Origin: Bolinopsis microptera
Taxonomy: Eukaryota; Ctenophora; Tentaculata; Lobata; Bolinopsidae
DNA length: 64,000 bases
Direction: 5' to 3'
Assembly (NCBI RefSeq): GCF_026151205.1
Contig: NC_087084.1
Location: forward strand, 12,365,453 to 12,429,452
The notes under the pieces were generated by a model. It had not been told where the DNA came from. It ran no database searches and was given only the letters and a program-made list of their open reading frames with translations. Numbering within the stretch: the first letter of the stretch is position 1; the number at the start of each line of letters is the position of its first letter. Made by a program: the position numbers and the translations under genes. Shown piece after piece: positions 1 through 64,000 of this stretch.

Positions 1-110
1 GGGCCCACAATTTCATATGGTCCACGATCTGCCCGAATATTGGCCATCTCCAAGATAGCACCATCATTTCCCTCGACCAACATATTTTGATGAGGCAAAT
101 AAACTCCTCA
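1..110 (-). CDS. Possible partial exon at window edge
   Basis: On the minus strand about 33 codons are open without a stop, reading roughly GVYLPHQNMLVEG followed by NDGAILEMANIRADRG and PYEIVG, and the frame runs off the window at base 1. A weak acceptor (ttgag) lies just upstream near 110. The composition looks coding and unlike the AT-rich surroundings. I do not recognise the family; it could be an exon of a host gene or of a transposable element. No start, stop or donor is visible. Confidence 0.3.
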
Positions 111-591
111 AAAATGGTGTAAAATGGCGAAATTTTATAATTTGGATACTCAATTCACCATAAAAATCAGTCACCATTTTTCACCATTTTTCACCATTGG
201 AAACCCCCCTATCGGCTCGCTGACTCATGACCATGTTATAATGCTGCTCGATATAACATATGGTTGCTCATTGTAGTTTCATCTACATTCTACATACACA
301 GTTATACAAGTTCTACTTCTAGCCGCTTGTTAGGTTTTGCTGGCCATGTTTTTCATATATAATATAAGATTGATGTTATCAGGCTTTTATCCAGGCTGAA
401 ATCAAAATCACAATATTGATTGTATTATCTTATCCTATACAGTTGCTATTTATAATTGAATAAGTTAGTAACTCTTTTTGTTCTCATTTGTGTATCGCCT
501 TCGTATCTATTTATAGATAGATTTATTAATTAATGTACATTTGTCGTGTATGATTATGTTAATTTTTTATTAATTTTTCACTTTAATTCAG

Positions 592-3500
592 ATGAAGCGG
601 CGAGATGCGACCAAGATCTCGCTAGCGGTTGTTATGATAATTGTATTCTTTAACTTATCAGGTAAACTTATGAGAGCTAGTGTGTTTCGTCTACTCCCTC
701 GATATCGAGATTCAAGGGTCACAGCATTTTACCCTAAATATTTGGAATATTTCGGCATCAAGATAATCATAATCAGGCATTCTTATAATGCTCAGCAATA
801 TGGCTAAATTGACGATATCAAATTCCCATTTTAAATTATTAGTTATATAGATTAATAGATATAACTGATAATTTAAAATGGGAATTTTAGACCTATTAGT
901 AAGTAGATCTACTTACTAATAGGTCTAAAATTGAAATGCATATTATATTCTCAACATTACTGTAATCTAATTATTAAGTAAAAACTCTATATTTACCAGG
1001 TTACTACTACCTCTCATTCGCAGACGATTCAGACCGACAGGAACACACATTAGAAATTATAGGAAAATATTCCACAGAAGAAGACTCTTTAGAGGACTAC
1101 ACAGAGATTAGTTTCGGTGGGCATCTGGATAAGATCTCTGTCGATACCAAAAACTTTCATCAACCTGAGCTTCAAATTCCCCTTAAAAACTCAGAATCAG
1201 AATCAGAAATTAATAATGATGGAATTTTAGATAAGGAGCTCGAAGAGCTGGAGACAAATCTTAAAAGGGTTAATCAGATAAACAAAGATGTGACTGCTCG
1301 AAATAATGCACCAGATATTGTTAAAAACTATCAGCATGACGAAAATGATGAGCTTGTTGGAAATAAACATCATGAGGAAAATGATATAAACAACTCTATA
1401 TATTCGGGTAATAATGTTCCTGAGATAAATCACGGGGATCAGTCACGTGATGATACTTTAAAGTTATTAAGAGAAGTGCATAATCTTCCTCAGTCTGATC
1501 ATAAGAATGAGATAATCATCGAGCCTATTGAGGATTCCACCCCATCACAAAAACCTAATCAAGTATTATCCGACGTTATAGAAGATGAAAATTCTATTGA
1601 AAAAAATGAACAGGGCGTTGGAACAGGTCCAGATAGGCTTGGTCAAGAAACAATACTGGAAAGAAATAATGATGAGCCGATAAACAATGACTGGGAAAAT
1701 AACTGGGACAATACAAATGATGATCCGATCCCTAACGATTCAGAAGATAACGATATAAGTCATAACTATCCAGATGATAAAGATGTAATTATTGAGAATG
1801 GCGCGGAATCAAACAAAGACGTATACCCTATTAGTGATCAGATAAAAGAAACGGGGCTAGACTCGGCGGATCTGGACGCCACGTACAATCTGACGAGGGT
1901 CAAGAACGTGGACCTGCACAATCTTAACTTCCTGGATAACTACTACCGCTACAATTACAAGGTTAGTTGGGTTGGGATCTGAGGTATTTTATCGGAGGTA
2001 TTTTTAAAGTATTTTTTAAGATTCCTGGGGTTTTGAGCTGCAGAGTGAAGAATGTTTAAATAAATAGATAAAATAATGATAAACTAGATCAAGATAAAGT
2101 CGTGCGTATTATAAAATAGTAGTAATACTATTGTTGTCTAAAAATAAGAAAAGATGTGTGATGAGAGTTGATCAGCAAAATATTAACAACAATTTAGATA
2201 ATCACAGACACACAGTAATCATATAAAGAGAGGGTTGGGAAGCTTCTAATTAACTAGTTAAATAAGAAGTCTTTTGTCTGCACTTCGATTAAAGTCAGTC
2301 ATTTATCTCTGTACTTTCACAGGCTATAGAGAAGAGAATACAGGAGAGAATGGAGAAAATAAGAAACTTATGCCGGGAACCAAACATTGAACGAGGCAGA
2401 CAGGGCTTCCAAAGGAGATACAACATGTACCAAATAAGGTAGTTTGGACTTTCTAGACTAATTACTAATTAGAAGTAGTCGTAATACAGGGTTATGATCA
2501 AACATTTATCGTGTACTTCACAGCTACTTCACAGCTACAGCTGTAATTAGTACAGTTACTCTAGGAATAAAGGATTTCAGCTCACAGAGACCATATTATA
2601 AGTGTTATACAAGTTATAACATGGTGTGAGTTGTGACGTGAGCAGCTGCTGTAACGTCATCACGACATGTATATCGTATATGACGTATTTATGACGTCAT
2701 TCATGTGACGTACGCTTTAATATATCGTTTTATATTCCATCGTACTGTCGCACTGTAAAGATAAAAACACCACGTTGTATGAATGGTGGTATTTCAGTGA
2801 ACTGGGAATGTGTTCAAATCAGGTATATGACGTATTTATGACGCCATTCATATGACGTACCACGTGATATAAATGTTGGTATTTCAGTGAACTAGGAATG
2901 TCGTGGTGTCCAGTATTCAAGTCAGGCAGTACCACGTGGAGGAATTACTTTATAACCAAGTTGGTAAAGGAACCCCCCGAGGAGTATTACCTGGATCTTC
3001 TGAAGAGCAGGCAGCTTACCAATGTGCGTTTATTATTTGTTAATTAATTAATTAATTAGTTTATTAATTAATTAATTATTTGTCACAAACCACTATTTAT
3101 AATGACATGTTTACCTAATATCTTACAGCTTGTTTGTAACGACTAATAAAATGTTTTTTAGACGTAAGACCGACAATACGACAAACTTGACACATAAGAC
3201 AACAAATGACAGTGGAAGTAACACGTGACAGTGAAAGTAACCATGGTAACGCTTATGAAGGTGTTTTGCAACCAGGTGTACTTAGTTTGGACATTCAATC
3301 CTGAAATGGAAGACATTGATTACCTTCTATTTAGCCATTTTAATAGTTTGAAATTCAGTTGTAAGACTTAAACAAAGATTCAAAACGACTTTTAAAATGA
3401 CAAAAACTCTGATAACTTAATTACTAATCGTAGGTAAAAAAACTAAGAAAAACATCAGAGGGGAGGCAGTTGTACAAAGATGAGAACGAGGATAATGTTA

Positions 3501-4984
3501 GATTCTCTGTTATCCGGCACCCCTACTCTAGATTGGTAGGTTTATAATGATCACGTGTCATGACGTACAACGCGTTATGTTTAATTTTGAGTCCATATAG
3601 TTGCAATGTGTTACCCAAATTTCCACCTCCCCCACCCCTCTTCTTACCCCTCCAACTCCCACCCCACCCTTCTTCTTACCCTCCTTAAACTTCCCCCACC
3701 CCTCTTCTTACCCCTCCCTACACCCCTCCACCCCCTCTTCTTACCCCTCCCCTCTTCTTACCCCTCCCCGCCCCTCTCCTTACCCCTCCCTAAACCTCTC
3801 CCACCCCTCTTCTTACCCCTGACTACACCTCCGGTCCCCACCCCTCTTCTTACCCCTCCCTCCCCCAACCCTGCCCCTCTTTTTAGCTTTTTACACCACC
3901 CATCCCTCCCTCCCGCCCCCACCCCACCCCTCCCCCACCCCTCTTCTCACCCTCCCTCTCCCTCAGGTGAGCCACATAAAGAGCTCAGGTCGGGACCAGG
4001 AGATGGTTAACCAGCAGGGTATCTGGATACAAAGTGCCATGATGGAGGCCAGAACACGGTCCGTTACTAACCACTCTCGCATCTCCGAGTTCAAGGCGGA
4101 GTTTATCAAGTACTTTCAGTGGGTTAGTGCTGTTGTTGTTGGGGAGCCTTTATTTACTTACCATTTATACTTACCATTTACTTATAATTATTTACTTACT
4201 TACCATTTACTTACTATTCCTTCTCAGATTCGAAAATTTCGGTGAAAGGTTTTCAGCTCAATATTAAATGACAGTTTATACTCTATTTCTGATTACAACC
4301 TTAAACCAATATAATATTTCAAGCTAAAAGACGGGAAGCCAGGAGGCGAGTTTAACAAGTCAGCAGATAATCCTTATTTAGATCCGCCCTACCCTAAATT
4401 ATCAGAGATGATCGATCATATAAAAAAGTAAGTTAAAACCTCTACTAAGTACTCACCATTAATTCAATATGTAGTTAGCCGCAGGGACATCATCAAATTT
4501 GACGGTTTTTGTTAATTTTAATTTGTCGATGATTTTATAGTTTCAATGAGTATTGAACGGCGTGTAACACACCACTGTTAAATTACAAATTTTCAAGGTC
4601 ATTTATATTGAATGATACTCAGAGCCCCTTCTAAATAATCTCCAATTATCTCCCAGAAAACGACAATCACGCAACGACTGGGACGGCCACTGGATGCCTG
4701 GCCACGAGTTCTGCGACTTCTGCCACCACTCCTTTAACTACATTATAAAACTAGAGGAGGAACCGCTGGAGCTATGGTTCTTAGTGGATAAACTGGGACT
4801 TTGGAATGACAGAGGAGTGTTTTTAAATAGAGCAAATAGCTCGACTAGGAAGTCAACTGAGATGTTGGAGGTATGGGAGCAGATAAGGAAGTTGAGTGAG
4901 ATTCAGCGCGAGTTTATTGAAAATCATTTTGATGTGGACTTTAGGATGTTTGATTATAAGCGGAGAAAAGAGGGAGAGTTATAG
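592..4984 (+). CDS. Carbohydrate sulfotransferase (HNK-1ST / CHST8-14 type), 8 exons
   Basis: Golgi type II membrane enzyme of the Sulfotransfer_2 family, which moves sulfate from PAPS to sugar hydroxyls of glycoproteins or glycosaminoglycans. Exons: 592-661, 1000-1961, 2323-2438, 2914-3023, 3434-3535, 3967-4122, 4324-4427, 4657-4984. Exon 1 gives a short cytoplasmic end (MKRRDATK) and a membrane anchor. Exon 2 is a long acidic, Asn/Asp-rich stem of about 320 residues. Exon 4 has the 5'-phosphosulfate loop (KSGSTTW). Exon 5 ends in the 3'-phosphate motif (VIRHPYSRL). Exon 8 has the family signature HEFCDFCHHSFNYIIKLEE, matching the C-x-C-H...Y-x-x-K-x-E block of CHST enzymes. Phases agree at all junctions except exon 3/4, which is off by one base, so an extra microexon or another boundary is likely there. 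An acceptor-like cag precedes the ATG, so a 5' UTR exon may exist upstream. The acceptor substrate cannot be told from sequence. Confidence 0.85.
818..935. repeat. Two adjacent inverted repeats in sulfotransferase intron 1
   Basis: About 820-886 is an inverted repeat with arms of about 29 bases, one mismatch and a short loop. It touches a perfect palindrome of about 50 bases at 884-933, whose centre is agatct. Both would extrude as hairpins. They look like a MITE or foldback insertion inside the intron. Confidence 0.8.
2668..2935 (+). repeat. Duplicated ~150-base unit upstream of sulfotransferase exon 4
   Basis: Two diverged copies share the blocks tatgacgtatttatgacg (about 2677 and 2823) and ggtatttcagtgaact (about 2787 and 2878). 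The second copy runs into the exon 4 acceptor; the first contains a similar acceptor-like stretch (tgttcaaatcagg). A local tandem duplication therefore made a decoy splice-site region just where the exon 3/4 phase fails to match. Confidence 0.65.
3602..3965 (+). repeat. Pyrimidine-rich minisatellite in sulfotransferase intron 5
   Basis: Irregular tandem copies of a unit close to cccctcttcttac, about 360 bases of nearly pure C/T on this strand, ending at the acceptor of exon 6. It forms an exceptionally long polypyrimidine tract before that acceptor. The proline-rich open frames through it are a by-product of the composition. Confidence 0.85.
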
Positions 4985-7900
4985 GTTTTAATGTTTTGTG
5001 ATAGGTTTATTAAATCGGTTTATTTGTTATGCTGGTTTTATAAAATGTTTTCAAACTATTTAAGCTGTGTTTCAGTTTTGGTTTAATAATTTAATTAAAT
5101 ACAGGTTGCTAGAAGGAAAAAAAAGCGAAAAAAGATACATTGCGATAGATTATATTAACAGTTTGTGATTGATATCAAACGCTGTAAGTGAAATGCATAA
5201 ACAACTCTTGCATCGACTAATAAACTGTACAAAAGAATTAAGATGATAGAAGCTGACCTAGCTTGTTGATAAAACCGATTTAAATATTATCACCGTGTAT
5301 ACGTTTCCCTTACCCTGTTTTAATATTTAAATAAAAGCACGGTTGAATTGAAAAGGCTATCAATCAAGGCTATCAATAGATTTGCAGCATGGGCAGCATA
5401 GCATCCCTTTAAGACTTAAAAGTCTAGTTACTTAAAGTTCGGCTAGGTTATTATCAACTTACAACACTGTTCAGCATCTCAAGTATATCCTTAGGCTTTA
5501 GATCGAGGCGCTTATAGTAAAAGTTTAACACATTTCAATGATTTAAAACAGAGCGTAGCAAGCATTAGATAAAAGGCTTCAAAACTTGTCCATCGTAAAT
5601 GTTATAACAAATCATTTGTCTTAGCAGATAGTAGTAAAAAAACATCACTTACAGTTACATAATAGTCATAACAACATCGATTAAATTTTGTGAGAAAAGT
5701 AAAGATGCAAATTGTTATTAGCTAAAAAGCTGTAAAAGATTATTGACAAGACAAAGATTCTGATGAAACAACAAGATCAAAAACTGCTCATTTATCCAAA
5801 AACCAGTGCACTGTGCAGTCATACTGACCACCATTAGACCAATCGATCTGCCTAAACTTGAACACTGCGTAGTAATTGTAAATAATAAAAATAAAAAATG
5901 CAGATATCACATCTACGCCTCACATTCTTCATGAATTTCAATAACAAACCAATGATTAAACCTAATGTGGCATAAACAGATGCATATTACACGTTATTCA
6001 GTTATTCCTAGTTCAGAGATATATGGACAATGACAATGAATTCTGAGCAGTGCCTAGTATTTACCGTCTTGGTTTGTTCACGTTGTTCCTTTGTTCGTTA
6101 TGTGATTCTGACGAGTCATCCACCAACTTATACATATATGTAGTTTAACTCGTAGATAATATCCATAAATGATAATTGTATGGATTTTACCGAAAACTGG
6201 AGTGATCCTTCATCCTGCATGTCTGGCTCCAAAACGTGACTTTATTCCTTAGTAATTAGTAACTCAGTAAATAGCAACTCTAAAACGTTAAATGATAATG
6301 AATTGCTAGCAATATAACAATTTGAAGCTATTATCAGAGTGAAACTACACATAGCACAACTGAATAGAAACTGAATCAATTGCACCACGATTATTAGTTC
6401 GTCACATATATACAAGAAAAGTCAGCCTGAAACAACTTTAACTGCAGTCTGAACACTGAAGATTAAAAACTGGAAGTCAACTAGCTCAACCGGTCATATC
6501 AGACTGAAGACAGACTTCATGTTGTGGACCGGACAGATTCTCCCAGAACTCAGTGGTCGATAGCTGTCTTCACTCAAATCGTCCTGCTGATTTGCTGATA
6601 TCAACCGACAAATTTATGACCTGCTAATTACCGAATCCCATTAATTGGCAAATCATAAACCAACAATTTTAAAATTGTTAACCCGCCGGATTAACAGCAT
6701 ATTTCACAAAATGACATATTGTCAATATATAATAGTCATAAGCGATTATGAACTTGCTTTAATTTTAATCATTAATCTTTATAATATGTACTTGCCTGAT
6801 AATGTTTGCCTCGACCAGATCTTCTTTTAATTCGAGACTCCGATCCTTCCCCTGCTACAGAACGGACAATGAAACCAAAATCTCGAGTATCGTCAATTAG
6901 CATGCTCATACAAGAAAAAGAATCAATCAGTATGCCATGCATCACCATCGATATGAACGTACCAATACTTATTTAGAAGTTGATCTCAAATTGACGAACA
7001 AATGCGCGGCTCCAAAAAAAGATGTCGATTTGACTATTTGATTACAAAATTGTATTTCAGCTATTGCGCGTTACATAAAATGTAATGTTGAAGCGACTGC
7101 AAATCAGTGTCAAATCAGTTAATTTAATCGATTTATAATGCATTCGATGAGACTCATTTTTCAAACTAACGACCGCATGTTTATATGGGCAAAGTAAAAT
7201 ATCTCCAAGAAGATTTTGTTTAGATAATGCAATATGATAGGAGCTGGGAAGCGTACGCCTTCCCACCATTTCACTGTTTTAGTCAAGGGAATGCCGCCAA
7301 TGTTCATTCAATTACTTTTACTGATCCCCTTGGCAACAATCATCACAACTTGCACCGCCCCTCTTAGAACATGCCAATGATCTTAAAGAAATATCTGGTT
7401 ACACAAGTGGTAAGATTTTTAGACATTAACAGTTTTTGGATACAAGCCAAGGGGACATTTTTTTTGTAAATAAACTTAAATTGTTATTAGTTATAATATC
7501 AACATATTTGAAACATTATGATAAGCTTTCTCAAGGAAAAAAAGGGCAAATGAATCATTTCAAAGTACACAATTAACCAATTTAAGTTTTAATTAAACCA
7601 CAGTGTAAACTGCAGTGCAAATCTTCCTTCTTTATCTTCCTAACTTTATTGGCCCTGAGTGGGCTAACCTTCAATAAAAAATACACTACAACGATAGTGA
7701 TACCATCTCATTTTGTGTACTCAAACAAGCTTTGATTTATCATTCGCTATTACGTATAAAATTGTTAAAGTTATTAATAATCAATGTCTGATACATCCCA
7801 TGTTTATCATCTTAACAAGCACAGCGTGTAAGGTAAGCAGTAAGTGTTAGGTATCAGCAATGTGATAGTTACTACTTTTAACATTCCTCGCATGCTTGCT

Positions 7901-7993
7901 ATTTTATAACAACACTCCGAAAATTGACTCTGATAATCGAACAAACTTGAGTAACTAAAAGAAGTGTTTTAAGTACTTTATTACTTTAAGTAC
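4985..7993. other. Intergenic, no clear gene
   Basis: About 3 kb of AT-rich DNA between the sulfotransferase stop and the stop of the minus-strand gene ending at 7994. Apart from the weak exon candidate near 5.8-5.9 kb I see no open frame, splice-bounded exon or strong repeat. Confidence 0.6.
5805..5905 (-). CDS. Weak candidate terminal exon, hydrophobic then polar
   Basis: On the minus strand a short open stretch reads a hydrophobic segment (ISAFFIFIIYNYY), then AVFKFRQIDWSNGGQYD and CTVHWFLDK, then a TGA. It could be the last exon of a small membrane protein. Neighbouring minus-strand stretches near 6076-6133, 6189-6220 and 6790-6850 also have splice-like edges, but their phases do not join, so I do not build a gene from them. 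Chance in AT-rich DNA is a real alternative. Confidence 0.2.
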
Positions 7994-10900
7994 TTAGATT
8001 ATACAATAAGTTGGGTTTTTCCCTGATTTATACTTCTGAATTTCCCTTCTCAGCATCTTCTCACACTGCAGAGATTTCTCATCAAACACCAGGGACAGAT
8101 TCCCCTTGTTTACGTTTATATTCAACATGTCACGTGTTAACTTACTCTGTCTGACGAATGTCTGAATGTCCTCCTGTGTCAGTCCTGTTTCCATCGAGGA
8201 CAAGTTGTCCAGGTTTAGCTGTGAGAACTGGGCAGCAGTTTGTTCAACTGATGGTGGTCGGGGGTTGTTGAGGAGGATGTTTGTTCGTTTCTTGGCGGAG
8301 GAAGGTTTTGGAGGTGGGGATGTTTTAGGTGGATTAACCTCCATGTAGCGAGGTCTGAAGCGCAGTTTCCGTTCCAGGGCCAGCTCCTCCTGGCGTCGGT
8401 TCACCAGATCTTTCTTCCGCTTTTCTCTCAACACCACCGCAGCTTCACGTGACTTCTTCCGCTGGACTATTGCTTCTGGAAGTTTCTTATCTAACCGCAC
8501 AATGAGTGGGGGTTCAGGTTGGGTACACTGCACGCGGCGCGGGTAACACCCCACTCCTTCATCACTGGAATCCTCTTCTGTCATGGTGGAGGGAACGCGC
8601 ACCGCGTCATCATTCCACGCTTTACCTCTGTCAGCATCTTCTGGTTCTGAGTCTGAAGATACTGTTAGTTCAGAGAAGAGCGATATTTTGGAGTGGACTG
8701 AGTCCATTGTGTGAGCTGCTCTAGAGGGTTAGTCTTTCATTGTGACATCGGCTTAGACATAGAACAGTCAGTTTAACATGATGATATATGGAAACATAAC
8801 GATACTAGAACACAAGAAAAGAAGAAACAATATTGTTGCTGTTATAACTTTGTAACGATACTAGAACACAAGAAAAGAAGAAACAATATTGTTGCTGTTA
8901 TAACTTTGTAACGATACTAGAACACAAGAAAAGAAGAAACAACATTGTTGCTGTTATAACTTTATAACGATACTAGAAGACAAGAAACAAGCAAAAAAAG
9001 AGCACAGCTGGATTGACGCATTGTTAGAATGATCGGTAAACAATTTTGGTGAATGGATTGCCAGTCTAAAAAGCTGGTCTTACAGCTTAAGAGGATCATG
9101 AAACTCAAATAAGTTATTTATATTAAATATTTATGAGATATCCATTTTTCGAATATGAAGCATAATCCTAGAAAATAAAGTTAAATTACAACTTTACAAC
9201 TGTGTTTCTTTGGTCGCTATACCAGCGGAAATATTGATGGTGTTAATTTACAACTTTTGTTGAGTAAGATTATTGGTAACCTAACAACCAACTGTATCAA
9301 CTATCAAGACAATTATTTACTTAATTACGATATACACAGTAATTAAGGGAACTTGATATGATTCAAACTAATGACAACACTACAAATCTGTTACATTTTT
9401 TGAGGGCGTCCAAGAATGTCGTTTCTCTTGTCTTTAATATGCGGTAGTTGGTGTTACTCTTCATAAGATAAGGAACCAATTCTTGGCACTATTCCAGCAA
9501 AATACCCAAAATTTAAATGATCATGGAAAGGAAGTTTTACTGTTATCGTTAAATACAGTAAGATACGTTACTTAGACAACTGAAAAAAGACAAGATACCA
9601 GACTAAACCACTGCATACAAAAACTAAGGACTGTATAGAAAATTGGAGTGATGATAATTAAAAAGCTTGATAAGCAAGGCGACCACAGCAGTAGAGAGAC
9701 TGCTTCTCAAGAGTAGATACGTGATATGATGTGGAACAATGAAACACTTCTTCATAAGATGGGGGGGGGGGGGGGGGGGGGCAACCCCATACATGCCCAA
9801 ACCCATTTGAAGAAAATTTGAGGAATAGATGGGCAAAATAGGCATTATTAACATAATTTTTGGTAAAAATCTAAAAATTAATATTCCTTATACCAAACTC
9901 TATTTAGCGAGATATAGCTGTATTAAATAATTAGAAGACGGAGAACACAATGTAATGGCGATGTTTTCATTACTTCATTAAAACTGAAGTTTAAGCTGTT
10001 TTTAAGCACATTGCCCATGCCCATTTGAGCAAAAATCTAAAAATAATTGGGCATCGGGTTGATTAGGATTTGAATGGAGACTAAATAAAATGTATTCACG
10101 TGGTAATAGAAAAGTTATTTTTACAGTCAGTTTAAACTTTTAAAGGTTATCCTTTTTATCTGAACAGCTGGAATCTGAAGTGCATGCTATAAAAACAACC
10201 AATTTATTGATGATATTTTCACACAATATTTTATTGAATGCGAATTTATCAGCAGGAGGTCCAGTCTTAGATTTTTAAAAACACGTGACCAATTTCAACC
10301 AGTCACCTCACGAGAGACAGCCGATGAAATTACAGTAGAAATTGGAATTGAATCAAGAAATTTACATTGAAGTGCATCATGTATCTAGCTTTTGACTTGA
10401 AGGTAGCAAGCACGTTTCAATTAACAATCGTAGATCAACAGTCCAGTAATTTGAATTACTGACACATATAAACTAACTAAATAACTAGTAACTTAGTTAG
10501 TAACCAGTAATAAGTAACAAATAACCCAGTTAGACTGTCACTACAAAAGTGTAAAGCAGGAAATTAATCTAACTAGTAACTTAGATAGTAACTAGAAGTA
10601 ACTAACTAAACTAACTAATAAACTAGCTAGAATGTACAATTAGGCTGCACGACAAACCAGCAGACTAAGAGAGACACAGTCTATTGAATAGACTACACAC
10701 GTATTAATAGATTACACACGTGGCAATAGATTACACACGTGTAGATAACACATGTGTTAATGTGTGCACAAATGTGATGTCCATAATATTTATTATTGAA
10801 TAAAAGTTCTAAACAAGGGATAGTTTAAAACAGCGCCCAAGTCTAATCTTTGCCTAAAACAAATAACTAAATATCAAAAATGTGATGTCGAACTATTAAT

Positions 10901-12629
10901 TACACATGGTCAGGATAACTGAGTTGTTAAAATACAGGGTGGCCCAAAAGTAACTACCCACACGCAACCCTTTAATAACTCACGTAATTCGTCTCCAAAT
11001 TGCACCAAAATTTCAGAGATTATAGATATGGGTCAAACTTAAATTTCCTGAAAGTTTCGTAAGCCACGCCCAATTATGTATGTAAAATGATCAATCTATC
11101 TGTATTATAATTAATTTGGAATTTAATAATAAAGGATGATAATAAAAGTTTAACTATAAAACAGATCGACTGAAGGACTCCCTACTGAACTGTTTGAATA
11201 ACCCGGCCAGGATAGTAGGACGATATTATGTAATCTGAGAGGCCGGTACTGTTAGTTCTAGAATGTGGTGTCAGAGGAAATGCAATTATAGAACTACATC
11301 ACCTTTATTTCAGACCTGGTTATCTGTACTACTGCACTGGGGATAGGATTAAAACTAATGCGATACAGTAGAAATGAGATGAGTAGATAAATTGGTGAAA
11401 CTGAAAACAGCTCGAGTTCGTGTTTATTACTTAACCTAGATGGGGGGGGGGGGGGGGGGGTGGTTGGACTCAATACTGCTTCAACCTGTAACTAGACTGC
11501 TAAGTGGCGTCTTTCTTGATAATGATCACGATGAGGCCCTATTTTACTTTGGATATGAAAAAAAAACTTAATAAAAAACTTTTAAACATATTCTAATACT
11601 TAACTCAAAATAGCATGTGACATCCAATAATGTGGTCCACTTTTATATAAGTTTAATAACTTTGTCATGTTCATTTGAATGCTGGATTGATATGATAAAA
11701 CAGCCCGTTAAATATTGATCCAATGCTTGTCTAGTTGTTTATAAACCACACTTTTAAACGAAAAACAAGAATTTTCAAAACACATGCACAGCTTTGCATG
11801 CAGCCCATTACGATTACACCTGATTACATGCAGCAGTGTGTGCTGTGTTCTGATTAAACATGCATATCAGTTAGTTTGTCAGCTGAGAGATGTAACAGTT
11901 AACACATTGATTGACGGGCAAATATTTAACTGTCACACATATCAGAAACATCCACGTTAACTCTATCATTATATTAATATTAAAGTCATTATTGTAACGG
12001 TATATTAGAACCAGTGTGAAGGGCCTGAACGGAATCCCTCGGTTTCAGTTCCTTGTTTAACACTGCCGTACAGCAAGGACATTCACCGAGTTCGCCAATA
12101 TAACACTTTCATTGCATTAACACTATTGACCATTTCAATACAGCTGATTTTCAGTGCGATAGAATATTTCAACAATGGTTACAATCAAAGCTCTAAATAT
12201 TATTCAAGCTGACAAAATAAGTATTGACAGTGCAGTCATTTAAATCATTAGAACTAAATGTATGAAGTTGACTTATTAATTATCATAATTACCTAATTGT
12301 TATAATTGTTACCTGAACCGAGGTTATATTTAGGTGGGGCACTGATGGGTCTTTCAAATCTAACTGGAATCTTCTTAGTCCTGGTGGAGTGGAGAGATGA
12401 TTACTTAATTCTTTGTCCGTTTTCAGAAAATAGGGTACCAAACGGACAAAAACGGACAAAAAACATGAGCCCCCCCCCCTCCCTAGGTAACAAATTAGCT
12501 GGCAACAGAGAGTAAGCTGCAGTATAAAAAAGGGGAGACGATTACTTTAACTCATATTTGAGATGCTTAAAACTAAATGACTCACTTTTCAGGTTGCTTC
12601 AACGGGGAGTAGCCGGGTTTCTTTTGGGG
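7994..12629 (-). CDS. Unrecognised spliced gene, three 3' exons
   Basis: Minus-strand exons 12586-12629, 12313-12380 and 7994-8715 join with matching phases (2, then 1) and consensus sites (cag / gtgag, cag / gtaac, cag). The protein reads PQKKPGYSPLKQPEK, then TKKIPVRFERPISAPPK and YNLGS, then an acidic stretch, a Lys/Arg-rich helix (QRKKSREAAVVLREKRKKD, then LVNRRQEELALERKLRFRPR), a proline-rich linker and a mixed C-terminal region ending in TYCII. The first exons are not found, so the 5' end is open. A single-exon reading from the ATG at 8707 would give 237 residues, but the in-frame upstream exons argue for a longer, intracellular, partly disordered or coiled-coil protein. No domain is recognised. 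The 3.6 kb intron holds a minisatellite, poly-G tracts and a mariner-like end. Confidence 0.65.
8798..8980. repeat. 56-base tandem repeat, about 3.3 copies
   Basis: The unit beginning aacgatactagaacacaag recurs at 8798, 8854, 8910 and 8966 with few changes. It lies in the long intron of the minus-strand gene, just upstream of its last exon. Confidence 0.85.
9763..9782. repeat. Poly-G tract
   Basis: An uninterrupted run of about 19 G in an AT-rich intron. A matching run lies at about 11443-11460 and a short C run at about 12471-12479. Such runs slip in replication and sequencing, so the lengths are uncertain. Confidence 0.9.
10430..10765. repeat. Simple repeats: actaactag-type and acacacgtg-type
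   Basis: 10460-10635 is built of degenerate taactagtaacttagt-like units. 10690-10760 has several spaced copies of attacacacgtg. No coding signal is seen. Confidence 0.6.
10930..11100. mobile_element. Mariner/Tc1-like terminal repeat remnant
   Basis: After a TA dinucleotide stands acagggtggcccaaaagt, which resembles the common terminal inverted repeat of mariner/Tc1 and related IS630-type transposons. I find no transposase frame and no convincing opposite end in the next 2 kb, so this is a solo end or an internally deleted copy. Confidence 0.4.
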
Positions 12630-13199
12630 CTGAAGTTAAAATAGATTTTAATTAATGTTCAAATGATCTTTAATTGAAAGTTACATTACTTTTTTATTGA
12701 TCTTGATATGCTTTATATGGGGCTCAATCTGTTGGTGCTAAAGCACTTAACACAACTTACTGCACTGGAATACACTTAATGACGTTTACATTATTCTATT
12801 ATTAGAAATACTAGCTTACCAGTTTATTGATCAAAATAACATTGGAATAGAAATGTTTGTTTAATAGTTAATTGATCATGATCGCTTTTGAAACTGACCG
12901 AAAACGGTGGACACAGCTTTGTTCTGTCAATGGCTATTTGTCTTGATAAATTTGTTAAAACGGCACCGAGTTTAACTCCAGTAAAGTTCAGTGTTAATAG
13001 CAAGTCGTCTTATTTGTGAAATGGTATTCACATGGGGACAATCATACACAATTGTATCAAATCTTATTGAATAATAATCGGTAATTATTTTCAAGACAAT
13101 AATATGATAGTGTCATGAGTGTGCGCGATAGAGCAATAGAAATTAGAACATTTTGAAGTGTAAGAGTGTCGCCTACGCCGTACATTTAGTGAGTCATCC

Positions 13200-13447
13200 T
13201 GTTTCACTACATTACATTTCACTACATTTCATTACATTTCACTGCATTTCACTACATTTCACTACATTTCATTACATTTTACTACATTTCACTACATTAC
13301 ATTTCACTACATTTCACTACATTTCACTACATTTCACTACATTTCACTACATTTCATTACATTTTACTATATTTCACTACATTAAATTTCACTACATTTC
13401 ACTACATTTCACTACATTTCACTACATTTCACTACATTTCACTACAT
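13200..13447. repeat. 10-base minisatellite (atttcactac)n
   Basis: About 25 copies of atttcactac with scattered attttactac and atttcattac variants. The open frame through it (HFTTFHYISL-like) exists only because the unit has no stop in that frame. Confidence 0.95.
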
Positions 13448-13554
13448 GGCTGATGGCATCAATATAAAATTCTTGAATTTTTCAAGTCTCTGGTCGTGTG
13501 TACCTCGAAAAATGCAAAGCTGCATGATCAGCTGCTATAAAAGCAATTTTTGGT

Positions 13555-14035
13555 GGCTCCACTCTTTGATACGCTCACTAATTCAATAAATGAAAGACCA
13601 TCGTGATTCGCAGGCATGATGAATTTATTAAATCCACTTAAAAATCACGGCTTTATATTCTGCGACTGTAGTTCTGGACTCTACTTTGATACGTACTCTA
13701 GTTAGACAGCTAAAGTTTGCTGGAAATCACCCCTGTTGAAATCGCACCCTGTCGAAAATGGCTACGTGTCGAAAATGACTACGTGTGGAACTAGAATTAA
13801 ACATGTAGCAGCTGTCTGCTGTACCTATTCTCAAAACAACCCACGACAAGTTCTTCAGTCGCTTGACCAAGATAAGTCACGTGAATTGCAACCCTTTATA
13901 ACGTGATCTCCAGTGGTCAATCAAATCATCAGAGACAACATGTCTCCCTCGTCCGCGAATACGATAAAATACTGGAGTTTGAAATGGTTCTTCGATCTGC
14001 GTAGGAGAATAGAGCCTTTATCTTATAATATGATA
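13555..14035 (-). repeat. Dispersed ~480-base repeat, copy 1
   Basis: Read in reverse complement this matches 37535-38020 across blocks including the tail of a short open frame (TTHDKFIRKVLQSLDQDKSR in the other copy). Both copies carry the same landmarks: gcagaatataaagccgtg, tttaataaattcatcatg and gtcacgtgaattgcaac. This is probably a non-autonomous transposable element; no terminal repeats are visible. Confidence 0.75.
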
Positions 14036-14789
14036 TTGATACAGAGCGTGACGTTGTTTGATGTTTCTGTCTTATACTGCCCATCCCATTTTTCCTTTAT
14101 TATAGCAGAGTATTTAAGTTTAAATACAGTTTTATTGAGTCACACCTGACAAGGCATCTGACTGGGCTCGTCAAAAATGCAGGGATCTAGCAGGGATCTA
14201 GCATCTTTTATTGAGATCTAGCATCTTTTATAAAGGCCCAATGCTCGCTATTTCAGAGCATAACACTCGCATTACATGCCCATCCAGTATATTTTCTATC
14301 AACATATATAAGAATTCGTCAAAAAAAGTACTACTAGACTTGCAAAGTGCTGGCTGCAACGACGAATGGCCACCATTTTTACTCCACAACCTACCTGGAT
14401 TACGTAAATCACAAAGAACATAGTCAATAATCACTCAAAACCAAACTCATACAGCTCAAATTAAACAATCTGAATCAGGACAACATTTCAAACCACCTGC
14501 CATTCTAACAGCACATTCCTTATTTCACTGCCACATAGCGCATATCTACACTGATAACACACCTAATTGCGGTGAGGCAGCATCATAAAGTTACTAATAT
14601 CAAATATGTTTGCAGATCAGGGCCAGTCGACTCGACCAATAAAATCTTAATCGATTAGTTTTAATAGATAACATCACAATTATAATCTGCGTGCCCCTCG
14701 GGGATGAATATTTAACTTATTACAATTATATATTACTTTTGAGTAAACATTTGGCTGGTACTACGGACCAGTCCCCCAATCAATCATAA

Positions 14790-15005
14790 AATTCTTTAAA
14801 ACACTCCTTTTTTCCCTCCATCTGTCTGAGAATCTCTCTCACCCTTACTTTAGCTAACTCACTATTAGAGAGACTGGATCATGTGACACTCTCTGTGATC
14901 TTATACCGTGCACTTTTCATTCCCTCCCTCACAGAGGTTTTAAGAAGAAATAAAAAGAACTTTTGGTGCATTCTGTTTTTATCACAGGAAACAAAAAACC
15001 ATTTA
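14790..15005 (-). pseudogene. Decayed coding fragment
   Basis: On the minus strand one frame reads MHQKFFLFLLKTSVREG, then MKSARYKITESVT, a TGA, then SSLSNSELAKVRVREIL and RQMEGKKECFKEFYD before another TGA. The flanking composition looks coding, with an internal stop. It may be an old transposon or gene fragment. I do not recognise the family. Confidence 0.35.
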
Positions 15006-15575
15006 CGAGCTATTTAATTTTATGGACAAGTAAAAACTGCACTGTAAGTTTTCTCGACAATTATTTCTTTTTGTTGCGTGTTATCATATTGCTGGACCAC
15101 TTAAATTCTTAAAACTGTACGTTTTTTCTCAGTTCTCATTGGTCGTGTGTTATAGTCACATGACGTGACGGTTCATTTTTTGGGGAAAAACTGTTTCTTT
15201 CTTCTTTTTTTTGTTATCTTGATTTTCCGGTTTTTGTGCTTTAAATTGTCTTTTTTTCTATATTCTATGGAAACGATTAATCATTTATAAAAGGGACTCC
15301 TAAAAACTCAACCTCACTTTATGATTTTAGCCAAAGACCGTTGAGATCTCTCTTTCTGACCAACCATTAGTAAAGACTCATGGCTATAGAAATGTGGGGC
15401 TAACACTGTTCTATCGGAGCCCAAATGTTATTTGCTTGAATAACCCATATGATTTCCCCTTGAAATTTTATTGAATCTTATACCATTTCTATAGAAATTT
15501 TTGTTTCAACTCATAACGAATATTTTCCTTACGACTACCCCTTTAACTAAAGAAAATATATACCATCAGGAAGTA

Positions 15576-18500
15576 ATGGCTGAACTACAATACACAGTCA
15601 TGTTTGTGGTCTCACTCATTCTGAGCGTGACAGCTGGTCCTGATACTGATGATTGTAAGTTATTTTCATAAAGACTTATTTTTTATAAACGTTTAGATTT
15701 AGATGTAGCTATGGGTAAAGTACTCTGCATGTACAACATTTCTCATTTTGCGTTAAAATTAGAAATTATTTAACAAAATTGCCCATCAAAATTAATTTTA
15801 CAGTTGGCGAGACGTGTGAGATTAAAGAAATGCATGGATTTCTTCAGGCTGTTTGCAGTAGTTACCGCGGTATTACCATATACAAGTGCCCCTTCTCTCA
15901 GACACAATATTATGTTCTGGAAAAGCTGAGCTTCTCTGAGCAACACACCTTCAGTATGATCTGTCCTAACGATCCACTTGGATATCAGGTATTTCTTATT
16001 CATATCATTGTATTGTGTGAAATATTTTTCCGTTTTCTAATCGAAACTCGACTATTTGTTTTGTTTATCAAAGATCACGAATAGTACAGGGCCACCATTC
16101 ACTGCACCCTTATTTATCAACTTGGTTAAAGTTATTTTACTAAATATGATAATTTCTCTGAAACCCTCCTCCTATCAGGTATGCGGCTCCACACCCAGTA
16201 TGGTAATCTCCTCAGATGAGTTCTCTGCCTGTGGGTCCCTGCTTTGTAAAGCAATAAAAATTACGAGCACTAATTCTTACGTACCCAAAACAGTCAGTGA
16301 TATATGCTCCAACAATACAATTTGCCCGAATCGTCCCGATTTGGAGGAGATAGGCTGTTCTTCAACCGGCATTGTGAAATTGATGAGCGATAGAATTTGT
16401 AACGATGTTTGCGATGATAGGGACTGCGAGGACGAGAGTGAATGTAACGGATTTAGATACGGGATCATGTGTCAACCAATTCCATATCACGTGAGCACGG
16501 CTAACATTTGCGATGGAACCACTCACTGTTTGGGGAAAGTAATAAATAAAGAAGATGGACGTCGATTTATAGACCCAGCATATAGAAATTTTAACTTAGA
16601 TCCCAATCTAGGTGTTGACGAGATTTATTGCCGAGCTGCAATACAAAAGGGTATGCCCTGGTGCGTAAGTGGAACAGATAACCGGAAGATAGTCCCTATA
16701 TTCAACTTCACCCGGTGTGCCGCTATTTCCTACAACCGCGGTAGAATAGCAACCGGCAAACCACAGCCTTATTGTGCTAACTTTCACGACCAGACAAACT
16801 GCACAGATACCAGTAAGATTGCAGGAAGATGTCACGTGACGGGTTATGGACTGAGCACCATCTCCAACGGTGTGGTGTGCAGGGGCAAGCAACTAGAGGT
16901 GGGTATCTGCACCAACCTGATGGACATTCAGTGTCACACCCTGTACCCTGGCTGTACTGTTCACAAGCACCAGCTCTGTGATGGGGTTAACGACTGTTCT
17001 GATGGAAGTGATGAGCTTGTTGCTGCTTGTAAGGATATGACTATACAGAAGTGCTTGCGGAGTTTCAAGCACAATATACCATACAACATACCTGTATTGT
17101 GGATAGTAGATGGTATTTCTGATTGTGTTGATGGTGTTGATGAGAATTTATCTCTTTGGCCGACTTGCGGAAGGTTTGGAAACGAACGTTATGTTCGAGA
17201 TAACTCGACATGTCATGATATTTTCTTATGCATGGATGGAGCAATTCGGTTTATTAAAATGAACGAACTTTGTGATGGAATCGAAACATGCGGTAATGAA
17301 AACAAACTCTGCAGAATAAGCCGAGGAACACTTACCTTCTCCACTTCAAAGCAAACAATCGGATCTTCAACATTTCTAAGCTACTGTATCGCCGGTCTTG
17401 AAGATATGCAGCGTAAGATGGGTTCATGCACATCTGAACCGTTTGACAAGTTCCGAGAAGACATATACGGTTTACCTCGAGAAAGGACGAGTATATCGTA
17501 CCCTCAAGTAATGACAGACTGTAACCATTTCTTTGGTGATGCTTATCTGTATCTCAGTTGTCTGGGAACATGTCAGAACTCCAAGTGTCCCCTGGTACGG
17601 AAGGTGACATACAGCGATTGTAAAGAACAGTTCGAGGCTAACAGAGTCTACACCTTGGTCAATAACCAGTACCTCACCTTCGTTGTCAAGAAAGCTGGGG
17701 TCTACCACAATGATTTCTTTGTCTGTGAGAACGGGATCTGTGTGGAGTACGATAAAGTTTGCAACCTGGTGGATGACTGTGGAGACGGGTCGGACGAGTG
17801 GAGCTGCAGTAACCATTACCAATGCGACGAAAATCGCACTTACATTGCACTTACCCAGCGATGTGATGGCAAGGTTAATTGTGAAGATTGGTCTGATGAA
17901 TGCAATGATCAATGTGGCACACAGATCATTAACGGCTTAGTCCTGAAAGGCTCTGCTTTTGCAATCAGTTCTATAGCAATAGTGTTCAACATAGTCGTTC
18001 TGATTGAAAGCAGTTTGGACTTGCAGAAAGGGAACAGCAGGCGGCTGACCCTCATCAATAAGATCTTGGTTGCAATGATAGGTCTTGGTGATTTAGTGAT
18101 GGGAGTCTACTTATTTTCAGTTGCCGTGACGGACATTATATACGGTACATCGTTCTGTAGGAAACGAACCGAATGGCTCACCAGTAGATACTGTTCAATA
18201 TTGGGTGTTATCAGTACGATTGGGAGTCTTATATCCCTTTTCTCTTTAACTCTTCTCAGTCTGTCTCGGGTTATTGGTATTAAGAGCAGCGTGATGCAGC
18301 CGAATCCTGGGTCCAGCGGGAAGACTCTCAGCTACAGAGTTGTACTTTTATCAAAACTAATGCTGTGCCTGGTTGGTCCTTTGGTGCTTGTCACAACACT
18401 CATAGCTACTGCACCACTTTTCCCTACATTTGAAGACTTCTTTGTCAATGGGCTGGTCTACGATCCAGAAATAAAACTGTTTATTGAACCCATAGGGAAA

Positions 18501-21500
18501 GACACACACTTTGACTTGATTGCCGGATACTTTGGAAGAGCAAAAAGACAGGACATAAAGTGGTCACTGATAGTCAGTCTTGTGAGGAAAATGTTTTCCA
18601 GTGACTATGGAAACTTAGACGGCAAAGTGCATCAGGTTGATTTCTATGGAAATGACGGAGTCTGTCTGTTCAAATATTTTGTAAACAAACATGATCCTCA
18701 GAGAGTTTACAGCCTGTCCGTCCAGGTAATCAACATTATATGTTTCGTTATAGTGGCTGTTTCTTACATAATCATTAATACAACAACCATCAACACTTCA
18801 AACCTGCTGACAAAGACTAATAACCCCACTGCTAAGTTGATCAGAAAAAGAAATAAAAAACTGCAAAGAAAAATTGCAGCAATTATCGCAACGGATTTTG
18901 TTTGTTGGATCCCTTTTGTTGTTATAAGCGGTTTGCACTTCCTCGAGGTTACAGATGGTTCTAAACTTTATGGAATCTTCTCTATTGTAATACTCCCTAT
19001 TAACTCCGTTATCAACCCGTTCTTGTACAGTAAATATATAAGTTTATATGCTGTTAAACTCAACCCTACAAGTTATCTTGTGTCCAGATACTCTCAATTC
19101 AGAAGAAGAAGACAGTTAAGATGTCAAAAAGAGGGAAGAAGTGAAGAAATTCAGATGCAAGACATGACTGGAAGCAGCGATAGTAAAGTGAACACTACGG
19201 GTATCCAGGTGACGCCTAGCAGCGATAGTAAAGTGAACACTACGGGTATCCAGGTGACGCCTAGCAGCGATAGTAAAGTGAACACTACGGGTATCCAGGT
19301 GACGCCTAGCAGCGATAGTAAAGTGAACACTACGGGTATCCAGGTGACGCCTAGCAGCGATAGTAAAGTGAACACTACGGGTATCCAGGTGACACCTAGC
19401 AGCGATAGTAAAGTGAACACTACGGGTATCCAGGTCACACCTAGCAGCGATAGTAAAGTGAACACTACGGGTATCCAGGTGACGCCTAGCAGCGATAGTA
19501 AAGTGAACACTACGGGTATCCAGGTGACGCCTAGCAGCGATAGTAAAGTGAACACTACGGGTATCCAGGTGACGCCTAGCAGCGATAGTAAAGTGAACAC
19601 TACGGGTATCCAGGTGACGCCTAGCAGCGATAGTAAAGTGAACACTACGGGTATCCAGGTGACGCCTAGCAGCGATAGTAAAGTGAACACTACGGGTATC
19701 CAGGTGACGCCTAGCAGCGATAGTAAAGTGAACACTACGGGTATCCAGGTGACGCCTAGCAGCGATAGTAAAGTGAACACTACGGGTATCCAGGTGACGC
19801 CTAGCAGCGATAGTAAAGTGAACACTACGGGTATCCAGGTGACGCCTAGCAGCGATAGTAAAGTGAACACTACGGGTATCCAGGTGACGCCTAGCAGCGA
19901 TAGTAAAGTGAACACTACGGGTATCCAGGTGACGCCTAGCAGCGATAGTAAAGTGAACACTACGGGTATCCAGGTGACGCCTAGCAGCGATAGTAAAGTG
20001 AACACTACGGGTATCCAGGTGACGCCTAGCAGCGATAGTAAAGTGAACACTACGGGTATCCAGGTGACGCCTAGCAGCGATAGTAAAGTGAACACTACGG
20101 GTATCCAGGTGACGCCTAGCAGCGATAGTAAAGTGAACACTACGGGTATCCAGGTGACGCCTAGCAGCGATAGTAAAGTGAACACTACGGGTATCCAGGT
20201 GACGCCTAGCAGCGATAGTAAAGTGAACACTACGGGTATCCAGGTGACGCCTAGCAGCGATAGTAAAGTGAACACTACGGGTATCCAGGTGACGCCTAGC
20301 AGCGATAGTAAAGTGAACACTACGGGTATCCAGGTGACGCCTAGCAGCGATAGTAAAGTGAACACTACGGGTATCCAGGTGACGCCTAGCAGCGATAGTA
20401 AAGTGAACACTACGGGTATCCAGGTGACGCCTAGCAGCGATAGTAAAGTGAACACTACGGGTATCCAGGTGACGCCTAGCAGCGATAGTAAAGTGAACAC
20501 TACGGGTATCCAGGTGACGCCTAGCAGCGATAGTAAAGTGAACACTACGGGTATCCAGGTGACGCCTAGCAGCGATAGTAAAGTGAACACTACGGGTATC
20601 CAGGTGACGCCTAGCAGCGATAGTAAAGTGAACACTACGGGTATCCAGGTGACGCCTAGCAGCGATAGTAAAGTGAACACTACGGGTATCCAGGTGACGC
20701 CTAGCAGCGATAGTAAAGTGAACACTACGGGTATCCAGGTGACGCCTAGCAGCGATAGTAAAGTGAACACTACGGGTATCCAGGTGACGCCTAGCAGCGA
20801 TAGTAAAGTGAACACTACGGGTATCCAGGTGACGCCTAGCAGCGATAGTAAAGTGAACACTACGGGTATCCAGGTGACGCCTAGCAGCGATAGTAAAGTG
20901 AACACTACGGGTATCCAGGTGACGCCTAGCAGCGATAGTAAAGTGAACACTACGGGTATCCAGGTGACGCCTAGCAGCGATAGTAAAGTGAACACTACGG
21001 GTATCCAGGTGACGCCTAGCAGCGATAGTAAAGTGAACACTACGGGTATCCAGGTGACGCCTAGCAGCGATAGTAAAGTGAACACTACGGGTATCCAGGT
21101 GACGCCTAGCAGCGATAGTAAAGTGAACACTACGGGTATCCAGGTGACGCCTAGCAGCGATAGTAAAGTGAACACTACGGGTATCCAGGTGACGCCTAGC
21201 AGCGATAGTAAAGTGAACACTACGGGTATCCAGGTGACGCCTAGCAGCGATAGTAAAGTGAACACTACGGGTATCCAGGTGACGCCTAGCAGCGATAGTA
21301 AAGTGAACACTACGGGTATCCAGGTGACGCCTAGCAGCGATAGTAAAGTGAACACTACGGGTATCCAGGTGACGCCTAGCAGCGATAGTAAAGTGAACAC
21401 TACGGGTATCCAGGTGACGCCTAGCAGCGATAGTAAAGTGAACACTACGGGTATCCAGGTGACGCCTAGCAGCGATAGTAAAGTGAACACTACGGGTATC

Positions 21501-22190
21501 CAGGTGACGCCTAGCAGCGATAGTAAAGTGAACACTACGGGTATCCAGGTGACGCCTAGCAGCGATAGTAAAGTGAACACTACGGGTATCCAGGTGACGC
21601 CTAGCAGCGATAGTAAAGTGAACACTACGGGTATCCAGGTGACGCCTAGCAGCGATAGTAAAGTGAACACTACGGGTATCCAGGTGACGCCTAGCAGCGA
21701 TAGTAAAGTGAACACTACGGGTATCCAGGTGACGCCTAGCAGCGATAGTAAAGTGAACACTACGGGTATCCAGGTGACGCCTAGCAGCGATAATAAAGTG
21801 AACACTACGGGTATCCAGGTGACGCCTAGCAGCGATAGTAAAGTGAACACTACGGGTATCCAGGTCACACCTAGCAGCGATAGTAAAGTGAACACTACGG
21901 GTATCCAGGTGACGCCTAGCAGCGATAGTAAAGTGAACACTACGGGTATCCAGGTGACGCCTAGCAGCGATAGTAAAGTGAACACTACGGGTATCCAGGT
22001 GACGCCTAGCAGCGATAGTAAAGTGAACACTACGGGTATCCAGGTGACGCCTAGCAGCGATAATAAAGTGAACACTACGGGTATCCAGGTGACGCCTAGC
22101 AGCGATAGTAAAGTGAACACTACGGGTATCCAGGTGACGCCTAGCAGCGATAGTAAAGTGAACACTACGGGTATAATCCAAGGCACGTGA
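15576..22190 (+). CDS. LDLa-ectodomain class A GPCR 1 with 67-copy repeat tail
   Basis: Exons 15576-15654, 15804-15988 and 16179-22190; all phases agree, giving about 2091 residues. Exon 1 is a signal peptide (MAELQYTVMFVVSLILSVTAG). The ectodomain has LDL-receptor class A modules recognisable by C-x-D-x-x-x-D-C-x-D-x-S-D-E cores (CDGVNDCSDGSDE, CNLVDDCGDGSDE, CDGKVNCEDWSDEC) among other Cys-rich segments. Seven membrane helices follow between about 17950 and 19060. They carry class A marks: LSR in place of DRY after TM3, CWIP in TM6 and NSVINPFLYS in TM7. The LDLa plus class A plan resembles relaxin-receptor and snail GRL101 relatives, though I see no clear leucine-rich block. From about residue 1087 the cytoplasmic tail is a tandem array (separate entry). 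Ligand unknown. Confidence 0.9.
19173..22175 (+). repeat. 45-base coding minisatellite, 67 copies
   Basis: Codes (SSDSKVNTTGIQVTP)n in the GPCR 1 tail: unit starts run from 19173 to 22143 in exact 45-base steps, 66 full units plus a shortened last one. The central units are identical at the DNA level. Variants cluster near the ends: gtgacacct and gtcacacct within the first six units, gtcacacct near 21865, and Asn for Ser (aataaa) near 21790 and 22060. A broken piece of the unit (agtatccaggtcacgcct) lies just after the stop. The unit is Ser/Thr-rich and offers many potential kinase sites. Confidence 0.97.
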
Positions 22191-22285
22191 CCAGTATCCA
22201 GGTCACGCCTTTATAAGTTTAGAAGCACGACCCTAATTTAATATTTTGAAACATGTTTCAACTCAACACTGATTTCTTCTGGACA

Positions 22286-22588
22286 AAATCCATTAAGTCA
22301 CTGTCGAAGTATCCAATGCCCGTTTACAGACCGCGTACTTACCAATTAATCATGAGTAATCATTTAACTTTCAATTTTTAGAAACACATTAATCTTTTAA
22401 TGCTAGGAATTTGAGTATAGATAATTTTGGTGAGCTAAATGAAATTAAATACACAGCAAAGTGCAGCATGCGTTGGGAGAAGGTGTATCGGTGCCTATAT
22501 TAGAGGCATTATAATATACCATTTTTGGTATGTGATCCTGTTTAATAATAACAAGTAAATATTATAATTACAATTATAATTATAACAA
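22286..22588 (+). repeat. ~303-base direct repeat, copy 1
   Basis: Nearly identical to 23087-23389 (offset 801) starting at aaatccattaagtcactgtc. It lies in the 3' flank of GPCR 1. Confidence 0.92.
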
Positions 22589-23086
22589 CCATGTGATAGA
22601 AAATCATGCGTTACATGCTTAAACCGCCTTTCCTTCGACAACTATTCATTTATTGCTTGTTTAATTTGTTTTTTGTGTTTAATTTATGATTATTTGTTTC
22701 TGAGATTCTGTGATTAAATTTATTTTGTTGATTGTAATGTTGTGATATTGCATAATTTATTGTAATTAATATAATATATGTTTCAGAATTATGTAATGTA
22801 ACGTTATGGAAATATTTTAAGCGGGCATATCCTGTCCAAACCCAGGATGCACTAAATGAAGAATTCGTTGTTACTTTGTTTGAAAAGCATTAATATAAGT
22901 GATACGAAAAGTTTTTTTAGCACTGACTTCTTCAGTCTTTTGAAAACATGTTATCCTCTCAAGGACAAAATCTCTCGGATAATGATAATTTATATAATCA
23001 TATACATGACATATCTATACATATCTAATATCTATGTTCTGTATCTATAAGCGAATTCTTATCATTTTTTTCTGGATGTGCTTGAC

Positions 23087-23389
23087 AAATCCATTAAGTC
23101 ACTGTCAAAGTATCCAATGCCCGTTTACAGACCGCGTACTTACCAATTAATCATGAGTAATCATTTAACTTTCAATTTTTAGAAACACATTAATCTTTTA
23201 ATGCTAGGAATTTGAGTATAGATAATTTTGGTGAGCTAAATGAAATTAAATACACAGCAAAGTGCAGCATGCGTTGGGAGAAGGTGTATCGGTGCCTATA
23301 TTAGAGGCATTATAATATACCATTTTTGGTATGTGATCCTGTTTAATAATAACAAGTAAATATTATAATTACAATTATAATTATAACAA
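23087..23389 (+). repeat. ~303-base direct repeat, copy 2
   Basis: Second copy of the 22286 repeat, differing by about one base in the first 30 and then matching to its end. It runs into AT satellite. The 500 bases between the copies are AT-rich and show no gene. Confidence 0.92.
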
Positions 23390-23512
23390 GTGATTATTAT
23401 AATTATAATATAATAATTATAATATTATAATTACAATTATAACAAGTTATTATTATAATTATAATTATAATATTATAATTACTACAATTATAATTATAAT
23501 TATAACAAGTAA
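23360..23512. repeat. AT satellite (ttataattataa-type)
   Basis: Self-complementary tandem of tataatta-like units, directly downstream of the stop of the minus-strand gene at 23513. Confidence 0.85.
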
Positions 23513-25819
23513 TCATGTTACCTTTGAATTCCGCCGCCCTGAACCGTAAGCAATGTTGATGAGGTGTGTAGACGGTCCAGTGTACTGTACCAAGCTGGGG
23601 GAGGAACTTGTACTCTTACTTCTACATAAAACTGGAGGTGTTTTTCCTTTCTTAGCTGCTTTTTCCTGGGAAATATTAAACATTTTATAAAATGCACCTC
23701 TCCTCCTCTATTACAATAACCAAGTCACTAGTTACTATAGTTACAATAGTAACTATAGTAACCAAGTCACTAGTAACTATAGTTACAATAGTTACAATAG
23801 TAACTATAGTAACGAAGTTTAAGCAGTTTACCCCACTCACATATTGGCTTATAGCTTGAGCAGTGAGGTTAACGATCTGTTTGTGCTCCATAGAGTTTAT
23901 GTGGGGAGGGGGCCGTCTGCATTTGGTTCTGGGGGGAACGTACCGTGGAACTGCTTGTTTGCTGAAATAAGTTATGGAGAACTGCTTGTTTTTTAGGTGT
24001 TATTTTGGGATTGTTATAGTATAAACTCGGAGTTTTAAGAGGAAACATGGATGAGTTACAGCTAGCTTAAAACATTTTAAATGCTATTTATATCCCCTAT
24101 TTTATATAACGATATGTCTTGAAAAATATCCATGCAAAATGCAGATTCATTACTCATCTTAACTTACATAGTAGTAGTAGTTAACTTACTTATCGTAAAT
24201 GCCCGGCATTGCGGAATGTGAGGAAATAGGATGTTTTGTCATGTTTCTCACAGGTACCCAGATCTAAACTCGAATACAGTACTTTAGTTTTATTTGATTT
24301 AATATTAGATAAAGAAAAATTGTGTTTCCTCGTCGGATTGGTTGTAGTGAATTTATTACGTCGAATAAGCTGTTCATCTTAGTAAGTTGTGAGTGGAAAA
24401 TCTGAATTATTTACACTTTTCAATTGTTTATGTTCATTATATTCTATTCAACTCTATTCATTCATTTGTTAATGATTCTTTCTTTAAGGATCGTATTATC
24501 AAGATTTACAGTCATTTGTTTGAATTTTTCATGTTATATCAGAGCTGGCAAAGCATCAAGTCTGTTGTGATTGGAAGGTTCTGTGATATGCACTACCTAA
24601 TGTTTTCCGACGAGGTGTTTTTATCATGATACAAATTAACGGTACACTCACCACAGCATCAAATCGTATACAGGTTCCTGCAAAGCTTCATATTGAAAGA
24701 GAGATAACCATTTTAGGAAACCCAAAAATATGGCAAAATTAATTGAGTTTAACTTGAAATGACAAACTTATTAAGGTAATGTTACCTGTGTATTTTCAAT
24801 CTCTCCAGAAGCAATCAGTTTTGCAACATCTGCCCTGAGAAAGAAAGAAAATATTATTATTTCATATTTTAGCATTCATGTTTACTATAAGTTGCGCCAG
24901 GACTCGGGCCAAGTGGCCCAGGCTCAATAGGCGTATTGCGTTCGGCCCCTAGAGCAACTATCAAACTGTCAATTTCTGCATGCTCAGGACATAATCTTGA
25001 CCGTTTTTGATTATTTTAGACTGCTACAATGACAATACAATTGATAAAAGTGAATAAGATGACGTTAAAAACAGCAGAATTCAGGAATCCATAGGATCTA
25101 GTGAAGTTTAAATGTGTGCGTGCTCCATATTAATGACAAGCACCCTAGCTTATTCCGGCAATGATTGACATTAAACTGTGCATGTTTATGGTCCACCTCT
25201 TAATTCGAAATAAGCATAAGGTAATAATGTCAATCATTCACCATATTAGCATATTACTGTATATCATGCTGTTTGTCAAAAACTTACTTTAGCTCTATCT
25301 CTTCCAGTTCCCGAGCATAAAGCTGAAAAATTAATTGTCTTGAGGTGGGGGAATTCATAAACTATTTCATAATCAGGCATGTCAGACATATCAGGCATGT
25401 CAGGCATGTCAGGCATGTCAGGCATGTCACTACTATTGAATGATGAGGTAGCTTTTATATAACGATGAACATCACAGTTCAAATTGAGATGAATAACTGT
25501 GTAAATAGGCACATGATAATATTAATGGAACTAACATAGTTGAGCCGTTTTAAGAAGTCATGAAGCTCCTCGTTTGGAATTACTTTGTTTCTCGATATCT
25601 GGAATGTAAACGTTTATTAGTACTTTAGTATGCAATCTTGTCACAATGGTACAAGGAAGCTAGTAACTTAGTAATGGTATAACTGTTTAAGTTACTTGTT
25701 TATAATGTAGCAACTCTCTCACCATGCACGACGACCATGATGGTTGAGTATGTTTTGCTATTGATGCTGCTGACAAGTCAAAACCAGCTTCTCTTCTTCT
25801 CCTGTCAGCGGACTTATTT
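23513..25819 (-). CDS. Unrecognised spliced gene, seven 3' exons
   Basis: Minus-strand exons 25723-25819, 25536-25598, 25288-25322, 24786-24834, 24652-24677, 23841-23961 and 23513-23665 all have GT-AG edges and join in one frame. In order they read SADRRRREAGFDLSAASIAK and HTQPSWSSCM; ISRNKVIPNEELHDFLKRLN; LYARELEEIEL; KADVAKLIASGEIENTQ; EPVYDLML; CKQAVPRYVPPRTKCRRPP with INSMEHKQIVNLTAQAISQ; EKAAKKGKTPPVLCRSKSTS through GSGRRNSKVT and a stop. The first visible exon begins in phase 2, so the start lies further right, beyond 25819. The protein is soluble, with no signal or membrane segment in the visible part, and basic toward the C-terminus. I recognise no domain; the short exons make it invisible to simple ORF finding. 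Confidence 0.75.
23715..23815. repeat. actatagttacaatagtaact tandem in an intron
   Basis: Short interleaved repeats of ctagttactatagttacaat with inverted copies, in the intron between the last two exons of the minus-strand gene. Confidence 0.8.
25378..25428. repeat. 10-base tandem (aggcatgtca)n
   Basis: About five copies in an intron of the minus-strand gene. Confidence 0.9.
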
Positions 25820-26309
25820 CTGAATTGGACTGAATATCAAATTTTTTTGCATGAAAATTTTCTACACGAAATTGATCATAATCAAGGTTTTGAAAAAGTC
25901 ACACCAATGCCCAATAACCACAATTTCACAAATTATAGCCTTGATAAAGTTCGAATCGATACAAACATTTTGCCGGATCTGTTCATCTGTTTGTATTTGC
26001 GTAGATCACATGAGTTAGCTACAACATCATTCCTCGGCTACAGTGATGAAATAAATAATAATGGGGTACAGGAAGCAGAACTTATAAGGAAATTCAAATT
26101 TTAAGGAAACACAAATTAAATTTGGGTCTTAAACAAATTAAATCGTATAATATAGACTCATAACGCTTCTGTTAACTGGCTGCCTATGTTAAACTTGTAA
26201 AATTAGAATTAATTGATAGTCTATTATAATCGTCATTTGCAAACAATCTTACTATATATGTATAAAGCGAGACGATATCTTACTATATATAAAGCGAGAC
26301 GATATATAT

Positions 26310-26720
26310 ATTTATTTATCCGTGCCATTTTGCTGACACCACGGCATCAACTTTAACGCGAATTTCTGCAAAAAACCGTAAAAGATATACAACTGAAACT
26401 TTTTTGACTGGGTCAAATGCTTTAATGGCCTCCAAATCATAATGAAAAAATAAAAAATTGGCCAAGAAATAGGAGTTTTAGAGCCCAAAATTTGGTACCC
26501 CAAGTGGTGTCAAAAACGCGAATTAAATAGGTAATAATTGTTTTAGTCTCTTGAGTCTTGACACCATTTTAGGGTTAGACGGGTTCCTGCTAGTATATAT
26601 AATATTATATATATGGATCCGTGCCATTTTACTGACACCACATATATACAACTGAAACTTTTTTGACTGGGTCAAATGCTTTTATGCTTTTCAAATCGGC
26701 ATGAAAAAATACCAAACGTT
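26310..26720. repeat. Dispersed repeat, two copies
   Basis: The blocks cgtgccattttgctgacacc and aacttttttgactgggtcaa occur at about 26321-26415 and 26622-26680, and again at about 28440-28505. Each copy is preceded by a short tatata stretch. Likely a small non-autonomous element present many times in this genome. Confidence 0.7.
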
Positions 26721-26963
26721 ACCAAACGTTGAGGAATAAATGGGCAACTTCTGACCAGGCATTAGGGCCTAGGGGTGGTAATTTTGGAGCTCAGAGGTGG
26801 CGGTATGTTATGGCACCACCTTGAGGCTTGAAGTGTACTTTACTGAATAATGAATGAGTCTGGTCAATAATATATATAATATAACTCTAAAACTCTGGTC
26901 ACAAGAGCAACTGCCTAAACGTACAGAAGTGGAAAAAAATACTATCAGTCCTTAATGCTCGTA

Positions 26964-27503
26964 AGGGTCTGCCCACATTACCTGGGGACCTCAGGCTATC
27001 ATGTTCATAAACATATATGTATAGAGATTAGGCGGAATGACAGGCTGAGCGCGGCCCAGTAACTGCCCACACTACGCCATGTGGCGACGGGCCACATGGC
27101 GTGGGTCAAAAGGCACAGTGTGTTAAGAGCTCCCGCCATGTGGCCCGTCTACCTAAACACACTGTGCCACTTGGCGTGGATTTAGCAAGGGGAATAGAGG
27201 CACGGATTTTAAAAATCCGTGCCTCTATTCCCCGAGAGTTTCCACACCAACTGGCGGGAGCTCTAAACACACTACACGCCTTGTTATGTGAATCCGGTGA
27301 CTAGTGGAGGGAGCTCTAAACACACTGTGCCTTTTGACCCACGCCATGTGGCCCGTCGCAACATGGCGTAGTGTGGGCAGGAAATCTGTGCCTCTGAATA
27401 GAAGTACAGATTTGCTAAATCCACGCCAAGTGGCACAGTGTGTTTAGGTTGATCGGGCCATGTAGCCCGTCGCCACATGGCGTAGTGTGGGCAGACCCTA
27501 ATA
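26964..27503. mobile_element. MITE-like hairpin element
   Basis: Bounded by inverted ends agggtctgcccaca (26964) and its complement at 27487-27502. Inside are several direct and inverted copies of ccacgccatgtggc and taaacacactgtgcc, and a nearly perfect 45-base hairpin at about 27188-27232 (ggggaatagaggcacgg arms). It has no coding capacity. The nested symmetry suggests a foldback MITE, possibly two copies inserted one in another. Confidence 0.75.
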
Positions 27504-27999
27504 AATAGATTCATTCATTGTCATAAAACTCTTAACCATACATGTGACCCGTAAAATAATTTAAATTGGTCTATACGGGTAAGCCCCCCTTAAACGTCAC
27601 CTGGTTTTTGGGCCCAGATTGCCGAGTTAAGGCTAAATTTACAGGGTTCTGAAGTGTCTAGGAATAATATTTAAACCTTTTTCTAGCCTGCCAGGAAGAT
27701 TTGGAAATTTGAAAATAAAATAGACTACTGTATAAAATTCTCAATATAAACTTTATTAACAATAGTTAATTAATCAAAAACACACAATATCTTTCATAAT
27801 ATTGTAGTATATGCTATAATATTAAAACTGTTTAGTTGAGTTTAGGTAACAGGATTTAACTGTAATAGCACCTATGCAGTATTATCCATTGTTGAGATGA
27901 AGCCATTTTTCGTCCGGTCTTGACTAACCTGGCTCACGATACATATGCTTCATCCGGTCTCACTAATAATAGGGATGGTGTAGTAGATGGAATATGACA

Positions 28000-28425
28000 C
28001 ACTGTTTACAGTTTTATTTCTGTTTGAAAGAATTCTTTTGCATCCCTTGTTATTTCAACCGCTAAATCAAAGAACTCGCGAAGTCTGCTCCACGCGATAT
28101 CAACATTGAGTTCCCACCATTATAGCCCAGCTGACGACGATTAACACATGTTTATTGAAAGCTTCTACAAGTTAAACCATCGTATCTCTTATATGTTTCT
28201 AACCCAACTCCATCCAGCATTATAGCCATGGTTTAAGATGTTGTGGAAAGGGGAGCTCTGAGAAGCTCACTCATGCTGTCCCTTTTATTTGGTTTTATAT
28301 TATGACAGAAAATAAGCAGGTGAAGTGAGTTTTGCTCCCCTGGTCCATATTCACACAGTGGAGAATCAAATTTACTGCTGTTGGATCGGTGAAGAAATTC
28401 ATTCATATCTTACTATATATGGATG
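28000..28425 (-). pseudogene. 3' remnant of a non-LTR retrotransposon (LINE)
   Basis: On the minus strand the frame reads MNEFLHRSNSSKFDSPLCEY, then GPGEQNSLHLLIFCHNIKPN and KRDSMSELLRAPL, with stops soon after. The C-x-x-x-G...H-L-L-x-x-C arrangement followed by a basic residue resembles the C-terminal zinc motif after the reverse transcriptase of many LINEs. A second open piece lies further along (ELNVDIAWSRLREFFDLAVE). It is broken by stops and no polymerase core is present. Confidence 0.45.
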
Positions 28426-29250
28426 GATATATGTGTTTATCCGTATCATTTTACTGACACCATGGCATCAACTTTAACGCTACAAACTTTTTTGACTGGG
28501 CCAAATGCACTTTAAATGTCTTTAAAATCCCCTCAATTATGATCGCAATAAGAACATTTTACTTCACATCGCTTTTTGCTCCCATTACAAGAACACTTGA
28601 ATTTAACAGTTATTTTTTATTAACGTTTTATTAACATCCCTTCACCTCAGAATAGAATTTGAGAACATATCGTCGACTGGAAAAACAGCGGATGCAGGTG
28701 TAAACGAATTTGAAGCAGGATTTGGACAATTTTTCGTCGAGAGAGCACTAAGATTTGGATATTTGTAAAGAGGTCAACCATATTTGTTTGATATATGACA
28801 GTGATTCTGGGTTTCATTATTCAATACTGCAAGCTTATTTTTAGTTATTCACTGTCATCTGTCAGAAAATATGGATGTCATCCCCATTTATAGTACCCAG
28901 ATATATACAATGCATTAACGTTAACAGTTAACACGACTAATAAAATCAAACAACAAACTTTAAAACCAACAAAACGCCTCACTAAATGGTTAACAAACAG
29001 CACATTAACCTTTTTTTGTTAAAAATTTTGAATCTCGAACATTTTATTGTTATACAGAGGACTGATTTGTCATACGTTGTATACCCCTGTATCGTCCTGT
29101 ATCGTCCTGAAACGACCGTGGGTGTCACAACGTGATACAAGGACTAATGGTATGGGGTTCCCATTGCTACTAAAATATGTAGCAGCACAAACAATGTTAG
29201 CATTTAAAATGTTTCGAGTAAACAATTTACGCGTTTTTTAATTATCTGGG

Positions 29251-29364
29251 GGAACGGGAGACTATAAGTAATTTTAGGTTTTGAGACACTCCTCACTATT
29301 TGAAATGATACTCTACAGTATACTGCAAAGTTAAATCTGGAAACATCTACCCGAAAGTGAGTAT
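29251..29364 (+). pseudogene. Broken copy of GPCR 2 first exon and its 5' flank
   Basis: Matches 38148-38289 (gaacgggagactataa, ttttaggttttgagacactc, and the donor tacccgaaagtgagtatg). About 42 bases are missing, removing the ATG and nearly all of the signal peptide while leaving the donor. It cannot start translation. It lies in the same orientation as the functional exon, on the other side of the inverted-repeat block. Confidence 0.85.
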
Positions 29365-29574
29365 GACAGTGGTTCGAGATGACTTTGACGGATGTTACTC
29401 GTCTAAATTTCTTCGAAGTAGCGCGCGCCGCTTTCTTCTCGAAATGTTAAATGGCCCGATGGCAAGTGCTACGAAGCAGCGCGCGCCGGGCCAGACCATT
29501 AACAATGGTCAAAAGATGATTGTATCTTTTAAGTAGTATAGTGTCATGGTTTGGACCTGCATTCGAGCTCTATC

Positions 29575-29860
29575 CGAGACACATTTTACTAAAATGTCAT
29601 TTTAGCACAGTTGACTAATCTACCACAACTTTAGTCGGAGGTTTCAAGTTCGAATCCCAGCCGGAGCCATTCTTTTATTTGACGAAAATGTTGACACAGT
29701 TGACTAATCTGCCACATTTTAGCTGAAGGTTACAAGTTTGAATCACAGCCGTAGCCATTCTTTTTATTTGACAAAAATGTCAACACAGTTGACTAATCTG
29801 ACACATTTTAACCGGCCGGGGCCACAAGTTCGAATCCCAGTCGGAGTCGTTCTCCAATGT
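29575..29860 (+). repeat. Three tandem tRNA-3'-half-like units
   Basis: Units of about 85 bases share agttgactaatct... and aagttcgaatccca..ggagcc. The ttcgaatcc core matches the pol III B box/T-loop, but the T stem does not pair and no matching acceptor 5' strand is seen, so these are not tRNA genes. They look like pieces of a tRNA-derived SINE. The right arm repeats them inverted at 35200-35445. Confidence 0.55.
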
Positions 29861-31255
29861 GATTACATTATTATGGTACAAATTTTAACCTAGTTTAACC
29901 CATCAATCAATTTAACCCTATATCATATATACGTAATATAACGATACAGATGTATCAACTTAACATGACGTTCGTCACACAACAAAGGCCGTTAACAGTA
30001 TATAGTAATTGTATACATGTTCACGTAATAACAATACTGTTGAAATGATATGGTAGCGTAATGAGAAAGCACTTTTCAGGACGGTTACTCAATAGTACCA
30101 AGATTGTACCGTCATTGTATAGTATAGTTACGGTAACAGCTGTGTTTTTACTTGACAGATATTTGCTTAATTTAAGAACCAAATACAACTAAAGTGAATT
30201 GATAAAAATATGGCTTTCTTAAAAGAAATACGTGTCAACAGAATGTAGAAGCTGATAAATATATAGTGTACTCGGTCACGTATTATACTGACTGTTTGAT
30301 ATGAAATGTAATTTTTAGAGAGTACTTACAGGACGGTTACTTTACAGCCTCAAGAATAATACGTCATTGTATAATAACCATAGACCTAGTACAGAATAGT
30401 CACGGTAGCAGCTGTGCAATGTATTTGACTCAAATTGAATCTCTTTTCAGGACTGGTCTAGCTATTTTATATTTTCTACAATTATATCAGAAGATCTCAA
30501 CAAATTGAACAGTGTGCGAGGAATTTTTAAATATAATAACCAATGAAAGATAAAGCTAATTCTTACCTCAAAATAATGACCGTCCCTCAACATTACAGCT
30601 CAGTGTTTGTCTTTGTTAAATATCTTGATAAGGTATAATTGCGAGCAGGTGCGTGTTTTACTGGACAGTCTCTCTGCGCTCCTGAAACGTTGTTTACACT
30701 ATCATTCAGCGTTCAGTTGTGTGTTGTGTAAATTTTGACTCTGCTTCAGCTTTAATTGTTTTTATCTTTAACTTTATGCTTAAGTTTTTAATTCCTTTAC
30801 CGTAGTCGGTCACGTAACATTGACTGTTTGATATGAAATCTAAATTATAAATAGTACTTACAGGCCGATGCTGATGGTTACTCTACAGCAGCTCAAGAAT
30901 AATACGTCATTGTATAGCCGTAAACCTAGTACAGCATAGATACAGTAACATCTGTGCAATATATTTGACACAAATCTCTTTGCCAAGAACTGGTCTAGAT
31001 ATTTTCTACTTTCTAAAATTTTAATTATATCAGATCTCCATCAGGTAGTATGACGTGATGAATAAATATACAACTGCCAGTGCACCATGTTAATTACTGT
31101 TCCCAATTCTTTAATCATACCCGTAAATATTTGCTCGGTATCTGGCAGCAGTTCATCGATTGATGTTCCGTGTTCTGTTTCCTGGTATTTTGTGAGCGGA
31201 ATATTTTCTTGAGTAGGATAAGGTGAAATCCGTCACATTATCCTACACAATACTG

Positions 31256-31800
31256 AATCCTAAATGAATACTGAATACTGAATGAATACTGAATGAATAC
31301 TGAATGAATACTGAATACTGAATGAATACTGAATGAATACTGAATGAATACTGAATGAATACTGAATGAATACTTAATACTGAATACTGAATGAATACTG
31401 AATGAATACTGAATGAATACTGAATGAATACTGAATGAATACTGAATACTGAATGAATACTGAATGAATACTGAATACTGAATGAATACTGAATGAATAC
31501 TGAATGAATACTGAATACTGAATGAATACTGAATACTGAATGAATACTGAATACTGAATACTGAATGAATACTGAATGAATACTGAATGAATACTGAATA
31601 CTGAATGAATACTGAATGAATACTGAATGAATACTGAATGAATATTGAATGAATACTGGATAAATAATGGATAAATACTGAATGAATACTGAATGAATAC
31701 TGAATACTGAATGAATACTGAATGAATACTGAATGAATGCTGAATGAATGTTGAATAATGAATACTGAATAATACTGAATAATATACTGAATACTGAATG
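31256..31800. repeat. Minisatellite tgaatgaatac / tgaatac, left arm
   Basis: About 540 bases of irregularly mixed 11-base and 7-base units. The right-arm copy at 33276-33810 is its inverted counterpart, with slightly different unit order and length. Confidence 0.95.
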
Positions 31801-31950
31801 ATAATTATGATGTATTATTTTTAAAAGTTATAATGTAGACAAGGAAACGCATGTTTAGATTTTTGAAGATAACTTTAACTAAACTATATTCAATAACTCT
31901 ATATATCCAAATACTTATCTCAATAATTATCAACGTTTTGGTTATAAAGT

Positions 31951-32612
31951 TCAAGAATCTTCCTGACGATATATTTGTGAAAGTTTAAGAAGCTTGATGA
32001 TAATATTTTTGTTCTCGTTCATTAGTTTGTTGACATCAGATAGACTAGTAGTCGTGATAACTGCAGTCAACAGAGCTTGTTCTTCCATACTTAAAATTTT
32101 GGCGATGTCTTGTCCACAGTCAATGAGATGCTGCTCAAATTTCTCAAACATTTCCGTTTTCATTATGTAAGAGAATAAAAAGTCCATACATTTGTTTTCC
32201 TCCTTACACAATTTACTTTGTAACAGGACATCTAGAGATTTGAGTAATTTCGACATATCATTTACCTTTTTATTTATTAGCTTGATTGCTACGCCTTTCC
32301 GCTTGCCTTTGTGTTGCTGAACTGAGTCAGATTCTAACTCATCACTACTTGACACACTTCTACTATCACTATATTGTGTTTTTGACTCATCATCACCACT
32401 TGTTTCCTCAGAGTTAGAACCGTCTTGTTGAGATTCTTCAGATATTATCGTATCAGCATCTGAATATGTGGAAGCAGGATAATCCAGTTTTACATCAGTC
32501 GCATCCGAGTTAGCTTTTGATAGTGGATGAATGTTAGAGCTTGTTTCTGACTCTCCGGTCTCTCGATGATACCGACTTTTGTGAGAGGACAGGCTATATT
32601 TATTGACAAAAG
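31951..32612 (-). CDS. Element-borne ORF, longer copy (left arm plus spacer)
   Basis: The minus-strand frame is open from about 32612 through the spacer to a stop at 31951. It reads a Ser/Asp/Glu-rich part (SDADTIISEESQQDGSNSEE, then SDSRSVSSSDELESDSVQQ) followed by a lysine-rich helical part (KGKRKGVAIKLINKKVND, then KLLKSLDVLLQSKLCKEEN). It ends in IYRQEDS. No ATG is visible, so an upstream exon or decay must be assumed. No domain is recognised; the plan (acidic disordered region then helices) would suit a DNA- or capsid-associated accessory protein, but that is a guess. Confidence 0.45.
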
Positions 32613-33120
32613 ATTATCTCTGATAATATCTGAAGAATCTCAACAAGACGGTTCTAACTCTGAGGAAACAAGTGGTGATGATGAGTCAAAAACACAATAT
32701 AGTGATAGTAGAAGTGTGTCAAGTAGTGATGAGTTAGAATCTGACTCAGTTCAGCAACACAAAGGCAAGCGGAAAGGCGTAGCAATCAAGCTAATAAATA
32801 AAAAGGTAAATGATATGTCGAAATTACTCAAATCTCTAGATGTCCTGTTACAAAGTAAATTGTGTAAGGAGGAAAACAAATGTATGGACTTTTTATTCTC
32901 TTACATAATGAAAACGGAAATGTTTGAGAAATTTGAGCAGCATCTCATTGACTGTGGACAAGACATCGCCAAAATTTTAAGTATGGAAGAACAAGCTCTG
33001 TTGACTGCAGTTATCACGACTACTAGTCTATCTGATGTCAACAAACTAATGAACGAGAACAAAAATATTATCATCAAGCTTCTTAAACTTTCACAAATAT
33101 ATCGTCAGGAAGATTCTTGA
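32566..33120 (+). CDS. Element-borne ORF, mirror copy (right arm)
   Basis: Plus-strand counterpart of the left-arm frame. From the arm boundary (32622) to the stop at 33120 the protein is identical to the left copy. Its first residues (MIPTFVRGQAIFIDKRLSL) come from the spacer read on the other strand, so its N-terminus is an accident of the inverted duplication. It offers an ATG that the left copy lacks, so it could in principle be expressed. Confidence 0.4.
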   Translation: MIPTFVRGQAIFIDKRLSLIISEESQQDGSNSEETSGDDESKTQYSDSRSVSSSDELESDSVQQHKGKRKGVAIKLINKKVNDMSKLLKSLDVLLQSKLCKEENKCMDFLFSYIMKTEMFEKFEQHLIDCGQDIAKILSMEEQALLTAVITTTSLSDVNKLMNENKNIIIKLLKLSQIYRQEDS

Positions 33121-35521
33121 ACTTTATAACCAAAACGTTGATAATTGTTGAGATAAGTATTTGGATATATAGAGTTATTGAATATAGTTTAGTTAAAGTT
33201 ATCTTCAAAAATCTAAACATGCGTTTCCTTGTCTACATTATAACTTTTAAAAATAATACATCATAATTATCATTCAGTATTCAGTATATTATTCAGTATT
33301 ATTCAGTATTCATTATTCAACATTCATTCAGCATTCATTCAGTATTCATTCAGTATTCATTCAGTATTCAGTATTCATTCAGTATTCATTCAGTATTTAT
33401 CCATTATTTATCCAGTATTCATTCAATATTCATTCAGTATTCATTCAGTATTCATTCAGTATTCATTCAGTATTCAGTATTCATTCAGTATTCATTCAGT
33501 ATTCATTCAGTATTCAGTATTCAGTATTCATTCAGTATTCAGTATTCATTCAGTATTCAGTATTCATTCAGTATTCATTCAGTATTCAGTATTCATTCAG
33601 TATTCATTCAGTATTCAGTATTCATTCAGTATTCATTCAGTATTCATTCAGTATTCATTCAGTATTCAGTATTAAGTATTCATTCAGTATTCATTCAGTA
33701 TTCATTCAGTATTCATTCAGTATTCATTCAGTATTCATTCAGTATTCAGTATTCATTCAGTATTCATTCAGTATTCATTCAGTATTCAGTATTCATTTAG
33801 GATTCAGTATTGTGTAGGATAATGTGACGGATTTCACCTTATCCTACTCAAGAAAATATTCCGCTCACAAAATACCAGGAAACAGAACACGGAACATCAA
33901 TCGATGAACTGCTGCCAGATACCGAGCAAATATTTACGGGTATGATTAAAGAATTGGGAACAGTAATTAACATGGTGCACTGGCAGTTGTATATTTATTC
34001 ATCACGTCATACTACCTGATGGAGATCTGATATAATTAAAATTTTAGAAAGTAGAAAATATCTAGACCAGTTCTTGGCAAAGAGATTTGTGTCAAATATA
34101 TTGCACAGATGTTACTGTATCTATGCTGTACTAGGTTTACGGCTATACAATGACGTATTATTCTTGAGCTGCTGTAGAGTAACCATCAGCATCGGCCTGT
34201 AAGTACTATTTATAATTTAGATTTCATATCAAACAGTCAATGTTACGTGACCGACTACGGTAAAGGAATTAAAAACTTAAGCATAAAGTTAAAGATAAAA
34301 ACAATTAAAGCTGAAGCAGAGTCAAAATTTACACAACACACAACTGAACGCTGAATGATAGTGTAAACAACGTTTCAGGAGCGCAGAGAGACTGTCCAGT
34401 AAAACACGCACCTGCTCGCAATTATACCTTATCAAGATATTTAACAAAGACAAACACTGAGCTGTAATGTTGAGGGACGGTCATTATTTTGAGGTAAGAA
34501 TTAGCTTTATCTTTCATTGGTTATTATATTTAAAAATTCCTCGCACACTGTTCAATTTGTTGAGATCTTCTGATATAATTGTAGAAAATATAAAATAGCT
34601 AGACCAGTCCTGAAAAGAGATTCAATTTGAGTCAAATACATTGCACAGCTGCTACCGTGACTATTCTGTACTAGGTCTATGGTTATTATACAATGACGTA
34701 TTATTCTTGAGGCTGTAAAGTAACCGTCCTGTAAGTACTCTCTAAAAATTACATTTCATATCAAACAGTCAGTATAATACGTGACCGAGTACACTATATA
34801 TTTATCAGCTTCTACATTCTGTTGACACGTATTTCTTTTAAGAAAGCCATATTTTTATCAATTCACTTTAGTTGTATTTGGTTCTTAAATTAAGCAAATA
34901 TCTGTCAAGTAAAAACACAGCTGTTACCGTAACTATACTATACAATGACGGTACAATCTTGGTACTATTGAGTAACCGTCCTGAAAAGTGCTTTCTCATT
35001 ACGCTACCATATCATTTCAACAGTATTGTTATTACGTGAACATGTATACAATTACTATATACTGTTAACGGCCTTTGTTGTGTGACGAACGTCATGTTAA
35101 GTTGATACATCTGTATCGTTATATTACGTATATAGGGTTAAATTGATTGATGGGTTAAACTAGGTTAAAATTTGTACCATAATAATGTAATCACATTGGA
35201 GAACGACTCCGACTGGGATTCGAACTTGTGGCCCCGGCCGGTTAAAATGTGTCAGATTAGTCAACTGTGTTGACATTTTTGTCAAATAAAAAGAATGGCT
35301 ACGGCTGTGATTCAAACTTGTAACCTTCAGCTAAAATGTGGCAGATTAGTCAACTGTGTCAACATTTTCGTCAAATAAAAGAATGGCTCCGGCTGGGATT
35401 CGAACTTGAAACCTCCGACTAAAGTTGTGGTAGATTAGTCAACTGTGCTAAAATGACATTTTAGTAAAATGTGTCTCGGATAGAGCTCGAATGCAGGTCC
35501 AAACCATGACACTATACTACT
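32622..35521. repeat. Right arm of ~2.9 kb inverted repeat
   Basis: Mirror copy of 29532-32449 across a 172-base spacer (32450-32621). It carries the same open reading frame (on the plus strand), the same minisatellite (33.28-33.81 kb) and the same tRNA-like units (35.2-35.44 kb). Confidence 0.95.
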
Positions 35522-35689
35522 CTTTTATACTTTTGAATATACTGACACTTGAACATTGAATGTAGGCTGCAATTGACTGCCAAAGCGTCTATACATATAT
35601 ACGCTTATATATACATATATAAGTACATCCATAGACACAGTGTTTCGTCCTAGCTATAAGCAATTTGTAGCAGTTAGTAGCAGTTGCGC

Positions 35690-35945
35690 GCGGCGTGCGT
35701 TGCGCAGTATATAAAGACACGCATAAAACTGCTGCAAACTGCTACTAACTGCTACTAACTGCTACTAACTGCTACTAACTGCTTCTAACTGCTACTAACT
35801 GCAACTAACTGCTACTAACTGCTTTGTAGGTTTATAACCTACCAGGACGCGCGCCGAGTTGGACTCGTCGACGGTCCTAAATATGGAACAGATATTTCAC
35901 GAGTATCACCGAAACTGCTACTTTGTACTTAGTAGCAGTAAGTAG
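35690..35945. repeat. 10-base minisatellite (ctgctactaa)n
   Basis: About ten copies at 35730-35825 with flanking inverted copies (agtagcagttagtagcag) on both sides (35665-35690 and 35925-35950), so the satellite itself can fold back. It sits between the right arm and the outer inverted repeats. Confidence 0.85.
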
Positions 35946-36309
35946 CAGTTTCTTTGCACTTTGTTCCTCGGCCTGTGGCCAGTGTCTATCTTTCCCAAGC
36001 ATGAGCAAATGGAAATGATATTAATTTGAATGACCGTCCGCAAATGCAAATGATACCGAAAATGAAATCGGTCGCTCAAAACATTTAGACCATTGTCAAT
36101 GATTTGGCCCGGCGCGCGCTACTTCGTAGCACGTGCCATCGGGCCATTTAACATTTCGAGAAGAAAGTGGCGCGCGCTACTTCGAAGAAATTTAGACGAG
36201 TAACATCCGCCAAAAAACATTTTAAATGCTAACATTGTTGGGAAAGAGAGACACTGGCCACAAGAGGAGTTAAGTGCAAATTAAAGGTAGTGCGCCATCG
36301 ACAGTGAGC

Positions 36310-36940
36310 CACGCGTGCCGACTGTAAGATGGTTTTTAAGCGCTAATTTCGGCGAGCACAAAATTCTTGAAACAAATGCGTATTGATTAACTTTCCCTTG
36401 ATCCAATTTTAACAAAAATTGGTAAACTTACTCATAAACTTACAAGGAAAGTGTCCAAATAATTTAAAGCATATCCAACCATTAAAAATTATGTTACAGC
36501 TAAAAGTAAAAGCAGCGTATTTTGCCCCATTTTCATCATTATGTCAACTTCGATATCCACCAAATTTTTCGGACAGTTGTGAAAGCCCTATTTTCAGAAT
36601 GATCTCATTCAAGGAACCGAAGATATATCAGAATAATACAACAAAAATCAACGAATTTGGTCAAATTACGCGACTTTAAAATTGACCATTGTTAATGATC
36701 GATCTGGCCCGGCACTTGCCATCAGGCCATTTCGAGAAGAAAGCGGCGCGCGCTACTTCGAAGAAATTTAGTCGAGTAACATCCGTCAACTTTAAAAAAG
36801 AAAACAATGGTACACAAATTTTTAAGATCCGAGCAAGTTTATTTTTATTGTGCACCCCCTACAGTAACATTGTTCGTGCTGCTAGGCTACATTTAGTAGC
36901 AATGGGAACCCCATACCATCAGACCTTTGTATAACAATAA
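36310..36940. repeat. Dispersed repeat shared with 42.96-43.44 kb
   Basis: Landmarks gcgctaatttcgg, cacaaaattcttgaaacaaa, atccaattttaacaaaaatt and cgagcaagtttattttt occur in the same order at 42970-43440. It contains no convincing coding frame. Confidence 0.8.
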
Positions 36941-37534
36941 AATGTTCGAGATTCAATATTTTTAACAAAAAAAAGTTGATGTTGAATGTGCTGTTTGTTA
37001 ACCATTTATTCAGTATCAAAAAAGCTAAAATTTGACGGTGCTTGTGCTATCTGGATATTATAGCATAAATATAATGTAGTATGAGTTTGCTGGATAGGGC
37101 TAATAGCAATGGGAACCCCATTATATTAGACCTCTGTTAGTGTATAACAATGAAATGTTCGAGATTCAATATTTTGAACAAAAAAGGTTAATGTGCTGTT
37201 TGTTAACCATTTAGTGAGGCGTTTTTTTTTGTTTTAAAGTTTTTTGTTTGATTTTATTAGTCGTGTTAAATTTGTGTTTATACAAAGAGGTTTTTTAAAA
37301 GGTTACTCGTATGTCATTCATGCCTCTAGTATCATTTTCACATATGCAGTTATTTGTCTGGGTCAAGAATTCATATTTGCGCTTATATTCAGGATATAAC
37401 GAGCAACCGATTTCATTCTCGGTATCATCTTGCATTTGCGGACGGTTATTCAAATTAATCTAAAAAAACTTTGCCAACAAAACAAATTTTTCCGTTGAGC
37501 TTTTATTTAACTTTAACGTGAATTATAAAATAGT

Positions 37535-38020
37535 TGTAAGATAAAGGCTTTATTCTCTTACGCAGATCAAAGATCCATTTCAAACCCCAGTATTTTATCG
37601 CATTGAAGGATGAATTAAGGAGACATGTTTTCTCTGATGATTTTATTGACCACTGGGATCACATTATAAAGAGTTGCAATTCACGTGACTTATCTTGGTC
37701 AAGCGACTGAAGAACTTTTCTGATGAACTTGTCGTGGGTTGTTTTGAGAATATAGGTACAGCAGACAGCTGGAACACGTTTAATTCTAGTTCCACACGTA
37801 GCCATTTTCGACACGCAGCCATTTTCGACAGGTTGCGATTTCAACAGGGGTTATTTCCAGCAAACTTTAGCTGTCTAACTAGAGTGCGTCCCAAAGTAGA
37901 GCCCAGAACTACAGTTGCAGAATATAAAGCCGTGATTTTTAAGTGGATTTAATAAATTCATCATGCCCGCGAATCACGATGGTCTTTCATTTATTGAATT
38001 AGTGATCGAGCGTATCAAAA
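37535..38020 (+). repeat. Dispersed ~480-base repeat, copy 2 (inverted)
   Basis: Reverse complement of 13555-14035. It lies immediately upstream of the GPCR 2 promoter region. On its minus strand a frame carries CCTYILKTTHDKFIRKVLQS, so the element may derive from a coding transposon. Confidence 0.75.
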
Positions 38021-38227
38021 ATTGGAGTCTTTAGAAATTATCAATTATATTGTATTTTTCCTTTATCTTTAGCCACCAAAAAGCACAGTGCTGGCAAGCA
38101 CGACCACCGCCCTTCTACTCACCATACTATTTACCCCCTATCTGAGGGAACGGGAGACTATAAACACTTTTAGGTTTTGAGACACTCCTCACTATTTGAA
38201 ATCTACAGCATAGTTAAATCTGGAAAC

Positions 38228-41200
38228 ATGTTGCTGCTAATAGTTATACTGATACGATCTTTACATACTCTACCCGAAAGTGAGTATGTACGCTAGTTGT
38301 TTAGTGGGTATTCTTTCCAACGATTTCAGAATATGTTGTGGATTGTTGACAAGATTATTCTTAACTGACACAAAACCGTTGCTTTTAGAGTTTAAAACTC
38401 TGTCTTGACAGATTTAATTAGTTACATCAACTTCAAGGCATATCAGATATGAAGGTTTACGTGTCTAAGTGGCTGAAATCTCAACCTAATTTACCAGCAA
38501 GCAATTAATTTCTCACAAAATAATTTAAACAGGTAACGCAAAGTTTTACCTGCTCAACGGTGAGGGTGCACAAGCAACGAATGGATTTGGTGTCTTGTTC
38601 GTCCAGAAGGGCCAACTCTCGGGCCATGTTTTATTTGAAGGAAACAAAGGATTCGATCAAGAGTGTCTGCCGAACCACATATGCCAAATGATGGGGTACC
38701 AGTTTACAATAAGTTGGTTCTTAGATATAAAAACCGTTCTTGACACCAAGCGGAAATCTATGCATGCGTTTACATTCGACGATATTTTCTGTCCAGTGGA
38801 TAACAACGGCACTGTTAATGCGACGTTTAAAATAAAAAAGATAAAAGAAACAAATGTTTTTTCAACTATACCATATTCAGCTGTAGTCCTCTTCTGCGGT
38901 CCTTTTAAAAGCACTTGTCCAATCGTGGAGCGATATAATTTCCTTAAGAGAGTTTGTATTGAGGAATTTGGCAGCTTAGTATTTCAATGTCACTACTCTG
39001 ACAAGCTTTACATGGCCATACCCGGGTACCACCACTCTATATTTAACACCGTCTGCGACAACGACCCTCATTTCTATCAAAGCTGTGGTATCAGAAATTC
39101 ACTGACCTCATCAAACTCTGCTGCAATTTGTGACGAGTACGTCTGTGAAGTGAAAAAAAATGACGTCCTCCCGACGATAGGTGTTATGTCTACCGTCACA
39201 GTTTCTTCAGCGATGTTGTGCCAATTGCAATTAGCTGACCCAGCATTTGAAAATCTGCCCTATTCACAAAGCTGCTCCAATTTACCAGACAACATTTGTT
39301 TAGCAGAAAATGAAGAGGAAGATAAAGTTCATACAACTTTAACTTTAAGAAGCGGACTAACAGCGGGGAAGTCCTCAGTTTGCAATGGACGCTGTGATGG
39401 ACGTCATTGTGAGGACGAGGCTCTCTGTGGTGGCTATCTGTACGGTTTGTACTGCATTGGCTGGCAACAAAGACTCAATTACATCAAACCAAGTGAAGTG
39501 TGCGATGGGTCCTCGACGTACCTGTGTCTAAATGGTGAGGACGAAAGGAACTGTTCTGAACACGACTCCTTACCAAGGCACGAAAAATGTAGAAGGTCCA
39601 CCCTTAATATATTCACAGGAAGACAAACTTCTTCGGTGATCCCAATTATGAATATTACAAGGTGTGGCGCTCCATTCAGCTCTGCAGTATTAGTTGACCC
39701 TGTATCAATCTGTGATAACTTTCTAGATCAAACCAACTGTACAGACCAGAGCCGTTCAACACTAACCTGTTATATCAACGGCTATCTTTCAACCATATCC
39801 AAATTTGTTGTGTGTCATGGTCAAGAGGAGATTCCAACATTATGTGACAACGGAATAGACCAGGTCTGTGTCAGGGTATCACTCACCTGTGAGGTACATA
39901 AACACCAACTGTGTGACGAAATTGAAGATTGTCTGAGCGGGGCTGATGAAAACATAGCAATCTGTCGCTCCATGACAAAGAGGGTTTGTCACAGAGCTTA
40001 CAAGCCCGACCAGGCATTACAAATTCCCATTGCATGGCTAAGGGATGGGGTTGAGGACTGTTTAGATGCAATCGACGAGGAGGACGTGTGGCAAACTTGT
40101 GGCATTGGTTCAACAAAACGATTCGTAGTGTCAATAGATGAAACGTGCGAGGAGGTGTTTCTTTGTAAACATGATCAAGCAGCCTTCGTAGAATTTAAAA
40201 ATATATGTGATGGGATTGATACGTCATGTGGTATTGAAACAAATATATGTGCGAAGTCGCATAAGACCAATCCTACGTTTGACATTGTACTGACTGTGCA
40301 GAAATCAGGTGGAGAATTGAAAACTTTGATGTATTGCTTGCCTGGTCTCGAGAGTCTGCAGCAAATAGCAAATCGTTGCGTTATCAATGAAGTCAATCTT
40401 TCGGGACTTGATGTCTTTGGAGTTCAATCCATTTTGACAATTATCCGCCCTAACACAATAATTAACTGCGATCATACCTTTGGAGAAATTTACGTGACAC
40501 TGAGTTGTGCAGGGTATTGTGAAGACTCGATCTGCCCTTTGCAAAAAAGGGTCCAATACAATTCTTGTCCTCAGCAACACCCAAAAAGGATATACACAGT
40601 TGCTGATAATAGATTCCTTTCGTTCGTGACAAAAATAGGTAATAAGTCGTACAGAAATGACTATTTTCGATGCGACAACGGTGTTTGCTTAAACTATGAA
40701 CAAGTTTGCAACGTGGTCGATGACTGTGGGGATGGTTCTGACGAAATACTCTGTACTAATGTGTTTTTGTGTGATTCCAAAGACCAACTGGTCCCGATCA
40801 CTGAAAAGTGTAATGGAAATATTGACTGCATGGATTTCTCAGACGAGTGTAACTTACACTGTGGCAAACAGATATTACAAAGCATTTTTCTAAAGATTTT
40901 GAGCTGGAATCTAGCTGTGCTAGCCATATTCCTTAACTTGATTTCACTCTATCGAACTCTAACCGATTTCAACAAAGAAATGTCAAAAGTGGCTATGAAC
41001 AATAAGATGCTGATACTTCTCATAAATCTCGGTGATCTGCTGATCGGAGTGTATTTGATCTATATAGCAATAATGGACACGGTAGTTTATAAGAGTGGAT
41101 ACTGCTCCGAGCATATAAATTGGCTGTCTAGCGCTCATTGTAACATAATAGGCGTCATCAGTACGATTGGTTATGAAATGTCTCTTGTTTCCATGACAAT

Positions 41201-42137
41201 TCTTGCCGTAACTAGGTTGGGGGTGATAAAAGATAAGACTCGGATCAGCGAACGATTTACAAGAAGAGTCCTTTTCAAAATTAGTCTAGGTGCACTAATT
41301 ATCGTCATGATGTGTATTACTATTGCAGTAATTCCTCTGGTGCCTCAATTTGAAGACTTCTTTGTCAATGGCATGACATACAGACCCTCAGTAAGACTCT
41401 TTATCGGAGCTCCCGATAAACAAATCCACCTCAGCATCCTACAGGAGTACTATGGCAAAATTAAGGGCAAAAATCTTAAATGGAGAGTGATAAATGATCT
41501 TGTTGATGGTATGTTTTCTAATGATTATGGAGGTGATGTACTTGGTCGAAAGAAGATTGACTTTTACGGGAATGAAGGAGTTTGTCTATTCAAGTTTTTT
41601 GTTAAAGCAGACGATCCTCAACGAATTTATGCTTGGGGCATCCTATCATTAAACATGGTTTGCTTTTTAGTAATTTCAGTCTGCTACATTTTCATCAATA
41701 ATAGAACCAGAACCACGTCAAAAGTGCTTACCAAGGGTAAAACACATACAGGTCATGAAGTAAGGAAAAGGAACAGAAGATTGCAGCGAAAAATATCGCT
41801 GATCATAGCAACGGATTTTCTTTGTTGGTTACCAGTTACCATAGCTTCCTGTCTCCACTCGGGAGCAGTCATCGACGCTACACCATACTACTCTCTTATA
41901 TCCATAGTATTTTTACCTATCAACTCTGTAATCAACCCTATCTTGTACAACGATTTCGTTACAACCTTATTAGAAAAAGTCAAAGAAAAATCGAAACCAG
42001 TTTTTGCTAAGAAGTGGAGAAATAAAAAAGTTTCTCCTGAACAATTTAACACTACCTGTATCAATAAAAATGATTGTTGCCATGATCAAGTTCAAATGAC
42101 TGTGATGAAAGTTTTAAAAGCAAAGGATCGAAAATGA
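38228..42137 (+). CDS. LDLa-ectodomain class A GPCR 2 (paralog of GPCR 1)
   Basis: Exon 1 (38228-38279) codes a signal peptide, MLLLIVILIRSLHTLPE. Exon 2 (38533-42137) joins in phase 1 as SNAKFYLLNGEG and runs to the stop, about 1218 residues in all. The ectodomain has Cys-rich and LDLa-type cores (CNVVDDCGDGSDE, CNGNIDCMDFSDEC, CDEIEDCLSGADE) in the same order as GPCR 1. Seven helices lie between about 40890 and 41960, with VTR after TM3, CWLP in TM6 and NSVINPILY in TM7. TM regions and the extracellular loop (FEDFFVNGM) align closely with GPCR 1. The tail is short (about 60 residues, ending LKAKDRK) with no repeat array. The two genes share orientation and intron position after the signal peptide, so they are tandem duplicates now 16 kb apart. 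Confidence 0.9.
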
Positions 42138-43754
42138 TTTAACGAAGATCAGTATCGCGAAGTGAAACAAAACGTTCTATTATATTATTTCTCATTTGGG
42201 AAACTGGTACATACATTTTTAAATATTTTACGTTTACACAGTACAAACTATGAACTAATATAATTTAATTTCAACTCAATTGTACAAAGATGATTTAATT
42301 AAAATCCTATAATTATATATAAATACCACCAATTAAAATTTAAGAAACACTTGTAATTGTTGTAGGCATAGTTCAACATTCAATGATAAATTTATTTTTA
42401 TCGAAAATCTTTTCATTGAAATCTAGTTAATGGAATCAGTGTTAATATTATAATGCCATAAGTTGGCACATAATCTTTTGTCTCCAATTTGGGTACATTT
42501 AGTTAAAGTTAAGTTGCTTTAAAATGTGATCAATGAACCGTAATTGTAATCAACTTTTTTTTGGTTTTGCAGCCGTACAAAACGGTTTTACATAAACCCT
42601 AATCCCAACCCTAACCCTAACTATAACCCCGAAGCTAACCATAACCCTTTCCACAACTATAACCCTAACCCGAGCCCTAAACAATCGAATTCATGTTTTA
42701 CTAGCCTGTCACGTGACCAAAACGGTTTTTTCCCATAACTCTCCGTGGAAGCATTTTTACCCTACGTCATGTGGGGTGATTCGGAATCAGCGTCTAAAAA
42801 TACACCGATACAGATCAAAATACACCGATACAGGGCCTTTTCACAAGAATTTTCTTAAAATTTGGGCGAGTGATTTAGTAGGAGCGAGACTGCTAAGTGC
42901 TAACGTAACTGCTGCTAGCTGCTGCTAGAACTACTGCTAACTATAGTGTAAAGAAACTGCTGCTAATGGTTTTTTAGCGCTAATTTCGGCCAGCACAAAA
43001 TTCTTGAAACAAATGCGTATTGAGTAACCTTCTCTTGATCCAATTTTAACAAAAATTGGTTAGCGTTAGCTTACTTGTAGACTTACATTACTAGGAGACT
43101 TTTTCGGACAGTTGTGAAAGCCCTATTGAAAGGTCGTCACAAATTTTCAGAATGATCTCATTCAACTTTCAAGGAACCGAAGATATGACAGAATAGTACG
43201 ACAAAAATCAACGAATTCGTCATATTACGCCAAATTACGCACCATTTACACCTACTTTTGCTCCAAAAGCCTAGCCGCGCACCATTAAATATGGCACCTA
43301 TGCGAAACTTATTGATCAAATTTGGTACTGTAAAAAAGGTACTGTGAAAATTCTGATCTCACAGTCTCTAGAAAACAATGGTACAAAAATTTTGAAAATC
43401 CGAGCAAGTTTATTTTCATCGTGCACCCCCTACTAATAGTAATAAAGTCCCATTTATATTTCTAAACATATTCTTGATCCTTACACATCATACTATTGTG
43501 TGTTGTATCAAATTAATGGTTAAGTCTCCAAACTCATACATCATAGCAGAAAACACGTATTTTTGCTCGTAAGGCCTTAAGGCATTCTACTAATAGTAGT
43601 AGTACTATACTTATAGTACTAGTAGTACATACTACATTATTATTATGGTGTGATAATGATATGAATACTCCAATTTGGATTTGACGATAAAAAGCGTTTA
43701 AAACAAGACAATAAAATCGGAAAATTTCACTATTAAAATGGTGTCCCTTATAAA
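42138..43754. other. Intergenic between GPCR 2 and collagen gene A cassette 2
   Basis: The two genes converge here. Contents are the interstitial telomere-like run, a copy of the dispersed repeat (42.96-43.44 kb) and a short tagtagtactat self-complementary stretch near 43.6 kb. No gene seen. Confidence 0.6.
42590..42690. repeat. Interstitial telomere-like repeat
   Basis: Degenerate run of aaccct/aaccat units (aaccctaatcccaaccctaa...), about 100 bases, matching the animal TTAGGG repeat in reverse complement. It lies in the 3' flank of GPCR 2. Confidence 0.8.
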
Positions 43755-45839
43755 TCACTCATCAAATTGCAAGTCCTTAAAAACGATTTTGGTTGCTTCG
43801 GGTCGGTGACAGACCCTGCATCGGGACACGTAACTTCTTGCTTCTGTGAACGGTACCCTGGTTTCCTCCTCCGTGTATGGATCCTGAAGAGAGCAGGGTC
43901 AAAATAAAAGAAAAATTGAATCAACTTAACTTTAACGAAATGTGACCATTTTGATTTCATAAATGGGCTTGCAGATTAAACGTTTGAAAAGCTAACACTC
44001 GGCTCAAAACATATAAATATGTTATAGTCCATCTATACATCTTATATCTACCTTTTTCGAATCCATCTGCCATGACGTTTTCTGGTCGGAAGATTTAAAC
44101 TTGCAGCCCTCGACATCACACTCGGCTACAGCAGTGGGACTGTAGTACAATAGACACGAGGCTGGTTCGTCTGAAGTTGTTCAATAGTTACTTACGTATT
44201 GTATATATTATATGTAGTGGCCTTTTAATTTCATAGATTTTAAAATCATTTTGGACCAGAAAATATTTATTTTTAACAGCAGCACGTTAAAAGCTTTTCC
44301 TAAATAAAACAGCACAGATTTGATTAAAAGACTGAAAATCGGAGAAACGACAATCTGCACAATGTCATATTATAACTATATTATATTATAGACTGTTGTT
44401 ACTTTAAACTTTTTAAAAACTATTATCCTGAAAATGAGTCATATAATGTATAATAGCACAGCTCTCGGCAAGCTATAAACCCTCTCGGCTCTCATTGGCT
44501 GAATAATCATCCAATAAAGCGATAAGAAGGCGGCATGTTATAATCACTGACCTGTTAGCACTCCTATTGCATAGTTATCCAAGGACACTTCCCAGAAGCT
44601 GTAACCGATCCAGTCCTGTGATTGTGTTGCGGAGGGGATGAATCTGTTAGGAGAGGCTGCGGACACGTAGCTGAGAGAATATTTATCTTTAGAGAGAGAT
44701 TTATTTACCATTGATATTGCTAGATTGTGCCGTAACACAAAACACAATTGTTTTGTTAAATAATTGTTTTATTAATAAACAATAAAGAAAATCCGGATAA
44801 TATCACAGTGTCATCGCAAGGAGCTTAGGATTTCAAAACTTTAAGTTAACGTGCGTGCATACAGTTTTTTAAAGTAATTCTGTGGTACACTGTAAATGGT
44901 TATGAGCCGTTCGGCGGGCACGCGCTACTGCAAGCACGAGGGCTCTGGTTAGAGCAAGGTTATGAGCTTTCTCTCTTACCCATCAGGACAGTCAGGTACC
45001 GTGTTGGTCATACTGTGCACCACCACCATCTTAAAAATAGTGTCACACACCACACATCTAGATATCAGATTCAGCAGTTCTTCTCGTCTCGATCCCATCT
45101 TCAGCTTACCTGGCAAACAATAATGTTAAGTTGTTGAATCATGGTTATTAAAAAGGTTGTGTGTCTGTCATTCATGATACCAATTTACTCCCCATCTACA
45201 AACCAGAATTCAACCTCAACTTTGTACGGAAATAAGCAATTACATAATACAATATTATAGTTAATGTTATGATATTAATATTATAATATTAATATTACAA
45301 TATTAATATTACAATAAATAGTTAATATTATAATTATCTGTATATTTTGAATGAACCTCTGGGTAGTCGGCTGGAGCTGTCATCAGTTAGGAACTCCGGA
45401 GCAGTGGCCAGCCAGCTGAAATAAATTGTAAAATTAAGTTTTCAAAATAAAATAAAAACGTGTTTAAGGTTCAACAACATAACAATCTTAATTTCATTTA
45501 TTTATACGAATTTATTTAGCACTAGTTTGATGAATTTTTATTAGTTGTAGTTGTGGTACGATGGTGATCAGATATGACTTATCTTGTATACCTTTATAAC
45601 AGTAGCCAGTCAAAAGAAACAACAGTTACAAGGGCCGAGGCATTTGTAAATTTTTAATAATTTATTCTTTTAAAAAAAATTAATAAACGTTTAAAAAAAA
45701 GATGCTTACGTAGTCTTGTGACCCTCGTTGGCGGAAGAACAGCTGTCAATGGTGCACTGAGTATAAAAGCCAGGGTAAAACTCAGGTAGGCATGACCCAG
45801 GCTTTCCCAAGTCCTGACTCCATTTCGACTTTGAATCAG
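43755..45839 (-). CDS. Distal NC1 (C4-C4) exon cassette of collagen IV gene A
   Basis: Six minus-strand exons: 45710-45839, 45357-45415, 44980-45109, 44552-44670, 44052-44170, 43755-43883. All phases agree (1,2,1,2,1,0). The first starts inside a C4 repeat (DSKWSQDLGKPGSCLPEF, ...QCTIDSC...), then WLATAPEF, LISRCVVCDTIFKMVVVHS, the second C4 repeat (WIGYSFWEVS, ASCLLYYSPTAVAECDVEGC, VSRCRVCHRPEATK), and a TGA. The N-terminal quarter of C4 repeat 1 (the HSQ...GYSF part) is absent. The cassette's phase 1 entry matches the donor of gene A's first NC1 exon (47886-48023). I read it as an alternative 3' end of gene A. The alternative is a separate small gene with an undetected first exon: an ATG at 45981 starts a 12-codon piece with a donor, but nothing supports it further. 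Confidence 0.75.
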
Positions 45840-46510
45840 CTGAATTTCATTTAGAGTCAGTGATATATAATGAATTTTAACAAACAATAATAAATCGTTA
45901 GAGAAAATCGAAAACGTTACCAGATCGATAATTTAAGAAAACTTACATTGCGAACCAGGCATACCCCTTTCAGACAGTCCATTGTATTAGAAGCTTGTGG
46001 AATGTGAACTGTTTCTTTTAGAAGTAGATATTTCACAATTTACCCTACGTGACCGTGTTTATTTGTAAATTAAAGCAAAGATCCATTATTTGAAGAAATT
46101 GTTGCGCGATTAACATACTGAATTGACCCAGTATGCTATTTTAAGGTACACTGTATGTTACCTTTTTCCTAATGCAAAAGATGGAGACAAAACAGAGACA
46201 AATGTGCCAGTAAAAGCGGCAGCGTGGTTCGCTTGAAGCCCAGCCATCCGACCAGTAAGCGGCAACGTGTTGTCATGGAAACACGCGGGGTTGTCGTCAT
46301 GGAAACCCGCGGTAAAAGAATGAGGCCAACTTTCGGAAAAATATCAATCGATCAGCGAGTTTTGTTTCCCCTTCATACACCTCTTAATTCTCTGACGAAT
46401 CCAAGTTTGTAAACAAAATAGTCAAACAGTTGGCAATAAAATAAATCGGTTTGCAAAATATAAAAATGTTAGAATCTCGGTTAAAAGCCATAAAAAGTGT
46501 TCGTCAATCT
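45840..46510. other. Spacer between the two NC1 cassettes of gene A
   Basis: Follows the stop of the proximal cassette on the minus strand. It holds a small duplicated block near 46265-46315 (tgtcatggaaac twice, with gcggg) and no C4-like exon. Any poly(A) site for the proximal form would lie here. Confidence 0.5.
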
Positions 46511-49500
46511 TTATACGCGGTCGTTAGGAGAGAAGTAAACAATTTCTCGTTTTGTAGAGGTTCTCCTCATTACCACACATCTTCCCAGTTCGTTATCTCT
46601 GAATCTAGATCGAGCTACTCCGGACATCACGTCATTTATAATTTCACCATCGTCTAGGTCGTAGTTCCTCAGCTTTTCATAGTCGACGATCCAAAGTGAG
46701 GTTGGAGAGTTGGAAATCCATCTCACTTCTCGGCCATTTGTTTGCACAATAGAAACAGGCGAGAAGTATTCCAAACAGGAGCCGTGAGCCCCGAGTTCAG
46801 TTCCTGACCCTTCTCTCGCTCCACTTTGGTAAATGTAGCTGTATCCGGAGTATAATTCCGACCATCCGGCTGACACAAGTTTGTTCAGATTAGGCTTCTT
46901 GTTTCGGAAGCTGTGCACTGCCATGAGCTTGTAGTCACTTACACAAACAACACATCGGCTGAAAGAAAGTACAGTTCGTTACTAAGCGCTTACAAATCAT
47001 GGAGATCCAAGAAACTATCGTATTTATTTCTAATTCTCAAATAGATGATGGTTATCATGGAGGTCGGACGGGTGACAGTTTTCATCAAGTATCACTATCA
47101 GTTTAGTTGATTGGCTTCTATTATGAAACTACTGTCACCGCATCTTGTCCATCTCGTGTAAAATAACCACACTTTCAGAAAAGAACGCAATGAAAAATCA
47201 GTAAAATATTACTACAAATAAATAATCGCACTATATGATACCTGATATATTTCTTGATTTTTTCCGCATTATCCGCATTATAAGTCATGGAATCAGGATA
47301 CCAATCATCAACGGTCGCATCGTCAGGTATATCTGCAGTGGCCATCCAGAAGATATACTCGTTCTTAGACTCAATACAGGCAGCACTGTCACACAACTGT
47401 AGAGGGTTCATGTAGAACTCCCTCCAGCAAGACCCCGGCCGGGACAGACTTTGGGCTGACACTGATTTTGTAACTGGGAGAGGGTGGTGAGTTAGATCGT
47501 GGTGTGTATGGGGATAAGTTGACATGTTGGGACATAGCTTTAGTTGGAACGGGGAATCGTCAGATCATTGTCAGAATGGTGTGGGGCATCAACTCCAGGT
47601 GTTGTTGATAAAGGAGTAACTTGGTGTTTGAGCTTAGCAGGAAACGCTAACAAAACAATCGAGTAAACAAGCAAAGAAAGAATCAAAACTGCTGATCAAT
47701 CGAGAGGCAATCAAAATTTGATGGTCTCGCGCACAGAGGACTGTCTCCTTAAAAACACGCTGCCGCTTTTGGACGAACTTTTGGAATCGGAAAATGAGAA
47801 CGTTTCCTCTTATCAAGTTATCTAATTGATTAAATTAATACATTTTAATAGTATCATCATCAGGATTGGTTGGTTTTATACTTACCATCGACAAACATGA
47901 ACGAGTACCCCGTCCAAAGCTCAGTCATTCCATCGAAGCACTTTGGAGCGACGTTCTTTTGAGAGTGGAACGCCACGATGTAAGGATTCAGCTGGATGCT
48001 CTGGGCTGCTTCACCAGGTGCACCTTAGTTATAAAAGATATTGGATTAAGTTCTAAGTAGATATGCTCCCTTGAACACAAATTCGTCATCCATTTTATTC
48101 CAGTTATATAACTTAACTATGACAACGATAGAAACATTCATCAATATCTTAACCCTCAAAAATGCAAACCAGGATTCACGATTATCGGTTATTTCAATTT
48201 GAACGTCATTTTTACATACCAGCTCTGCCAGGTGCCCCCTTTTGTCCCCTTGCTCCTTTGACTCCAGCACCAGCGATACCCTTGGGCCCTGCGATACCTT
48301 TGATTCCAGGGATACCTTTGCCTCCTGTATCTCCTCTTTGCCCCATGACACCCTTTTCTCCTGTGGTTCCCTTGAACAAAATATATTGATTATTTTCTAG
48401 CAGTTACTTTTTTTGTGGTTTAAACGTTTTAAAACAATAAAATCTTAAATTTTAATAGAGAAAGACGTTTAAATACTTTAATAGAACTAAACTAACCTTT
48501 GTTCCAGGTGGTCCTGTGATTGTTTGACCATCACTGCCTCTGTCTCCTTGTCTACCTGGCATGCCTGAACTACCGGGATTACCATCCCTCCCTGGAGTTC
48601 CTGCTCTTCCTAAATCTCCCTTAGCTCCAGGTAAACCGTTTGTTCCTGGATTACCATTTGTTCCTGGAGGTCCAGGGTTTCCTCTTTGTCCAGTTGGTCC
48701 TGGTGGTCCAGCTGCACCGTTTGGACCAGCGGGACCTAAATCTCCAGGGGAACCAGGAGCTCCACTGAGACCCCTGTCTCCCTTCATTCCTTGCTGTCCA
48801 GCCCTGCCAGCCATTCCCTGAAGACCATTTTCCCCGGGTGGTCCAGCTATTCCTGGGTTACCGGATCTACCAGGGTCACCTTTTTGTCCTGCTGCTCCGG
48901 GCATACCAGGTCTGCCTAGTTCCCCGGGAGTTCCAACACCCGGTGTTCCAGGGACTCCAGAATCACCCTTAACTCCGAGAGCTCCAGCATTTCCGGGATT
49001 TCCTGGGTTTCCCTGCAAAACATTTAATTGGAATTGGCTAGTGGACTGAAATAAATATCCTGCGCCATACATAGAATGAGTTAAAACGTAGCAATTAAGT
49101 CTTGCACTGATACAGTGTCCTAGAACAGGTGTTAATGTGAAATATAGCTTACGTTTCTTCCAGGAGTTGCGTCTCGTCCCCTATCTCCCTTAGCTCCAGG
49201 TAGCCCGTCTCTTCCAGGAGTAGCTCTTCCAGGTGTACCCTTTCCTCCAGCCTTGCCAGGCGTTCCCCCATTTCCGGGTGACCCAGGAGGTCCTCGTGCT
49301 CCTGGGGAGCCCATCCTTCCTGCAGTTCCGGGATCACCGTTCTGTCCATTTAGTCCTGACTCACCTTTAGATCCTGGAGTTCCGGAGGTTCCAGGATTTC
49401 CTGGAATGCCTGCTTCTCCTTTTATACCAGCGGTTGAACCTCCCTAGAATAGAAAGAGAGTTGTGACAATGATTTTCAGAAATGATTTTGGAATGTGATA

Positions 49501-52500
49501 CAAGCATAGTTAATTTTACAACTCGAAGAAACAATATCATGACCAACTTACCGGTCGTCCGGGTAGACCAGATTCACCCTTGAGTCCGTTATTTCCAGGT
49601 GTTCCCGAGAAACCAGTCTCTCCTTTTGCACCGGGCAGTCCGTTAACACCATTGTTACCGATCCCTGCATCTCCCTTTTGTCCTGGGGAACCAGGCATTC
49701 CATTAGCTCCACGATCTCCCTTCCCTCCGAGAATACCATCATTTCCTGGTCGTCCTGGCTCTCCTCTTTGACCATAGTTGTTGATTGTCTCTCCCTTGTC
49801 TCCCTTCATTCCATTCATACCAGGATTTCCAGCTTCTCCCTGAAATTTGAAATACCTGTTACCGAAGAAACAAATTAAAAAAATTGTTATTTAAACCGTT
49901 TGACTTGAACGGTTAACTTCCCCATCATTATCCAGATCTATAAGCAATCTCTAAATATGACCTCACCTTCTTGCCATTTGTTCCAGTGATACTTTCTCCA
50001 GGTTCTCCCCTGGGTCCAACAGGTCCGGTTACAACAGGAGAGTCTCCTTTAGTTCCTGGAAGACCGGACGAACCATCCTTACCAGGTGTGCCAGATAACC
50101 CTGCATCTCCCTTCATACCGGGGAGTCCAGGATTTCCAGGATTTCCGTCCTTACCAGAGTTGCCTCTTCCACCGGGCCGTCCAGCGGCTCCGAGCAGACC
50201 TTGTAATCCCATGTCTCCTTTCTCTCCTCTTTGGCTCATTCCTGGAGCTCCTGGGTTACCCTTGGCGCCGGGGAGGCCGTTGTTACCAGGACGTCCATCT
50301 AAACCGGACAGACCGTTATTTCCTCGATCTCCTTTTTCGCCGGGTCTTCCAGGGATCCCAGCTGCACCAGGAGTTGCAGAAGGTCCTCTGTCTCCTTTAG
50401 CTCCTGCCAGTCCATTCCTTCCCTAAGTGTTTATAGAATTACAAGAGTGATAGTTTAATTATGTTTATTTATTGTTTAACTATTTTGTAAATAAATTCGT
50501 GTAAGATACTGAAAAACCTTTGATATCGATAAAAATTGTATCATAAACTTACATCATTTCCAGGTCGCCCAGGGAGACCGTCTTTACCAGGGTTACCAGG
50601 GTTACCGTTAAGCCCACCATCTCCCTTACTACCTGGCATACCAGGTAGACCGTCCTTACCAGCTAATCCTGGTTCTGCATCCCGTCCTGGTATACTTCTC
50701 CCAGCTTCACCTAAAATAAGGGTATACTAAGGTCCTTAAACTGAGAGAGCTGATATTACTTATTGGTGACATCAGACATGTCAGACGTGTAGGTTTGCAA
50801 AGTAGTTGGTAGGGTTTATTGTTGGTTTAAATAGTAGATTCTGACTGACCCTTAGCACCAGGGCGTCCATTTGTTCCAGGCAGGCCCCTGGAGCCCTTGT
50901 CTCCATTAAGACCGGAGGCTCCATCTGAGCCACGGTCTCCGTTTACTCCTGGTCTTCCAGGTAGCCCTCCATTTCCCTAAAAACAGATTTGATTATCATA
51001 TGCTGACTTCTGTAATACATTTTATAGATCCGGATTCCGGACTCTGAAGTAAAAACAGTGAAACGCTGATCTAGTGTGTTACAGATTTGTTCAACCCACC
51101 TTTCCTCCATTGAGTCCCGGTCTGCCTGCGTCACCCTTTGCTCCAGGGATACTTGTAGCATCTCGCCCGTTAGTACCAGCCTCTCCTTTACCTCCGTTCA
51201 AACCAGGGTTACCAGGGCTACCATTATCTCCCCTAGCTCCAGGGTTACCAGGCCGACCTGCCAGGCCACCTGCTCCTTTCATTCCAGGAGCTCCAGACAT
51301 ACCTGGATGTTGTTCAGATTGTCAGATATTTGGCTACTGCAAGTAGCCATGTGACCTCAAACTAGTCAACAGGAATCTCTTACGATGTAATGAAATAGCT
51401 AATAATAATAATATCAACTATCAAAACTATGCTCCATCTTAAAAATATCCTGAAGTATACGGAAGTGATTATGATTAATTAATTAACTAATTAACTAACC
51501 TCTCTCTCCGGGAGTTCCCATAGCTCCAGATAGACCAGGTTCTCCCTTTCCTCCTCTCAGTCCAGGAGTACCAGGGGTTCCAGCAGTACCTGGCTCTCCT
51601 CTGTTTCCTGGTAAACCATCACTTCCAGATCGACCAAAGTTACCCTTCGCACCGGGAAGTCCGGGGGATCCTGAGGTACCGCTGTCTCCTTTCGATCCAG
51701 GCAGGCCCTGAAATAACGAATTATCAAGTCGTTATTATGAAAAGTTGGAAAACTTGTATATTTATGGTAAGGATTTATAGTAAGAAGGCGAAATTTTTAA
51801 TTCAAATGACTTAAGAGTTTGTGCTAAATGACTTACAGCAGAACCAGGCCGTCCGACGAGTCCACTTTCTCCCTTTCTTCCGGGAACACCAGGTCGCCCT
51901 GGCTCACCGTTAGCTCCTGGGGTTGCTACTCCAGGACTACCTGCTTTTCCTGAGAAACCACGATCTCCCTTCATCCCCATCAGACCTGAAATGTTACAGA
52001 GATAAGTGATACACACTAAATATCTTGAAAGAATTGCAGTATTTGACTCAGAATGAGCCATAACGATTTGAATTTTGAAGTGTTCCAAGTAGATCGACAG
52101 TGACTATCATTTTGATCTTTAACAAATCTTCACAATTGTTTTATTCCTCTGAAGTCTCATCTAAAAGTAAAAACGCCCAGACCCACCAGGAGTGCCATCT
52201 CTGCCACCAGTCCCCGTATCTCCCTTCTCTCCATCTCTTCCAGGGGTTCCAAGCATTCCCGAGGACCCCTTTACACCAGGAGCTCCTACCACTGTGGCTC
52301 CTTTAGCTCCAGGCAGACCAGGACTGCCACGTTCTCCAGGGGATCCACCAAATCCTGGTGTTCCTCTGTCACCTGTGATAATAACGTTAGCACCAAAGCT
52401 GCTATAATTAACGATAAATTGTAATACAGTGTTCGGGGTTAGTCAAGTTAAAACTCGCTAAACCAGTATCTACAAATCATAATTCAGGACGTAGACTTAG

Positions 52501-55140
52501 TTAAGTAAATAAATATAATTGGTACCTTTCGTGCCAGGGAAACCGGGTTCTCCTTTACCTCCATCTCGACCATTTCCTCCTGGTAAACCATCGTTACCAT
52601 TCCGTCCTAACATACCATCTTTTCCTCTATCTCCCTGGATAAGATATTTCCGATCTTCAAATTAAGAAATATTATTCACAAGTTTTATTTACTACTGCAG
52701 TTCTACATCATTGTTTACAATTAAATAACACAGTTAACAATTTAGATTTTTAGTAATGATTAAGAAATAAAATGTAAAAAAATTAAAATCATATCAATGC
52801 TTAAAATTAAAAAAAGAAAACACATCGACAAACCTTGAAAAAAGAAATAAAAAATGAAAATAAAACAAACCTTGTCTCCAGGTCTACCATCAGTTCCCCG
52901 GCCTCCTTTGTCTCCAGATTGACCAGGCAGTCCATTCCTTCCTGGGGTACCACGAGCTCCCTTGGACCCCGGGAGCCCAGCCAGACTGACTGCAACTCCT
53001 GGCTCCCCACGATCACCTAGCGGTTATTAATTAATAATTAAGGGGTGTTGACTGTTGATTCAACTAAAGTGGGACTGTTAAAGGTATGGTACTGATATCT
53101 TAACAATCTGTAATCTTATTTATACGTCAACTTATTGGAGCCTCTGAGGAGGGTGAAACGTACCTTTTTCTCCGATTCCAGGTGCTCCAGGTCTTCCTTG
53201 GTCTCCTGGTAAACCAGGTGCTCCACTCTCTCCTTTAGATCCTGCGAAGCCTGGAGTTCCCTGAAATTATCGAAATATTATTGGATAACATTGACTGTTC
53301 CAGTAGTGCTCAATTAATAATACAGCTAGATCAAACGTTTTTTAATTGAAATGTAATGGGCATAAAGTATTAGCATTCTTTCTGTATGGTCATTAACTTA
53401 CATCTTTTCCAGGTAAACCATTAGCACCAGCTCTTCCACCATCACCCTTCAACCCATTCAACCCATCCTTACCAGGCATACCAGGCAGCCCCCTAGTTCC
53501 AGGGGTACCCCTGTCTCCTTTACCTCCTGGTAGACCTGCAGTTCCGTCATTACCAGAACGACCCGGCTCTCCTTGGTTGCCCTTCATTCCTGGGGCTCCG
53601 TTTCGGCCGTTAGTTCCTGGACTACCTTTCCCGCCATTAGATCCGTCCCTGCCAGGTTCCCCACGCTCTCCGCCTAAACCTCTCTCTCCAGGGCGTCCCT
53701 GCTCTCCCTTAGCTCCATCTATAGCAGCTCTACCAGGGTTACCATCTCTCCCAGAGGAGCCCTTACCTCCGGAAAGCCCCGGCTCTCCCACACCACCAGG
53801 AGTTCCAGGCTCTCCTGTGTCTCCTTTTAGTCCTGGAGCTCCAGCTAGTCCATCGTTACCAGGGTAACCTAGCTCTCCCTTTGTTCCGTTACACCCGTCA
53901 ACACCAGGAGTACCGGGGATACCGTCAACTCCATCCCGGCCAGGGTAACCACCTTGTCCAGCATCTCCAGATTCTCCAGAGGATCCCTGGGTTGGTTAAA
54001 AGGGAGGATTTTAATCAGCGCACTTCAAGTATGTAAGTTATCTAAAGGGAAACTTATTGAAACATTGCATTCACACGTACGAAGCAAGAAAGCAGAAATG
54101 TTAGAAAGAAAACAGGAATTATTTTGCACTTACTGCGGGCCCTCTGAGTCCTCTATCTCCAGGCAGACCGATTGGTCCTGGCTGACCTGCTTCACCCTGA
54201 ATCAGTACTTTTTATCAAGCGGGTAAAAAGATGGGTCTGAGGAGAGTGTTGTTTTTGATAGGACTTTTGTTTGATTTTAGCTTTAATTTAAAAATAAAAT
54301 TTGTATAATTAGTTTGCATTGTACTTAAAGTTGTGATTTCTGTTTATACAATTTATCATGCTCTTTGTTTATTTATATAAAAGTGAGATTTTCTATAAAT
54401 AGTGTTAACTTTGCAAGTATTTGTGAGATGTAAATATTTAAAATTAGGTATGTTTTCTTTTAATGAAGATGAGATGTTTGTTTTTAATGAACATGAGATT
54501 TGAAACGTTGCCAATACTAACAAATAATAATTGTGACTCCACTATTCTATAGTTTTAGAGAGTAGAAAAATTGCCATCCACGACGCTTGTTCATTCATCA
54601 TGTCTATCGTACTAACTTACTAAAAAACCTGTCTATGCGTCTCATCAATCTTATTTTCAAGAATACAAAAACTTTTCAAAAATGAAATATCAACTAACCC
54701 TGTCTCCCTTGATACCAGGAGAACCAGGAACACCGCGCTGACCGATCGTACCCTCAGAACCTGGGGGTCCGGGACTTCCTGGTCGACCCTGCGGGAGGTA
54801 TTATTATTAACTATCAAGTTAAGGGATATGAAATATATCGATTTTAAGTTGTAAAGTAATCTGTTTCAAATTCCTAAGTGGTGCCCCATCGTGTAAGCAA
54901 ATACACGATTTATAAATCAGGTTTTTGGTTGAAATTATAAAATTGCTTAAAAAAGGTACTCCTTCCGTAAAAGAAATAAATTTTCCAACGAATACTTATT
55001 ATTTATTGAAAACTACTTACTCGTGCACCCTTAATGTAAGGGGGTCTCTGCCCACAGTTATTACAAGCGGGATCAGCCTCTGCCTCAGCTTCAGCGCTGA
55101 CTAATCCAGCAAAACACACCAACAGTAACAGTGACCTCAT
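46511..55140 (-). CDS. Collagen IV alpha-chain gene A, complete
   Basis: Basement-membrane network collagen. Exon 1 (55021-55140) has a signal peptide ([17 protein letters not shown]) and a short Cys-containing 7S-like start ([15 protein letters not shown]). Collagenous Gly-X-Y exons: 54699-54788, about 54135-54197, 53402-53987, 53164-53260, 52872-53026, 52526-52634, 52197-52372, 51837-51985, 51500-51707, 51100-51302, 50849-50976, 50553-50710, 49967-50422, 49552-49839, 49153-49443, 48497-49012, 48220-48370. NC1 exons: 47886-48023, 47242-47473, 46511-46958. Together about 1580 residues, close to the usual 1600-1700. C4 repeat 1 has [29 protein letters not shown] and SRCVVC. C4 repeat 2 lies in one exon ([35 protein letters not shown]) and keeps only two of six canonical cysteines. 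Nearest neighbour is the paralogous gene B upstream in the same orientation. Confidence 0.92.
54198..54698. other. Intron of collagen gene A, AT-rich
   Basis: About 500 bases between two short collagenous exons; nothing else seen. Small differences in exon size near the 5' end are typical of the 7S-to-triple-helix transition. Confidence 0.5.
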
Positions 55141-56979
55141 TTTAAGTGGTGTGGTACAGCATGTACCTCCTTACTATGCCACAGTGGGGTGTTAATTGGA
55201 CGGACGTTAATTGTACGACCGTTAATTGTACAAACGTTAATTGGACGGACGTTAATTGTACAGATGCAAAGAAATCTGCTGATTCTCCCTTTCAACAGAG
55301 ACATTATCATTATCTATACGGTAGAAAGTTGCATATGCCAAAGTCATAGCGGAAACGATGTTGATCGACTGCATTACGATCCTTAATAACAAAGGAGTTA
55401 AGTGGCAAGGACGTGATGTGGAATGTTTTTTATTCATGACGGTCATGCTGCGACTGGACTTTGGAAGTCTGACATGTACCAGATACTTTTTATAAAGTTA
55501 TGAGATCTTTTCTCTAAAAATATTTAAAAAAAGTTGTATAAATCAAAGTATCGTGATTACGAATAGAAGCTAAAACATTCTACTACTAAGACCAAGTTAC
55601 CTCATTACTAGAAAAGTATTCAAACTTGCCAAACATTAATCACACTCCTGCGGAGTCTGTGAGTTAGGTTTACTAACTTGAGGAGGAAACAGAAGCTGAC
55701 TCAGGGACCAACTACTGGCCTGCAGTCTTAGTAAAGTATTAAGTAAGTTCACTGAAGCCCTATAACTTGTACCCCAGCGAGTAAAAGCTTGGTTAACATG
55801 ACTTCTTTCCACGGCTATTAAACTCTGCTGTTACAATTACTTATGTGAATGTTATGTTCTCAATTTCCTTGCTAGAATGAGATTAAAAAATAGGTTCCTC
55901 TCATGAAAAGCCACTCCTACGTTATTATTCAGTCAGATAGCAGTAGTGGACGAGGTCGAGAGAGAAAAACAAGAAATACCCAAAGCCTCGACGGTCATAA
56001 GATGGTGAATGCGTGATGATAAATAAAGCCTGACGAGTAGAGCCAATCAGCGTCCACCAGTCTGGGTTTTTCAGCCAATCAGCAACCAGTAAACATTGCA
56101 TGTTTGCTGGCACCCTTTTTCCGGCACGAGTCGTATTGTTATTATTGGCTGGCGAGGTGAGAAAATCACAAAGCGAGAGAGACGCACGTCCCGCCCGGGC
56201 ATTTTCGTCTTTATTATTTTCAAATTTACCGTTTGTTTTACTTTAAACTAATCGGGTTAGGAATGTGCCCCAGGACCGCTGGTCGGTATCCCTGTCATTA
56301 GATTAGCTGTAACCTACCGGCGGCTCCTACTTCCGTTCTGTTAACCTATCTCCTCTGGAGACTGCACTCCGGGGAGAGTGCGGTGTTAAACTAGACTGGA
56401 GATTAAGTTCCCAGGTGTTCTCCTATTGCTTGCGGAGGTCTCCCGCTGCTTGCTGTGTTCTTACTGGACAGATGTTTTGTCTCAAGGAAACGTGCCTTTC
56501 AGCCAGCATATTTGTCTTTTAATTTGTACTCACAAGTTTACATGCTGCCTCTTCGCCTGGTTGCTTTTCTAAGTTTTTATATCACATGGACGGGTCATTT
56601 TAAAAGCTTCCCATCTAGCAACTAGATCAGCAGTCAATGTACAAATAGAGTTACTATTTGGTAAATGACGTCACCATTTATGAACATATACTTTCTGGGC
56701 TGTTGCTTCTTGGAACCTCAATATTTTTCTCAGAGTTGCTCAATTATTTTTAAATTGCATTTTTCCAGTCTACTGTTTGTTTAGAAATGAATTTCATATA
56801 TTTATTATGCAGTGTAGTTTATGTGCATATGGTAAGTTGAACAAAATCATCATTCATAGATTAACTTGAATCAGCATAAAAATAAATGAATTTTTACAAA
56901 TAATCAATCATTCAACAGATTTTTGATAATCGTTTCCAATATTCCAGTCCCAAAAACAACCATTATAGCCGTTTATATC
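55141..56979. promoter_or_regulatory. Intergenic region upstream of collagen gene A
   Basis: Runs from the gene A start codon to the stop of gene B's distal cassette. The promoter and 5' UTR of gene A must lie here. A tandem of about five gttaattgtacg/gttaattggacg units stands at 55190-55265, 50-120 bases upstream of the ATG. I cannot place a core promoter with confidence. The remainder shows no gene. Confidence 0.45.
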
Positions 56980-58718
56980 TTAAACTCTTTTCTTCGATTC
57001 AAAAGACCAGCTGCTTCCTTGAAGGACCAATTTCTTAGCTTCAGGTCTTCTGCAGACAGCACATCTCTTGAAGAATCTTTCGGAATCGTAAAATTCTATG
57101 TTGTTAATCTCTGATTCCTGAGAGATATTTTAAGTGTTAAAATCTGCACGCGACAATAAAATGTTAACGTTAAATCCAGACACCAATAAAATTGTACACG
57201 TGATCACTGTTAAATCTGTTTGCCAACCTCTCATTAATGAATTAAAATATTCAGCTGTTTTGTTACCTTATGACTTTATGAGTAGGCCAACAGTTACCAC
57301 ATAACCATCAGAGGTTCAAAAATTAAGAGGTCCCACATTAAGTTGAAACAGTTTCTCTAATCGTTCGTTCAACACAATTTAAACACTACTTTAAAACCAA
57401 TATCTCACCTCTCCCTCCTTCATCTGCCAGTAAGACTTAACAGTGCTGTCTTTAGAGATAGTGCACATTTCCCGCCCAGGAGCCATCTCTTTGCACTTAA
57501 CAATGGGCAACATTGAGAACTTGGTGAGACATGCCGCAGCAGACTCTGCAGGAGAAGGGGTTCATGTTAGGATAAAAATAGCTGCTTACTCAGCTATATG
57601 ATAATATGTAGCTTAGAAAGTCCTGATAATCTATGGCAGGACCGTCCTGACAGGAAGTCAATCATTGGGTGATAACTGGCACTTGCTATTGAGCAATAAA
57701 TTTGTCCAGAGGAGCTGCTAGACCAATATTATAATCTTAAAATCATAACAAGATAACACACCTGATGTAACGCCCAAACCGAAGTTTCCGTCAGATATCT
57801 GCCAGAAGCTGTACCCATACCAAGGTGTATCTGCATCTTGACAGTCTTGACCGTATGGAGCAGCTTTGCTGGGGACTCGTCTGTTTTCATCACCGGGGTG
57901 ACAAGCAACCTAAAATAATTGGTGAATTTATTTGATTGAGCAGTATTCAAGCCTGATGGGTGCTATAATCTAAAATACTTTGTCTTAAAGTTCAGTTGTA
58001 AAATTGAAATGCCTGTCGGATGCAATTCCAACGTCTCAAATCACGAAAGGCATACAGTCTACAGAAGTTAACAGCGAACATAATGCCAAACAAATTGAAC
58101 AGGATGATAAGACGCTAGAAACCTCATATTCCAAATACTCCTCTTTCCCCTCGGGAGTTACAACAATCTGATCCTCAGGACAGGAAGGCTGATCATCATC
58201 ACTGTGAACAATCACCAAACTGTAGATGCTCTCACACACTATACACCTGGAGATGTAGTTGTCTACCTCACTCATTTCCACCCAGGTGGAGAGGTTATCC
58301 ATGTAGTCCCTGTCTCCTGCCACGGCTAACCAGCTGGGGGTGTGGTTTAGTTTAACATTTCATTGGATTTATCTGGGGTACCGTTAAGATTAACATTTTA
58401 TTAGGGTCCCTGTTTGAATCACAAGTTTTACTTCAGATCATTGCTATTCAACACTTTTTTGGGAAATATTTCATTCATTTTCATTCAGAAATAGTGAAAC
58501 AACCAAATGCAGAACTGAATTTATCGGATTAAATCAACATAGCATTACACTCAAAACAACACTTCTTAATTTGTAAAACACTTACGCAGACTGATGTCTC
58601 TGAGAGTTCTTGCCGCAAGTAGTGGCGGTACACTCGGAGAAGAACGAGACTTTGAACTCTCTCATGCAACTACCAGGGTCTCCAAGGTTCTGCGCCCATT
58701 TTCCTGCTCCACTGCCAC
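56980..58718 (-). CDS. Distal NC1 (C4-C4) exon cassette of collagen IV gene B
   Basis: Five minus-strand exons: 58586-58718, 58123-58333, 57762-57909, 57409-57545, 56980-57117, phases 1,2,0,1,0. They read GSGAGKWAQNLGDPGSCMRE, SFFSECTATTC, WLAVAGDRDY, ISRCIVCESIYSLVIVHS, then a second C4 repeat (DTPWYGYSFWQISDG, AAACLTKFSMLPIVKC, FFKRCAVCRRPEAKK) and TAA. The order and motifs match gene A's distal cassette, though C4 repeat 1 is split by one fewer intron. The first part of C4 repeat 1 is missing here too. Entry phase 1 fits the donor of gene B's first NC1 exon (60930-61085), giving an in-frame [16 protein letters not shown]. Two extra cysteines (VAC, QDC) occur in the linker. Confidence 0.75.
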
Positions 58719-59735
58719 CTGATCGGAGAATTAGTTCAGTGAATTAACTTAAAATATTGTTGTCTCAATCAATAACTCGTTATGCAAGTTCGTTTATTTT
58801 AAATGGTATTAAAGTATAATAAAGTATAGGGTATAGAACTAACAGTCGACTCCCCGAATAAGCATTAAACCACGTACCTTTTGAAAGTTTGATAAATTTT
58901 AAGAAATCAGGTCCCTTATTGAGTTACTAAGGGTCGATTTGTTTTTACTCTTCTGAAATCTTGAGTTAGGACTATCGTATATTCAAATTTCAGAATAAGT
59001 ATTCAAGTCGACCGAAAAAGCGTATAGGTATGACATAAGCAGTATAAGCACCCAAAGGGCCACGACCAGGAGATCAGCTATAAGCCATCAGCTTCAGATT
59101 GAGTCAATTATTGACTAACTAATCCAATTATTGAGTATAAAGGTACGCCACGAGCAGGAAGTTGGTTGGCGGCAGCGTGGTTTGCATGACGGGGGCGACG
59201 CGTCCTATAACCTGAAGCGGCAGCGGGAGATTTCCGTGAGGTCGCACCACACTCAGTCACATGATCACTAGTCCAACTTGGTCCCTAGTTTACCTAAACA
59301 TACTTCTCTACTGAGTTAAATACTTTACTTAGTTAAATACTCCTACTTTACTTAGTAATTAGTTTAAGTTCTTAGTTTATATTCTATTTAGTTATTCTGT
59401 CTGTTCAGTTTTTTTGGAAAATACCTCTGTCCTAATGAAGTAATGATGAGCGCTGCCTATCATGCTCATTGTATGCTTAACTATTCAAATGTTTCTTTGT
59501 TCACTGTGATACCATTATTGAAAGTTAGATTTAAGAAGGGACCAAGTTAGACTGAGTCATGTGACCTGGTGGTGGAAGGGCAGAGCAAACGTTTTTGAAG
59601 AAGAACCGCTGGGTCAGAGATGCAGCTTCCAATAAAGAGAGAGAGGGAGCTTGAGAAAGTCAGACACAACACATTGAGAAAAATTTGCAATTTCAAAGGT
59701 ACATGTTCACATTATAACAAAATAATAAAAGTCCT
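58719..59735. other. Spacer between the two NC1 cassettes of gene B
   Basis: About 1 kb after the proximal stop. I searched both strands for an exon with the missing HSQ...GYSF part of a C4 repeat and found none, which supports sharing of the upstream exon. Confidence 0.5.
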
Positions 59736-62700
59736 TTATTCTTCATCGTAGTTGTCAGGTGTATCACTGTAGTAGTACATCCTCCTCTCTACAGACCTTC
59801 TCAGGACAACACACTTGCCCAGGTAGTTCTGGATAAAGTTGGCCCTGTCTGCGGCAGAGTCTACCTTGATGTTCTTATCCACTTGAGCACTGTTGTCAAT
59901 CAGCCACATGCTCTTAAAGTTAGAGCTAATGAACCTCACGTCTTTCTTGTAAGTTTGAGCAATCATTGTGGGAGTAAACTCTCTTCTGCAAGATTCATGG
60001 TCGAAGACAGCGTTTCCGAAGGCTCTTCCAGGGCCAACTTGCATGATGTAGCTGTAACCAGAGTAAACCTCTTCCCAGCCTTTTTGTGCGATTCTTGCCA
60101 TTTCGGGGGCGGTTGGTGGGCTGGCCGTGAAGGAATGGTATGAGACCAATTTGTAATCACTCACGCACACCACACATCGGCTGAAAACAGCAGTGTAAAG
60201 TAATTTGGTTAGTAGCAAGACGTTCTTATTACTAATTTTATTCACCATGATTAATGCTCTGCTTATGGACATAATTAAAGTATCAGTACTGTTACAAATT
60301 TTTGTTAAAACCTTATGTATTTATCACGTGCTTCTGCCACTCCAATATCGCCATCAGGGTAGAAAGCACTGCAAGACTGCTGTTTAGGCACACGGGTCGT
60401 CATCCAATAGGAATAATCCTGGTCACTGTTCAGACAGTTCTCTCTTTGGCACTTCATCACACTCATGGGGTAGAAATCTCTCCAGCAGGACCCCGGTTTG
60501 GAGAGATGCTGGCCAATAACCATCTTGTCAACTGAACAAAGATAAATTAGATGGAGCAGTTACTTTATAAGCGGCACACAGAAGATCAGCAAATGAAACC
60601 TTCTCAAGCACCCTCTCTCTCTATCAGATGAAGCGTTCTTTCTCTTGGAGACCTGGTGTCGAGGTTACTGAAGGAGCCCCACCCTCGTGAAACTCACGCT
60701 GCCGCTTGAAACAGGTTGAACTTGGCAGACTCAGCAGCCCCACTACCCAAGATCATGCATATCGTGCTGTCAATGACATGTCTCATCTCTCTTAATACGA
60801 GAGAGGTCAGATCTCTTGCAGAGGATGAGAAATGTTCAGGAAATATGAAAAGTAGCAGATCATATGAGGGTAACAAGTTGGGTAGCCTTATGCCAAGGAC
60901 AACGCTGGAAATCAGTAAATTTTACTTACCGTCCATGAACATGAACGAATACCCGGTCCAGAGCTCAGTCATACCGTCCAGACACTTTGGCGGGGTGGTG
61001 GTTTGAGAGTGGAATGCCATGATGTAGGGGTTCAGTTGGATGTTGCTTCCAGGGGGTCCAGGAAGACCAGTTTGCCCTCGGGGTCCTGGAATAACACATG
61101 ATGGTAGGTTAAAACTATCTCATTTTCATCTTTTAGCATGCTTAGGATTGAGGAATCCACTTGAAAAAAGACTTCGACAAAAATTACCTGGTGCACCAGA
61201 TGGACAGTCAGATGTATCGAAGGATTGTCCAGGAGGTCCCTTTATTCCCTTGATTCCGTCAATACCTGAGGGGCCTGGTGGTCCTCGGGGGCCACCAGAT
61301 CCATCAGCTCCGTCAAATCCCTGTTGTGTAGCAAAGTTACGGCTGGTATAAAGTTTAAAACATTCCGTGATGATTTGAAAGCAAAAAGATCCATGTCAGA
61401 GTAGACTCATCGACAAAATTATCATCAAAGATTACTTACAGGAGGTCCAGGGGGTCCTTGGCCAGAAGCACCATCTTCACCAGCAGCACCAGGGGATCCA
61501 GGGTTTCCTCTGGGACCCGAAGTTCCGTCTCTTCCGGCGTTACCATCATATCCACGGTCTCCTTTAACTCCTGGGCCTCCATCTTTACCGGGGCTACCGT
61601 TACCTCCAGGTGAGCCATTATTTCCTCGAGCTCCAGGTGATCCTGTAGTGAAACAAATTCAGTGAAGTTTTTGCTATCAAAATTCAAATGCTGAATTTTA
61701 AGCGAGTTTAATAAATTTTTATATTTGAAGCTCTGACTAGTTTCACAAAACAACTAAATTACCTGCAGTTCCCATAAGACCATCATTTCCAGGCAGGCCT
61801 GAACCTCCAGGGCTACCAGGATTACCAGAGTTACCCCTGTCTCCTTTTTGTCCATTTCTTCCAGGTGTTCCAGCACCTCCTTGTAGGCCAGGAGATCCTG
61901 CAGATCCGGGGCTTCCAGGGCTACCAGGTGTACCACTGTCTCCTTTCAGTCCCATGGCACCGGGAGAACCAGGTCGTCCATCATTGCCGTTTCTGCCATT
62001 GCCGTCTAAACCAGCTCTACCAGGTTCTCCTTTAGCTCCAGCTCCTCCTGGGGTTCCGGCAGATCCTGGGCTTCCCTGTGAGAAAAATGTTTTAAATTTT
62101 AAGTTTCTTTGAGGTTTGCTTTGCCGATAAGTATAAAAAATGTAGCTTAAGGACGACATTTACAATTAAAGATAAAGCAGACTTACAGGGTTTCCTGGAT
62201 TTCCATTGCGGCCAGCGAGTCCCTTCATTCCAGCAGCTCCATCTCTTCCAGGAATTGATCGCCCAGGGTCTCCCTTAGCTCCAGCCCCTCCAGGAGTCCC
62301 GGAAGATCCGGGGTTACCAGGACTTCCGCGAGCTCCTGGGTTGCCGCCCCTTCCGGGGCTTCCTTTGCCTCCGTCTCTGCCGGCGGTTCCAGGGTCGCCC
62401 CGTCCTCCAGGTGACCCGTTTAAACCATCTTTACCGTTAAGACCGGGTTCACCTTTAGCTCCACCTTGTGAACTTCCCTGAAAACAGATGTGTTATTTCA
62501 TATTTAAGGTAATGATTCAATTAGGAAACAATAAAGCTTACAAAACGTTATGAACAGATTAAAATGTATTAGTATTTAGAAAAGTCTTCAACTTACGGGG
62601 AGTCCTGCTCGTCCAGCGTCTCCCTTGAGTCCAGCACCACCATCTCTTCCATTCATTCCAGGTTCTCCCTTAGCACCTGAAGCACCAGGGGTACCTGGAG

Positions 62701-64000
62701 TACCAATTCCATCAGCTCCCTTCATTCCAGGGCCTCCCGGGTTACCAGCTCTACCTTGACTTCCCTTTGCACCAGCTGCTCCCATAGCACCAGGGGTTCC
62801 AGGGTTACCTGGAGATCCGAAGTTGCTGACAGTTGCTCCTTTAGCTCCATCACGTCCGGGACGTCCAGCGGTACCAGGCTCACCCTGAATGTTTTATCGT
62901 AAACTAATAAATACTTTTGCTTTTGAAAAACCAACCAATATTCCCAGTGCACGGTTTTACGATAAAATTGAAAAAGACTTAAAAAAATATAAAATCTATT
63001 TACCTTAGCTCCGGGGGTTCCAGGAACGGAAGGTCCAGGTGACCCAGGGGGTCCAGGAGGAGCATTAATAGTTCCAGAATCTCCTTTTATTCCAGCTCTT
63101 CCTGGTGCACCATCTCGACCAGGTGTTCCTGCTAATCCAGCATCACCCTTAGATCCAGGGAGACCATTTGACCCTGGGAGGCCGTCCTTTCCTGGGGAAC
63201 CAAGTCCTCCAGATCGGCCAGGCATACCAGCATTTCCTGGGGTACCCATATCTCCTTTTGTACCGGGGGTTCCAACTCCAGGGGCTCCAGCGTTACCTTT
63301 GGAGCCCAATGCCCCGGGGTTTCCTGGTCGACCATCACTACCAGGAAGTCCTGCAAGTCCAGAATCTCCCTTTGTTCCAGCGGTTCCAGGGGTTCCGGGT
63401 GATCCGGGGGTTCCAGGGTTTCCTCTATCTCCTTTAGTCCCTAATCCGCCATTTCGTCCCTAAAGACTTATGTATTAAAATATCAAAATAACTCCTGATG
63501 AGAAAAGAGATTTGACCAAATGGCTTTGTGAAAAAATGTTTGTTTGGTGAATTCAAACAGCTATCTGATATCTGACTAAAATCTTTCAAAATGTGCTTAC
63601 ATCATTTCCAGGCCGCCCTGGTAGTCCATCTTTACCAGGATTTCCAGAAGAACCACCCAAACCCATATCTCCCTTCATTCCAGGCTGACCAGGAACGCCG
63701 TCTTTGCCAGGAGAACCATCATTACCGGAACGACCAGCAATTGCTCTTCCAGGTTCACCTTTAGCTCCATCTTTAGCAGCTCGACCAGGTAAACCAGCGT
63801 CTCCCTTAGATCCACCCATACCAGCAGATCCAGGACTTCCTCTTTCTCCAGGGTTTCCATCTCGGCCAGGCAGACCTGGATTACCCTAAAGAAGTATGAT
63901 ATTTTAGTATATTCATATTTCTGTGGTGCTTTCATCAATAGGGCAAGTTATCTAATTGTGATAAATGATATCAAGAAAAGAATTGATGATAAGTTTAACA
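59736..64000 (-). CDS. Collagen IV alpha-chain gene B, 5'-truncated by window
   Basis: Collagenous exons visible: 63601-63885, 63004-63459, 62598-62884, 62187-62477, 61763-62075, 61440-61642, 61188-61320. NC1 exons: 60930-61085, 60312-60531, 59736-60180. The last Gly-X-Y triplets run straight into NC1 ([19 protein letters not shown]). C4 repeat 1 has [44 protein letters not shown] and SRCVVC, i.e. all six cysteines. C4 repeat 2 is one exon ([38 protein letters not shown], then an acidic end DTPDNYDEE) with only two of the six. The gene starts beyond base 64000. It is arranged head to tail with gene A and shares its exon plan, so the pair is a tandem duplication. Confidence 0.9.

Follow-up and report, generated by a model that had tools for sequence, protein, structure and literature searches.

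Introduction

The NC1 domain of collagen IV carries out chain selection and registration and joins protomers into networks; six cysteines per C4 repeat are usual in collagen IV, if not strictly defining. Alternative exons are present in the collagen IV gene let-2 of C. elegans, where they affect the triple-helical part of the chain and not NC1.

Between 4 and 20 collagen IV genes have been reported from ctenophores (PMC5395295). The four genes of Group I share a scaffold, the central ones of the cluster facing opposite ways, and the NC2 domain and cysteine loop that mark Group II are absent from them (Fidler et al. 2017, PMC5395295). The string "splic" does not occur in the main text of that paper, whose passages on these genes mention no alternative NC1. 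Long-range RNA pairings have been tabulated for Drosophila and human in a review (PMC6027157), whose entries include Drosophila Nmnat, where the use of an alternative exon and of a poly(A) site is governed by one complementary pair (14 nt, spread 400), and human DST, where a pair (15 nt, spread 10,000) lies on either side of several clustered exons that are presumably left out as a loop.

Two NC1 cassettes in each of two tandem genes

The window, i.e., the whole stretch of DNA that was analysed, comprises 64,000 nt of Bolinopsis microptera (GCF_026151205.1, NC_087084.1, 12,365,453-12,429,452), and genome-wide counts cover 264.65 Mb; the annotation of this species drew on RNA-seq and Iso-Seq reads (PMC10232365). 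The window holds two minus-strand Gly-X-Y blocks, which are the tandem, adjoining collagen IV genes A and B, followed by three plus-strand blocks that end in two NC1 loci. A signal-peptide-like start that belongs to gene A lies near 55140; gene B extends beyond the window edge (its collagenous exons inside span 61188..63885), and its exon 61320-61188 carries a single cysteine. In both genes the Gly-X-Y domain is followed by two tandem C4 repeats, the hallmark of collagen IV, and each gene has two versions of NC1, here called the proximal and the distal cassette (Table 1).

Table 1. Exons and complementary elements of collagen IV genes A and B, in positions of the window
Feature	Position	Strand	Remark
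Gene B collagenous exons, part within the window	63885-63601, 63459-63004, 62884-62597, 62477-62187, 62075-61763, 61642-61440, 61320-61188	-	
Gene B shared exon	60930..61085	-	end of collagenous domain and first half of C4 repeat 1; phase-1 donor ACG|gtaagt
Gene B intron element I	60695..60707	-	AAGCGGCAGCGTG
Gene B intron element J	60598..60622	-	specific to gene B; partly a GA run
Gene B proximal cassette exon 1	60312..60531	-	
Gene B proximal cassette exon 2	59736..60180	-	TAA stop
Gene B spacer element J'	59636..59660	-	complement of J; nested within I-S1
Gene B spacer element S1	59215..59227	-	complement of I; one mismatch in 11-base core; 11 bases uninterrupted
Gene B spacer element S2	59169..59182	-	complement of I; perfect 11-mer
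Gene B distal exon D1	58586..58718	-	phase-1 acceptor
Gene B distal exon D2	58123..58333	-	
Gene B distal exon D3	57762..57909	-	
Gene B distal exon D4	57409..57545	-	
Gene B distal exon D5	56980..57117	-	TAA stop
Gene A shared exon	47886..48023	-	phase-1 donor
Gene A intron element I	47756..47770	-	AAAAGCGGCAGCGTG
Gene A proximal cassette exon 1	47242..47473	-	
Gene A proximal cassette exon 2	46511..46958	-	TAA stop
Gene A spacer element S1	46257..46269	-	complement of I; one G-U pair
Gene A spacer element S2	46212..46229	-	complement of I; 15-base perfect complement
Gene A distal exon 1	45710..45839	-	phase-1 acceptor
Gene A distal exon 2	45357..45415	-	weak donor GTTCAT
Gene A distal exon 3	44980..45109	-	
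Gene A distal exon 4	44552..44670	-	
Gene A distal exon 5	44052..44170	-	
Gene A distal exon 6	43755..43883	-	TGA stop

A sequence-only reading had proposed that gene B has two alternative NC1 C-termini with one exon in common, and its coordinates hold, with the proximal stop at 59736 and a distal set from 58718 to 56980 that has its own stop. The proximal stop is overlapped by AATAAA (hexamer start 59740), and the first NC1 cysteine is encoded in the shared exon. The distal exons D1-D5 are entered in phases 1/2/0/1/0 and all their introns are GT-AG. As had been read, the distal set begins partway through C4 repeat 1, the first half of which it lacks: alone it scores 81.6 bits against Pfam C4, with the best stretch starting at profile position 38, whereas joined to the shared exon it gives an open frame of 127.4 bits with two stretches, the best covering profile 2-109/110. 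The proximal isoform scores 141.6 bits. Donor 60930 and acceptor 58718 are indeed both in phase 1, and this acceptor ranks first among the 54 AG sites of spacer B. The phase match as sufficient proof was nevertheless rejected and lends weak support alone, since in the gene models one of 16 other loci, the collagen IV gene g_11388k (L033), also has an intron of phase 1 at the corresponding position.

Gene A mirrors this layout, with a proximal stop at 46511, overlapped by TATAAA (hexamer start 46515), and a distal set from 45839 to 43755. Its isoforms score 145.2 (proximal) and 134.8 bits (distal), and the distal set alone 89.7; all four products of a shared exon and a cassette thus have two C4 stretches each, above the Pfam cut-off. 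The distal acceptor ranks first among the 20 AG sites of spacer A and scores low (2.9, against 0.2-14.0 for 20 other acceptors), and the donor of distal exon 2 is weak (score 1.7). Because the whole layout recurs in gene A, the arrangement goes beyond chance. The proposal for gene B is strengthened by this recurrence, and by the grouping of the cassettes by type, the shared-exon conservation and the rare complementary elements described below; the phenomenon is also wider than had been claimed, since neither the distal set of gene A nor the complementary elements had been noticed.

Both distal isoforms have an open frame and all twelve NC1 cysteines, with two extra ones in an insert in B. The proximal isoforms, judged by eye from the alignment, have six cysteines in C4 repeat 1 and just two, the second and the fifth, in repeat 2.

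Conservation and history of the shared exon and the cassettes

Genes A and B agree at 30 of 38 residues (79%) in the C4 part of the shared exon and at 32 of 45 (71%) in the exon as a whole, whereas the identity of the cassettes is 34-42% (proximal 88/212, distal 72/209; Fisher tests of the C4 part, 3e-5 against proximal and 4e-7 against distal). The shared exon is unusually conserved between the two genes. Recent gene conversion was rejected, as 13 of the 32 identical residues use different codons and dS is ~1.9. The identity control took in 8 of the 16 other loci, one of which (g_1772k) has a doubtful middle, and the tree 12 of 16, since the purpose-written spliced aligner gave untrustworthy C-terminal halves at several other loci.

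In the tree the cassettes group by type, the proximal ones of A and B at 98/95 and the distal ones at 90/88, the latter under the tree's own star threshold and with A_dist flagged as a long branch. This clustering suggests that the two-cassette layout is probably older than the duplication, itself old, that gave rise to A and B. When the entire distal B protein is used as query, pieces of other collagen IV genes (best 2.5e-8) outscore gene A distal exon 1 (2.4e-5); in an exon-by-exon search the best match of D1 is gene A distal exon 1 (3e-10). The distal sets of A and B are open across 216 aligned codons though their synonymous divergence is saturated, and of their 85 identical residues 44 are encoded by different codons; to remain free of stops by chance without selection would have a probability of ~1e-9, if equal codon use is assumed.

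The proximal cassette has one internal intron (phase 2), the distal set four in B and five in A. Since these introns differ in position, a recent local copy of the proximal cassette was rejected as the source of the distal set, which more likely came from another paralogue; an origin from a tandem paralogue may well be the route to the layout. Distal set B as the 5' part of gene A was also rejected, given the stop at 56980 and gene A's own start near 55140.

Complementary elements around the proximal cassette

The intron behind each shared exon contains an element, I, with two complements, S1 and S2, in the spacer behind the proximal cassette. Its 11-mer core GCGGCAGCGTG occurs at 20 sites in the genome, four of them in the two introns (sense) and the two spacers (complement), and the same core read backward, used as a control, has 4 genome sites. 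A 13-mer has 4 perfect sites, three at this locus, and on these counts a dispersed repeat was rejected. In the window, all six sites with at most one mismatch lie in the two introns and spacers (shuffled mean 0.07): there is one exact core per intron and one per spacer, the one-mismatch copy is the second of each spacer, and there are none elsewhere. The core is the sole word of at least 9 bases common to the A and B introns. The additional pair J/J' of gene B accounts for the only two perfect sites in the genome, with one further site that has a mismatch.

The longest uninterrupted complement is 15 bases in A, 12 in B for the J pair and 11 in B for the I pairs. The best intron-spacer complementarity was matched in one of 500 shuffles for A and in none of 500 for B (J pair). 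In gene B the I pairs score 13.5 and 12.5, where the shuffle maximum is 14.0 and 26 of 500 shuffles reach 12.5; what gives them weight is that they recur in both genes and are rare in the genome, and not their own score. When the flanks were shuffled and the core kept, the counts out of 200 were 2 (A I-S1), 27 (A I-S2), 14 (B I-S1) and 23 (B I-S2); only A I-S1 stands out. Cognate pairing energies range from -46.1 to -52.7, and the B intron with the A spacer reaches similar values (-51.3, -48.1), so that a clean compensatory change is not shown; the A intron with the B spacer is weaker (-37.7, -32.9). Folding uses S1 only (I-S2 0.0), a result that mostly restates the complementarity.

Predicted choice between the two endings

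The exon sets, open frames, splice-site sequences, conserved cassettes and the rarity and placement of the elements are best explained, very probably, by mutually exclusive terminal NC1 cassettes whose choice is helped by long-range RNA pairing. In A and in B, the last shared exon would be spliced either to the proximal cassette, which has two exons and a stop of its own overlapped by a poly(A)-type hexamer, or to the distal one, which likewise has its own stop and consists of five exons in B and six in A, the latter through the predicted junctions 60930-58718 and 47886-45839. The choice would be mutually exclusive since each cassette's stop terminates its own reading frame. In the pre-mRNA, intron element I (plus J in B) would pair with S1 and S2 (and J' in B), looping out the proximal cassette together with its poly(A) signal and cutting the path from the shared donor to the distal acceptor from ~2.2 kb in B and ~2.0 kb in A to some 0.5-0.7 kb, and the shortened path would favour the distal ending. 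If proximal cleavage or splicing came first, the spacer elements would be lost and the proximal ending produced. One triple-helical chain would thereby be fitted with either of two NC1 assembly modules, which may have different partners and so two assembly specificities. The fuller proposal, that a long-range RNA switch picks the NC1 module, lets the chain enter two networks and was inherited by both products of the ancient duplication, is favoured only slightly.

It might also be that both endings are spliced while the elements are no splicing switch, but, for example, a protein-binding word or a structure serving polyadenylation, editing or the DNA itself. The first half of this explanation is in common with the preferred one. 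The modest extension of pairing past the core relative to flank-shuffled controls, and the I pairs of gene B, unexceptional by themselves, speak for it; it would leave unaccounted for why the sense copies lie in introns and the complements in spacers, in both genes and with two complements each, and why a second, unrelated pair, J/J', is nested in B. On this balance it is considered unlikely.

Other explanations of the distal sets

The distal sets could instead be the 3' ends of separate, perhaps NC1-only, genes, each with a promoter and a signal-peptide exon of its own, since NC1-only genes with a signal peptide are described from ctenophores (Fidler et al. 2017, PMC5395295). Spacer A does hold four candidates for a short ATG exon with a phase-1 donor, of which two overlap, are partly hydrophobic and end in a hydrophobic run, but all four donors are unlike the consensus, and in spacer B there is no ATG exon of at least 12 aa with a phase-1 donor. 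Nor was the first half of C4 repeat 1 found in either spacer at E<=1, which agrees with the sequence-only reading that gene B's spacer has no exon for the missing HSQ...GYSF part. The signal-peptide exon and complete first C4 repeat of a stand-alone ctenophore NC1 gene are thus not combined in the distal sets, both of which begin in the middle of that repeat and retain its sixth cysteine, whose partner, by the topology of the domain, lies in the shared exon. As separate genes would also leave the complementary elements unexplained, this origin is quite improbable.

An internal promoter could yield a short protein of the shared exon and the distal NC1, lacking the collagenous domain, in keeping with the NC1-only proteins reported from ctenophores (PMC5395295); this is very improbable, and is a variant of the best explanation, because it still needs the junction between shared exon and distal set. 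That the distal sets are unused relics of a tandem neighbour with a deleted 5' part, kept by chance, would fit the differing internal introns and their hint of another paralogue, and is very improbable because relics would be expected to decay, whereas both copies, though saturated at synonymous sites, still have open frames, the canonical cysteines and splice sites that could be used.

Implications and comparison with known systems

If one gene ends in either NC1, the chain repertoire would depend on splicing in addition to the number of genes, and counts and phylogenies of ctenophore collagen IV would be affected, since a distal NC1 could be mistaken for a separate gene or overlooked. The locus would also provide a collagen case of long-range RNA pairing in an early-branching animal phylum, as a compact test piece of ~2 kb.

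With let-2, genes A and B would share the choice of alternative exons in a collagen IV gene; unlike in let-2, the alternatives lie in NC1 and not in the triple helix. The cluster resembles Group I as described by Fidler et al. (PMC5395295) in being a four-gene cluster with a head-to-head pair, with A and B on the minus strand and two plus-strand NC1 loci; the likeness to ML17501a-ML17504a is one of cluster arrangement. Judged by eye, no cysteine cluster stands immediately before HSQ/NC1 in A and B, unlike in the gene at C13:11.417 Mb.

As in docking-selector systems of the Dscam type (PMC6071210), one element is complementary to several competitors, the alternative cassettes are homologous and each transcript would contain one of them. 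Unlike there, the A and B cassettes are multi-exon and terminal, and there is not one selector for each alternative exon, because both complements lie together in the spacer behind the proximal cassette. The Nmnat and DST entries of PMC6027157 are comparable too: complements of 15 (A) and 12 (B) bases lie on either side of an alternative segment and would enclose a loop of ~1.5 kb, the complementarity being read from the sequence and pairing-dependent switching being its suggested consequence. What sets the present case apart from these two is that the gene is a collagen, that a whole terminal domain cassette would be swapped for a divergent homologue, and that the arrangement is found in two paralogous genes.

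Two proposed endings for each gene

The window (C13:12365453-12429452) carries two tandem collagen IV genes, A and B, and each is best read from its sequence as holding two terminal cassettes for the C-terminal NC1 domain, proximal and distal, of which one would be chosen per transcript. The exon common to both endings (the shared exon) encodes the end of the collagenous domain and the first half of C4 repeat 1. The sequence-only reading held that in gene B this exon can be joined to either NC1 set in an open frame, which was borne out: both joins reach a stop and give two stretches of Pfam C4 each (141.6 bits with the proximal and 127.4 bits with the distal cassette). That the distal set begins in the middle of C4 repeat 1 was likewise upheld, distal B alone scoring 81.6 bits, with the best stretch beginning at position 38 of the profile. 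Joined to the shared exon, distal B gives a product whose matches among solved structures are collagen IV NC1 domains (13 distinct sequences).

Features of genes A and B (window positions)
Feature	Position	Strand	Remark
Gene B, Gly-X-Y	~66730 (beyond window) to 61222	-	collagen IV
Gene B, shared exon	61085-60930	-	ends after first half of C4 repeat 1, phase 1
Gene B, proximal cassette	60531-60312, 60180-59736	-	continues shared-exon frame to stop
Gene B, distal cassette	58718-58586, 58333-58123, 57909-57762, 57545-57409, 57117-56980	-	continues shared-exon frame to stop
Gene B, J pair	60622-60598 with 59660-59636	-	partly GA run; nested inside first pair
Gene A, Gly-X-Y	54789 to 48521	-	collagen IV
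Gene A, distal cassette	45839-45710, 45415-45357, 45109-44980, 44670-44552, 44170-44052, 43883-43755	-	six exons, read from sequence

The distal B protein, used as query against the genome (assembly of 264.65 Mb, 232 contigs), gave 18 pieces. Besides the exons of distal B itself, they comprised parts of other collagen IV genes (best 2.5e-8) and two stretches behind the proximal stop of A, 45709-45831 (2.4e-5) and 44979-45083. The distal A exons are all GT-AG and open, with entry phases 1/2/1/2/1/0 and a TGA at the end; like distal B, the set is entered in phase 1 and lacks the opening half of C4 repeat 1. In searches with single exons, exon 1 of distal B found its best match in distal A exon 1 (3e-10), and exon 2 was matched about equally by the A exon and by exons of other loci. 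The Pfam C4 scores for gene A were 134.8 bits for shared plus distal, 145.2 for shared plus proximal and 89.7 for distal alone. Behind the 16 other NC1 loci no second set was seen by eye among the hits of A and B queries with E<=1, in fetched flanks of varying length. In gene models of these 16, a single locus (L033 5945-5775, the C13:11388 kb gene) has a phase-1 intron at the NC1 position of the shared donor, and no second cassette was seen behind its NC1 among hits with E<=1.

The shared donors read ACG/gtaagt and ATG/gtaagt. With a matrix built from 20 introns of the A and B genes (leave-one-out), the distal acceptors scored 6.6 (B) and 2.9 (A) and the proximal ones 4.6 and 4.8, all 20 acceptors covering 0.2-14.0; in their own spacers, the DNA between proximal stop and distal acceptor, the distal acceptors ranked first of 54 and first of 20 AG sites. 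Proximal and distal sets alike include weak donors: the internal one of proximal B scored 1.5 and that of exon 2 in distal A 1.7. A poly(A)-type hexamer lies on each proximal stop (AATAAA at 59740, TATAAA at 46515), upstream of the spacer elements.

Conservation, cysteines and age

A and B share 92 of 214 aligned residues in the proximal and 85 of 216 in the distal cassette, with synonymous change at or near saturation; the chance of 216 codons staying open in both copies without selection is ~1e-9, counting stop codons alone at equal codon use. Within the shared exon, the C4 portion has 30/38 residues identical (whole exon 32/45); for the remainder the figures are 88/212 (proximal; Fisher 3e-5) and 72/209 (distal; Fisher 4e-7), the residues not being truly independent. 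Over 64 pairs drawn from 12 rows, the excess of shared-exon identity was largest in the four A-B comparisons, which rest on one common shared-exon comparison (0.37-0.51, next 0.25). Recent gene conversion of this exon is unlikely, because different codons are used at 13 of the 32 identical residues and dS is ~1.9; such conservation would be expected of an exon obliged to fit two partners.

When the shared exon is included, neither distal isoform lacks any of the twelve canonical NC1 cysteines, and an insert in distal B holds two more. The proximal NC1s (A 46958-46511, B 60180-59736), again with the shared exon, have six cysteines in repeat 1; in the alignment their C4 repeat 2 has kept the second and fifth and lost the other four, and that of the distal NC1s has kept all six. 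In NC1 crystal structures the disulfides join first to sixth, second to fifth and third to fourth. By this topology proximal repeat 2 has presumably lost two whole disulfide pairs, and we take the sixth cysteine of distal repeat 1 to need the first, which the shared exon alone supplies.

In a tree (16 rows, 15 different) built on the region that begins with the second half of C4 repeat 1 and reaches the start of repeat 2, proximal A clustered with proximal B (98/95) and distal A with distal B (90/88, below the star threshold, distal A being flagged as long), with weak support at deeper forks. Since the cassettes cluster by type, the double layout probably predates the A/B duplication.

Complementary elements

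For each gene the intron that separates the shared exon from the proximal cassette (412 and 398 nt) was compared with its counterpart in the other gene, as was the spacer (671 and 1017 nt). On the same strand the sole word of at least 9 common to both introns is AAGCGGCAGCGTG (element I), and the longest words common to both spacers, AACCACGCTGCCGC and CGCTGCCGCTT, are its complements (S1 and S2 denote the complements of I). The 11-mer GCGGCAGCGTG, with at most one mismatch, has six sites in the window (shuffled mean 0.07), one per intron on the transcript strand and two per spacer as complement. With 20 sites genome-wide, 4 of them at A/B, it is ruled out as an abundant dispersed repeat; its letters read backwards have 4 sites.

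Gene B has a second pair, J with J', whose GAGAGAGGGNGCTTGAGAA has exactly two perfect sites in the genome, both in gene B, and one more with a mismatch; a weaker nested match in gene A (47703-47680 with 46368-46344) scores 13.5, reached by 10/500 shuffles. The best intron-spacer complementarity is I-S2 in A (15.5, reached by 1/500 shuffles) and the J pair in B (20, reached by 0/500). The I pairs of gene B score 13.5 and 12.5, where the shuffle maximum is 14.0 and 26/500 reach 12.5. Scores of 8.0-10.5 came from eight further pairs of segments taken from the two genes. Folding from shared donor to distal acceptor paired I with S1 in both genes (11.6/13 and 12.9/15 expected pairs) and I with S2 in neither, an outcome that mainly repeats the complementarity already seen. 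When the core was kept and the flanks shuffled, the observed energy was reached by 2/200 (A-S1), 27/200 (A-S2), 14/200 (B-S1) and 23/200 (B-S2). For intron B, pairing with the spacer A elements is of much the same strength as with those of spacer B; intron A pairs more weakly with the spacer B elements.

Spacer B also has an inverted repeat of its own (59565-59537 and 59286-59256: AGGGACCAAGTT / AACTTGGTCCCT and TCATGTGAC / GTCACATGA), which may represent an inserted sequence element or a hairpin; word comparison found no such inverted-repeat word of at least 9 in spacer A.

Once the polymerase had passed the spacer, I would be free to base-pair with either S1 or S2, as would J with its partner J'. 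This pairing would enclose the proximal cassette, poly(A) signal included, in a ~1.5 kb loop and leave the shared donor ~0.5-0.7 kb from the distal acceptor. Were the proximal cassette processed before pairing, the spacer elements would be removed.

Neighbourhood

Further along the contig from A and B, the plus strand carries three Gly-X-Y blocks and, near 12.452 and 12.475 Mb, two NC1 loci, so that gene B and the next gene appear to form a head-to-head pair. This order resembles that of the Mnemiopsis Group I collagen IV cluster, as given in part of Fidler et al. 2017 (PMC5395295). By eye, A and B are without a cysteine cluster directly before NC1, such as is present in the gene at 11.417 Mb. 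The adjoining plus-strand collagen IV genes L029 (C13:12449400-12459399) and L030 (12469400-12479399) have copies ~8 Mb off on the same contig, L039 (C13:4653000-4662999) and L038 (4511000-4520999), with DNA identity in blocks of 91-94% and 96-98%; compared with the L039 NC1, that of the L029 copy looks damaged or misassembled.

Elsewhere in the window, 16041-22190 (+) is a single open frame of 2049 codons, in which inspection by eye picks out cysteine motifs that recur, then a stretch of seven-transmembrane-like character and, after it, a long run of near-perfect copies of a 15-residue repeat (SDSKVNTTGIQVTPS), along which the other strand is open too, in two frames. A 1202-codon frame at 38529-42137 (+), cysteine-rich and then with membrane-like segments, has a similar layout without the repeat tail and is perhaps its paralogue. 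An inverted duplication (31238-33817, around ~32.5 kb) carries the same protein-like frames and low-complexity repeats on both strands.

Comparison with known systems

There are precedents both for terminal exons used alternatively and for long-range RNA pairing; a collagen IV gene that would swap its NC1 in such a manner appears to be a new form of them. Titles and abstract openings on collagen IV NC1 in ctenophores, collagen IV splicing, Goodpasture antigen isoforms and collagen alternative terminal exons (a set with the subscription literature mostly outside it) describe no alternative NC1 cassettes, in line with the earlier statement that no described collagen IV gene was known to have mutually exclusive ones, and the match there for ctenophore mutually exclusive exons concerns myosin. 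The string "splic" is absent from the main texts of PMC5395295 and PMC12141075.

The arrangement proposed for A and B comes close to two in the excerpted text of PMC6027157: Drosophila Nmnat, which involves exon 5 and a poly(A) site (14 nt, spread 400), and human DST, where complementary sequences flank an exon cluster. In A and B both complements follow a single cassette, and in this docking/selector systems of the Dscam type differ. I with S1 and S2 matches a pattern, one site with two complements, that Ivanov and Pervouchine derive from a duplicated stem-loop arm (PMC6071210, in part).
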